From assembly GCA_001692895.1 (NCBI GenBank), contig KV748185.1, positions 1,674,001 to 1,738,000 of the forward strand: a stretch of DNA of 64,000 nt, in the 5' to 3' direction. Positions 1 to 64,000 of this stretch are shown piece by piece (within the stretch, counting starts at the first letter, position 1; each line of letters opens with the position of its first letter). Position numbers and translations under genes: made by a program. Source of the stretch: Cenococcum geophilum 1.58 (taxonomy: Eukaryota; Ascomycota; Dothideomycetes; Gloniales; Gloniaceae). A model generated the notes under the pieces. The model worked only from the letters and a program-made list of their open reading frames with translations, made no database searches and was not told the DNA's origin.

Positions 1-320
1 AGGTGGCCCGCCCAGTAGTGGCTATACGCTTGGCGCAATAGAGGCAGATTAGTTCCAGCAAAGCTAGGGGAGCGGCTTACGAGCGGCGTGGGAGCTTTGA
101 CGGCGCCTAGTAGGGTTAGCAATAGCTACAAGCCAGTATAAAGAATACTTACGGAAGACTCGCGAGTAGGCAAACCAACGGCTTAGCGTTTGCGATTTAT
201 AATTAATTAAAAGTCGTAAAGAAGGCGAGTCGCAGGCTAAATAAATTGAAATGGAATTAGAAGGGAAATCTAATATCCTACCTAGGTGGGAACTCCTACC
301 TTTATAGATCTCTACAAGGT

Positions 321-368
321 CCTATTATTATATTATCCTATTATTATATTGCCCTATTATTATATTAT
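321..368. repeat. Short tandem repeat, about 16-bp unit, three units
   Basis: The motif CCTATTATTATAT recurs three times in close succession inside the 3' non-coding part of element G. It is AT-only apart from the CC start of each unit. Confidence 0.7.
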
Positions 369-479
369 TTAATTTACTTAAAATTGTCAAAAACTTTTTA
401 TTTAGAGAAGGGCAATAATAGCACTCCTATTGTATAATAGCGTCGGCTAAGGACAGCCGCTTAAGAAGGGGGGGGCAAT

Positions 480-682
480 TATTAGGCTATAGAGACGCAC
501 TAGCCGTAACCGGCTTGGGGTAGGCGAGGCGTAGGCGAGGCGCCTACAAAACGTAGTCGCCCCGCATTAGAGAACAGCAGAATTCAGTTCTATAGTTCTA
601 CTTCATTAAGAACCAGATACTCTTTGCATCCTACTACTATTGTCACGTTACTACATACCCTAAGGACCTTGGCGTCCTAACA
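480..682 (+). repeat. Family G 3' LTR (203 bp)
   Basis: It begins TATTAGGCTATAGAGACGCA and ends CGTCCTAACA, and matches the 203-bp LTR at 19244-19446 end to end. The terminal TG/CA is partly altered, as RIP would do. Confidence 0.75.
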
Positions 683-3048
683 GTCTAGTAAATAGAGTTC
701 CTTTTATAGTTTAACTTTGTAATTATATATAGACCTAGCAGTAAAGCCACGCTCCCTAATACCCTAAGCTGGCTACTAGGAATAAGGCCTAAGGATACTA
801 ATAATAAACGCCTCCGCTACTAAGCCTAAGTCGTTATACCACCCTAGAAAGTTAACCCTATAATCTTAGAAGAATTATTATATAAGTCCCGTAATTCTAA
901 TAATATAGAGTTTATAGCCGCTCTAAACCCTAAAATAGCTAAAAAGTTACTAAATAAGTTAATCTAGCTGGGATACTAGGAGAATAAACTTGTAAGAGAT
1001 ATAGTGGCGGCCCTATATAATTAGAAAGCTCGCTATTAGCTTTAAAAAAAATTAGGAAATTACTTTATTGCAATAAGTTAGAATATAGTATTATTAACAG
1101 ATAGATCTACTTCCACTAATATCTCTTTATCCCTAACGCCCTAAACCACTACCTAAAAGTTACCTATTACTCTTATAGTAGCGGCCCCACTAGTTACCCT
1201 AGCTAGGTTAAGACTTTTAACCTTTAAACCGAATATACTAGTGGCTAGGAATCTCCTAGTTTACGGCTACCTTTATTAAAGACTATGCCCTATACTTTTA
1301 TACTAAGACCCCCTATTCTGCCCCGCTTAGTTTCCTAAAGCTATTAAAATTATCTACTCGCCCGTAAACCGATATCTTAATTAACTATATTATAACGCTA
1401 CTGGTATACTAATACTACGGTAAGGTATATAAATATATCTTTATTATTATAGACCGCCTAACTAAAATATAATACCTTATTTTAGTAATAGGACTCTTAA
1501 TAAAAAAGCTAGTTAATAGCTTTATTAATAACGTATATAAGCTCTACGGTATACTAAATACAATTATCTCTAATTATAGCATATAATTTATTAGCGACTT
1601 CTAGCGATGACTAAGTAAATACCTTAAGACAACCTTATAACTAAGCTTAGCCTAGTACCTAAAAATAGACGGCTAAACTAAAATTATTAACGCTGCTATA
1701 AATAAATACCTTTATACTTTTATTAGCTTTATATAAGATAACTAGGTTAACTATCTACCGCTTACTAAGTTTACTATAAATAACTAAGTTAACGAGAGTA
1801 TAGATATCTCCCCATTTTTTATAAACTATAGCTTTAACCCTCGCCTCGGAATTAAGCCTACTAGCCCCTATTTATTAACACTATTAGTATAAGTAAAGAA
1901 GGAGTTCTTCCGCGTAGACTTTATGGCCAACCGTTTTAAGCGGATATTAATATAGCTTAAGGCCCTAGCCTGGATTTTATAGTAATACTATAAAGATAAT
2001 ACTAATACCTATAGGGATAAGAGTGCGTTATTTTACAAAGGCAATATAGTTATAGTTAACTTAGAAAATATAAAGATAAATAGACCTAAGAAGAAATGGG
2101 ACGACAAATGGGATAGCCTGTACCCCATACTCGCAGTATACTAAAGGGCAGTTATAGTAGACCTCCTAAACTATATTTAAGTAAATAAATTTTTTTTATA
2201 TATTTAAGGTCCGCCTCTAAGCTGCTAAAGAAATCCCTAGCTAAATAAATATTAATACTATAGAGCGCCGTAATATATAAGGATAAGTGGTAGAGAGAGA
2301 TAATAATAGTAATATAGAAGACAAATTGGAGTTTAAGAAAATCCTTAATATATATAATAAAGACCCCTAGGGCCTAACCTATAAGATTAAATGGAAATAT
2401 TATAAGGACATAACCTAGTAGCTAGAGGAAGATCTAAAGGGTTGCGAATAAGCTATATAGCGCTTTTATAAGTAATACCCTAAGAAGCTAGGACTTCTAG
2501 ACTGGGTATAAAATAAGGAAAAGTTACGCTAAGGTTATAGCCGACCACCGTATTAAAATTTGTAGTAGTTAAGATATTATAAAACTTTAACTAGCGGTTA
2601 AAGTTATCTAATTAGCCAAATTCTTACTAAGAAACGCCACGCGGATTAATTTAGGTAATGATGTAGAGTTTTACTAACCTTACTTACTGAACTAACTAAT
2701 TAGGATTTTCTATACCTGGTATGGAAAATCGCCATTAGCTTAGTTAAGGGCGGTAAGTAAAACTAATATCTTTATGGTAAAAAATAGGCAACCCCGTATA
2801 CTGCCTATTTTTAAGTTATTTATTTAATTTAGGGACTAAATTATCTAGGGGAGAGGAGTACTGTTACGGCACTAACCTAATATATACTATTTTATACTGT
2901 CTTATACTGCTTTCTACTATTACCTAGCCTACTACTAGTGACTTAGCGGCTAGCCCTACTATTTATATACAATACCCCCTTTCTACCTTCTTCCCCTCTT
3001 TATACTATAACGTAGTTATTTAGTTTACTTTATTGCAGCACTATAATA
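683..3048 (+). mobile_element. Chromodomain Gypsy element, family A copy 1 (3' part)
   Basis: Co-linear with 12257-14610 of the complete family A copy. It covers the end of RNase H, the integrase (about 1050-2150), the chromodomain (about 2325-2500) and the 3' LTR (2862-3048), with a purine tract just before the LTR. The 5' part is outside the window or lost, and family G inserted at its left edge. Compared with copy 2 it is more strongly T- and A-shifted. Old fossil, broken many times over. Confidence 0.85.
2862..3048 (+). repeat. Family A 3' LTR (187 bp), copy 1
   Basis: Same length and sequence order as the LTRs at 7696-7882 and 14424-14610. It begins TGTTACGGCACTAAC and ends CACTATAATA. 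Confidence 0.85.
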
Positions 3049-4671
3049 CAGGAGAGCGTTAAGGGTGACTATTTAAAGGCGTCTAGGGTCTAAAGTACCC
3101 TAGATAAACTATCTAAAATAAAAGCTAATTAATAAATCTACTTCAGCGAGCTAATTCTATTTAAGAACTATATTATAACTATTAAATAAGTTGCACTAAA
3201 AGGTCTGCGGGCTAATAGTATAAGGGGTACCTTAGGGGTCGCTAGTAGTAACTATTAGATTATAAGTATCCTAGATTATTATCTAGTTGCTATTAAGGAA
3301 ATATATAATAGGTTTACGTAAATATAGCGCGTAGTATATAGGCAGGTTAAACCTATAGATGGCATCTTAATTAATAAGGTTAATTTAGTACCTATTATTA
3401 TATAAAGCATATAGGCGGACTTCGCCCTAGGGCGTATCTATTACAACGTATACTATAATATATTTCTTTTTTCCCTCTATATTAGGCCCTAGTTATAGTT
3501 AAAAAAGATACGCTACTAGGGCCTTAGGTTTTCCGAAGCCTGAGCTAACTTCTCTTTATTAGCCTGCTTCTAATATTCCTTATAGTGGCCGCCTACGGTC
3601 CTTTAACTTGCCTACGTAGCACTAGCGTTTAAGGGGTCCCCTAAGCTATCTAGCTTTTAGGTAGTCTCCCTGGGAGTTTACTTAAAAAAGCATCGCCCTT
3701 TTTAGGTTCTGTTCCCTAAGCCTAACTCTATAAAGCCTATACTGCAACCACGCTTTATATATAATAATTTACTACTACTACTTACGCGATCTTTTGCAAG
3801 CTTTATAGTATTAAGCAATTGCTTTATACAGCGGATTTTATTAAAGAGGTCTTTAGCGGTTTTTACCTATTAGGCGAAGTTCTAGTAAAAGAGCTCTACT
3901 TATAGGTAGGCTAGGAGACGTAAGAACTAAAAGTTTACCTATTATTTAGGATTAACAAAAGGGGTATATAAGAAGAGGTCCTCTAAGCTACGTATATAGG
4001 CTAAAAAGACATTAAACCTCTGGTTCTCCTTTATAACAGCCGTATAGTATATTATAGCGTTATTAAAGCGTCTTACTATAGGGTTCCTAATCTGGTCTTA
4101 GACTATAGTCTTAAATTTATCCTATAGTAAAGGACCCTTATCCTTAGTGCCTAACCGGCAATAAACTAGTTAGGTAATTGTCTTCTCTTTTATAAGACCT
4201 TTAATAGCCTAGCGCGTACGTCGCTTACAGTTATAGTTAGCGTTATTAACCTTAAATTAGTTCTTAACTGCGGCGATCTACCGGTTAAAATGCTATTAAG
4301 TAGTACCGCTAATATTAGGTAGTAACTTCTTAACTAGGGCGTTAAGATTTATTCGGCGTATACGTTCGCCATATAACTTATACTCTTTACTAAAAAGGTA
4401 ACGGGAGGGCTTTATTAAATTAATAATACTCCGTAAGTTAGCCATTTTCTTAGCTAGCTTATTTAGCTCCTTTATATTAGCGGTATTAGATAGAACGCTA
4501 GTAACCTTACTAATCTCCTATTAAGCCTAGGTATATAAGTTAAACTAGGCTCTAGCGTTTATAGATATCTAATCATTTTAAGATTTAGAAAATAGCTTAG
4601 ATACTACTAGTATGCTTTTAGCGGTTTCGTCTACACTAGATCTTAAGGCGTTCTATAGTTATATCGCTAGT
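3049..4671 (-). mobile_element. Unidentified degenerate tract, possibly internal part of family S element
   Basis: On the minus strand short stretches of about 30-60 codons read open between 4600 and 3500, but I recognise no domain in them. The tract lies between the family A LTR and the B2 end of the Ngaro-like element. On the other side of that element (16545-16866) a minus-strand 5' LTR and leader of family S is found. The simplest reading is that the Ngaro-like element landed inside an S element and this is S internal (gag-like) sequence. That is inference from layout only; an unrelated transposon is possible. Confidence 0.35.
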
Positions 4672-4778
4672 CTATCTCTCGCACGGCACGAATAGGTTAT
4701 AGTCCATTTCAAATATATCGATTATGGGGGGTGCAGGCCTAAACTTCGGAGATCTGGCCTAAATCCTACCCGGTGCCC
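4672..4778 (-). repeat. Split direct repeat B2 (outer 3' end of the Ngaro-like element)
   Basis: 107 bp matching B1 (4978-5135). B1 holds about 50 extra bases in the middle. A spacer of about 80 bp separates it from A2. Confidence 0.8.
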
Positions 4779-4858
4779 CTAATAGGATAGCCCGCCGCTA
4801 GACCTAAATAGGACTATAAGTAACTAATCTAATATACATCGTAAGGGGGGTAGGTAGG

Positions 4859-4977
4859 TGAAAAGAACAACCTATTAAGTGTAGTTGCAAGCAATAATGT
4901 TATTAACCGTATTAAACATCTGGTTAAATACCTAAGTTATAGGGTTTTCGGCCAAGCAATGTATAGACACGTAACAT
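4859..4977 (-). repeat. Split direct repeat A2
   Basis: 119 bp in the same orientation as, and aligning without gaps to, A1 at 16426-16544. The differences I see are C/T or G/A. It directly abuts B1. Confidence 0.85.
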
Positions 4978-5135
4978 CTATCTCTCGCATGGCATGAATA
5001 GGTTATAGTCCATTTCAAATATATTAATTATAGGGGGTATAGGCCTATAGGGCGGGATCTAGGCGATATCCTAGCGTTTATAAGGCTTTTTAGGCCTAAA
5101 CTTTGGAGATCTGGCCTAAATCCTACCCGGTGCCC
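4978..5135 (-). repeat. Split direct repeat B1
   Basis: 158 bp directly abutting A2. Both ends match B2 (4672-4778) in the same orientation. Confidence 0.8.
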
Positions 5136-5306
5136 ACTAGCGAAGCGCCTACTACCTATAAAGAATTAAGTTAAAATGGGAGCGATTTCCGTAGTATAAA
5201 CTATATAATGAAATTAAGACATTATATAAGGAAAGAAGGTAAGGAAGTAAGGAGAATGGGTATATATCGTTAACTTAGTCGCTTAGTTAACAAGTTACCA
5301 TAGTCC

Positions 5307-5536
5307 TAGCAGAATTTAGCAGACTTAGCAGAATTTGGCAGAATTCAGCAGATTTAGTAGAATTTTGCAGAATTCGGCAAACTTGGTAGAATTTAGCAGA
5401 ATTTGGCAGACTTAATAGAACTTAGCAGAGGTTATGGATATTGCCAATATTGCGGGTGTTGCGAATATAGGATAATCTTGCGGTAGTAGGTAGAATATAG
5501 CAAAATGCGGCAGATTGCGGCAGAATGCGGCAGGTA
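5307..5536. repeat. Degenerate 9-10 bp tandem array (GCAGAATTT-type)
   Basis: Units like TAGCAGAATT and GGCAGAATT recur about a dozen times between 5307 and 5430, and again as GCGGCAGA units at 5487-5536. The array lies between the end of the recombinase frame and repeat B1 of the Ngaro-like element. Confidence 0.75.
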
Positions 5537-5649
5537 GCGTGTGTAAGGTATTATGGGGTAGTCCTATAATAGAAAGTATAGAGTCCCTATATTAGGCTTC
5601 CCTAGCTAGTATAGGCATACTCCACTAGAAGTTTAAGTTTAATTAAAGT

Positions 5650-6640
5650 TGTTTAGTTTCTAAGGTATTATAGTAAAGTTTTACCGTATCTAATATCCAT
5701 TAACCTAACTGCGCCGTTTATAACTCTATAAAGCCATAATTATACACATGCTGCGCTGCACCCCTACAGAAGGAGTGGTTAGAGTAGCCGTTAGGCAAAA
5801 TACCGCCAGCAGCTAGGTGGGTTAATAGAATCTTACGTACTACTAGCGCCGAAAATGCTTTATTATTAACGCTAAACAATAGATCTAATAGAGGCCAGGG
5901 GTTACGGTTAAATAACTATATTATCGCGGCTATGGGCATAGATAATCTCCTAGTATAGCGGCGATCTAAATATCGACGCCACTATAGGTTTTATCTATCT
6001 TGCTCCGTTTTAGGTAAAAGACTATTAAATAGCCGTTAGGGGCGATCCTAATATCATTATAAAGGGCCCTCGTAGTGCTAAAGTCCTTAGCTTTCCTATT
6101 TAGGTATATAATCTCTCCTATATATAGGAAACCCGCAAACGCCATTATAAATACTACGTCTATGTTTGTATCCGCCTTACAGGGTTTAAAGGTAACAATC
6201 TTATCTAAAATATCCTTTATAATCGGTAGTTTAGTCTTTTTAGTAGATAGGAATAGTAACATAGCCCCCGCTAAGGCCCTTTTAATAGTATAGTCTTTAA
6301 AGGCGGCAATTAAGTAACCTAGGTCTATATAACGAGATCAGATTACGGAGATATAGTTAAAGAGGGTTTCTAGCTTAATCCTGCCTATTAGAGGGGCGGC
6401 TATACTAAACGCTCGTTAGGCAATCTACTCCCCTAAGTTTATCCTCTTAGCCGGATACGGTAATAAACCGTTTAGGGCTAAAAAGGCCTCCTAGCTCTTA
6501 ATAGCGGAGGAGTAGCCTTTCCTTATATTAGCTACTAAGCTATACTATATAAGTAGTAAAAAGTAATAAGACCCACTAATCTTACTCTAGAAGGTTAGGG
6601 GGGGTTAATTAAACAACTCTAGGTTAACTATAAGAGTTAG
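5650..6640 (-). pseudogene. Tyrosine recombinase relic of the Ngaro-like element
   Basis: Minus-strand remnants show the two signature regions of fungal DIRS/Crypton-type tyrosine recombinases: a motif of the AFAGFL-x-x-GE type near 6150-6120 in a 98-codon open stretch (6262-5966), and a HSF-x-RGAAQ box near 5800-5775 followed by a QLG-x-W stretch near 5720. The enzyme integrates the circular cDNA of the element. It is the last gene before the B1-A2-B2 repeats, as in Ngaro elements. Fossil, broken in several places. Confidence 0.75.
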
Positions 6641-6849
6641 CAGCCACCTAAAGGAGAGATATTATTTTTCTAATAAGAAGCCTTTATTTATCCGGTAAGA
6701 AGCCGTTCTTTATTTAGTAAGAAGCCGTTATTTATCCGGCAAGAAGCCGTTATTTATTTGCCACTTAGGGTATAGTAATAATAATTTCTCGCGGTTAAAT
6801 CGTGAGAGAGTATTAGTAAGCCCATTATTAGCGCTAGAGACCTATATAG

Positions 6850-7690
6850 TTATTATAGTAATATTATTTGTTATTAAGGATATAAGTATCTCTCGGAGTA
6901 ATTGGTTTCCAGAACCTTTTATAATATTATTCTAAATACCACTGTAAGTAACTATATTGTCTATATAAATATAAAGAAACCTATACCACTAGACCGATAA
7001 CCACTTTTTAAATACCTTCGCAATAGTATATATCTCTTTTAGGTTAATATAGTTATCCACCTAGTCTAATAGGGGATAATAGCTAAAGGCCTAGGCCTAG
7101 GGTAGGGAAGCCGCGTAATTAGGCCAGTGGCCATTCTCTCTACTAAAGTAGAAGCCTCTATAGCCTTTAAGTAATAAGGCGTTAGTAAATAAGTAAAACT
7201 ACGGCCTCTCCTTGTTATTAAAAAATAGTATACTGTTACTTAATATAAGAACCTTAAGCTAAAGGTTAAGGTCTTCTTTTAGCTTTAGGGGGAGGCGCTA
7301 GGGCATATTTTTTAATAACCTAGTAGGCTATTTTATTATAAAGTCCTATAAGGAGTAAGAGTACGAGCGCCTAAGGCGGATAACTCTTATACACTATATT
7401 AGGCGGCCCGCTAGTTATTAGGCTTACTATAATAATAGCCAGCCCTTCTAGAGGGCTTTAGTTACCTAATTAATAGCTTTCTATTACTTAGCTAGTAAGA
7501 GTTTTATCTCTATTACTATAGTGTTAATAATGTAACCTAATACTTCCGCCTCTGTACCTTTAATATTCTTTATATTATTTTAGGGTACCCCTAGCTGGTT
7601 AGTAACCAAGAGATATACCTCCCTTAGTAACGGCAGTATAGTTAGACACTTAACCACGAATATAAAATTATTAAGGTAGTGCTTAATAGC
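6850..7690 (-). pseudogene. RNase H and C-terminal reverse transcriptase relic (Ngaro-like element)
   Basis: Minus-strand residues near 7200-6900 resemble the DIRS-type RNase H: a GYRGFYFSRENGHWPN block, then INLKEIYTIAKVFKKW and an IDN(I)VTYSG block. The remaining part of the reverse transcriptase lies at 14616-15150, on the other side of the inserted Gypsy element. Fossil with many breaks. Confidence 0.7.
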
Positions 7691-7695
7691 GGAGT

Positions 7696-7882
7696 TATTA
7701 CGGCACTGACCTAACGCATACTGTTTCATACTGTCTTATACTATTCCCTACTGTTGGCTAGCCCACCACTAGCGACTTAGCGGCCGGCCCTACTATTTAT
7801 ATACAATACCCCCTTTCCACCTTCTTCCCCTCTTTATACCACAACGTAGTTATTTAGTCTACTTTATTGCAGCACTATAACA
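7696..7882 (+). repeat. Family A 5' LTR (187 bp), copy 2
   Basis: Begins TATTACGGCACTGAC and ends CACTATAACA. Same length as the 3' LTR at 14424-14610 and preceded by GGAGT. Confidence 0.92.
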
Positions 7883-7999
7883 GTTTGTGGTATCTTTAAT
7901 TTGCGCCCTATCGCGATCACTGATTCCCCATACCCTAGCCAATTAACCTCCGCCCTAGAGCAATCGCGACCTACACGCGCCTCTACTAAAACCGATACG

Positions 8000-10900
8000 T
8001 CCCCAGCACAGTCCTAGAATAATCCTTAGTTTTTACCTAGCGCCTAGATAGGCGACACTAACGACGCCGAAATAGCCGAAACCTAAAACCCCTATAACGT
8101 TTTCGTAGACCTATTTATAGAGATATACCCTAATATCGCGTGGACAATCTACCGCTCCCTACTGTACCCTAAGACCTTTGAGCCTAGTAAAGCTTACCTT
8201 ACCCTTATTAACTATACCAATAAGTTCCTTAATAATATTAAAGTAGGACTATAGTGTATATATAACATAAACACCGCCAATAAGAAAGCTAATGAAAACC
8301 TTAATGCCCTTATCGCTTCCTAGATAGAAACTATTAACTCCTAGGCAGAGACTATTACCGTTCTAAAATAATTAACCCCTATAATAANNGTAGTAACCTA
8401 NNAGAAAAAACGGAGATCTAAAGACCCGCCAATATTTAGCGGAAAAGGCACCCCGCTAGAATAATAAGCTAATTTTAAGACCTAGCATATTAAGATTAAG
8501 GGAGTCTTTAACTAGGACTAGGACTACTTTAATACAGTTTAGTCCTAGATCCTTTATATCTCGGATATGCTAGAGGATAAGGCCTATAAGTTTATTAAGT
8601 AGGGCCTAGAGCTTATATACGAGAACCCAAATAATATATCTGCGTGGAAATGGCCTACCAAGGAAGATATGCTTAAAGACCTTACTGCCTACTATGAGGT
8701 CCTTAATATAACCTAGGTTATAAAGAACAAGCTTAACTATTTCCTCTAAGGTAAGCGTAATTACTGGTCCTAAAAGGGAGAGCTTAATAAGCTAATAGTC
8801 CGCGCTAAGAAGACAGACAAATAGAAGGTGGACCTACTCTAAAAGTTTATCTCTCTAAAAATAGAAGAGCTGGTACTTGGACTGGCCTATAAAATTAATA
8901 ACAGCGACTATATAGGTTGGAGCAAGCAGATGGATGTGTTTGCTAAAAACCTCGCGAACTATACACACCGAGCCAACCTTAAGAAGAACGCTAACTACTG
9001 CCTACCTGCCTAAGCCCCTGCCCCTATGTTAACCCTGACCCTAGCAGTAACTGGAGAACCTATAAACCTTAATGGAATTTTAGACACGGAGCGTAAGCGC
9101 CGCGTTAATAATAGACTGTGCCTTGCCTATGGCCTACCTGGCCACTGGAAGGATACCTATAACCCTGCTAAGACAGTAAACCTAGTCCTAATACTACCCC
9201 GTTAAATAACGCGAATAAATAACCGCGGATGTGGCGACCGTAAAGTCTATTATAGACGCGGCGACCGTGGAGCCTATTATGGCCATGGCGGACGACCCCC
9301 CCCCTTTAACCCTATAGCTTAGTTACTCTAAACCATGCCCTATATAGGAGCCTAACCCGTTAATAACGCCTAGTATTAGCGACTTCGCGCTAGCGAATAC
9401 GAACACAGCCACGTTATTAGTGAGGTATTGTCTTTTTATACCCCGACCAAAATAGAGATAGACACCGCCAGCTAGACGGACACTAGACCGCCCCGCTAAG
9501 ACAGCCCTATACCCTAGTCGTTAAAAGGTAGACCCTTAGACTAAGTCGCGCTTAAGGGTCTAAACCATATAAGGAGGAAGATGAGAAGATTAGGTCCCTG
9601 TTACTAGATTAATTAGTCCTTTCTATTAGTAAACTGCCACTTAATCTTAGATTAGTAAATAGTAATAAGAAATTAATTCTTATTTAAACCTAACTCTCCT
9701 TATTATATAACCTATACCCCTAAGTTTATATTAATATAGTAAGCCTAGTGGACTCCGGTAGTACTGTAATGGCATTTACCAACGCAGAGTCTATTATAAG
9801 AAAGTATAACGTTATAACTAAGAAGCTGCTGGTACCTAGGCTACTGCGCCTCGCAGATGGTATCCTAACTTTGTTTATTACGGACTACTTTACTACCCGA
9901 ATATTAATTGGCCTCTATACTAAAGCTATGCTCTTTTTTATTACTAAACTCTCGCCCGTTACCCTAATTATCCTAGGTATACCCTGGCTTTAGAAGCATA
10001 AGCCCCGTCCCAGCTTTAGGAAACTTAAGATCCGCTTTAACTTAGACTACTACTCTAGGCACTNCCTNCNGTNGGGGATAGCCGACGTTANTAGGGACGC
10101 CCTATNTGGACACTTAGCACTACTAAGCCTAGTGCCTAGGACTATATATAAAGCCCTAATAGTAGAAGACGTTCCTAATAAAGGGGAGCCCATATAGCTG
10201 TAAAGAAACGAGATAGTGGAAGACTAGACTAACCTAGTACTTAAGACTAAAATAACGGGCCAGCCAGCCCTGCTAAGACTAAAAAAGAAGGTCCGCTTCG
10301 CGCCGCTATTATTAAGAAACCAACCCTAACCTAAGTACTATTTAAACCCTAGCCGCCTAGCCCGATACCTAGAACTAAGCCATATACCATATGCGCACAC
10401 TATAGCTCGCGTTATAGTAAGGACTGGCTATGGAACTACCGAGACCCGGATAATAGAAACCGCGCCACCGTAACGCCCAACCTCATACCTGTCTCCCGCG
10501 CGTACCATATAAGGCCGCCGCCTCATTTCCGCCCCCTTAGGCTAACTAAGCCGTGCTAGCCTAGCCATAGCACCGGAGAGCTAGACATGCCCTAACCTAG
10601 ACGATATTAAATACACCTATGCTGTTAATTTTACCTAGTTCTGTAAGTAAAAAGACGTAAAGGTAATAAGGATTTATATAGCGGAGCTAGTAGAACTGGT
10701 TAAATAAGATAAACACTAATAGCTGCTTAAAGAGCTACCTATAGGCCTAATAGAAGTACCGAACCTATTAGAAAGGTCTTTCTACCGGCTAGTAAAAGGC
10801 GACTATATAATAAAGGAAGCCTATAAAGCGCTCCCCCCCTATTTCTATAACTTTCTTAAGACAAATTTAAAAACTAAACCCAAGCTTTTACGTCGGAAGA

Positions 10901-13900
10901 TAGTTAACACCAATGTTAAAAAATTCCTAAAAGGCAAACCAGGATTAACCCGTGAAGATATTCTACAACGCCTACTAAAGGAGTTTAGTAAATATATTAA
11001 GCACTTCCTCCCTAAGAATATAGATAAGCTGCCCCCTTACCAACCATAGGACTATAAAATTAAGATTACCCCTAGAAACTAGGCCCCGTACTATAAAAAT
11101 AGACCACTCTTACCTGCTAAACTTAGGTGTGTAAAAAAGTGGATTAATAAGATGCTGGATAAGGGTTTTATCCGCGAATTAACCTTACTAGCTACCGCAC
11201 TACTTCTCCTTGCTGCTAAGCCTGGCGGCGGTATATAAATCTACTATAACTACTAAGGCCTAAATACAGTTACTATTAAGAATTAATACCCACTGCTACT
11301 AATCCGCGAGATACTTAACGCACTTTGTGGCGCTAAGTACTTTACTAAACTTAATATAATTACTGCGTTTAACCGGATCCGGATTGCGGAGGGCTATAAG
11401 TAGCTTATAGTATTTATTACCCGGTTCGGACTCTATAAGATACTAATTATACTATTCGGCCTCTATAACGTACCCGCTATGTTTTAGAACTATATTAACT
11501 ATATTCTATACAACGCCCTTAATAACTACTGCACTGTCTACTTTAATAACGTCCTTGTCTTTTCTAAAACACGCGCTAAGCACACTAAGTATATAAATAA
11601 AGTCATCTAAAGACTCGGCAATGCTGGACTTTAGATTAATATTAATAAGTTTAAGTTCTACTCTACTAAAACAAAATACCTCGGCTTAATTATCTCGACT
11701 AATAGTATAACTATGGACCCTAAAAAGATATAGGCCTTATAGAAATAGAAGGACCCGATATTAATTAAAGAACTATAATAATTTCTCGGCTTTGCGAACT
11801 TCTACTAACGATTTATCTAAGGCTACTCTGCTATTGCTATACCTATAATAAAACTTCTAAAGAAGGATATTGGATGGCTATGGGGACTAGAACAAGCTAA
11901 ATCGTTTAAGGCCCTTAAGGGAGCCTTTACTTCAGCACTAGTACTAGTATACTATAACTATATAAAGAAAACAGTAGTAGAGACAGATATATCGAATTGG
12001 GCTTCCAGCGGAGTCCTTTCCCAGTATAATAACGACGGAAAATTAAAACTGGTTGCATTCTTCTCTGCAAAGTACTCTATGCCGGAATATAACTATAAGA
12101 TCTACAATAAAGAACTCCTAGCTATTATTAAGGCTTTAGAGGAATAGCGTCTTAAGCTGTAAGGGACTAAGGAGCTGTTTGAAATTATTACCGACTATAA
12201 GAACCTATAGATGTTTATAACTACTAAGTAGCTAAACTAGCGCTAAGTCTAGTAGGCAGAGTTTCTTTTATAGTTTAACTTTATAATTATATATAGACCC
12301 GGCAGTAAAGCCACGCTCCCTAACGCCCTAAGCTGGCTACTAGGAATAAGGCCTAAGGACGCTAATAATAAACGCCTCCGCTACTAAGCCTAAGTTGTTA
12401 TACCGCCTTAGAAAGTTAACCCTATAATCTTAGAAGAATTACTATATAAGTCCCATAACTCTAATGACGTAGAGTTTATAGCCGCTCTAGACCCCAAAAT
12501 AGCCGAAAAGTCACTGGATAAGTTAATCTAGCTAGAATATTAGGAGAATGAACTCGTAAGAGATATAATAGCAGCTCTGCGTGATTGGAAAGCTCGCCGT
12601 TGGCCAAAGAAAATTAGGAAATTACTCTATTGCGATAAGTTAGAATATAGTATCGTTAACGGATAGATCTACTTCTGCTAACGTCTCTTTATCCCTAACG
12701 CCCTAGACCTCTACCTAGAAGTTACCTATTACTCTTATAGCAGCGGCCCCGCTAGTTACCCCAGCTGGGTTAAGACTCTTAACCTCTTAAACTAAATATA
12801 CTGGTGGCTAGGAATCTCCTAGTTTATAGCTACCTTTGTTAAAGACTGTGCCCTATACTTTTGCACTAAGACCCCCTATTCTGCCCTACCCGGTTTCCTA
12901 AAGCTACTAAAATTACCCGCCTGCCCATAAACCAATATCTTAATTAACTATATTATAACGCTGCCAGTATACTAACGCTATAGCAAGGTATACGAATATA
13001 TCCTTATTATTGTGGACCGCCTAATTAAAATATAATACCTTGTTCTAGTAACAGGACTCTTAATAGAGGAGTTAGTTAATAGCTTTGTTAATAACGTATA
13101 TAAGCTCTACGGTGTATTAAGCACGATTATCTCTAATCGCGGCATATAATTTGTTAGCGACTTCTAGCAATAACTAAGTAAACGCCTTAAAATAATCTTG
13201 TAACTAAGCTTAGCCTAGTACCTAGAAACGGACGGCTAAACTAAAATTATTAACGCCGCCATAAATAAATACCTTTGTGCTTTTATTAGCTTTATATAGA
13301 ACAACTAGGTTAACTACCTACTGCTCACCAAGTTTGCTATAAATAACTAAGTCAATAAGAGCATAGGCATCTCCCCGTTTTTTGCAAACTATGGCTTTAA
13401 CCCTCGCCTTAGAATTAAGCCTGCTGGCCCTTACCTACTAATACTATTAGTATAAGTAAAGAAGAAGTTCTTCTACGCAGACTCTGTGGCTAACCACTTT
13501 AAGCGGATATTAACACAGCTTAAGGCCCTAGCCTGGATTTTATAGTAACGCTATAAAGATAATGCTAATACCCGTAGGGATAAGAGCGCGTTATTCTACG
13601 AAGGTAATATAGTTATGGTTAGCTTAGAAAATATAAAAATAAATAGACCTAAGAAGAAATAGGACGATAAATAGGACGGCCCGTACCCTATACTCGCAGT
13701 ATACTAAGGGGTAGTCGTAGTAGACCTCCCGGACCACATCTAAGTAAATAAATCCTTTTATATATCTAAGGTCCGCCTCTAGGCTGCTAAAGAGATCCTT
13801 AGCTAAGCAAATATTAATACTATAGAGCGCCGTAATGTATAAGGATGAGTAGCAGAGAGAGATAATAACGGTAACATAGAAGACAAATGGGAGTTTAAGA

Positions 13901-14070
13901 AAATCCTCAATGTATATAACGAAGACCCCCAGGGCCTAACTTATAAGATTAAATGGAAATATCACAAGGATACAACCTAGTAGCTAGAGGAAGACCTAAA
14001 GGGTTGTAAACAAGCTGTATAGCGCTTTTATAAGCAACACCTTAAGAAGCTAGGACCCCCAGACTAGGTA
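8000..14070 (+). pseudogene. gag-pol relic of family A copy 2
   Basis: Domains in order: gag (about 8000-9560) with a zinc knuckle of the C-x2-C-x4-H-x4-C type near 9115-9160; pepsin-like protease with a DSG motif and a closing LGIPWL block (9748-9993); reverse transcriptase (about 11080-11700); RNase H with a KLVAFFSAKYS block (about 11985-12250); integrase with a VDRL-x-K block near 13010; and a chromodomain (about 13880-14060) with YKIKWKY and LEEDLKG blocks. The chromodomain predicts targeting to heterochromatin. Fossil; no domain is intact. Confidence 0.88.
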
Positions 14071-14423
14071 CAAGATAAGGAAAAGTTACGCTAAGGTCGC
14101 GGCCAACCACCGCATTAAAATTTGTGGTGGTTGAGATGTTATAGAACTTCGACCGGCGGTTAAAGTTGTCTAATTAGCCAAATTCTCGCCAAGAAACGCT
14201 ATACGGACCGATTTGGGTGGCGGTATAGAGTTCTGCCGACCTTACTCACTAAACTAACCAATTAGGATTTTCTATGCCTAGTATGGAAAATCGCCATTAG
14301 CTTGGTTAAGGGCGGTAAGCGGAACTAATATCTTTGCGGTAGAAAATAGGCAACCCCATACACTGCCTATTTTTAAGTTATTTATTCGGTTTGGGGACTA
14401 AACCGTCTAGGGGAGAGGAGTAC

Positions 14424-14610
14424 TGTTACGGCACTAACCTAACGCATACTGTTTTATACTGTCTCGTACTATTCCCTACTATTGGCTAGCCCACCACTAG
14501 CGACTTGGCGGCCGGCCCTACTATTTATATACAATACCCCCTTTCCACCTTCTTCCCCTCTTCATACCACAACGTAGTTATTCAGTTTACTTCATTACAG
14601 CACTGTAATA
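14424..14610 (+). repeat. Family A 3' LTR (187 bp), copy 2
   Basis: Begins TGTTACGGCACTAAC, ends CACTGTAATA, and is followed by the target duplication GGAGT. Confidence 0.92.
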
Positions 14611-14615
14611 GGAGT

Positions 14616-15150
14616 TAATCTATTATGCTAGGATCTAGTAAAGACCTTTGGCGAATAAGTTAAAAAGGAATAGGGCTGTTTGTAAGCTAAATAGTAGATA
14701 GCATTTAACGTATATAACTCCCTTTTAGATAAAGCCGAGTAGGTAACGCAACCGCACTAAAACGGGCACCATCCGGAAGGCATCTTTAATGTCTCGTTTA
14801 ACTAGGTAGCAGCCTCTACTAGCTATAATTACGTATACTAGTATAGTCTCTATCTAGGTATAGTGTAGTGCTGCCTAAGCTAGGTTAATAGAGTCATTAA
14901 CTAAGAAGCCCTTAGGTGAAGAGAGGTCGTAAATACGGCGGAAGCCGCCATCTACCTTAGGTACTAGGCCTAGGGGTAAGGTAACTATAGAGTTGGTGGC
15001 CTATATATGGCCTAGGGCTAGGTTAGTAATAATCTTTTTAGAGATAAGGTCTTCGTTATCGTGTAAAAAGAGGTGGTTTTTGTAGATATTAGGTAGTATA
15101 GGTAATAAGGGACCTATCTCCGCCCTATAGGTAAGGATGCCTTATAAAAT
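14616..15150 (-). pseudogene. Reverse transcriptase relic (N-terminal part) of the Ngaro-like element
   Basis: On the minus strand near 15000-14890 the residues read GLVPKVDGGFRRIYDLSSP and then VNDSI. That is the conserved LVPK-x-DGG-x-RRI-x-DLS-P motif of DIRS/Ngaro reverse transcriptases, distinct from the Gypsy type. The domain is cut by the inserted family A element. Fossil. Confidence 0.75.
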
Positions 15151-15399
15151 TGCTAGAAGATTTCTAGGGTACCTATAAAGGAGCGTGCTCCAAGCAAGAG
15201 GTCTTAAAGGTGATGGTAAGTTAGCCAGAAAAGTCGTTTATAAGTAAGTTTCGAAAAGAGGTACTAAATTAGGCCTGCCTTAGAGCCTTAGCGTCTATAG
15301 TAGGTCTATCTAAATAGTTAAATCTAGGAAGATGTCTTTATCTACTATTAAATCCTAGGTCTAACTACTTACGGCGGTAAGCTACCTAGGGCATAACTT

Positions 15400-16374
15400 T
15401 AATGGGTAGTTTTTGTCGCATTTAGAGCATGCGTAGCAGTAATAATATGGATCTTCTCTATAAGCCTGCTGGTTGTTCTAGCTATAATAGGGCTTACTAG
15501 AGGGAAGAGAAAGGGAGGTATTCTTTCGCGATCTTTTTAATGCTATACCACGGACTTCAAGTCCCTAGCTCTATACCTTTATATTGGCTGCCCGGCAGTA
15601 TAGGGCCTCAAACTAGATAGGTATGTCCCAGTTACTAGGCTTAAGCTAATTGCAATCTATAACATACCTATAGTAGTTAAGCGCGAGGTCTAGGATAGAG
15701 GTCCAGTTATAGGTTACGGAGTAGTCGCGGATCTTATTTATCTAGAGCAACATTCTTATATAGAGGTTAGTTGGGCATATACAGAGAGTGCTTATAATCA
15801 CTACGTAGTTCGTAAATCTAGTAAACTAAACCTCCTTATTCTTATAGACCTTACGGCTAGTAGTAGATCTCTTTAAAACAAGCTTTCCGTTTTCAATAGT
15901 AGCTATATTAAAAAGGTCTAGGCGGCCAGAGTGTACCTATAGACGGGCTAGGTTCTCTAGGCGGAAGGATCCTTTCTATATAGTATAAAGGTCTCTTCTA
16001 GCTAGGCTAGGGAGGTCGAGCTTAAGCGTGCCTAAGCCTTCTAGTAGGTTATAGGACTTACCTAGTTTATCTACCTTAGTAGTAGAGGTGTACTCTAGTG
16101 AAGCAGGCTGCTTTAGAGCGGCTAGCCTTGCCTAGTAAAACTCCTCTTCCTATTCCGTCTTTTAGATCCGTGCCTATTCCTCTTACTCTCTTTTTCGGAT
16201 CTCTAGGTTATAGAGTTATTAGGCCCTCTCGTCTTATTTCCTAGCTCTTTCTTCTTCTAAAGATAAAACTATAGTATATTCGGTAGATGGGATGGTCGTA
16301 GATAAGGAGGTAGATAATAGGGCGGTTAAGCGAGGAGTTTTCAAACAGGTGCTATTGGCTAGAAAGTCGGTCAT
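15400..16374 (-). pseudogene. gag-like first ORF relic of the Ngaro-like element
   Basis: A minus-strand frame starts with ATG at 16374, about 50 bp inside repeat A1. It reads for long stretches to about 15500 with few interruptions, including a charged helical part near 16250-16100. A C-x2-C pair lies near 15450. The position between A1 and the reverse transcriptase fits the gag-like protein of Ngaro elements; I see no diagnostic motif beyond that. Fossil. Confidence 0.55.
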
Positions 16375-16425
16375 GGGCCTTAATAATTATCGCCACTATA
16401 AACACTAATCGCAAGCAATCTATGA

Positions 16426-16544
16426 TGAAAAGAACGACCTATTGAGTGCAGTTGCAAGCGATAATATTATTAACCGTGTTGAACATCTGGTTAAATACCT
16501 AAGTTGCAGGGTTTTCGGCCAAGCAATGTATAGACACATAACAT
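16426..16544 (-). repeat. Split direct repeat A1 (outer 5' end of the Ngaro-like element)
   Basis: 119 bp, same orientation as A2 (4859-4977). It forms the 5' end of the minus-strand element. Confidence 0.85.
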
Positions 16545-16866
16545 ATATTACTATCGGGTACAGGCGTCGGTTTTCTTTTTAGAGGTATTATAGAAAAAAT
16601 TTAACCGGCTATCCTCCTAAGGGGATTGGTAAGGATTTAAATATAAGGTAAGAATATAGATAGGGAGTCTAATAATAAAACAATAGGTATATTATATAAA
16701 CAGAGATGAATCCTTAAGGGAAAAGGAGGAGTCTATATGCGAGGTAGGAAGGGTTTTTCCTAGGTATGTATAGAGCATATACCTTATAGGCGAGTTACTC
16801 CTAGGTTGCCCTAGGGTCGCCTATACCTTGCGGCTATATAACTATCTACTTAGGTTTTACCTAACA
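16545..16866 (-). mobile_element. 5' LTR and leader of a family S element
   Basis: A 225-bp LTR (16642-16866) in minus orientation is followed downstream, on the minus strand, by TTTAAATCCTTACC, which sits where a primer-binding site is expected, and about 85 bp of leader. The leader then meets repeat A1. The rest of the element may continue at 4671-3049. The right flank is 16867-16871, CGTAG; no matching duplication is found within the window. Fossil. Confidence 0.6.
16642..16866 (-). repeat. Family S LTR (225 bp), RIP-mutated copy
   Basis: Reverse complement aligns over its full length with the solo LTR at 28823-29047, the differences being mostly C to T or G to A in this copy. Confidence 0.8.
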
Positions 16867-18444
16867 CGTAGCGTTAGTATTTTTTAGAGAAAATTAGAAT
16901 ATTATTAAGGTAGACTATATAGAAGACATCTACTAGTTCTAATAAGGCTTAATTAATATAGCCCTAAAAGGTCACTAGTTTATTAGTTAGCCTAAAAGGT
17001 AAAACTAAATACTTAAAGTGACCGTAATGTGTACTGAACGCCGTCTTCTACTTATTATCTCAACGAATACAAAGGCGGTAGTACGTATTTATTAAGTCTA
17101 ACATAGTAAAGATTTTAGAACCTATAAAGTGGTCTAGGGTCTTACTAATTAATAGTAGTATAAGACGATTCTTAATCATTACCTTATTAAGGCCTCTATA
17201 GTTTATATAGAGCCATATCTTTCTATCCTTTTTAGGTATAAATAAAATAGGTACCCCTATAAAACTAGTACTTAGTTAGATCTAGCCTTTAGCTAAAGTG
17301 TTATTTAAATACTTTTTTAGTACCTCTAGCTCCTTAACTAAGAGGTTATAAAGTGGTCTATATAGGACCTTTTATCCCTCTTCTAGGACAATAGCATAGT
17401 CGCTCTAGTAGTATTAGGGTAGCTTCCCTACTTCCTTATATAAGAAGATATTACTAACTTCTTTTAACTATAGGGGAAGGACTAGTAAGTTACTATTATC
17501 TTACTTACTAGGCATTAATCTAGTAATTACTAGGGTAAAGACCCTAAATTCTATCTAGAGAGACTCTATAAAACCCTTAGGGGTTTATAATAACAGGGAT
17601 AAACTATTTAGCTTTTATCGCCACGTCTTCACCTTATAGTTAATAAGAAGTCGGGCCTTCTTTAACCCTAGCATACCTAAGGTAACAGTGGGGGATATAT
17701 TAGCTATTCTATAGTAAATAAAAGTTACTTCCCTAATTCTACTCTAGCTGTTCTTTATTCTTAGTAGTAACTTATAGGCTTTATAGCAATATACCTAAGT
17801 TTTATTTAACTAGGAGTAAATAGGTAATTTTATATCTAGTATCTTAAAGTTACACTCTATTGCGAATCGCTAAGTAATTATATTTACTTTAGTGCCAAGA
17901 TTAAGTAATACTAAGGTCTCCTTCTAGGTCTACTTAGATAGAACTTCTTTTAGAATAGTAATAGCTTCCTTATAATTTAGTAATAGCTTATACCCTATAG
18001 GTATAAGGGGCTCTAAAGGCGCCTACCTTTTCCTGGAGTAGAGATAGCGCTTATATTATTAGGAGGCGGCTACTATTACTATTTCTGCTCTAGGAACTAT
18101 CGCCACTAATATCCTAGCTTACTACAATTTTTATAGTTCCCTTTAGGTTAGGTTAAACCCCTAGCGGTATTACTTCGCCTTGCTATTATATCGATAGCGG
18201 TAGTTTTAAAGTCCGCTTTCCCTAAGTTACCTAATAGGGTGGTCTTTATATTTAAGTTTGCGACGCGCCTATTACCTCTAGCCTATAGGGCGCTCGCGCT
18301 CTTTTAGTTTTCCTCTAATAGGGTAGCTAGGGAAACTAGCTAATTTTAAGTTTATAGAAATTCCTAATAGTTAGTAATAGTAAGCCGTAGCTCTAGCTAT
18401 AGCTTCGCGAATAGGTATATTATTAGATACTTTGCATTATAAAG
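16867..18444 (-). mobile_element. Gypsy fragment, family J (gag end, protease, reverse transcriptase)
   Basis: The minus strand reads, from right to left, a zinc-knuckle-like gag end near 18120, a protease region (about 17950-17650) and a Gypsy reverse transcriptase (about 17400-16960) with KTAF, THYGHFKYLVLPF and LTN blocks. It stops at the family S LTR on the left and at a plus-strand family F fragment on the right. No LTR is seen. Fossil with many breaks. Confidence 0.7.
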
Positions 18445-19243
18445 AATACGTTAAATAGGTCTTAAAGAGACTCTAAAAATATAGATGCTAGTAGTAATTA
18501 AGAAATGCGAGTTCTTTATAAAAAAGATAAAATTTATTAAATTTATTATAGCATTAGGTTATATTAGTATAGACCTAAAGAAGATTAAAGCTATAGTAAG
18601 TTGGTAAGAACTAGAGAATATAATATAGTTAAGGTTATTTCTAGGGTTTTATAACTACTATAGAAGGTTTATAGTATAATAGTTAAAGAATATTAAACCC
18701 TTTGCCGGGCTTATAAAGAAAGAGAAGCTATAGGTTTAAGGAAATAAATAAAACAAGTTATTTAAAGAATTTAAAAAGCTATTTACCTAGAAACTAATCC
18801 TTAAAATCTACTAACTAGGACTAGAAACGGTTATAGAAATAGATATATTAAACTTTATATTAGGAGTATACTTACTATAAAAGCACGGGAGTGCATAGTA
18901 TTTAGTGGTATATTATAGTCGGAATATAATACCACTAAAGTTAAACTATAATATCTATAATAAGAAGTTGCTAGGTATAATTATAACATTTAAAAATAGA
19001 GAGCATTCTTATAAGGCACGGATAAACTATTTATAATTAAAATGGATTATAAGAACTTAACGGGGTTTCTAATAATAAAAAACTTAACCAAAAATAGGTT
19101 AAATAGGTAGAGATACTTATAGAATATTATTTTAAAATTTAGTATACTAAGGATACTAAGAATATAAGAGCTAATGTATTAAGCAGAAAAGCTAAACTAT
19201 AAAATAATAAGAAACTATTAGGAGTAATACCATATAAGGATAG
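18445..19243 (+). mobile_element. Family F fragment, plus strand (end of reverse transcriptase and RNase H)
   Basis: Matches, inverted, about 58070-58870 of family F copy 2. It reads the connection and RNase H region: a PFAGLIKKEKLW block, then YLVVYYSRN and KELLGI-like blocks. A family G LTR begins directly after it, at a GATAG that in copy 2 continues as uninterrupted family F sequence, so G was inserted here. It may belong to the same old plus-strand copy as 41758-42256. Fossil. Confidence 0.75.
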
Positions 19244-19446
19244 TGTTAAGCTGTAGAGACGCACTTACCGTAACCGGCTTAGCGCAGGAAAGGCGCAGGC
19301 GAGGCGCCTATAAAACGTAGTCGCCCTATACTAGAGAATAGTAGAATTTAGTTCTATAGTTCTACTTTATTAAGAACTAGATACCTATTGCATTCCGCTA
19401 CTATTATTATATTGCTATATATCCTTAGGGCCTTAGCGTCCTAACA
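19244..19446 (+). repeat. Family G 5' LTR (203 bp)
   Basis: Begins TGTTAAGCTGTAGAGACGCA and ends CGTCCTAACA. Equal in length to the LTR at 480-682. Confidence 0.78.
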
Positions 19447-20125
19447 GTTCTAAATTCTTATCCCGTTTTAGGGGTAGCGGTTTAACAATACAGCGGTTTA
19501 CTAAGGCTGTGACTATATAAAGACCGCCCTCTATTTAAAAACGACCTATAGTTATTAACTATATTATAGCCTATTAACCTAATAGCGAGACGCGGGCGTA
19601 ACGTTAGTGTAGTGCGTAGTACTAAGTCTGGGGATTAGCCCTAGGATAACACGGGTAAATATATATCCTAAATAGAACTAGAAGCTATAGGCGAGGACAC
19701 TATATAGAAAGAAATACAACAACTAGAGAATAAGAAGCTATAACTTCTAGAGTAAGAAAAACTATAGTTGCTTAGGGAGGAGGTAGAAATACTAAGATAG
19801 TATTAACGCGGTAAGGTAATATTAACTCCTACCCCTAACCCAGATCTACTACCTTAAAGTGTCCTATTAGAGTACTTAGACGGTAGCTTAAAAAAAATTT
19901 ATATCTATTGTATTATACTACGTACAATACTGCGTATGCAGCCTTGGGCTATAGCGCTATAGTTCTATATATATAAATCCTTTCTAGGCAGCTTAATATA
20001 TACTAGTAGCTATATCCTAGTAGTTTATAAACCCCTAAACTAGGAGTTTATAGTTTCCTAGTAAAATACTAAGATATTAAAACTACTAGGAAATGAGAAA
20101 ATGGTAAGAAAACTATAAGAAATCT
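19244..20125 (+). mobile_element. 5' end of LTR element, family G copy 2 (LTR and start of gag)
   Basis: A 203-bp LTR (19244-19446) is followed by about 680 bp that reads, on the plus strand, as a charged coiled-coil-like stretch (about 19680-19800) and a gag-like region (about 19850-20110). The element is cut at about 20125 by sequence of the LINE on the opposite strand. The gag assignment rests on position and general look only. Fossil. Confidence 0.6.
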
Positions 20126-21900
20126 TAACCCCTGTCCCTATCCTTTTGCAATTTATTTCTATCCTTTTACTCTTTAATATCTTTTACCCAAAAGCCTAGT
20201 AGGAGGTACCTCCTTCTAGAATCCTATTAATTTTTATTCTTCTATAGAATCTTCTACGCCAGTACTATATACTAGTTTAGCTGCTTTAAGAACCTCGCAG
20301 TCCTTGCTATTAGTAAAGTGTTTTTCTTTACAATTAATATAAAGAGGGTTAGTATACTTATAAGGCCTGCCCCTTACTATACAGGTAGGACAGACGTGGT
20401 CTTTAGATAGATATGCAGCCGCACAATATCTATAGGCCCTAGTAGAGCATCTATCTCCTATATGGCCAAATTTTTGGCAGCTATTACACTGCGTAGTAAG
20501 AGAAACTTCGAGGTATTTTATTACTTTAGTAGCTATACCTGCAATTGATATCTCTTTTTATTTAAGGATTTCTTGTCTTTTTTCTTCATTCTCTATAGTA
20601 AAAACTATAGAGCTAAATCTGGTCTATAGATTGTGTTTTTTTACACTAAATAAGATCTATCTAGGTAGTCCTTGTATCCTTATAGGATTAAAAGTCTTAA
20701 TTTCTTCTTTTAGAAGCTTAGAGCCTCCTTCTCCTAGAAAAGGTAGGGTAGGAACCCTATAGGCTATAATTTGAACCTATAGTTCTAGTTTTTGTTCTCT
20801 TTAAAAGGTAAAGCAATTATGCTAGATTTCCTTATATTTAACTAGGAAATCCGTATTATACTCTTCCGTAGTCATAAGGAGAATATTTTATTTTCCTTTA
20901 GTTCTAGCTATAGATGCTAAAACAGGTTTTTTTACTTGCAGTTTTAATATAAATAGTTAATTGACTTTGTTTCGTATAGAGAAGGTATTTAAAGGTTAGT
21001 CCTTTTGGTCTGTAATTAGGACTAGCTTTCTTTCTTATAGCTGCTTTTTCTTACTTTTAGTAGAAGTAGAAGGAGTAGGAAATAGTAGTAATAAGGAGGG
21101 TAGAGAGGACGAAGCAGGGAGGTCCTTTTTTAGCCTCTCTGCGTAGGTTTCTTTAGTAGGGACTACCTCCTTACGGAGAGCTCTTACTTCTTTAACTAGT
21201 CCTTTTAGGACATTTTTATCTTTTCTTTTCCTTTTATAAAGGGATTTTCTCCTGCTAGGATACTACGTGTATAGTCCTCTAGCTGTTTAACTTGTTCCTT
21301 TTTTTTTCTTTTTCTTCTTCTTCTTCTTCTTCTAGCCCTTTATAGGCCTGGGTTAGGCTATTTAGAGCCTTTTATGGGTGTTGTTCTAGAGAAAGGGGAG
21401 AGAAATATATACTAGGTATACCAGCCGTAAAAGTTATTAGTTTAGTTGTCTTTTTTTATAGGTTTTTAGGTTTCTTTTTTAGTAGAAGACTAAGGATATT
21501 CTCTTTTTTCTTCTGTCCCAAATAGGCTAGGAGAAGGAGAAGGGCTAGAAAAAGTGAATATAGATATAAACTCACTATCACTTATTTCTATAGGAGATTT
21601 CTTTTTAGGCCTACCGGGCCTTAGCATTTTGTATCTTATAGGGGGGTTTTCCTAGTTTTTACTATCCTTATACCCTTTCTCCTTACTAATTCTACTAGAA
21701 GATTTCTGGGGAGATTAGGCTAAGAGGTAGTAGAGAAACTAGCCCCTATTTTATAGTTTTAGTATTAGTAGTAGTAGTAGTAGTTTTAGTGTTTCTATCT
21801 GTGCCTCGCTTATAAGCTAGGGCCACCTTTAGAGAAATTTTTTCTGTTGGGGTAAAACGACAAATAAATCTACCTTTAGCTCGCTAGGCAGTAGGAATTA
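20126..21900 (-). mobile_element. Tad1-like LINE fragment (5' region and ORF1)
   Basis: The tract contains one ORF1-like coding region (21627-20234) preceded by about 270 bp of possible 5' leader with an AGT microsatellite (21767-21784). ORF2, which would carry endonuclease and reverse transcriptase and should follow at lower coordinates, is absent: family G gag begins there. LINE copies normally lose their 5' end, so loss of the 3' end points to a later deletion or rearrangement. The base composition is less TpA-rich than the neighbouring Gypsy fragments. Confidence 0.6.
20234..21627 (-). pseudogene. LINE ORF1 (RNA-binding, zinc-knuckle protein), broken
   Basis: The likely start is an ATG at 21627 reading MLRPGRPKKKSP, a basic AT-hook-like N-terminus. 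A Glu/Lys-rich stretch is encoded by a CTT run at 21311-21333. The C-terminal part is open for about 95 codons and ends at a TAA (20234-20236). It contains CNSCQKFGHIGDRC, a perfect C-x2-C-x4-H-x4-C knuckle, followed by a further C-x8-H-x-C-x2-C cluster and a C-x3-H-x6-C cluster. Such tandem knuckles at the C-terminus are typical of Tad1-clade ORF1 proteins, which package the LINE RNA. In between, several stops and frame changes interrupt the roughly 464-codon span. A gag of another retroelement is the main alternative. Confidence 0.6.
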
Positions 21901-22460
21901 GGTCTTAAAAGTTAGAAAATCGATTGTTTTTGATGGTAAGATGGGTATGCGTAAGTTTTAGAGTATAGCGCTACCTTTTGGTAAGGTTGCATGTGTAATA
22001 AAGGGTTTTAGCTTAATATATCCAAACCCTAAGCGGAAGGCTACTAATATAATAGGCGCTCTATTAAAACGGGCCATTAAAATAGAGAAGATTGCTCTAT
22101 ATTATGGTAAGACTATATAAGAGTACTAAGACTTCCGTAATAGCTTAAGGCTAGCGTTCTGCCTAAAGGCTGACGCCTTCGCGAATAAGGATACTAAAGT
22201 TGCGTTTACTATATAATATATAAAGGGAACTAATAAAACCCTTTAGCTATAATATAAAGATAACTATCTAGATATATAGTTTACCTAAAAGGAGCTAATA
22301 AAATTCTTACTTAATTAAATTAAAAGTCCTATTAATTAAGAACTCTATATAGCCCTAATATATATAAAGGCAATACAGTAAACTAATTAACCTATAAATA
22401 AGTTTGCTGCTTACCTAACCTCCTTAGAAACGCAAATTAACCCTCTCCGTATTCTTCCTT
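21901..22460 (+). mobile_element. Gypsy gag fragment
   Basis: The plus strand reads a gag-like helical region (about 22090-22440) with a KELIKFLLN block, an NQELYIALIYIKAIQ-like block and a FAAYLTSLE block. These match the retrotransposon-gag fold seen in fungal Gypsy elements. It joins abruptly to minus-strand family F sequence at about 22460. The family is not determined. Fossil. Confidence 0.55.
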
Positions 22461-23276
22461 AGTTATTAAATAGATAATAATATTGTTAAGGTATACTATA
22501 ATAAAATTATTAAGGTATTCTTCTAATAGATTATTAATTTATTTTTAGAACATTGCTAGTATACTTATAAGCCCAAATTGTATAACTAATAACTTATATA
22601 GTCCTTCCTTTAACCTAAAGGCTGCTTTCTATTTATTGCCCTCCTTAACCCTAATCTAATAGTACGCCTATTTTAGATCTATCTTTACAAGGATTTATAC
22701 GTTGCCTATTCTATCTTAGATTTCGCTAATTAAGGGTAAAGAATACCTATCCTTTTTAGTGATACTATTTAACTATTAGTAGTTAATATATAGTCTAAGT
22801 TTTCTATTTTTCTTTAGTATAAATAGTACTGAATATCCTACTAATAATTACAATAGTCTAATATATCCTTTTTATAGGTTTTCCTAAATAAACTCTTTAA
22901 GTACTTTTAACTCTTTTTAGTTAGCTTATAAATTAGAAAGAACTTTAGACTTATTCCTAGTTTTAACTCTATCTTATAGTCCTATACTATATACTCTAAT
23001 AGTATCTTACTTTTTAGGCTTTATAACTTTTTACTATACTTATAGTATCTTTTTAGTATATAGGATAACCCTCTTTTGGTTTCCTTATATATTGCTCTAA
23101 CTTAGTACTATACTATCTTAGTTTATTGCCGCATCCTATATTATTATATATCCTTAATATTAACCTAGCCTATAACCTAATTAATCCTTAGATTATATTC
23201 TTATAACTAAGATATACCTAATACTGCCTTACCCCGTCTTAACGGTAGAATATTAAAAGATATTTTAATTTGTCTC

Positions 23277-23580
23277 TATAACGGGACTAGCCCAGTTATA
23301 GTAGGAATGTCTCGGTAAAACACTTAATAGATAAATTCCAACGCTTTAACCAAATTTTAACAGGTTAATTAAATTCTACTAAAGTCCGTTAAAGACCGCG
23401 TGCGTATATATGTACGCATCAACTACTAAGCCCCTAACTATTTAATTATAGGATTCTCTTATTATTTCTTTCTCTTCTTTACGCAACGTCTTGTTCTTAG
23501 CGAGAGCTATATACTCTTAGATTTAGATAGAATTTATATTATTCCTTTAAATCTTCCTAAAGTCTCTCCGCGCCCTTATA
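23277..23580 (+). repeat. Family E 5' LTR (304 bp)
   Basis: Begins TATAACGGGACTAGCCCAG and ends CGCGCCCTTATA. Preceded by GTCTC. Confidence 0.9.
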
Positions 23581-26500
23581 TTACGTTACATTAATACTAA
23601 TACCCTTAAAATGGCAAACAAACTTAAATCCGCTGCGTTAACTATTATGGCCCTAATTAGGAAATAAATAACTATAATATAACAGTCTTTTATAGATGCT
23701 TTAGCCCAGTAACGAACTATACTAGAAGCTTAGTATTAGTAATTAATTAAAGCAATATATAAAGAACTCTACAACGCTAAAGTAGTCGTATTAGAGACCC
23801 TAATAGTAACACCTATAAATAAAATTGAAATAACTATATGCAAACTTAACCCATTAAATATAAACCCTAAACTAGTAACGGTAGCTTAATCCGTACCTAT
23901 AATAAACCTAGTACCTACTACGAAATTTAAAAAGCTCCCTAACTTACTAATATTTAATAGAAATTAAAATAACCTACGTCCCCTTATAACTAAGCTTTAT
24001 CTTAAACTTTTAATAAACTATAACTAATACCCTACTAAAGCTAGCAAGATTAGCTATAGAATGTCTTATTTAAGTAAAGACGCTACATAAACTATAGACC
24101 CATTCTTCTATAATAGCACCTTTATTAATTTTAAAATCTTTATCTCTCTACTAAAATAAATATATAATAACGCTAGCCGTAAACACACAGCTATTATTAA
24201 ACTTAAAAACCTATAATAATGGAACTAAGACTTTACTAGCTTCTTTTTAGAATTTTTAGGCCTTATTAGTAAACTAAATTAGAATAAAGCCGCTAGAGTT
24301 ACTACTCTCCGCTAAGCTATTTTAGATAAAATTAAAGTATAGTTAGTAGGTAGAGAATTACTAAAGGACTTACCTAAATTTGCTATAATATATTAACGAA
24401 TTAATAAGGACCTTTAATATAATAAATAGACTTATTCCCTAAAGCTAACTATACCTTATGTTTAAAACTCTATAAAACTAGTATATACCCTAAAGCGCGA
24501 TCCGTCTTTAAGACCTAAAAGCCTTATATACAACCCTATAGACCTTAACGCCACTTAATCCTATATACCCTTAGAAACTAATAAATAAAGAATATAAGCC
24601 GCAAATAAAGAATATTTTAGATATAGAAAAAAGGGATATATTTAAAGGAATTACCAAACTTACCCTTTTAAAATAGTCCGCTATAGCTCCTCTTAGTCCT
24701 TAAGTTATACTTATTTTATAAATTATACTTAGTTGCTATAAAGTATCTCGCCTTTAGTTAACTTAAAAAATAAATTGATCTAGGGCTAAGTCGCGCCTTA
24801 GGATAAAAAGTAGAAGAGTATAAGTATTTAGGCTTTTTTAGCGCTAATATATAATATAACTCCCTTAATATACTTAGCAAAATTTAAATACTTAGAAAAT
24901 AGAAGGAAGTATAAATCCTTATAGATAGCGGAGCTATTAGTATAGGCTTTATTAATATATACTACGCAAAAACTTAACGCTTAAATTTAAAGAAACTTAA
25001 TAAGCCCTAAGGCCTACGAGGCTTTAATAGTAAGCCTTTAATATATAGCGAACTAATGCACTACGCTCTTATAAAGATGTGGATAGGCAAATACCTTAAA
25101 TACATTTCCCTATTTATAACACCCTTAAAGTATTATAAGGTAATACTTAGATACGGATAGCTAAAACAACACAACCCTTTAATTAGCTGGGTTAAAGAAA
25201 TACTAAAATTCCGTATAACCTACTACCGAAGTTATTACTTAAAATACTACTTACCCTATAAACATATATACGACTATTTAAATTTAATATAATATAAATT
25301 ACCCTTACTATATACCTTAAACTAATATAATAAAGTTATAACTACCAATTGCAGTAAAAAATGCGAAGATAATATATTAAAACCTCTTAAAATTTGTATA
25401 GTATAAGCCGTACCCTTTTATTTATTAGTAAGAAAATAAGACTATAAGATCTTTACAATAACACTAAAAGATATTAAGAAGGCGTTAGAACTAAAGTAAT
25501 ATATTAACCCCTAACCTCTTATACCTAAAGAATATTACAATCTAATTAATACGTTTAAGAAACAATTCGTAAACTAACTACCCCTATATTAAAATAAGCA
25601 CGATTTTAAGATAGAACTTAAACCTAGTATAATACCAAAGTTCGGCCTGTTATATAGTATATTATAAGAAGAGCTGCTTATAATATAATAATACCTTAAA
25701 AAGCACCTAGAGAAAGGATTTATTTGCCCTAGTTAATTACTATTTACCTTATCTATACTATTTATTAAAAAACCTAAAGGAGGCTTAAGGTTTTATATTA
25801 ATTATTAAGCCCTAAATACAATTATAATTTAAAACTAATATCCGATTCCTCTACTTTAAGAAATATATAACTACTTAGTAAAAGCACGATACTTTATAAA
25901 GCTTAACGTAGTTACTACCTTTAATTAAATCTATATTTGCGAAGGAGATAAAAAGTATATAGCTTTCTGTATACAATAGGGACTTTTTAAATACTTAGTA
26001 ATGCCGTTCGGTATAAAGAACTGTCCTAGTATATTTTAATAATATATTAATAATACGCTTCGCGAATTCCTTAATGTATTTATTACCGCGTATATTAATA
26101 ATATTTTTATTTATTTATCTTTGCTTTCTAAGCGTTAGAAGCATGTCTAAATAGTTTTTAAACGCCTATAAGACGCGGGCTTATAATGCGACATTAAGAA
26201 ATGCAAGTTCTATACATCTAAAGTTATATACTTAGGCTTAATTATATTCCGTAATAGAATCAAAATAGACCTTAAAAAAATCGCTGTAATTATAAACTAG
26301 GGAAGTCCTAGTAGTGTATAAAACATCTAAAGATTTCTAGGATTCGCAAATTTCTATTATTAATTTATTAATTACTTCTTAAAAATTGTTTAGCTGTTAG
26401 TAAACTTAATAAGAAAGAATATAAAATTTAAATAGACTACTAAATATAAATAAGCTTTTAACGACCTAAAATATTATTTTATAACTACTTTAATTTTTAC

Positions 26501-27961
26501 CTACTTTAATTCGGACCTTAAATATATTATTAAAATAGACTTATTTAATTATGTACTAAGAGGAGTATTATTATAATATAATAAAAATGGCGAGCTGCGC
26601 CTAGTAGCCTTCCTCTTTTAGAAACTTACCCCTACTAAATTAAACTATAAGATATATAATAAGGAACTACTTNCAATTATTAGATGCTTTAAATAATAGC
26701 GCCTAGAACTTAAAGGATTGTTATTCCTAATACGCGTATTAATAGACTATAAAAACCTATAGTACTTTATAACTACAAAGCAATTAATATAACGCTAAAT
26801 TCGTTAGGCCGAATACCTCTTATAATTTAACTTTAAGATTACGTACTAACCTAGTAAACTTAATTAGAAGCCTAACTTATTAATATAATAATTATAGGAC
26901 TTACTTATAAACGCCTCTAACAAATAGATTATAAATTAATTACGAATTCTACTACCCCCTAAATGTTTTAAGAAACTACGCCCTATATTTCTAAATGTGG
27001 AGCTTAATAGGAATAAATTAGAAATTAATAAGTAGGATATAAAAATTAATAAATTAATAGAGTATAAATATAAGAATAACCCCTAGATAGTAGATATAAT
27101 AAAAGTAATTTAAATAGGGAAATGGCAATATAAGGATATTACACTCGCTAAATGCGAAATCTGTAATAATTGGTTATACTATTAATAGAAAATAGTAGGC
27201 CCAAATTCCGAACCCTTATAATTTAAGATACTTAAATTTATATACGATTCTTCTATAATAGGGCATCCTAGCTATATAAAGACCTATAAGATTATTTAAT
27301 AAGTATATTACTGGCCTATAATGTACAACTATATATAAAAATACGTTTAAGTATATAGAATATACGTGCGTAGGAAGACCTTTTATATAAAGAAGTAAGG
27401 AGTACTTTAACCGTTACTAATTCTAATATAAAAATGGCGAGATATCTTAATTAACTTTATAGTTAACCTACCAAACAGTAATAGGTTTATAAATGTTATA
27501 GTAGTTATTAACCGTCTTATAAAAATGTAATATATAATTCCTATAGACTTAATTAATATAATATTAGTAGCCGAATATTTTATTAAGTACGTCTTTAAGC
27601 TATACGGACTTCTTAATTTAATAATATCTAACTATAAAAGCTAGTTTATTTTAGACTTTTGGCAAGCCCTATATAAATAATTAAGTATATAAATATAACT
27701 CTTAACTATATTTTATCTAAAGATAAACGGTTAAACTAAAATTGCGAACGCGATTATAAAATAATACCTATAAATATACTACTCTTACTTATAAAACAAC
27801 TGGGAAAAATGGCTACTATTAGTTAAGTTTATTATAAATAATATAAGAAATAAATTAATAGGCGTAACGCCGTTTTACGCAACCTATAGATAAGACCCTT
27901 AACTTAGATTTAAACTATAACCTAAAATTAATATAATAGAACCTATAATTAAGAGGATTAA

Positions 27962-28178
27962 TATAAGGGGATCTTGTAGACAGGGGGCTATAAGGACACG
28001 ATTGTGGAATAGGATAGATTGGTAAGAGAGACGAATCCTTAAGGAGGTAAGGCCTCTAGGATTGTGGAGACTATATACTACGGGCACGTGCCTCTAGTAT
28101 ATGACCGGCGACCATCTAAGGGGCGTTTAGGGGTTGTCCTAAGGGCAACCTAAGGTATCCGCAATAATATCCCTTATA
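27962..28178 (-). repeat. Family H 3' LTR (217 bp), copy 1
   Basis: Aligns without gaps to 36882-37098, and also to 53883-54098. Ends carry the inverted TGTAAGGG / CCCTTACA signature. Confidence 0.9.
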
Positions 28179-30700
28179 TTGCCCCCCCCCTTCTTACGGT
28201 TAGCCCCTAATTACTATTACCTTACAGTAGGGAGATTATAAGGGCTCGTCCCGGAAGAGGTTCGGAGAGATATTAGAAAGGTATTAGTATGCTACTATAT
28301 ATTATCTATCTATCTAACCCCTACTTTAAACTCCTAAAAAACCTTAATAAGGAAAAAACATAACTGGAGAAAAGATGTAAGGATTGCTAGGAGACCTATT
28401 AGAAGCCTATTAGAAGCATGCCGGTAACTACCTAGGCTAATATAGGGATTTTTATACAACTCTGCTTCCAAGCCTTTATGCTAGTCTATAATTAATTATA
28501 AGTATTATAGGCAATTTAGTGTTCTAGTATAGTTCCGTAGAACCTTTTAGTATAGGATTTAACGTACAGAGCCTTAGCTTGCCGTTGTTTTTAACTATTA
28601 AGATATAATCTATAATCGTTTTATATAATCCTCTACGTCACTAACGCATTATTCCCATATCTACCCTTAGGCTATTAGATACGGTTAAGGTATTAATTAG
28701 TTAATTAAGGAGACTTATCTCCTAAGATTTAGTATATATGCTTTTAAATCTAATAGTCCTATGCCGTATATTTGGCGTAGCTCTACTGCCTAGCAAATAG
28801 GGACATTTCGCGATAGTAATTGTGTCTGGTAAAACCTGAGTAGATAGTTATATAGCCACAAGGTATAGGCGACCCTGGGGCAACCCAGGGGTGACTCGCC
28901 CGTGAGGCACGTGCAGAGCACGTGCCTAGGGAAAACCCTTTCTACCTCGCACACAGACTCCTCCTTTTCCCTTAAGGATTCGTCTCTATCTATACAATAT
29001 ACCTATTGTTCTATCATTGGACTCCCTATCCACATCCTCACCTCACAAATTGTAGCTATTATATAATTATTAAGAACGTCTATAACATTGTTCTTTAATA
29101 CTATAGTATTGTTTTAGGTCTAATTTAACCTATATACGTCTTTAATTTAACGTCTTAACTGCCTTCCCCCGGCCGCGTAGTTAGTTTTTGTAAGGAAGTA
29201 ATAGTTAAATAACTTATACGCGTGTTTCCTTCCTTTTAAATAGCGCTATTATAATGGAGTTATATTAATAAGGTTGCGGCTATTTACTAGAAGGGTATTA
29301 GAAGGTAAAGTATAAAGACACCTTGCTTATTAAGCTGCTCGTTTTCTTAAACACCTCACTTCTTGCTATTAACCATCGTCTAATTTTGGACGTATCTTCA
29401 ATATATCATTAAGATTTTCTTCTTTTCTATTATCAATTTAATATACCTCTTTATTCTCCTACTAACTGCTCTTCTAAGTAGATTCCACAGCGTATCCTAG
29501 CCCTACCTTTGCATATAGAACCCTAACCTCCGCTAACTTGTAACTAGTGCTGGTCCTACCTAAATAATTTTACCTATATGTCTTTAAAAGACTAGAAATC
29601 TAATAATAGGATTCTAGAGGCTTATAATAAGACGCACTGCGTTAAAATCTAATACCTTTAGCCCTTATAATTAATGCATGCGTACTAAGAGCGGCAGTTA
29701 TATTAAGGTAAGTTTTTTTATTCTTAATAGATTTCCGTTGCTAACTTTAAGCTTTAATAGCCTAGGCCTAAGTGGCAATAATCCTTTAATGTCCTTAACT
29801 ACTACATTACCCAGGCTTTGTCTTATTCTAGCGCTAATGCTAAACATCTTAGTCGCATTTAAGACTATACTATAGCCATCTACACCGCCTATAATTCTTA
29901 GTAAGCTAGCTAGTAACGCCTAATGCAAGAGTAAGGTTAGTATACTAAGGATAGGGTGCGGGATAGGGGTAATAAGAAAAAGGTCGCTATCTACTACAGG
30001 AAGGAGTTTGCGTATACGCGTTAAGTTTCGAAAGAGTATAATATAATGCAGTATTAGGTAGGTTACCCTTTAGGTACCTAGTAGATAGGTAACTAATAGT
30101 TACTATAGCAAGGTCTTAATAGTTCTAGACTATGCTAGCCAGCTAATATCTCTATTTATTCTAGGCTTAAGCGTATCTTTATTAACTATAAGCTTACGCC
30201 GCAAGAGCTTTATTAGTATTAGTTTAAATCTAATGTTAGTATTAAGCGTTTAAGAGTCTCTGCTCTAGCTATACCTCATCGTCCTACCCCTGTTTTTATA
30301 CCTACTTATACACCTACTAAGGCATCTAGATCCCATTCTCGTTAGCTATCACTTAGTGGCCCAATAGATACTAATCCTACTCCTAATAATAATAAGGCGT
30401 AGTAGCTTTTCAGATTAGGCATTTATGGTTTAGACTTTTAAGATTCGTTCTTATATATAATAGCAATTGAGGACCTTAATTAGGTGCTCGGGAAGGCCTT
30501 ATAAGGCTTTTAGAAAGGGCTTAGAAGCCCTAAAAATAATATTCCTAGTATAGATTAATAAATAGGAATGCAATTCTAGCAAAATGCCCTATTAACTCTA
30601 TGCTATATATGTAAAAAGGCTAAGGACCCGTCCTGCCTTAGGCCGTAGCCCTATCCTTATAGTTTCTAGAGCCTGTCCGTTCTATATCCAATTTAACCTA
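28179..30700 (-). other. Long 3' tract of family H with plus-strand open stretches
   Basis: Between the chromodomain and the 3' LTR lie about 2.3 kb (excluding the solo LTR) without pol domains. Co-linear sequence is present in copy 2 (54099-55277 and 63862-64000), so it belongs to the element. On the plus strand, antisense to pol, relatively long open stretches occur at 29678-29875 and about 30170-30330. I recognise no domain in them. Confidence 0.55.
28823..29047 (+). repeat. Solo LTR of family S (225 bp) with target duplication
   Basis: Begins TGTCTGGTAAAACC and ends CACCTCACA. It is flanked by AATTG on both sides (28818-28822 and 29048-29052), and family H copy 2 lacks it at the same place (about 54751-54766). 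A single LTR with duplication is left when the two LTRs of an element recombine. Unlike its host, this LTR keeps many CpG and CpA sites, for example CACGTGCAGAGCACGTGCC at 28908-28930. Confidence 0.9.
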
Positions 30701-33700
30701 TTTACTCTTTTCGCGAGCTTTCTTTATAGGTCGCGATAACACCGTAATATTAGAGCGCTTTTTACGACTTATAGATTATAGACCTTAATCCCAATATTCT
30801 TTTAGAATACCTTCGTAATAATTAAGGTAATCCTCTAGTTCCTATATAGAGTCCTTAGCGGGCTAGCCTAGCCATTTAACTTTAAATTAAAGCTTGTTCT
30901 TAATAGACTTATAGCGTAGTATAGCTTTAACCTTATACCGCTCGCCCACTGCCTTAGGGTGTTTAATTAGGCCTAGACGGAAGTTTTTTTCCAGCGGTAG
31001 TCTATACTATAGCTTTAGTAGGTTTATATAAAATACTAAATACATATAGGCTATAGATAGGGATAGCTAGAGATAATAGGCTAGCTTACTAATTCGTTCC
31101 TTAACTTAGAAGGGACCTAGGTATCTTATATTAAGCTTCTTTAATAGCTAATAGGTCTTAATATTCGTTAAACATAATAGAACCTTATTGCCTACTCCGA
31201 AATGCTTATCCTAGTGCTTGCGGTTATACTAAAGTCTCTACTACTCTTAGGCATCTTACAGGCTCTACTTTATATACTTTTATTACTTCTCCTATTCCTA
31301 AAGGTATCCTTATACTCTCTAGTAGATGTCCTTAGACTTCCCGGTAGGATCCTATAACTAATTATGCGGCCTTAGCTAGTAATTATTAGGTATACTATTA
31401 AACCCAAATAGTTAAACGCCATAGGCAATCTAGATTGATGTATACTTATACGATATATATTGCTTTAAATTATAAGCGTACTCTGTGTACGGAAGTAGCT
31501 CGCACTAGTTGTTTTACTAGTAGTTTAAATATATCCATAGGTAAGACTCTAGTTCCTAGTTCTAGCGTTCCATTTACCCATCCGTTTATAGGTAGAAAGC
31601 CGTACTATACTAGTAGTCTATCTTTAAATAGAAGTATAGGTCCGACTAGTATTGGCTTATAAAGACGCTGCCCCTATTAGTAATAATAGAGTGTGGCTAA
31701 TCTACTTTAAGAAAGCATTTCTCCTTAATTAGGTTAGCGAGCTCTTATATATTAATCGTCTTATTAACAGGAAGATATTAGACGTACTTTAAAAACCTAT
31801 TAATAAGTATAAGGACCGAATCGTATGTTTGTCCTTAGCTATCTTTAAATAGCGGGAGATCCATAATAAAGTCTATGGCGTAATGTTGCTATAGCTTACT
31901 AGCGGGGGGAACTAATTTAAGTAGACCCCATAGCTTGTGCCTGCGGATCTTATATACTTAACACTTCTTATAATAGCTAATATACTCCTTTACTTCCTAA
32001 TTAAGCCTTAGCTAATAGTATTTGCGCTAAAGTAATTCCACTGTCTTTACTTAACTATAGTGGCCGCCTAAAGGATTATCATAATTCTTTATAAGAATCT
32101 TCTGTTATAAATTTACTTCTTATAGCACCTAAACCTTACCACCTCTATATAGTAGGCCCATTAGGTCTAGTTCCTAATAGTAGCGCCTAGCAGCTTCCTT
32201 TCCGTTACGTTTCCGGTCTACTTCCGCATTAAGAATAGTATAAGAAGCGTCCCTCCATTACGCCTTACAGATAAGATCCGTTAACCTTTTAGATAGTTCC
32301 TAGGTAAAAGCTATTTTATTCTATACTGCTCTAAGTATAAGACTAGATAGTACTATAGATCTTACAACTCTTTAATACGCGTATATTAGGAAGGCCGCTA
32401 CGAGGTTAAAGTCCTTTAGTTATTACAGGGCTCTGAGTTCCGATTGCTCTATAGCTTCGCTATTTATTTAAGGGGATAGCTTAGTAATTAGAGATAGTAT
32501 ATTACTATATTCTAAGAATATATTGGGGACGTCCTATCTAGGTATATTTGGACCCTTATCGGCAACAGACCGGGTACCAGCTAGAACGTCAGTAGAAACC
32601 AATAGGGCTTATACTACCTAAGACTCGGTATATAGAGCTATAGGTGCTTAAGCATCCTACACCTAGAGCTTATTTTATAATGTAGGGAGTAAAATATCTA
32701 TTATCTATTTTCCTTCTCCCGTTTTAAAGCCATTAGCATAATCTGGCCGTCGTAACAGTCTATTAGCAGGGTTATTTTCCCCTAGCTTATATTTAATCTT
32801 AAAATTAAATCGCATAAGCTCCTCTACTTATCTAGCTTATTAAGGTATAAGCTCCTTTATAGTTATAAAGTAGTGTAAATTATAGTAATCTAAGAGTATA
32901 TAAGTGGTATAGCTTGCGTGCTTAAGGTAGTGTCACCACTGTTTAAAGCAGTTAATTATAGCTAGCAGTTCCTTATCGTGGGTATAATACCTAACTTTAG
33001 GTCCCTAGAATTTTCTGCTATAAAATGCTACTAGTCTCTAATAGAGCTGGGTAGCGTCTAGATGCCTATTGGGTTGTAGTAGGATACCAGCAAGGGCAAA
33101 ATTCAATACATTAGTAATTATTATTAATAGCTAATTTAGGTTAAAATGCCGCAGCAATAAAGCTTCTATAAACTTTACGTAAAGTTCCTAAAAGGCCTTT
33201 TAAACCTTTCCGGGCTATAACTATAGCTTATACTATTTAGTTAGTCCCTTTTTAGTTTTCTTCTTTACCGCCTTTAAGCTTTTTGCTCCTTAGGTCGGGT
33301 CTTAAAAAGCTTCTATAATATAGTTGGATAGGTATTAGGCAACGTCTAAGTAGTTATAAATAAAGCGCCTATAGAAATTGGCAAAGCCTAAAAACACTTA
33401 AATATCCTAGTAGCTCTCTAGCTCCGGCCACTCCTAGATTATCTACACCTATACTAGGTCTATAACTACACCTATAGGCGTTATAATATAACCCAGGAAC
33501 TTAACCTACTTAGTATTAAAGATATACTTTAACGCCTTAGCGTAGAGGCCCTAATTATCTAAACGTTCCAGCACTTCGCGGACGTATTACTCGTGTTAAT
33601 CCTTATCTTCTAAGTAGATTAAAATATTATCTAAATAGATAACGTATATGCGGTTAACTAGTCCCCCTAAGGCTCTATAAATATACGATTGGAATATCGC

Positions 33701-36700
33701 AGGCGTATTAGCTAGCCTAAAAGGCATTACTAGATACTTAAAGTGGCCGTATTAAGTCTTAAAAGCGGTCTTTTACTTATCCCCTTCTTTAATACGGAGC
33801 CTATAATAGGCGTCTTATAGATCTAGCTTTATAGAGATCTTCGCCCTAGATAGTTAATCCAGCATTTCACTAACTAGTAGTAGTAGGTAACGGTTCTTAA
33901 TTATAATCTTATTAAGACCGTAATAATCTACATATAGCCTTATAGTTCTATCTGGTTTTGGGATAAAGAGGATCGGTACGCCTAACGGCGACTTACTAGG
34001 CCAAATCCACCCCTTTTCTAGTAACCCATTAAGGTACTCCTATAGGATCTTAAGCTCTTTACACAAGAGGTTATAGATAGAAAGGTTCGGTGGTTATTTA
34101 CCTTCTTCTAGATTAATTATATAATTATACTCCAAGTTCTACGGTAGGACTTTAGCTCTCCTACCTAAAAATACCCTTAGTAAGTCCCTTAGGCCTACTG
34201 GAATATTTAACAAATTAGGGTCGCATTCGTCCTCTATATTATTATTAGGTAGATCCTAGAGCTCCCTTAAAATACTCACGGGCAGCGTTATACGCTATAG
34301 TGGTTACTTATACATAGTTGCCACTGTACGTTAAACCATTTTATACGGTAGCCAATAAAGGGTAGGGAACTCCTTAACGCAGCGTTTAAGGTGCCGTAGT
34401 ATACTCTCCGCATATTGCTTAAGCTAGAGTAACCTATAGCGGTTAAAGTATCTTATAAGATCCTCAAGATCGCTACCTTCCTATAATATCTCTATAACCT
34501 ATCTAGTAGTTCCCTATAGGGTCTCCGTTATAGAGGGGTTATTACCTATACTAAGCTCTATACCTATCTTGCTATTAAATAGGGGTTGGATCTAATACTC
34601 CTTTAGGTATAGAGTGTATACTATTTTACCTAAGGCTATATTCTCTAGGATGTCCTTTAGGCTTATTAGTAATATATACTCTTCTAAATCTTTATTATTC
34701 TACCATTTAAAGGCTCCAGTCTTAAAGCGTATTTTAGGATCTGCTTCCGCTAGCCAAGGGTATCTAAGGATAAGGTTATAACTTATAAAATTAGCCGCCT
34801 AGAAGGGTTGCGGGCTAACTACCTTAGTGCGGTTATATATATCGGCTACTAACACTATAAGCTTATAGGCACTATATAGCTTAATCTAATACTTATCTAG
34901 GAAGCCTATAATAGGTTTCCGCCACCTTTATAATGGGATAAGTTTATACTCTTTTACCAAATTATATCGTATAAGATTAATTTCGGCGCCGCTATTATAT
35001 AGTGCTTAAAACTATTATACCTTACCTATAGGGAGTGTTATTTCAAGCTTAATAGTAATATGGAGAGTCTGTTCTTCTATATCTTACCCTAGTTACAGCC
35101 AGGAGAGGTCCGCGACTAGGGCTTTTCTTTTTTTAGATTATTAGTGCGGTTATTACCCTACTTGCTCTTTTAATAGGATCTACCTCCGGAGTTTTCTTTT
35201 AACTTCTTAGAGTGTTCCTATAAAGGTACTAGATAGGTATTAGGTTAACCCTAAAAGTCTTTTCCGTTATTTAAGGCTCCTAACTTTAACCCTTTTAAAG
35301 TTCTCTTTAAGAACGGCTTCTTTAAAGGTTAAGTCTGCCCTATATTACTACTAGAGTGCTTATACTTCTAGTAACCCCCTAGCTTCCTACTAGAAGAGGT
35401 CTAGTTTCTTACCGCGTCTTTAACGTTTAGGACTGCTTATTTAAAATCCGCATATATAGTAATCCGCGATAGGGCTCCTATGCGCTTTATTTCGTTACGA
35501 ATTACTAGCTTAATTCTAGCCTAGATAAACCTAATCTTCTTCTTCTTACAGATGCTACCGTCCTTATTTTTAAAGGGTTCTAGATCTATCTATTAAGTAT
35601 AAGTTTCTATAAAGTTTATAAACTGGCGGAAGTTATAGCGGTCTAGCTATATCCCATTCCAGAATAGCTCTATATTATCGTATTATATAACATACGGATC
35701 TTAAGTCTATTTCTTTAGGAAGGTTTACAGCTATAGCTATATAGTAATTTGCTCTTTATTAAGCTAATTAAGTGCAACCTAGTTTAGCGATTAGTCTTTA
35801 ATCTTGCTAATAATCCAGCGTGTACGCTCTTTAGTATTATCTTATATTATTAGCATCTTAAAGAAGTTGTCTACCTTATAAACCCAATCGTCTAACTACT
35901 GGGCGTTAGGTCTATAGCGGAGTTCTAAACTACTAAAGGCCTTAGCCAGTCGGTCTATGTCCTTTTTCCATTTATAGTGTAAATAACTCTTTAAGTCTTC
36001 TATACCTCCTTAGGTAGGTACTAGGTAGCTCCTAAAAAGCCCTTAGCCTTAACTAGGTTATAAAAGAATTTGCCTAGCTTAGATTAGACCCTACTAGATC
36101 TGGGTTTACCCTTAAAGGGTTTTAATATATTTATTAGTGGCTTCCTTCCGTATAGCTTTTAAGAGCCTTACGACAGCTTCCTAATATCCGTCTTAAAGGA
36201 GATTAGTATAGGGCTCTTAACCTTCTAAACTTGGGCCTGGGGAGGCTCCTGCTATAGAGGTAGTATTAGTACTAGTAGCTAGTATAGGCTTCCTAACGGG
36301 GCTCGGGTCTTAAGTTAGTAATTAGCTTAGATTACCTAAAGGGGTAGGCCTACTTGGCTTATAAGCAGTTTATATACCACCACTATGCCAATTATAGGCT
36401 GGTGGTCTTCTAGGAGGGTTCCGGTTGGTTCCCTAGTTAGACACATTAATATATTCCTCTAGCATTTCTGGCTTAGGGGAAGATCTTAAAGTTACCTCTA
36501 GCGCTTAATCTTCTAATTAGCCTAGGTAGGGCCGAAGGGGTTCTAGTTGCTTTTTAGCAGCATTATAACCGTTATAGAGGGTATCTATATTTTCCTTAGC
36601 GGTAACTATAGGTGTATAAGAGTTTTTAAGCTCCTAGAGCATCTAGGTATTAGGGCTTATTTAGCCGTCTTACCTAAAGAGTTATATTGTCGCAATCTCT

Positions 36701-36881
36701 CGCTATTAGAGGGACCTTCCTGCCTTTACGCGACGGCTTTCTATAAGGTATCCGTGGAGTTTCTATTTAGGTTATCGCGAGATTTTTAAGAGAGGATAGT
36801 AGTTATAAATAAAAGATGTAAACAAATAATCTAGTCCTTAAAGCCAACTACCCTTCTAAAAAAGAGTAGGAAGGATTTAAA

Positions 36882-37098
36882 TGTAAGGGGATCTTATAGA
36901 CAGGGGGCTATAAGGACATGATTGTAAAATAGGATAGATTAGTAAGAGAGATAAATCCTTAAGGAGGTAAGGCCTCTAGGATTGTGGAGACTATATACTA
37001 CGGGCATGTGCCTCTAGTACGTGACTGGTGACTATCTAAGGGGCGTTTAGGGGTTGTCCTAAGGGCAACCCAAGGTGTCCGCAATAATATCCCTTATA
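36882..37098 (-). repeat. Family H 5' LTR (217 bp), copy 1
   Basis: Begins (plus strand) TGTAAGGGGATC and ends AATATCCCTTATA. On the minus strand it is followed by TTTAAATCCTTCC, in the place of a primer-binding site. Confidence 0.9.
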
Positions 37099-38074
37099 AT
37101 TTAACTAATTAACGTATATAACTTCGTTAATTAAATAAAGCAGTTAACGGAACTATTATAAAGTAAATTAGCGTACGCTTAAATAGTATAGGAATAGTAT
37201 ATAAATAAAGGACAAGCTCCTGTATAGGACTTTAAGGAAGGTAATATAGTTTACTTAAATATATAAAACCTAAAGACTTAACAACCCTTAAAGAAACTAG
37301 ACTAGAAGTTTATAGGCCTATACTAAGTTAAGAAGAAACTAAGCCTATACGTTTATAAACTTAAACTACTAACTAAAATAAAAATATACCTAACGTTTTA
37401 TATAAACTTGCTATAACCCTTAAAGGGTAAACCTATAACTNGCGAAGTACTACNNNTACCTCNTATAATTNTTAACAACGGCAANNGTTCTTACTTTATT
37501 AACTTAATTAATAATATATAATAGAAGACATAATCTAAATAATTTAAACTTCTTATTAAATGGGAAGGATATAAAATAAAAACTTAGGAAATTTATAACT
37601 AGATTAAAACCAATACGCCTTCCCTAGTAAAATTTTTTTATAAAGACTATTCTTTACGGCCTACTCTAACTAAATAGATATAATATAAAAGCAAATAATT
37701 ACTACCTAATATAAATATATGAAATATAATAGTAGAAAACTTAAAATTAAAAAGAACTTAAAATACGTTATAACGTTTATAATACGATTATATAATATAT
37801 AAAATGTTAAGAAACGTTAACCGCTAGTTAAAGTTATCTAATTAGTTAGATTTGCCTTGCCAAGACCTACTATAAAGATGTTAGTTTTACTTACCGCCTT
37901 AACTAAGCTAATAGCTATTTTCTATCCTAGGGATGGAAAATCCTAATTAGCCCATTTAATAATAAAATTAGTAAAACCATATACTACCACCTAACGCAAA
38001 AATACGATACGCGATAAGTTATAAGTCTTAACTAAAATTAAATTATTTAAACCTTCGGCTAAAAGGGGGGGTAC

Positions 38075-38378
38075 TATAATAGGACTAGCCCAGTTATAGT
38101 AGGAATATCTTAGTAAAATACTTAATAGATAAATTTTAACGCTTTAACCAAATTCTAATAAATTAATTAAATTTTACTAAAGTCTATTAAAGACCGCATA
38201 CGTATATATACACGCATCGACCACTAAGCCCCTAACTATTTAAATATATAATTCTCTTATTATTCCTTTCTCTTCTTTACGCAACGTCTTATTCTTAGCG
38301 AGAGCTATATACCCTTAGATTTAAATAGAATTTATATCGTTCCTTCGAATCTTCCCAAAGTCTCTCCGCGCCCTTACA
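38075..38378 (+). repeat. Family E 3' LTR (304 bp)
   Basis: Same length as 23277-23580. Ends CGCGCCCTTACA and is followed by the GTCTC duplication. Confidence 0.9.
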
Positions 38379-41334
38379 GTCTCCCTTTAATAGTTATCTA
38401 AATAGGTCCTATTTTAAGATTAATAACGCCTCCTTTATAGGCTATTAGATCTCCTAAAATTATAGCTAATAGGTAAAAATTCTCCTATCCGCTTAACCAC
38501 TTCTAGTAAGATATAGTTCCTTATTACTTTACTATCTATTAGTACTGTAAACTATTAATCTTGCTAATTAATATATAAATTTAGGTATTATTCTTAAATT
38601 CCTTTAAGGGTTTAAGGCTCTACTACTAGCTCCATTTAGTTTTATAGGCCTCTTTTTTTTCTAACTATTAGCTGCTTAATCCAAATTATACTTAGCTTAT
38701 TCTTTAGCTAACACCTAGTTTACTTTTTATCCTTAATGTACTATAGATATATATTCTCTAGGTATTCCCACTACTATTGTTTATTTAAGTATTCTTCTAT
38801 AAGGAATCTTTTTAGTTAAAATATTAAGTCTTTTAACCCCTAAACTTCTACTAGATACTAGCTGTATATATACTTAGTATTTCTATACTATTACTTATTT
38901 AGCGCCTACTATATTCTTATAGAGTACTTCTAATTCTTTTCCTTTAGATTTTTATATATATTATTTATACTATCTATATACGCAATCCATGCTAATATAT
39001 AATACGCTAGGTGCTTTAGGTTCACTCTTAGCTTATTTTTACTTATAAGTTCAAACCTTTATCTAGTTATTTTAAACGCTAGTCTCTTATTTATAGGTAC
39101 CTCTTACTTCTCTAGTCCTCTAATCTTTCTTCTAGATTTCTTAACGTTATAATTAATACTCCTTTAATATAACTTATACGTTTCTCTATAATTGCTTAAT
39201 CTTAAATAACTCTTTTATCTAGCTATATATAAAAGTCTTCCTACTTATTATTATATTGCTATTTATACCGCTTTTAATATAGCTCTATAAGCGTATATAA
39301 TCTATTTATAAGGAAATATCTTATTATTACTGCATTATTATAACCCTTAGTGTGCCTTTCTTTAAATCTAGTTAGGACTTTTAGGTTCTCTTCTTATTCC
39401 AGTTTTTTAAGCCACTTTACTTTTAGCGTGCCTACTCTAGGCCTATTAGTAACTTTTTATATAGGTACTTTAACCCTTAGTCTGCCTAGTATTTTTAATC
39501 CTTAATAGCCTCTTAATTTTTGCTACGCTTTAACTTAATTCATAAATCTTTTTTAATTTTCTCTTGGTTTACGTCTAGTTATAAAATCCTCTAGATCTAT
39601 AAACTTTATAATTTTAATATTAACTATTTAACTCTAAGGCTAAATACTTTATTTACCTATTATAAAATCTTTTCCCTTTATTACGGAAGTCTTATCTTTA
39701 TAATTATCTACTTTAATCTATCCTTATAGATAACTAGCTTATACTCTTATCTTTTTCTTAAAATCTTAAGCCTTTAGCCCTTTATCTTTATTAAGTGCTA
39801 AAGTAGTTTACTATTCTATTTCTTTTACGTCTTATAAAGTAATAGATATTTTATCTAATAGAGTCTCGATCCCTATTTCTAATCCGTCCTTTATAGTAGA
39901 TTTAACTTCTACCTTTATTATAACTTCTCTAAGGTCTATATACTCCTAATAAGCTATCTTTATTACCTTATTATTACTAAATATTTCACCTATATTAAAT
40001 TCATTGTCCTTAATATTTAATCTATAAGATAATTCGCTAGTCCCTCCAAACTCTATTAATTTTAGCTTCTATAGCTAATAGCTTACACTATACTTAGCGT
40101 CATTATAAATTTAGTATATGTTATTATAATAAAACGCAAAACTCTTAATTAAACACTCTTTAGTTCCTTATAGTACACTATCGTCCCTTTATATATATAT
40201 ATCGCCTGCTAGTTTAGTTTTCTTTACCGCATAGTTACTCTAACTATCTTTATAGTCTCTAGCAAAATAACTCTATTTTCTATAATTTATATAAGCTCCT
40301 TTTTTAACCCATTTTTCTTACTGTGGAGTTCGCCTAAACGTCTTTTACTGCTAAGATCCCTGGTTTAACCTCTAATTCTTAGACCTTTAATTACTTAATC
40401 CTTATCCTTTAGGTTTTTATAGTTTCTTTATCTATCTCTTATAGGCTTCTTTAGTACCACTTAGGTCTATTAGCTTTGCGCTATACTATAGTTTCTAATT
40501 TTAACTTTATTATTACGTGCCTTACGCCTTATACAACTATAAAACTCTATCCTAACCCTTCTCAGTCTGCTCCCTTTAGTAGATCCTATTATTAATTTTA
40601 ATTACTTAATTAATTAGTTCCCTTAGGGTATCCGCATCTTCTATTAGGATAATTACGTCCTAGACTTTTACTTTAAGTTTTTATTTATACTATACTATAA
40701 GCGCCTTATTATTCTATTTAACCTATATAGTTAGCGTTTAAAACTATATCGTGTAATTAATTATTAAGGTCCGTTATACCCAATTTTAAAGCTTTCTTTT
40801 TGCCGTAGTGGTTCCTCTAAGTCTTTAAATATTTGCGTTAGGCGTTCTATAAACCCATTCTAACTAGTAAACTTATATCATACTTCTTAATTAGTAGTTA
40901 CTATACCATTCTCCTATATCTCTATAAAATAAGGCTTAAATTACTTAAGTGCCCTTTCTATTAGGAATAACCCTATATAGGCTATTTAGTCTATAGCTAT
41001 TACTAGCTTTACTCCCTTTTATATAACCTTAAAGTGCATCTATATAAGGAATCCTTTAAGCTTTAACTTCTTCCCTAAGAATCGCTTAATAGATAGTAGC
41101 TTAATCTTTACTACTTCTATCCCATTAATCCTTTCTTTAACTATCCTGTTATTATCTATTAATTAATTAACTATTGCTTATAACTGTCCGACCGTAACTA
41201 GTTATAAGTTAATATCTATTATACTAGTATCGCTATCTAATCCTAAGGTAGTTACTACTATAGACACTGTTATAACTGCTACTTTTAGTGGTATATTATT
41301 TAACTTTATTAATACTATAATAAGGTAGTAAATG

Positions 41335-41757
41335 TATAATAAAACCTTATAGTAAAAACTACGGTAGACTTATTAATTGGCTAGGTATATAGGTAAATAA
41401 GAAGTTAATAACGTAATAATAACTAGTAAGGTAGTTACCTAATAGATTAATTCTAATTATATTCTAAGATTTACTATAAAGAAGAGAACTATCTAGGTAG
41501 GGACTGTGGTCCTTTAAGTATTTAATACTACGCCTAAGAAATATACTAAGTACGTCAGTACGTTAGTATGTTAGTATATCCTACGTTTCTACATTTCTAC
41601 GTTTCTACGTTCTGAACTTATAACGTAACTAGCTACGTAATTTAGCTATCCTTTATTCTATAGCTTAATCGGTTCTAGTGCCTCCTATACTATCTTAACT
41701 AACCCGTTTATATCTCTCCTTAGTAGTCGTATTACTGCTAATATAAGGTCTATAATA
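41335..41757 (-). repeat. Family F 5' LTR (423 bp), copy 1
   Basis: Aligns with 63435-63861 of copy 2, which is close in length. It lies head to head with the inverted LTR at 41832-42256. Confidence 0.8.
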
Positions 41758-42256
41758 AATGCTATACCTTTAATAGATAACTTAAAGATATAATATATTT
41801 TTAAAAATAAGGATAAAGAGGAGGGGGATAGTATTACGGACCTTATATGAGCAGTAATAGCATTACTAGGGAGAGATATAAATAGGTTAGTTAAGATAAT
41901 ATAAAAGGCACTAGAGCTAATTAAGCTATAAAATAAAAGATAGCTAAGTTATATAGTAAGTTATATTATAAGTTTAGAATATAGAAACGTGGGAATATAG
42001 GAATATAATATACTGACGTACTAACGTATTAACGTACTTAGTACATTTCTTAGGAGGAGTATTATATATTTAAAGGACTCCAGTCCCTACCTAGATAGTT
42101 GTTTTCTTTATAATAAATTTTAAAAATATAATTAGAGTTAATCTATTAGGTAACCTACTCTACTAGTTATATTTATATTATTGACTTAACCTATACCTAT
42201 ATACCTAGCCTATTAATAAGTTTACAGTAGTATTTCCTATAAGGCTTATTCCGTTA
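41758..42256 (+). mobile_element. 3' end of an opposite-strand family F copy (polypurine tract and LTR)
   Basis: Bases 41758-41831 match, inverted, the region just inside the 3' LTR of copy 2 (55637-55720), including a GAGGAGGGGGATAG polypurine tract. From 41832 an LTR in plus orientation follows, to about 42256. Together with 41335-41757 it forms a large imperfect inverted repeat. The plus-strand fragment at 18445-19243 may be another part of the same old copy. Fossil. Confidence 0.75.
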
Positions 42257-43005
42257 GCGTAGATACTTATAATTATTATAATCTACTCTTTATTACCGTC
42301 TTAACTAGCGCTTAGAAGATTACCTTAAACTGCTTTTAACTTAGTGTAGATTCTCTTGCCCTAATTAAGTACGCTAATAAAAAAGCCCTTTTTATTTATA
42401 TTGTATATATTATGCACCTTAATCCTATACTTCTTAATTTTCTTCTTTAATAGCTTGTAAAAGAGCTTATATTAATATAGATTATTAGCCTTTCTATAGG
42501 CTATATTAGCCGGGGCTAAATAGCTTTATTTTATTTTATCTTTATAGCGCTTAATAAACCTATTATGCCCAAGCCCAACCCACTCGGCCATGCAAACTAA
42601 AAAGATAGCAGCAGTGTCTCGCGGCTGGACAGGCTGCCGGTTGGAATGCCTTATAAGCTCTCCATCTCATATCTGCCATATGGGTAGCGCAAGGTCGTGA
42701 TAAAACCATAAAACCCAGTTCTTTCTAGGCGTTATTCTCGAGATATTAAAGGCAAAATTTCACGCCATTTAAGGTGTAGGAGGTAGGCCACGTTTGGTAA
42801 GAAGATTTATATACCTAAGAAGAGTCCTCTCCTGCAATATTAATAGAAGAGATTTTATTTCCGTCGCATTCTCTCTAGCGCGAGTAATCTGCTGATAACG
42901 CCGCGAAAGCGTAGAACGAATGATATTAAATTCTTTAGCTGTCCGAGTGTAATTAGGAGGATCTTGTAGCTCCAATGCAGCAAGAGCGGCGTCAATTGGG
43001 TCCAT
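42257..43005 (-). pseudogene. Fot1/pogo-type transposase (Tc1/mariner superfamily), broken and truncated
   Basis: The N-terminus is open from an ATG at 43005 to 42769: MDPIDAALAALE, then TAKEFNI-x-RSTLSRRYQ and ATEIKSLL-x-LQE-x-TL, ending TKRGLPPTP. These are the psq-type helix-turn-helix and the start of the CENP-B/Tc5 DNA-binding domain of fungal Fot1/pogo transposases. An upstream in-frame ATG at 43077 is less likely as the family starts near MDPI. Further left the frame is interrupted, but a KKAKN-like block and the region of the first catalytic aspartate (about 42390-42360) can still be followed. The DDE catalytic core after that is missing, cut off by the family F LTR at about 42256. 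Normal length is about 500-550 residues; fewer than half remain. The N-terminal part is far less RIP-altered than the rest. Confidence 0.8.
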
Positions 43006-43091
43006 TTTGATTGTATACGAGAGAGTTGAATTTTTGGTGTTTTTAGATTTTGGTGTCCATTGAGTGGGACCGTGCACGCAGTGGGGAGGTA

Positions 43092-43944
43092 CAGTAAAAT
43101 CTCTTTAGTACGATACGGTTTATTCGGCCGAGCGTATCGTAATACCAAGGGTATCGTTATATTGTATACTTGTATATAAAATGCACCCAAGATCAAAATT
43201 AGGTAATGATATTATGTATCTATATGCGTGGGCTCATAATTAAGCAATTAGCTACATTAGAATACGTCGCAATCGATTACTACTTAGTGTTTTAAGGTCG
43301 TCGGCCTTAAATTCGACGCTCATGCCTTAATAGAGTCGTAATTACGTCTTAATTCAAATTCGGTTAGCCGTAAAAAAAAATGAGTAAAGAGAGCCTCCTC
43401 TAAAAGAGGATGTTCAGCAGCTCTCTTTCGCTCTCGCGTGCTTTGCCCATATTGTAATTTAGCTTAATAATTAAGCTGTTAGAATTTATCGCTTAGTATT
43501 TCTAATATTAAGGATTAATTAATATTGTAATAGAGAAAGTTACTTACCTAGTAAGCAATCTCTAATTGTAGTAGACTGGGGTGTTTTTAGTAGTATTTTC
43601 TAGCGCTCGTAATTAGTAAAGCCGTAATAGCGTTGCCTTATAGGATTTTAATATCTTACTATAACAAATAAGATAGAATTAAGTATAGAGAGTAAGATCT
43701 AAGGGTAATTTTAATGGATTTTAATCGTTGTGTAATAGATTTAATGGCTAAACTTACGGTAAGCAAAGGTTAAATCCGACGAATTAAAATCTACTTATAC
43801 CGATATTGATGGTAGGTGCTTAACGATATCGGCAAAAGTCAGATTATCGTAATATTACACCAAAAAAGGCTTGATCAAGGGGTATAGATCGTAATGTAGA
43901 GGGTATCGTTATATACCCTATATCGTATTAAGGAGATTTTACTA
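43092..43944. mobile_element. 853-bp pogo-like MITE
   Basis: The terminal inverted repeats are 24 bp, 43092-43115 (CAGTAAAATCTCTTTAGTAC...) and 43921-43944, with three differences, all transitions. TA lies on both outer sides (43090-43091 and 43945-43946), the Tc1/mariner target duplication. The CAGTA start is typical of pogo/Fot1 elements. The inside shows no coding frame; it holds internal inverted motifs such as CCGATATTGATGG near 43800 and CGATATCGG near 43830. It lies 87 bp upstream of the Fot1/pogo start codon and may be a deletion derivative of that family or nested in its 5' region. Confidence 0.75.
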
Positions 43945-44099
43945 TACCCCAGACTTGGCGAGGATAAATTATCCTATCTAGTTAGGCGGATAATAATCCT
44001 ATTTAAGGATAGCCCGGATATCGGATAATATCTAGATAATATCTAGATATCCGCAAAATTTTAATAAAACCTTTACCCCCTATTGTACGACGCTATAAA

Positions 44100-46440
44100 T
44101 ATAGCCAGTACTAGTAAAACTTACTCTAAAAACTTCGATGATAATAATTCCTTTAAAGTTAATATACTCCCTACCCCCCTAAGCAGTACTAAGACTAAAG
44201 CTAATACCAGTTTAATCCTAACTACTTATATAATATAAACCTTAAGATAAGTCTCCTTAATTTATAAACATACTTATACGGCAATAAAAGAGAAAAAGTT
44301 TATATAAAAAAACGCTACTTTTGTAACTACTATCCTCCTTAAGACCTAAAAGGATACTATTTCTTAACCGTTAGATTATAGGGCCATTTTAGAAAATATA
44401 ATATTGAATAGAATCTAGTAGAGAATTAGGAGCATACAATAGCAAAAGATTAGGAGGAAAGATCTCTTTTAGAATTATATTAAAAGCTTCTAGCGAAAGG
44501 AGAAGTTTAAGGTCTTAAGGGCGAGGTTCTAAAGCATACGGTACATTAAAATACTGTAAAGTAAGCACTTCTTAATCTAATTATTGTACGATGGCTTCCC
44601 TTCTTATATATGGAATGGCTAGAGTTTTATGCTTTTATAAAAGCATTAAATTAAAAAGCACCCTTAATTATCCCTATATCTTATACAACAATTACAGCCT
44701 AAATTCTTAAAAACTTTACTAAGAGTCAAGATATCGTATAAAAAGTACTTTAATCTGCGAAGATAAATATTTACCTTGCCGTAGATATCTGGACCTCTTT
44801 AAGTTATACCCTTCTTCTTAGAATCTATACTAGCTTTATTAATATCCAGGATAAATATTGGAACCCCTTAATTACCCTTTATATAGTATTTAGTTAGAGT
44901 AATATAGACTAATAGGAGGCGCTTTATCCAGTTCTTATTAAGTATGGCATTAAAATAAAACTTGGAGCTTTTATTGGTAATAATGCCGGATTAAATAATG
45001 TTCTATATTGTACGATTAGCTAATAGCTTAGCCTTAAGTATAAAATTAACTAGATTGCAACATATTAAAGAATTCGCTATTAGGGGCACGTCATTAATCT
45101 TATTACTTAGGCCTTTCTATTTAGTTTAAAGAAAGATAAGAAACTTATAAGCTTATATAATAAAGAAAATAAGGAATAGAATAAAGAAGAAGAGGAAGGG
45201 GAAGAAGTTATATAATAAGCACCACCGCTAGTTAAAAGGAAAGATAAAAGGAAAAAGAATAATAAAGAATTAGAACTAGTATTAGGCGAAAAGCGTAAAA
45301 AAGTTAAAAATATTTAAAATATTATGGGGCTAATAGGAAAGCTTTATAACTATATTATTTATATTCGCAGCTTAGCTAACTATATAACATAGTTTATTAA
45401 ACGTGCTAGTAAAATTATTCCTCTTAATAATTATATAAGATGGAATAGCTAGTTTCTTATATTATGTGTGGCTCTAGAGGATAAGGTAAAGGCTAGGCTT
45501 TAACTCTACATAGAGTACCATAAGGATAATTTCCTAAAAAATGACATCCTTTTAATAATTGAATGGATATATCTTCGTACGATTTATAATTTCCTTTAGT
45601 CTTTCTATAAAGCAACTCTATTTCTTTAAGGAGATTATATAATACTGGAAAGGGTTCTAGAATTAGTTAATATTCTTAAGAATATAATACAGACCGCATT
45701 AGTATATTATATAATACTTTTAATATTTCTTTAGCTAATTCTTTCCTACTAGGTTATAGCTACTAAGGCTGAGGATAAGCTTATAGCTGCTTAACTCTAA
45801 CGTGCTAAGGAAAAGCTTATAAAGTACGTTAAAAAGCTAAATAATTCTCCCTACTATCTAGCGGTATAAGTTCTTGACCTAGAGTGTTGTACAGCTTTCT
45901 TAAAAGATTAAAATAATTATATTACCGTTAAAGGAGAAAAGAAGCTCTTTAGCGTATAAAAGCTCTAGGAGAGATTCCGCGAAAAAGTAATACTTTTAGG
46001 TTTAACTATATTATACGCAACTAAGAAAGCTTAAAGGTTACCTTTAGAGTCTAAAGAAAACTTCTCTGCCTTCTATAAAGCTTGTCTTTAATATTGTTTA
46101 AAGTATACTCGTCTATAGAGTTTAGATAAGTTTAATAACTATATTAATAAAAATCCAATTCCGCTTAATAGCCATATAACAGCTTTTTAATAGTGGAATT
46201 AGCCTCTTTAGTATACGAGATTTTTATAACTCTTATAACTTATAATTAAAGTTCTCTTAATACCTAGAATAAGCGATAAGCTAAAGAGAGTATTTTTAGG
46301 TTCTTAACGTCGCGTTCTACAGGATCGTACAAGAACTACTCTATAAATACTTAAGGTATTAGAGTACGCAAAGAACTAGGCAGCTTATAAGATTCTAAGT
46401 ATTCTCTTATAGTTATATAAGGGAAAGTATATAAGGGGTG
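44100..46440 (+). pseudogene. hAT transposase, broken
   Basis: Plus-strand remnants follow the hAT RNase H-like fold. YLAVDIWTS near 44770 corresponds to the first catalytic aspartate block. The GAFIGNNAGLNN block near 44970 corresponds to the second, and the RCxxHxxNL-type GHVINL block near 45085 follows. A Glu/Lys-rich low-complexity insertion lies at about 45160-45310. The C-terminal dimerisation domain ends with RISDKLKRVFLGSQRR (about 46260-46320), matching the usual SxxSxRVFS motif region of fungal hAT proteins. A BED zinc finger would be expected near 44270-44400 but is not clear. Many CAA, CAG and TGG codons have become stops, in keeping with RIP. Confidence 0.8.
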
Positions 46441-46503
46441 TATTATATAACACTAAAGGGGGGGAGAGGGGCATATAAATAAAATAATTTTAGGTAAAAG
46501 GTA

Positions 46504-46588
46504 ACCACTAAAGGCGTGTAGGTAGTGTAGGTAAATATATACTAACTTTAAACTTAATAGATTATAAGTTTAAATCCCACTAATGTTA
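46504..46588 (+). tRNA. Possible RIP-decayed tRNA-like sequence
   Basis: Bases 46564-46580 have the layout of a T arm: a 5-base stem half, a TTTAAAT loop and the stem half CCCAC. The left half (ATAAG) would pair perfectly with the right half if its A bases were originally G at the RIP-prone places. ACCACTA at 46504-46510 could likewise pair with TAATGTT at 46581-46587. The 85-nt span fits a class II tRNA or one with an intron. I cannot place an anticodon or a convincing D arm, so this may be a decayed tRNA, a tRNA-derived SINE remnant or chance. Confidence 0.25.
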
Positions 46589-46599
46589 TCCTTTATTAA

Positions 46600-47288
46600 G
46601 AATTAGGAAATATAATTATCTAGTATACTTCCCGTCCTACCATATAACAGATTCTCCGGTAATATTGCTATACTATAAATAAACTCTCCTCTCTGTACAA
46701 TATATCTATATAACTAACTACTCTTAGGATAAGTAGGAGAGGGTAGAAGCTTTACTGGCAATTAATGTGGAGGCTTAGGTAAGGGGTATATTAGAGAGGC
46801 AGGTGCGGATAGGGAGGCCCTTATATATAAATGCAATTCTAATTTAGAGCCGTAGGTCTCTAAATATAACTATAAGTAACCTATATTACTTATATAAGGT
46901 AGAGAGCTAATTAATACTAGCCTTACGAGGCTTATACGGCGACTCTACATTATCTAGTAAGCCCTCGCCCCTTTACTAAATGTTAAAGTCTCCTAGGGTT
47001 CTGTGGTGGGTACTATAGAAATTATAAGTAGCGGGATTATAGAGCTTAATATTCGTCGTATAATATAAATTCTTAGCCTATAGTGGCGGCAGCGGGAGCA
47101 CTAGAGGGTAAGGATCGGATTATGGAACTAGAGGATAATAAGAAATAAAAAAAAGTTACTAAATTTAAACTGCTGAGTCTCCTCTCTTTTTTCCTATTTT
47201 TATTTTATTTTATAGTATTTTATATAAAGAGAAGTATAAATAAAAAGGTAGAAAGAAAATATCTGATTAGTAGGAAAGCTAAAGGTAT
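46600..47288. other. Non-coding right part of the hAT element
   Basis: I see no coding frame, RNA gene or repeat in this stretch. The composition is AT-rich like the transposase region. Confidence 0.5.
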
Positions 47289-47515
47289 TTGCTAAGGCTC
47301 TATACGAAGCTCTGCATAAAGCTCTGCACGAAGCTCTGTATACGGAGGCTCTGCACGACGACTCTGCGTACGACGGTTCTGCGTACGACGGCTCTACTAC
47401 GGAGGCTCTATATAAAAGCTTTGTGCAGAGCTTCGTGCAGAGCTTCGTGCAGAGCTTCGTGCAGAGCTTCGTGTAGAGCTTCGTGCAGAGCTTCGTGTAG
47501 AGCTCTATACGCGGC
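47289..47515. repeat. Palindrome-forming 12-bp minisatellite (GCAGAGCTTCGT)
   Basis: On the right (47423-47505) the unit GCAGAGCTTCGT is repeated about seven times with few changes. On the left (47305-47390) the same motif occurs in the opposite orientation (GAAGCTCTGCA) together with related GACGACTCTGCG units. The two halves could fold back on each other. It lies inside the hAT element near its right end. Confidence 0.85.
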
Positions 47516-47807
47516 TCCCCCTAAGCCTTATTCCATAGAGCTCTTATAAGCTTTATATCTATATAATATTATTTATCCTTAGGATATTTAGATAAAAGTA
47601 GTACTATTTTAAAGCGCTTTATAAGCTCTATAAATCTATGCTAATAGAAATTTTATTTATTTAATATTAGGGGGTGCATCGCAAGTATAAGCATATTAAG
47701 GGGATTTTGCCAAGACTATCCGAAGACTATCCGGATAGTCTCCGGATACTATCAGTTGATAGGTCTATTATCCGAGAGGCCTATCCGGCCTATCCTCGCC
47801 AAGTCTG

Positions 47808-49852
47808 AGGTACCCTACCACCTTACGAGTGCGCATCCTATCGACGTTGTGGACGCAAGATGACCTCATCTTCATTCCCGAACAATATAGAGTCCAGTTC
47901 ATGTTCGTCATCAAGTCTATTGCTGGACGGGCGCTCGTCTAGGAGCGTCCTTTATCAATGGCTTACGGTACACAGACATTGAATTAGTGCTACAGCGAAC
48001 GCACACGAACGGTGAAGGCTTATCTACAAGATTGATCAGCGATAGGTGAAAAACAATCAAGACCCGGAGAACATCGTCTTTGGCACGGCTGGACGCGAGC
48101 ACGACAAATTTGTCTACGATGATGCAGCATTCTTATTAACGATGGCCATTCTCGACAAAGCATTGTTCGGCTACGATACACTTACTGATCTGCGAACACA
48201 GGAGATTCCTACTGGTGATAACGAGATTGTCCTGCGATTTCACGACTCAGTTTTGGACAAGCCCATTCTCCGCAGGTGCACACAGTGTGACAGACGAGCC
48301 CATGCCAAAATCCGCGTTTACCGAGATCTTCCATACCACTCTTCACAACGCGGGCTACATGTGCGCAACGTCAATCCACGCGATCCGTCGACAGCTCGGT
48401 AAAAAGGTCGATGAACTATATACGGAGGTGCAGCGATCTCAACACCTCACTCAAGCCGATCCCCGAATCTTTGGCCAAAGCTAGGTTGCCAATACCTCGG
48501 TTCATGGTCAAGTTGCTTTCTTGGAGAGGCGACGGATCATAGCTACATCGAGTACTTTCAAAGTCTTGAAAAGTTTCGCGAGCCTGCTCTGCCCTGCGAG
48601 CTCCCGGCCCATATCGAAGACGAAGTGAAACAAGACGAAAAAGTTCAGGAGCTGGAAGAGGAGGTGCGGCAAGGGTCATACAAGGACCCAGCTGCTTTAC
48701 GGAATGCTAAAAGGGATTTGGCGAGCTATCTGAGGACTCGAAGGCGTCTGGCACTTCATGAGTATCAAGAGCAGTGGGTGCAGTCATGTCGGGATTGGAA
48801 AGTCGTTACTCGGGGAAAAGAGCAGACGAACGACCTTGTCCAGACTGATCTTGTTCGGAGCATGTCACTATTGATACCCAAATGTGGCCGCCTTGCCCAG
48901 CGCATGGTGTCAGATGCGCCCCTCTCGCCCAAGTCAAGGTAGCTCGCCACGGACGACCTCTATTCACTGTGCAACAGAGATCTTTTGGCGCTTTACTTAC
49001 CAGACCATCAACCAGCGGAGGGGAAATGTCCGGTCAAGTGCTGCCAGATGAACCTAGACCGGTAAGTTCAACAATTTGCCATTCGAGTCAGTGACTAATA
49101 CACGCAGACTTCCTAAGACCAAGCGCAACTAACATGTTCAACTCTGCATGCGCCAAGGGCTCGCAAGTAAGCGCGAGCACTTACAGTCGGACGTTCACTA
49201 CTACTACCACTGCTTCAACTGGGTTGTGGGACCAGAGCAATGGGAAGTGCATTGTCAAGATCACATTCAGAACCTGAACTCTAAGCGATGTGGAACGATC
49301 ACGCATTGCCATACTCTAGTCCGCCCTGGCTACTGTCCATTCTGTCTCGGGAAGTCCGCTTCGGCAGCTGCGCGGCGCCCGGGACCCTGGAGTCGTGATC
49401 ATTCACTTTGGCAGCATATCGATCAGCACCTTCAGGGGTTGGTATGGCCACTCTCCTGTCCTCATCCACTCTGCGACGTGATCATGGAACACACTCAGCA
49501 TCTTCGGTACCACTTTATGGATGATCACGGTCTAAGTTGCACTCTGCCGAACAGTGCGACGTCTCTTGATGGGCCTTCAGTGACGGCAGAAACAAGGCCT
49601 GGCCCGAAAAGGAAGGGCAGCGACGAAAACATCATCATGTGGCCGGATAGTGAACAATTCTTGCAAAAGCCGGCTCAGAAGACAGCCAGGCGTGACCTGT
49701 CGACAATCACGCCGTCGTCATTGTTGATGGCTGAGCGTGGGCCTAGAGAGTTCAGGTCACCAATTAACCGGACAGTGTCACAATATATCACGGGTGTTTA
49801 CGAAACGTTGACGCCCTCCAGCAGTGAATGTTACGGGATATCAGAAGGCTGA
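47808..49852 (+). pseudogene. DUF3435/FluG-domain gene (Starship captain-like tyrosine recombinase relative), broken and 5'-truncated
   Basis: Family-typical sequence starts next to the hAT end: DLIFIPEQYRVQF near 47860. Then come KNNQDPENIVFG, DKFVYDDAAFLLTMAI and TLTDLRTQEIPTGDNE (48049-48240). After a frame change come VTDEPMPKSAFTEIF and HAIRRQLGKKVDE, then RSQHLTQADPRIFGQ (48270-48481). A third stretch has EYFQSLEKFREP and EYQEQWVQSCRDWKVVTRGK (48550-48940). The C-terminus (49148-49852) has CPFCLG, HSLWQHIDQHL and CPHPLC, then H-x4-H: zinc-finger-like pairs. Base use is ordinary, not RIP-shifted. Breaks include frame changes near 48270 and 48945, and a TAG at 48482-48484 where relatives have a conserved Tyr after the PRIF box. 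The N-terminal third is missing at the hAT junction. Relatives are 700-1000 residues. Assignment is from memory of the family. Confidence 0.72.
49062..49107 (+). other. Likely spliceosomal intron (46 bp) in the DUF3435/FluG relic
   Basis: The donor GTAAGT (49062-49067), a branch-like TGACTAATAC (49092-49101) and the acceptor CGCAG (49103-49107) are spaced as in short ascomycete introns. It directly follows the GKCPVKCCQMNLDR block. Confidence 0.6.
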
Positions 49853-50051
49853 CGCTTGCACAGCCTTGCATCAGCTGATTCCCCCTTTTATCACCGAACA
49901 TGAATCATCGATCCCATCTCACATATTCAACAATGACTTGCGCGACAGGATGGATTGGATGCAAATTCGCACCACGGTCGTACAGGTCACTACTGTACTC
50001 ATGCGGCGCCACATGTGAAGCTGAAGAAGAACTACGTCCCCCGCCTGGACC
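49853..50051. other. Short intergenic stretch between convergent genes
   Basis: About 200 bp separate the 3' ends of the DUF3435/FluG relic and the 480-codon gene. No clear polyadenylation signal or repeat is seen. Confidence 0.5.
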
Positions 50052-51494
50052 CTAGGGTGTATACGCCATGTCAGCACCAACTTTCTCGATCTCTATCAAA
50101 CCATTTTTCTGGTATTCAGTCGGTTGTTGCATATCCTTCTCTTCCACCCCTATCGGCAACGTACTGCCCGTTGGCAACGCAAATTGATTCCTCAAAGAAT
50201 TACTTCTCGTGTTTTCCAGCCATTCTAAGGCTTTCTGTACTGCTGCCTTGGCATCAGCCTCAGTGACGCCGGAACTAGAAGCATGCTCTCTCGCAACACC
50301 ACTCGAATCCGGTGCCGGTATGTTGACCTGCTTCAGTTCTACAAACATCACCCTAAGCAGGGGCGAAAGTGACCCGAAGTCGATGTCAAGCATGTCAGTA
50401 ATAGCCTGGGCCATTTTGCACACCAACTTAGCGGTAGTAGTGTATTCCTTCTCGGGATTGCTGATTAGCTTGAAGAGTTCTACAGCATCCTGCACCGAGA
50501 GAAAATAATTGTTGATCTTTGCATCCAGGTCGATAAGCGCCTTCTCAACATCGCTCACCTTCTGCCTATTGTCCGCCACTTTCTTCTGAAGATCATTGAC
50601 CTCCTGTACGAGTGGGACGTAGGCTTCTAGCTTGGCCCGCGCTATCACTTCTGTTCTCTTCGCTTGATTGATGTTACCGTTGATTTGAGACAGCGTGGAG
50701 CGAGTGTTCTCGATATAACCTTGCCAGCCGTCATTTATGCTACGAACGAAAATACTAGCAATACCCCCAACAACGTCGCCAAAAGTGATCTTGAAATGAG
50801 ACGCAATGTCGTCGATGGTACGCCTTCTGGAATCCGTGGCGGTAGCTAAAGCGTCACTCGCAGCTTTGACTTCATTCTGGAGGACTGTATTCTGAGCGTT
50901 CGTCGCATTTGTCCAGGTGACGAGGCTGCCAAAAAGGGGAACGAGAGAGCCGTTGTCTATGTCTGCGAGGACAGCGGAAAGGGATTGAGTTTGGTCTCTT
51001 ATGCTTTGAGCGGATTGCTTTGCGTTGCCAAGGTGGTCTTTAGCTCTAGTCAACGTCGCAAGGAATTTGTCGTTATCGGAGGTTATGGATGATGTGGATC
51101 CCTCATGCAGCTTGGCCTGGCGAATAGCCTCCATTGTGTGACCGCGAAGGTAAGCTGAGAGGAACGTCAACTCTGCTGTGGCGTAGCCCAGCTCGAAGGT
51201 GACATTTGAGCTCTGTGTAAGTCCATTACGCTGCCAGTCTGTAACCAATTGTTCATAATGACTTCGAGCGTTGTTGTAGACTGTTTTCCAAGATTCGATC
51301 GTCTTCGATACCTCAGCGATCATCTGAACCTTCGCTGCAGCTGCATCCGCTTGCCCTTGGGCCTCATCGGCTCTCTCCTGGGCCATGAGCTGATCAATCA
51401 TTTTCTGGGCTTCAGCCCTCTCTTCTTCTTTCTGATCCTGATTTTTCTTAACCGATATTCCTGCCAAGATGGGCACAGCAAACACGACACCCAT
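50052..51494 (-). CDS. Intact 480-residue coiled-coil protein of unknown function
   Basis: A single uninterrupted frame without introns; the start has a good context (GAAATGG). The residues suggest a mostly helical protein. Residues 3-15 are hydrophobic (VVFAVPILAGISV), a possible anchor. Residues 17-75 are Glu/Gln/Ala-rich and coiled-coil-like. Residues 235-252 hold a Gly-rich hydrophobic stretch (FGDVVGGIASIFV). Residues 265-335 form a second coiled coil, and the last 60 are Pro/Gly-richer and polar. Cysteine is nearly absent (one, near residue 359). I do not recognise a named family. Long helical bundles with one central hydrophobic stretch occur in ClyA-like membrane-active proteins and in many unrelated proteins, so no function is assigned. 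It is the only intact gene in the window, with ordinary codon use, convergent to the DUF3435/FluG relic. Confidence 0.8.
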   Translation of the reverse strand: MGVVFAVPILAGISVKKNQDQKEEERAEAQKMIDQLMAQERADEAQGQADAAAAKVQMIAEVSKTIESWKTVYNNARSHYEQLVTDWQRNGLTQSSNVTFELGYATAELTFLSAYLRGHTMEAIRQAKLHEGSTSSITSDNDKFLATLTRAKDHLGNAKQSAQSIRDQTQSLSAVLADIDNGSLVPLFGSLVTWTNATNAQNTVLQNEVKAASDALATATDSRRRTIDDIASHFKITFGDVVGGIASIFVRSINDGWQGYIENTRSTLSQINGNINQAKRTEVIARAKLEAYVPLVQEVNDLQKKVADNRQKVSDVEKALIDLDAKINNYFLSVQDAVELFKLISNPEKEYTTTAKLVCKMAQAITDMLDIDFGSLSPLLRVMFVELKQVNIPAPDSSGVAREHASSSGVTEADAKAAVQKALEWLENTRSNSLRNQFALPTGSTLPIGVEEKDMQQPTEYQKNGLIEIEKVGADMAYTP

Positions 51495-52083
51495 TTCTGA
51501 TCAAGATACGTAGATATTGATAGTTAGAAGTTTATTGCCAGAATTGATATGTAGGGTTAACGTTATGTTGGGCACCTCTGTTTGTAATACTCAGGCTGAT
51601 TTGAGCGGCACCAGATATTAACATAGACGTTAGCACCATGAAGAAAAATTGGTTGAAAATACTGATGTATATGGGCACTGGTAAGACGAAGAGATCGTAC
51701 TGCTTGCCAAGGTTACTATTCATTTCAGCTAGAGCCTGGACTTTTCAGCACGGACAAATGCAGTGGTGACCGGTTCGGCGGAGTGGTCAGTGAGAGCATG
51801 GTGGGATAGCTGAAAGATGTGATGAGTGTGGCACACTCTGAATACCCGCAAAGTGGACTGGTGTCATTCATCGCAGTTATGCATGATGGTAAGTATTGTA
51901 CATTGTCGGTGCGTTGCACCGGTTCCTTGCAGAGCATTTTACACCAATAAGAAAGCCGGTTTGTATAGAAAACATGAACCTTCTTAATTTTCCTCCTTTT
52001 TCATTTGCCGCAAAAGTGTATTAAAAACAAGTCACATGCCGCCCAACCCCCCTGCAACACACCGACAATGTACAATACTTACG
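51495..52083. other. Upstream region of the 480-codon gene
   Basis: About 590 bp of ordinary composition that should hold the promoter of the minus-strand gene. I see no clear TATA box and no further supported gene. Minus-strand frames of 63 and 70 codons (51723-51532 and 51937-51725) are too weak to call. Confidence 0.5.
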
Positions 52084-52380
52084 CCGGATACCATAGCACA
52101 GGTCAGCTCCGTGAGAAAGTATGCAGACTGCATGACTCCTGCACCGACAGCACAACAATCACACCGCTTGACTGGTACCGGACCGGATACCATAGCACAG
52201 GTCAGCTCCGTGAGAAAGTATGCAGACTGCATGACTCCTGCACCGACAGCACAACAATCACACCGCTTGACTGGTACCGGACCGGATACCATAGCACAGG
52301 TCAGCTCCGTGAGAAAGTATGCAGACTGCATGACTCCTGCACCGACAGCACAACAATCACACCGCTTGACTGGTACCGGA
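52084..52380. repeat. Three tandem 99-bp units
   Basis: The unit starting CCGGATACCATAGCACAGGT occurs at 52084, 52183 and 52282. The copies appear identical base for base, so the array is recent or kept uniform by conversion. As 99 is a multiple of three, several frames on both strands read through it, which makes protein-like frames by chance. Confidence 0.95.
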
Positions 52381-52570
52381 CCCAGGTAAAGATGCTATGT
52401 ACACCACCCCGGCGCATCTCGCTGTAAGTGCCTTATTAGCGCTGCTGATCATTCGGAGAACGCCGTCTGTTACTAGGTAAAATGGGGTTAGTCTCCGACG
52501 GATTAGCACGCTTAGAAAGACGCCCATATTAAAATCAAATAAAGCTTTTCAAATCAAGCGATTGTGAGGG
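52381..52570. other. Right edge of the gene island
   Basis: Ordinary-composition DNA without a supported gene. At about 52560-52580 the sequence passes into TpA-rich RIP-mutated DNA. Confidence 0.6.
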
Positions 52571-53882
52571 ATTTTGCCTATAAGCTATATACGTAATACT
52601 AACCCTATCTTTTACCCTCTCTCTATAATAACTTTCTACTTTTTTAACCACTAGGGTAAGAATAGCGCTAAGGGCTTTCTATCCTTTTAGTAGCTAGAGG
52701 ACTACTATAACCTATACGTCTTTCCTAGTAGTATTAAAGTACTATAACAGCTGTTAAGCTATTATACGTAGTTTAAATAAAATAAGATGTTTTAAAGGGT
52801 AGAAATTTACTTAAAGGAGAAAACCGATAGCGCCTATAAGTAGAGCGTCTAGTATACTAAGCTTAGCGGCGTTAAGGAGACCTAAATTAGATAGGCTAGA
52901 TACTAGAATATAGACGCGATAATAGGAGCCTACCTTAGCTATCTACCTATGTGTTTATATAGTTAATTACTGGCTTCCTGAAGAAAGGAAAGGGCTACTT
53001 TCTCCCCTACGCGTAAGAGATGCTAGAGAAGGCCCTTTACTTAAAGATATAGCCTATAACTAACGTCTAGCTAAAATATATAGAGACCTACTACCTAAAG
53101 AGAGCTAATAATAAGGTTATATAGCTTAACTTTATAGGCTTAGGACTTCTATACCTTCTCTATACACTTAGAGTAATTCTATTATAGGACTTAGTAATCT
53201 TATATAAGTAGTTCCCACTTTACCCCCTATAGAAAGACTCCCTCTTTAGCTATAAGAAGTACTAGAGGTTACTACATAGGTAAAAAGCTCGCTAGCTGGT
53301 ATAGTTATACTAGATAAGATAATAATATGAAAATACTAGCCCGCCTATAAGGCCGTAGCTAAGCTAAAATATAAGGCGCGATCTTAGAGATAAAGGGGGT
53401 TTAATTACGCGTATAGATAATCTTAAAACGCCTTAGCGAGATAGAAAGGTTATTAGCATTATTCGCACCTATATAGATTTAGTAAGGGAAGGTAGGTATT
53501 TAAATAAGGCCTATAGAGACTATATATCCGTTTTTAAACGGCTCTATACTTTTACCTTTGCCTATATCTATTCCTAAATGCGTTAACGGCTAAATTCCGT
53601 TTATAGATAAACCCTCTTCCGTATATCTAACCCCTAGGGAGATATTAAGGGGTCCTTAACTATCTACTACTATAAAGCCTACTTAGCCGTCTACTATAAC
53701 GTCTACTATACCCCTACTATAGCTACTATAAGCTTCTATTATACCCTTACCGCAGCTACTATAAGCTAATACTTAACCTCTCTTATTTATCCTTAACTTA
53801 TAGGCGCCGCTGAAAAAATATAAAATACTTTAGGGCGGTAATTTAGTATTCTAGCTTTAGGCTAAGTAAACTTTAGGGCTAG
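52571..53882 (+). mobile_element. Unidentified RIP-mutated tract
   Basis: TpA-rich sequence with plus-strand stretches of 30-60 codons that read open if RIP-type stops are ignored, for example about 52975-53290 and 53440-53570. No domain is recognised. It ends where the family H LTR begins. It could be an old transposon body or a mutated former gene. Confidence 0.35.
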
Positions 53883-54098
53883 TATAAGGGGACTTTATAG
53901 GCAGGGGGCTATAAGGCACAATTATAGAATAGGATAAATTAGTAAGAGAGATAAATCCTTAAGGAGGTAAGGCCTCTAGGATTGTAGAGACTATATACTA
54001 TAGGTACGTACCTTTGGTATATAACCAGCGACTATTTAAAGGGCGTCCGGGGGTTGTCCTAAGGGTAACCTAAAATACCCGCAATAATATCCCTTATA
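53883..54098 (-). repeat. Family H 3' LTR (216 bp), copy 2
   Basis: Aligns with 27962-28178, one base shorter. Starts TATAAGGGGACTT and ends AATATCCCTTATA. Confidence 0.88.
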
Positions 54099-55277
54099 TT
54101 ACCCCCCCCCTTTTTATGGTTAGCCCCTAATCGCTATTACCTTACGGTAAAGAGATTATAAGGGCTTATCCTAAAAGGGGTTTAGAGAGATATTAGAGAG
54201 GTATTAGTATGCCGCTATATATTATCTATCTATTTAACCCCTACTTTAAACTCCTAAAAAACCTTAATAAGGAAAAAATATAATTAAAGAAAGGACATAA
54301 TTAAAGAAAGGACATAAGGATTACTAAAAGACCTATTAAAAGCCTATTAAAAATATACTGGTAACTACCTAGGCTAATATAGGGATTTTTATATAACTCT
54401 ACTTCTAAGCCTTTATATCAGTTTGTAATTAATTATAAATATTATAAGTAATTTAGTGTTTTAGTATAGTTCCGTAAAACCTTTTAGTATAGGATTTAAC
54501 GTATAGAGCTTTAGCTTGCCGTTGTCTTTAATTACTAAAATATAGTCTATAATCCTTTCTTATAATCCCCTACGTTACTAATATATTACTTCTATATTTA
54601 CCCTTAGGCTATTAAATATAGCTAAGGTATTAATTAGTTATTTAAAGAGACTTATCTCTTAAGATTTAGTATATATATTTTTAAATCTAGTAGTCTTATA
54701 CTATATATTTAGCGTAGCTCTACTACCTAGCAAATAGGGATATTTTGCGATAGCATTTAAAGCTATTATACAATTATTAAGAACGTCAATAATGTTAATC
54801 TTTAATACTATAGTATTATTTTAGGTATAATTTAACCTATATACGTCTTTAATTAACGTCTTAATTACCTTCCCTTAGCTACGTACTTAGTTTTTATAAA
54901 GAAGTAATAGCTAGATAGCTTATATACGTATTTCCTTTCTTTTAAATAGCGCTATCATAATGGAGTTATATTAGTAAGGTTGCGGCTATTTACTAAAAGA
55001 GTATTAGACGGTAAAGTATAAAGATACTTTGCTTATTAAGCTTAATCCTTTTCCTTAACACCTTACTTACTATTATTAACCTTTATCCAATTTAGACATA
55101 TCTTTAATATATTATTAAAATTTTCTTTTTTTTATTATTAATTTAATATGCCTCTTTATTTTCCTACTAACTGCTCTTTTAAGTAAATTCTATAGTATAT
55201 TATAGCCCTACCTTTATATATAGAACCCTAACTCTCGCTAACTTATAACTAGTGCTAGTTTTACCTAAATAATTTTA
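53883..55277 (-). mobile_element. Family H copy 2, 3' part
   Basis: The 3' LTR (53883-54098) and its adjoining purine tract, then sequence co-linear with 28179-29572 of copy 1 but without the solo LTR. The element is cut at 55277 by family F copy 2 and resumes at 63862. A 17-bp direct duplication (AAAGAAAGGACATAA type) lies at about 54287-54320. Fossil; more RIP-altered than copy 1. Confidence 0.88.
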
Positions 55278-55636
55278 TATAACGAAGCCTTGTAGGAAAT
55301 ACTACGGTAGACTCGCTAATAGGCTAGGTATGTAAGTAAACAAGAAGTTAATAATGTAATAATAACTAGTGGAGTGGTTGCCTAATAGATTAACTATAAA
55401 GAAGAGAACTATCTAGGTAGGGACTGTGGTCCTTTAAATACACAATACTGCGCCTAAGAAATACTTAAGTACGTTAGTATATTAAATAATCTAAGTATAT
55501 AACGTAACTTACTATATAACTTAGCTACCCCTTATTCTATAGCTTAATTGGTTCTAGTGCCTCCTATACTATCTTAACTAACCTATTTATATCTCTTCTT
55601 AGTAGCCGTACTACTATTAATATAAGGTCCGTAATA
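55278..55636 (-). repeat. Family F 3' LTR, copy 2
   Basis: 359 bp; matches the 63435-63861 LTR apart from two missing segments. Followed on the inside by CTATCCCCCTC. Confidence 0.85.
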
Positions 55637-56309
55637 CTATCCCCCTCTTTTTTATCTTTATCCTTAAAGATATCTCCTATCTCTAAGTTGTCTATTAAAG
55701 GTATAGTATTCTTATCTTTAATTTAATAACCTTTATTATTCCTAATACTATTTATTAGATCCTCTGTATTTAAGCGTTATACCTATATGATTTTAACAAT
55801 TCTTTTACTAGGCGAAATTATGTCTCCTTATTCTTATTATAAGGAGAAGAAGTTAGTATATATTGCAATTACAGCTCTATCCGGTCACTAACCTTCCTCC
55901 TATACTAAGTATACACGAGCGAATATATAATTATTTTGCAATATTTAATCTATATCTAATACTAAGTATACACGTCTTATTAATCTTTAAAGTCTTTAAC
56001 TCCCTTATCTAATCTACTATAGGGTCCTATATTTAATCTACTGCTATAAAGCTTAATACAGAGCTCTCTCTAGCTTTAGATAAACTTTATTATTTTTATA
56101 AGGTAAAGCAGAAGGTTGTAGAAGCTTAGTAATGTACGACTAAGGCTTACCTAGCTACATCCGTTTAGCTGCTTCGTCTTAAAAAGGTTTATAAAAAGGT
56201 ACGCTCTAAGGAGTTCCGTCTTATTAAGTAAGGTCTTTATAAGCTTATGGCTAAGGAGGCTAAAAAGGATTTTAATTAAGTTAAGGTAGAAACAACTAAT
56301 ACGCTAGTA

Positions 56310-56558
56310 TAAGGGGGCTACCTAAGCGGGTTGCTTGCGCTCCCTGCAAGCGCCTCCATTAGTGCTTACAATTGCTATATCGCCACATGAAAATAGTGCT
56401 TATTTAGGATATAAGATACAAGATATAAGGCCCCTACTATTGTTTTATATTATCTAGCTATTCTAGTAGCTTCTATGGATTTATAATATGCTATATATAG
56501 CTAAAGCAACGCTAGCGCTAGCAGGGAGCGCAAGCAACTCGCTTAGGTAGCCCCCTTA
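56310..56558. mobile_element. 249-bp MITE with long terminal inverted repeats
   Basis: Terminal inverted repeats of about 36 bp: left 56310-56346 (TAAGGGGGCTACCTAAGCGG...), right 56522-56558. TA flanks both sides. GC-rich ends stand out from the surrounding RIP-mutated integrase and 3' region of family F. No coding capacity. A Tc1/mariner-like origin is suggested by the TA flanks only. Confidence 0.8.
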
Positions 56559-59500
56559 TAGTAGATCCCTTAGATAATCTGGCTCGTCTATTACCTTTAA
56601 CTAATCCTTTTATTTTTGGCTCCTTCTTAATATTACCCAACCTATTTTCTTCTAATACTCCTATACCTTTCCTATAGTATTCTTTAAGTTTTCTAGTAGC
56701 TTCTAGGTAGTCTTATTATAGCCTATCTACTTTACTTTATACTATATTTTATTATTAATATCTTTATAACCGATAATCTTTAAAACCTAGTATTTGTCTT
56801 CCTCTTATTCTCTATATATATCTACCTTATAAACTAGTGGCTCTATATCTCTATACGCTAGCTCTAGCATTATAATATACTATATAGGGTAAATCTTTAT
56901 TTTTACTATTAAGTTAAGTCTATATATAACTTCTAAAATCTTAGCTATAATTTTAAATAGTCCTAGTCTAACGTAATCCAACTTCTTACTTAATTGTTAA
57001 TTTATATAAAATTTGTATAATAGCTATACTTTATCCCACCCCTTTAAATCTAGTCCCTTAGATCTCTTAGCGTTATAGTACTTTTTTATTTTTTTTATAC
57101 TAACTTTACTATAAAATAGAGGTCCTTATAAAGATTTATTAGATATTCTATCCTTTACTTAGCTTCTTTACTCATTTTCTTAACTTATTATAATAATAAC
57201 GATATTCTAGGCTTATATCTATAATTTGCCTAAAATAGTAACATCTCTATGCCTTCTTATAGTGTTATATTATATATAAACTATATAACTAGTAATAATA
57301 ATACCTAATTATTCTATACGTAATTAATATAGTGTCTTAGATACTATTCTAGTGTTTAATTTAATCTCTCTATTTATCCGTCTATCTGCGGATAATATAT
57401 AGTAGAAGTTACTACTCTAACTCCTTATTCCGCTAAGAATACTTTTTAAAATATTACTATAAATCTTAAATCTCTATCTAATATAATTTTACTTAGTACT
57501 CTATACCTTATAAACACTTCTTTAATATAAATCCTAGCAATATTTTTTACTAAGATTTCTTCTATATATGCTCTAAAGTAGCCCTATTTAGTTAACTTAT
57601 CTACTTTATAAGGATTATATTATATTCCTATCTAGTAATAGGATTTTTTAATTTTAGTAACTTTATAATAAAGTTCGATAATATTATCTCCTATAGATAT
57701 TCTAGTACTTTAATAGGCTGTAGCTTTTTATACGGCTTATATCTTATTAGTTTATTTCTCTAGTAATTTAAACACTCCTTTATAAATTTTCTTACTAAGC
57801 CCTAGATTCCGTAAATAATATACTCCTCTTAAAGTCTTAACACTAAGCCTATAGCTCTATTATATACCTATATTATTTCCCTATAGAAATCTTTAATAAA
57901 CTCCTCCGCTACTCCCCTTAGGATATACTTATTTATTCTTTATTTATACTAGTCCGTTTTTAAGTCCTTAAATTATACCTTTTAGATTCTTCTTATCTAA
58001 TTACTCTCTAGTAGCTTATACTCCTAAATTACTATAATCTTAAAATAATTATATCTAATTAATCTATTACTATCTTTATATAGCATTGCTCCTAATAGCT
58101 TCCTATTATTCTATAATTTAGCCTTTTTACTTAATACGTCCACTCTAGCGTTCTTAGTGCCCTTAGTATACTAAATCTTAAAATAGTATTCTATAAGCAT
58201 TTCTACCTATTTAACTTATCTTTAATTAAGTTCTTTTATTATTAGGAACCCCGTTAAGTTCTTATAATCTATCTTAACTATAAATAGTTTCTCTATACCT
58301 TATAAGAATGCTCTTTATTTCTTAAGTACTATAACTATACCTAATAACTCCTTATTATAGATATCGTAGTTTAACTTTAGTAGTGTTATCTTCTAACTAT
58401 AGTATGCTACTAGGTGCTATATATTTCTATATTTTTATAGTAAGCATACTCCTAGTATAAAGTCTAATATATCTATTTTTATAACTATCTCTAATCCTAA
58501 TTAATAGATTTTAAGGATTAGTTCCTAGGTAAACAACTCCTTAAGTTTCTTAAATAACTTCTTTTACTTATTTCCCTATACCTATAGTTCCTCTTTCTTT
58601 ATAAGCCTAGTAAAGGGTTTAATATTCTTTAACTATTATACTATAAACCTCCTATAGTAGTTACAAAACCCTAAGAATAACTTTAACTACATTACGTTCT
58701 CTAGTTCTTACTAACTTACTATAGCTTCTATCTTCTTTAGGTCTATACTAATATAACCTAATTTAATAATAAATTTAATAAAATCGGTCTTCCTAGTAAA
58801 GAACTCGTATTTTTTAACTGCTACTAACATCTATTCTTTTTATAGTCTCTTTAAACCCCATTTAATGTATTCCCTATATTCTTCTTTAGTTATAAGGTAG
58901 ATAATAATATCGTTAAGGTATACTATAATAAACTTATTAAGGTATTCTCCTAATATACTATTAATTTATTTTTAAAACGTTACTAGTGCATTTATAAGTC
59001 TAAATTATATAACTAATAGTTTATATAGTCTTTCCTTTAACCTAAAGACTGCCTTTTATTTATCGCCTTCCTTAATTCTAATCTAATAGTACGCCTATCT
59101 TAGATCTATCTTTATAAAGATTTACGTATTACCTATCTAATCCTAAATTTCGCTAATTAAGGGTAAAGGATATCTGTCCTTCCTAGTAATGCTATTTAAC
59201 TATTTATAGTTAATATATAGTCTAAGTTTTCTGTTCTTCTTTAGTACGAATAGTACTAGATATCCTACTAATAACTATAATGGTCTAATATATCCCTTTT
59301 ATAAGTTCTCTTAGATAAACTCCTTAAGTACTTTTAACTCTTCTTTAGTTAATTTATAAATTGGGAAGAACTTTAGACTTATTTCTAGTTCTAATTCTAT
59401 TTTATAGTTCCACGCTATATACTTTAATAGCTTTTTACTTTTTAGGCTCTATAGTTTCTTACTATGCTTATAATATTTCTTTAGTATATAGAATAACCCC

Positions 59501-60562
59501 TTTTTAGTTTCCTTATATATTACTCCAACTTAGTACTATACTAACTTAGTTACTATACGCCTTTTATATTATTAAGTATCTTTAATATTAACCTAACCTA
59601 TAATCTAATTAATCCCTAGATTATATTCCTATAACTAAAGTATACCTAATACTGCCTTATCTCGTCCTAATAGTAAGATATTAAAAAACATCTTAATCTG
59701 TCTCCCTTTAATAGTTATCTAAATAGGTCCTATTTTAAGATTAATAATACCTCCTCTATAGGCTATTAGATCTCCTAAAATTATAACTAATAAATAAGGG
59801 TACTCCTTCTATTTATAAGGTAGTTCTATCCGCTTAACTACTATTAGTAAAATATAGTTCCTTATTACTCCACTATCTATTAATACTTTAAACTATTAAT
59901 CTTACCAATTAACTTGTAAATTTAAGTATTATTCTTAAATTTCTTTAAGGGTCTAAGGCTCTACTACTAGCTCCCTCTAGTTCTATAGGCCTCTACTTTT
60001 CCTAACTATTAGCCGCTTAATCCTATTATATTTAGCTTACTCTTTAGCTAATACCTAGTTCGCTTTTTATCCTTAATATACTATAGATATATATTCTTTA
60101 GGCATTCCCACTACTATTATCCGTCTAAGTATTCTTCTATAAGAAATCTTCTTAGTTAAAGTATTAAATCCCCTAATTCTTAAACTCTTACTAAATACTA
60201 TCTATATATATATTTAGCATTCCTATACTATTACTTATCTAGCGCCTAATATATTCTTATAAGGTTATTCTAATTCTTTTTTTTATTATAGATTTTTATA
60301 TATATTGTATATGTTATTTATATATATAATACACTAGGTACTTTAGGTTAACTCTTAATTTGTCTTTATTCTTAAGTTTAAACCTTTATCTAGCTAATCT
60401 AAAGGCTAATCTATTATTTGTAGGTACTATAATTTACCTCTTACTTTTCTAGTCCTTTAATCTCTCTTCTAGATTTCTTAACGTTATAATTAATACTCCC
60501 TTAATATAACTTATACGTTTTTTTATAATTACTTAGTCTTAAATAACTTTCTTATCTAGCTA

Positions 60563-61299
60563 AGCTTAGACCCCCCGAACTCGGTTACCCCCTAAACTCG
60601 GACGGGTTTCCTATATAAAACGCCAGTTTTCTATCTCTATAAAAACAGTATTAGGAATATATTATTAATAATATAAAGTTTTAAACTTAAAGCCTATATA
60701 GTCTTAAGTAAATTTATTAAAAAAAATCTTTATACGCCTAAAATATAAAATAGTTTATTTTATATAGTAAAATGCCCTCTTAAAAAAACATACTATACTA
60801 TTTTAATAAATTTTTTAATNNTNTTTTTAAAAATATATAGCTATACGACACTAGATTTTAATTTTTATAGCATTTATATATATAAGCTTTTAAAATATAG
60901 CTATTTTAAAAATCTCCTATATAAAAAAACTAAAAATATATATAGGAAATTTTTAAAATAGCTATATTTTAAAAGCTTATATATATAAATGCTATAAAAA
61001 TTAAAATCTAGTGTCGTATAGCTATATATTTTTAAAAANANNATTAAAAAATTTATTAAAATAGTATAGTATGTTTTTTTAAGAGGGCATTTTACTATAT
61101 AAAATAAACTATTTTATATTTTAGGCGTATAAAGATTTTTTTTAATAAATTTACTTAAGACTATATAGGCTTTAAGTTTAAAACTTTATATTATTAATAA
61201 TATATTACTAATACTGTTTTTATAGAGGTAGAAAACTGGCGTTTTATATAGGAAACCCGTCTGAGTTTGGGGAGTAACCGAGTTTAGGGGGTCTGAGCT
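60563..61299. mobile_element. 737-bp near-perfect palindrome (foldback MITE) with TA target duplication
   Basis: The right half is the reverse complement of the left half almost base for base, meeting near 60930 with almost no spacer. Ends read AGCTTAGACCCCC and GGGGGTCTGAGCT, flanked by TA (60561-60562 and 61300-61301). Family F copy 1 at about 39216-39222 shows the empty site with one TA at this place. N positions at 60820-60823 and about 61040-61043 are mirror images. No coding frame. Confidence 0.85.
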
Positions 61300-63434
61300 T
61301 ATATATAGAAATCTTCCCACTTATTATTATATCGCTATCTATACTACTTTTAGTATAGCTCCGTAAGCGTATATAATCTATTTATAAGGAAATATCTTAT
61401 TATTGCTATATTATTGCAACCTTTAGTATACTATTCTTTAAATCTAGTTAGAACCCCTAAGTCCTCTTCTTATTCTAGTTCTTTAAGCTACTTTACTCTT
61501 AACGTGCCTACTTTAGGCCTATTAGTAATTTTTTTTATATAGGTACTCTAACCCTAAATCTACCTAGTATTTTTAACCCTTAATAGCCTCTTTATTCTTA
61601 CTACGCTTTAATTTAATTCTTAAATTTTTCCTAGTCTTCTCCTAGTTTATATCTAGCTATGTAATCCTCTAAATCTATAAACTTTATAATTTTAGTATTA
61701 ATCGTTTAACCCTAAGGCTAAACACTTTATTTACCTATTATAGGATTCTTTCCCTTTATCGCGGAAGCTCTATATTTTTAATTTTCTACCTCAATCTATC
61801 CTTATAGATAACTAGCTTATACTCTTATCCTTTCTTTAGATTCTTAAGTCTTATCTTTTATCTTATCTTAAAAATCTTAAGCCTTCGGCTTTTTGCCTTT
61901 ATTAAGTGCTAAAGTAGTTCGCTATCCTACTTCTCTTATATCTTATAAAGCGATAGATATTATATTTAATAGAGTCTTAATCCCTATTACTAATCCATTC
62001 TTTATAGTAAATTTAACTTCTGCCTCTATTATAATATCTTTAAGGTCTATATACTCCTAGTAAGCTACCTTTATTAGCTTATTATTACTAAATATTTTAC
62101 CTTTATTAAATTTATTATCCTTAATATCTAATCTATAAGATAGTTTGTTAGTTCCTTTAAACTTTAATAATTTTAGCTTCTATAGCTAATAGCTTACGCC
62201 ATACTTAGCATTCTTATAAATTTGGTATACGTTATTATAATAAAACGCGAAACTCTTAATTAAATACTCTTTAGTTCCTTATAGTATACTATTATCCCTC
62301 TATACATATATATTATCTACTAGTTTAGTTCCCTTTACTATATAGTTTCTCTAACTATCTTTATAGTCTTTAGTAAAATAACCCTATTTTCTGTAATTTA
62401 TATAAACTCCTTTTTTAAACCATTTTTTTACTATATAGTCCGCCTAAATATCTTCTGCCACTAAGATTTCTAGTTTAGCCTCTACTCCTTAGACCTTTAA
62501 TTACTTAATCCTTATTCTCTAAGTTTCTATAGTCGTTTACTTTTATATATTTTTAGTACTGCTTAGGTCTATTAACTCTAGTCTATTATTCTATAGTTTT
62601 TAACTTAGTTAATATATGCTCTACGCCTTATATAACTATAAAACTCTATCTTAACCTATCTTAGCCTATTCTCTTTAATAGATCCTATTATTAATCTTAA
62701 TTACTTAATCTATTAGTTCCCTAAGTATAGCCGTATCTTCTATTAGGATAATTACATCTTAAACGCTTACTTTAAGTCCCTGTTTATACTATGCTATAAG
62801 CGTCCTATTATTCTATTTAACCTATATAGCTAGTATTTAGAACTGCGTTATATATTTAATTGCTAAGGTTTATTATACTAGGTTTTAAAGCTTCCTTTTT
62901 ACTATAGTAGTTACTTCTAGGTCCCTAAATATCTATATAAATCGCTTTATAAATCCTCCCTAACTTAAAAATATAAACTTAACTTCTAGGTTTATAGTCA
63001 TACTTCTATTTTCTTATATCTTAGTAAGGTAAGGTTTAAACTACTTAAATACTCTTTCCGTTAGAAACAATCCTATATAGACCACTTGGTCCATTAGTAT
63101 AGTAAGCTTTACTTCCTCCTATATTACTTTAAAACGTATTTATACTAAAAACCCCTTAAGCTTTAACTTCTCCCCTAAAAATTGCTTAACTAATAGTAAC
63201 TTAACCTTTGCTGCTCCAATGCCATTAATTTATTCTTTAAGTATTCGGTTATTATCTGTTAATTAATTAACTATCTCCTATAGTTAATTTACCGTAACTA
63301 GCTGCGAATCTATATCCTATATATTAGTATCCCTACTTATTCCTAAAGTAGTTGCTACTATTAATAGCGTTATAACTAGTGCTTTTAGTAGTATATTATT
63401 TAACTTTATTAATACTGTAACTAGGTAGTAAATG

Positions 63435-63861
63435 TATAACGAAGCCTTATAGGAAATACTACGGTAGACTCGCTAATAGCCTAGGTATATAGGTAAATAA
63501 GAAGTTAATAATATAATAATAATAACTAGTAGAGTAGTTGCCTAATAGATTAACTTTAATTATATTCTAAGATTTACTATAAAGAAGAGAACTATCTAGG
63601 TAGGGACTATAGTCCTTTAAATATACAATACTACGCCTAAGAAATACTTAAGTATATTAGTACGTTAAATAATCTAAGTATATAACGTTCCGATAAATCT
63701 TATAGATTCTATATTCTGAACTTATAACGTAACTTACCACATAGCTCGGCTACCCGTTATTTTATAGCTCGATTGGTTCCAGCGCCTCCTAAACTATCAT
63801 AACTAACCCATTTATGTCTCTTCTTAGTAGTTATACTACTATTAATATAAGGTCTGTAACA
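63435..63861 (-). repeat. Family F 5' LTR (427 bp), copy 2
   Basis: Begins (plus strand) TATAACGAAGCC and ends GGTCTGTAACA, directly before the TTTTG duplication. Confidence 0.85.
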
Positions 63862-64000
63862 TTTTGCCTATATATCTTTAAAAGACTAGAAATCTAATAA
63901 TAGAATTCTAAAGGCTTATAATAAGACGTATTATATTAAATCTAATACCTTTAGTCCTTATAATTGATATATACGTACTAAGAGCGGCAGTTATATTAAG
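63862..64000 (-). mobile_element. Family H copy 2, continuation
   Basis: Co-linear with about 29568-29706 of copy 1 and runs off the window end. It shows that family F copy 2 interrupted this element. Confidence 0.85.

Follow-up and report, generated by a model that had tools for sequence, protein, structure and literature searches.

A RIP-inactivated retrotransposon of probable Ngaro type with split direct repeats, interrupted by a Gypsy element, in the ascomycete Cenococcum geophilum

Tyrosine recombinase (YR) retrotransposons such as PAT and DIRS1 contain an internal region from which their termini are regenerated, together with a methyltransferase domain; PAT carries split direct repeats and DIRS1 inverted repeats. 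Tyrosine recombinases are also used by Cryptons, which integrate at short matching sites. Fungal Ngaro elements are known from the survey of 177 genomes by Muszewska et al. (2013), which places them in Basidiomycota and in one ascomycete, Neosartorya fischeri, the latter with a single truncated, repeat-less copy (PMC3783388). Ngaro elements have been regarded as nearly absent from Ascomycota (PMC3783388). For Zymoseptoria tritici, a Ngaro (RYN) family is nevertheless reported as a complete YR retrotransposon, one family of 23 kb in all (PMC4502367). In Cafeteria burkhardae, Ngaro elements of the form A1-[ORFs]-B1A2B2 occur together with isolated solo AB repeats (PMC8547959).

Here, we describe an element of this plan in a 64,000-nucleotide stretch of the Cenococcum geophilum 1.58 genome (contig KV748185.1, positions 1,674,001 to 1,738,000; henceforth termed the window). 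We are confident that it represents a RIP-inactivated copy of a Ngaro-type YR retrotransposon that was later interrupted by a Gypsy element (Table 1). The outer element runs on the minus strand from 16543 to 4671 and measures about 4.95 kb without the insert. A repeat search of the window copy returned three direct-repeat pairs, 4859-4981/16426-16548 (91% identity), 4671-4741/4977-5047 (90%) and 4735-4778/5092-5135 (98%), and the bounds of the A and B repeats were trimmed by junctions seen in other genome copies. Together, repeat search and junctions bear out the A1-ORFs-B1-A2-B2 order with abutting B1 and A2 that had been proposed in a sequence-only reading of the window, and the repeat lengths (119, 158 and 107 bp) and ends (4672 and 16544) given there are each correct to 1 bp. 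B1 and A2 adjoin exactly (4977/4976), and A1 and A2 differ at 10 positions over 118 bp, all 10 being transitions. Other complete copies that were read have a B2 of 159 bp, so about 51 bp are missing from the window B2.

Table 1. Features of the outer element and of the nested Gypsy element (window coordinates)
Feature	Position	Strand	Basis or remark
A1 repeat, 118 bp, 5' end of outer element	16426..16543	-	starts TGTTATG; left flank ends TAATATA
5' coding part: gag-like segment, then RT N-terminal part (GLVPKVDGGFRRIYDLS, YLVKRDIKDAFRMVP); many RIP-type stops	14616..16425	-	translation; RVT_1 in 11/12 other copies
GGAGT target duplication of nested Gypsy, right copy	14611..14615		
Nested Ty3/Gypsy LTR element, inserted in outer RT gene	7696..14610	+	LTRs 7696-7882 and 14424-14610
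GGAGT target duplication of nested Gypsy, left copy	7691..7695		
Remainder of RT (catalytic box YLNN) and RNase H-like part (LFTNALLLKGYRGFYF ... TNTLSRF)	6798..7690, approximate	-	motifs
Tyrosine recombinase segment, putative	5660..6540, approximate	-	open frame 5966-6337, frameshift directly after, then HSFCRGAA ... LGxW ... KLYY
Degenerate decamer tandem repeats between recombinase and B1	5307..5533	-	GCAGAAT type on + strand
B1 repeat, 159 bp	4977..5135	-	ends GAGAGATAGA
A2 repeat, 118 bp, adjoins B1	4859..4976	-	starts TGTTACG
B2 repeat, 108 bp, element 3' end	4671..4778	-	159 bp in other copies; ends GAGAGATAGA

Strong Gypsy matches are present within 7696-14610 (Pfam RVT_1, 2.8e-16; RT_RNaseH, 3.4e-21; Integrase_H2C2 and SH3_Tf2-1 under their cut-offs). 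They could be taken to mean that the whole is simply a Gypsy element with unusual repeats, its RT signal coming from the nested Gypsy and its A and B repeats from chance or satellite sequence. We consider this scarcely credible. Matches to Gypsy rather than DIRS-type proteins, which the sequence-only reading had named as the sign of such an error, fall exclusively on the plus strand in the nested element, the minus frames giving none, whereas insert-free copies of the outer element carry RVT_1 and the four repeats. Moreover, the outer element has split repeats instead of LTRs, empty sites of other family copies lack a target duplication, and the repeat order cannot be put down to chance since it recurs at 35 of 42 family loci.

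In its right frames, the coding region of the window copy is too damaged to yield a Pfam match that counts (best 0.14). Of 12 other copies scanned, 11 have RVT_1 (best 1.5e-6); the one displayed scores 23.8 bits, under the curated cut-off of 29.6 bits. Among PDB sequences, an RT profile weakly matched two chains named protease/RT/RNase H, with E values of 0.1 and 0.22. RNase H was found by Pfam in none of 8 copies, and one of 10 members of the gag-like piece has a match (zf-CW, 0.52). RT, RNase H-like part and recombinase segment are consecutive in one frame. Of the RT, RNase H and YR motifs noted at the outset, the RT is recognized by Pfam in other copies, RNase H by motif, and the recombinase by motifs and their register.

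The putative recombinase segment, frameshifted in the window copy, is readable in one frame in other copies. FLRIGEI, SKTDKT, NHSFRRG, LGRW and KLYY stand in register across copies, with no one copy having all of them. Copy L037 can be aligned to Cre for the greater part of its length, the HxxR, W and Y boxes matching, at a score reached by 3 of 200 shuffles; in the alignment as printed, the Cre lysine strand does not lie opposite SKxDKT. Comparison of a recombinase profile with six phage and E. coli YRs gave E 0.015 versus 0.52 for the RT control (hhalign probability 3%), and with XerC, XerD, FimB and FimE alone it did not outperform the control (0.86 and 0.58). Mean pairwise z values were modest and uneven (FimB 2.9, lambda Int 2.1, Cre 1.5, XerD 1.3, XerC 0.1), those of the negatives being 0.3 and -0.4. 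Pfam matched no integrase in the recombinase segments, the YR profile matched no PDB sequence, and PF00589 had no match across this genome; viral contigs searched with the RT and YR alignments gave 271 and 596 pattern matches, respectively, none of which was confirmed. Re-insertion seems to proceed via a recombinase resembling those of bacterial viruses.

Repeat order, abutting B1 and A2, RT and recombinase-type motifs fit the Ngaro/PAT assignment originally made. PAT and DIRS1 likewise possess a terminus-regenerating internal region and differ by their methyltransferase domain, DIRS1 also by its inverted repeats. A PAT- or DIRS-type element would use the same circle mechanism but include a methyltransferase (both types) or, for DIRS, inverted terminal repeats; we regard this as improbable, even though split direct repeats are common to PAT. 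Against DIRS stands the absence of inverted pairs of at least 40 nt from 4000-17500. In copy L045, the RNase H-like part stops about 260 bp short of the recombinase, too small an interval for a methyltransferase, so Ngaro appears likelier than PAT. A methyltransferase could have decayed beyond the reach of Pfam, which had no match in this interval, whether in three frames of L045 or in the coding frame of 8 copies, and which misses the YR in such copies too. The plan of fungal Ngaro elements as given in the survey (A-pol-B-A-B repeats, RT, RNase H and YR, no methyltransferase; PMC3783388) agrees with the repeats and RT seen here and probably with the remainder, RNase H and YR being recognized by motif and a methyltransferase unseen by Pfam in decayed copies.

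The genome spans 177 Mb and is rich in HET, which points to Pezizomycotina. Searching it for the same repeat order, as the sequence-only reading had suggested, uncovered at least 42 family loci: in 35 of them the four repeats stand complete and in order, and the others are 2 A-ORFs-B copies, 3 solo A-B copies and 2 fragments. The 35 comprise 18 loci read directly (17 fetched copies and the window) and 17 judged by how far apart the A and B markers lie; loci C41 and C51 were classed by direct reading of fetched copies, not by the marker map. The order A1..B1-A2-B2 is seen in 17 of 20 fetched copies. "Complete", as the window copy had been called, holds for structure but not for coding, as the 17 copies read have 8 to 17 stops within a 355-codon stretch. 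A second family in the same genome shows the repeat order and ends of the first, and more distant relatives of the putative recombinase are encoded at 92 further places. A YR DNA transposon, Crypton-like or otherwise, with a captured RT is conceivable given the YR and the short matching insertion sites of Cryptons, but very hard to reconcile with the split direct repeats, with RT, RNase H-like part and recombinase in one frame, and with the layout shared by the second family.

A burst of structurally complete, apparently Ngaro-type copies in one ascomycete is unusual for its fungal group, and 35 four-repeat copies plus a second family contrast with the survey data (PMC3783388). The expectation that complete copies are rarely described in ascomycetes was right in direction, but the Z. 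tritici family, likewise from an ascomycete, had already been reported as complete (PMC4502367).

RIP-type changes aside, the B1-A2 joint reads GATAGA-TGTCACG. It takes the form GATAGA-T(G/A)T(C/T)A, and equals the B2 end joined to the A1 start, in 17 of the 18 four-repeat copies read (17 fetched and the window), L049 having GATAAA through a single RIP-type change. B2 ends in GATAGA in 18 of 20 elements and in AATAGA in the other 2. The sequence left of A1 is mostly TATA, not TAGA; TANA directly precedes A1 in 19 of 31 distinct left flanks versus 5.5% in flanks, a background computed on true flanks free of element DNA. For 5 of 20 insertions, empty sites could be aligned across the junction without a gap, indicating insertion without target duplication. 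These paralogous sites resolve the integration reaction at the level of single bases and place the A and B repeats at the element ends, a point on which the initial assignment had been made to depend.

By analogy with known Ngaro, PAT and DIRS elements, from which we take the RNA and circle stages as well as the activity of the recombinase, we propose the following cycle. The element RNA would be devoid of both termini, and the internal B1-A2 joint would supply the missing terminal sequence, giving a DNA circle with a B-A joint. The recombinase would then exchange this joint with a short similar genomic site (TANA versus TAGA in the joint), and the product would be TANA-A1...B2(TAGA), bounded without a target duplication.

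The family shares both the A1-[ORFs]-B1A2B2 layout and solo AB repeats with the Ngaro elements of C. burkhardae, whose solos were ascribed to recombination of the 5' and 3' repeats (PMC8547959). In the present family, their origin can be approached through RIP state and empty sites. As RIP has marked the long copies, this genome acts as a clock for the order of insertion, RIP and rearrangement. Almost no RIP is seen in the three solo A-B copies, an observation suggesting direct insertion of short circles. Two of these copies (L060 and L062) lack a target duplication, and the site of L061 is not clear. Tentatively, and with somewhat less than even confidence, we envisage that the recombinase also acts between the like joints of a circle (B2-A1 and B1-A2) and splits it in two, a mini-circle of A2-B2 and a circle of A1-ORFs-B1, both of which would integrate under the site rule given above. 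Solo A-B (3) and A-ORFs-B (2) copies would thereby arise directly, not via later homologous deletion, and the 357-bp units would stay nearly RIP-free because they are short. Deletion before RIP is a possible origin of the solos as well; excision from old RIPed elements is less likely, since the solos are nearly RIP-free. Light RIP is also seen in one complete copy, L040 (9/91).

A repeat search of the window bore out the direct repeats claimed in the sequence-only reading; inverted repeats of at least 40 nt were absent. The ends of the outer, Ngaro-type element were set by the junctions of other copies, and its A1 and A2 repeats differ at 10 positions, all transitions. A second long direct-repeat pair represents the LTRs (187 bp) of a nested element, with 14 differences between them, 14/14 transitions; its TG..CA-type ends are recognizable apart from RIP-type changes. 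Pfam identifies this element as Ty3/Gypsy on the plus strand (RT_RNaseH_2 2.1e-23, RT_RNaseH 3.4e-21, RVT_1 2.8e-16), with Integrase_H2C2 (7.6e-4) and SH3_Tf2-1 (0.0057) under their own cut-offs and no Pfam match at 0.1 in the minus frames. Where a copy is uninterrupted, the stretches matching the window copy's two halves adjoin and the query ends overlap by 6 nt, which is what insertion of the Gypsy element with a short duplication would produce. A further Ty3/Gypsy coding region elsewhere in the window occupies one frame (RVT_1 8.1e-22, RNase H, SH3_Tf2-1, Integrase_H2C2).

Features of the window, of a pair of neighboring copies (L024, L025), and of a second-family member (L075)
Feature	Sequence	Position	Strand	Detail
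Outer element	window	16543-4671	-	A1 118 bp / coding part / B1 159 bp / A2 118 bp / B2 108 bp
Decamer array	window	5307-5533		GCAGAAT, degenerate
Recombinase frameshift	window	near 5963		
Tandem repeat	window	6662-6757		22/44-bp
Nested element	window	7696-14610	+ (coding)	GGAGT duplication
LTRs of nested element	window	7698-7883/14426-14611		93%
Further Ty3/Gypsy region	window	28001-36700	-	
GC-rich island with broken gene	window	48046-49852	+	~50% GC
Open frame, same island	window	50052-51500	-	482 residues
Tandem units, GC-rich island	window	51978-52427		three units
L024	C26	1685825	-	four markers
L025	C26	1687078	+	four markers
A1	L075	401-518		
Decamer array	L075	4423-4608		GCAGAAT, degenerate
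B1	L075	4621-4782		
A2	L075	4777-4894		
B2	L075	5044-5205		

With the outer element's 5' part as query, a DNA search of the assembly that carries the window (177.19 Mb, 162 contigs) yielded at least 40 matches (40/40 among the best 40 of 111 candidates), three elements on contigs C12, C49, and C86 being counted as two pieces each. Twenty elements were fetched with their flanks and read: 17 show the order A1-ORFs-B1-A2-B2, two (L032, L050) are A1-ORFs-B, and L035 is interrupted by an insertion inside the fetched stretch. For a genome map we used RIP-tolerant patterns covering 34 places of A and 35 of B, with one mismatch permitted, which occur at 75 and 76 sites, respectively, versus 0 for reversed controls. 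Clustered by strand and distance, the sites form 41 clusters, one with two elements, and reveal 33 elements in A-B-A-B order. Two more, on C41 and C51 (L037, L048), lack pattern sites yet are complete by BLAST, so that 35 of 42 elements carry four repeats, 18 of them read (17 fetched plus the window copy) and 17 recognized by marker spacing. The other seven comprise two A-ORFs-B copies, three solo A-B copies, and one B-A-B and one lone A, both known from the marker map alone; the family total is a lower bound because more damaged copies escape the patterns. L024 and L025 lie in opposite orientation with their A1 ends ~1.2 kb apart. The rotated form A-B-A-ORFs-B occurs in no cluster of the map, though the B1/A2 sequence equals the terminal joint, and full-length copies seem to integrate via one joint only.

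In 17/18 four-repeat copies the internal B1/A2 joint is GATAGA followed by T(G/A)T(C/T)A, the exception being L049 with GATAAA; B2, or the single B, ends in GATAGA in 18/20 (AATAGA in L037 and L041). Using the joined flanks of the 20 elements as queries for empty sites, we obtained at least 52 matches (best 40 of 7379 candidates scored). Nine fetched loci correspond to five of the 20 elements (L041, L043, L044, L046, L048) and show no gap at the junction when aligned with their joined flanks, partial matches (e.g., query 1561-1753) being left aside; as far as seen, insertion of the element therefore neither duplicates nor removes target bases. To the left of A1 stands mostly TATA. Among 31 distinct left flanks (28 of 30 loci of the DNA search plus three solos; L030 has no A1 and L025's own A1 was unmatched), TANA directly precedes A1 in 19 and TATA in 15, compared with 5.5% and 2.7% in flanks. 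With L028 also removed, its flank resembling that of L027, the binomial tail for TANA is 3e-17. The element's own end is TAGA; target and joint have T-A-N-A in common, which agrees with the expectation for strand exchange through a tyrosine recombinase (YR).

Within the coding part, Pfam detects a reverse transcriptase (RVT_1) in 11/12 copies (best 1.5e-6); the first member scanned scored 23.8 bits (cut-off 29.6). The catalytic box of aligned copies reads YLNN or YLND, which probably represent RIP-type changes of YLDD. RNase H-like motifs, LFT(D/N)ALLLKGYRGFYF and TNTLSRF, were recognized by eye, with RNase H found by Pfam in 0/8 copies. In L045 ~260 bp separate the end of the RNase H-like part from the recombinase, an interval with no Pfam match; the window copy has a tandem repeat here. 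The recombinase occupies one frame in each of the 17 copies compared (the 20 fetched minus L034, L035, and L044), with 8 to 17 stops per copy over 355 codons; the window copy has a frameshift. Its motifs FLRIGEI, SK(T/I)DKT, NHSFRRG, LGRW, and KLYY are dispersed over copies, none having all. The recombinase gave no integrase match in Pfam and no match among PDB sequences. It aligned at E 0.015 (probability 3%) with a profile built from six recombinases of phages and E. coli, in an alignment that brings the HxxR, W, and Y boxes into register with Cre; an RT control profile gave E 0.52. A XerC/XerD/FimB/FimE profile gave no match beyond its control (0.86 versus 0.58). Mean pairwise z scores over the 17 copies were 2.9 for FimB, 2.1 for lambda Int, 1.5 for Cre, 1.3 for XerD, and 0.1 for XerC; two unrelated proteins gave 0.3 and -0.4. 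We base the YR assignment on context, the order of the motifs, and the integration pattern, not on profile or z scores.

The solo A-B units (L060, L061, L062) measure 357 bp each, have the same ends as full elements, and occupy different sites. A single N distinguishes L060 from L062, and L061 departs from L060 at 8 positions. Relatives of the joined flanks were found for all three (best 40 of 366 candidates scored), and seven were fetched: L060 and L062 align gapless at the junction, L061 with a 2-bp gap and changes beside it. Solo AB repeats are described in Cafeteria (PMC8547959), where their proposed origin is recombination of 5' and 3' repeats. Across 91 transition-variable columns our solos carry 4, 5, and 4 RIP-state letters, compared with a range of 9 to 51 for A2-B2 units in 15 full copies (all except L038, L048, and the window copy); the chance that three solos are the three lowest of 18 is 1 in 816, for a comparison chosen after the copies were seen. 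This RIP-poor state favors one of two histories, a short unit that inserted as such or a deletion that preceded RIP. The two A-ORFs-B copies fit a B1 x B2 deletion as well as they fit the reciprocal product.

When the 5' coding part is aligned over 21 copies (20 fetched plus the window copy), 557 of the 574 variable columns show transitions only. Variable versus invariant columns number 140 versus 1 for CpA, 93 versus 2 for TpG, and 49 versus 6 for CpG (60 versus 3 for G after C), compared with 83 versus 110 for CpT and 46 versus 91 for CpC. Transversions average 0.0016 per site between pairs. We infer that the family spread within a short time and that RIP struck afterwards. The genome also holds at least 150 HET-domain matches (150/150 among the best 150 of 439 candidates; prokaryote controls 0/14), and a HET-domain expansion of such size is a mark of Pezizomycotina.

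Fungal Ngaro elements have been surveyed (PMC3783388), and other papers describe one complete Ngaro family in Zymoseptoria tritici (PMC4502367), Ngaro-labelled repeats in 3/4 Sporothrix genomes (PMC9281073), and DIRS in Pleurotus (PMC4905642); Ngaro is also named in the text of papers on other ascomycete genomes (PMC7601665, PMC7181583). Among the papers listed, with subscription papers mostly outside their scope, no title or abstract opening mentions an ascomycete Ngaro burst with empty sites and a RIP history.

A tblastn search with the L037 recombinase (132 of 302 candidates scored) returned at least 40 matches at 73-100% identity, constituting the first family, some in two pieces, and at least 92 at 39-50% identity with four or more stops in each. 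These point to a second family, whose features are known from one fetched member of the 92, L075 (C8, 49% identity; RVT_1 2.9e-4, under cut-off). Its left end reads GCTATATA followed by TACTAGCG, its joint AATAGATAGA followed by TACTAGCG, and its right end GATAGATAGAT; layout, TATA site, and GATAGA end are common to L075 and the first family. A degenerate GCAGAAT decamer array precedes B1 in both families, with its orientation relative to the element reversed between the two.

The window additionally contains a GC-rich island without RIP signature. The first segment of its broken gene resembles PF11917 DUF3435 (E 5.9e-4, under cut-off), which we take to be the family of Starship captain recombinases. 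The open frame beside it has no convincing Pfam family (best 0.012), and the nearby tandem units are near-identical, appearing as repeats in translations.
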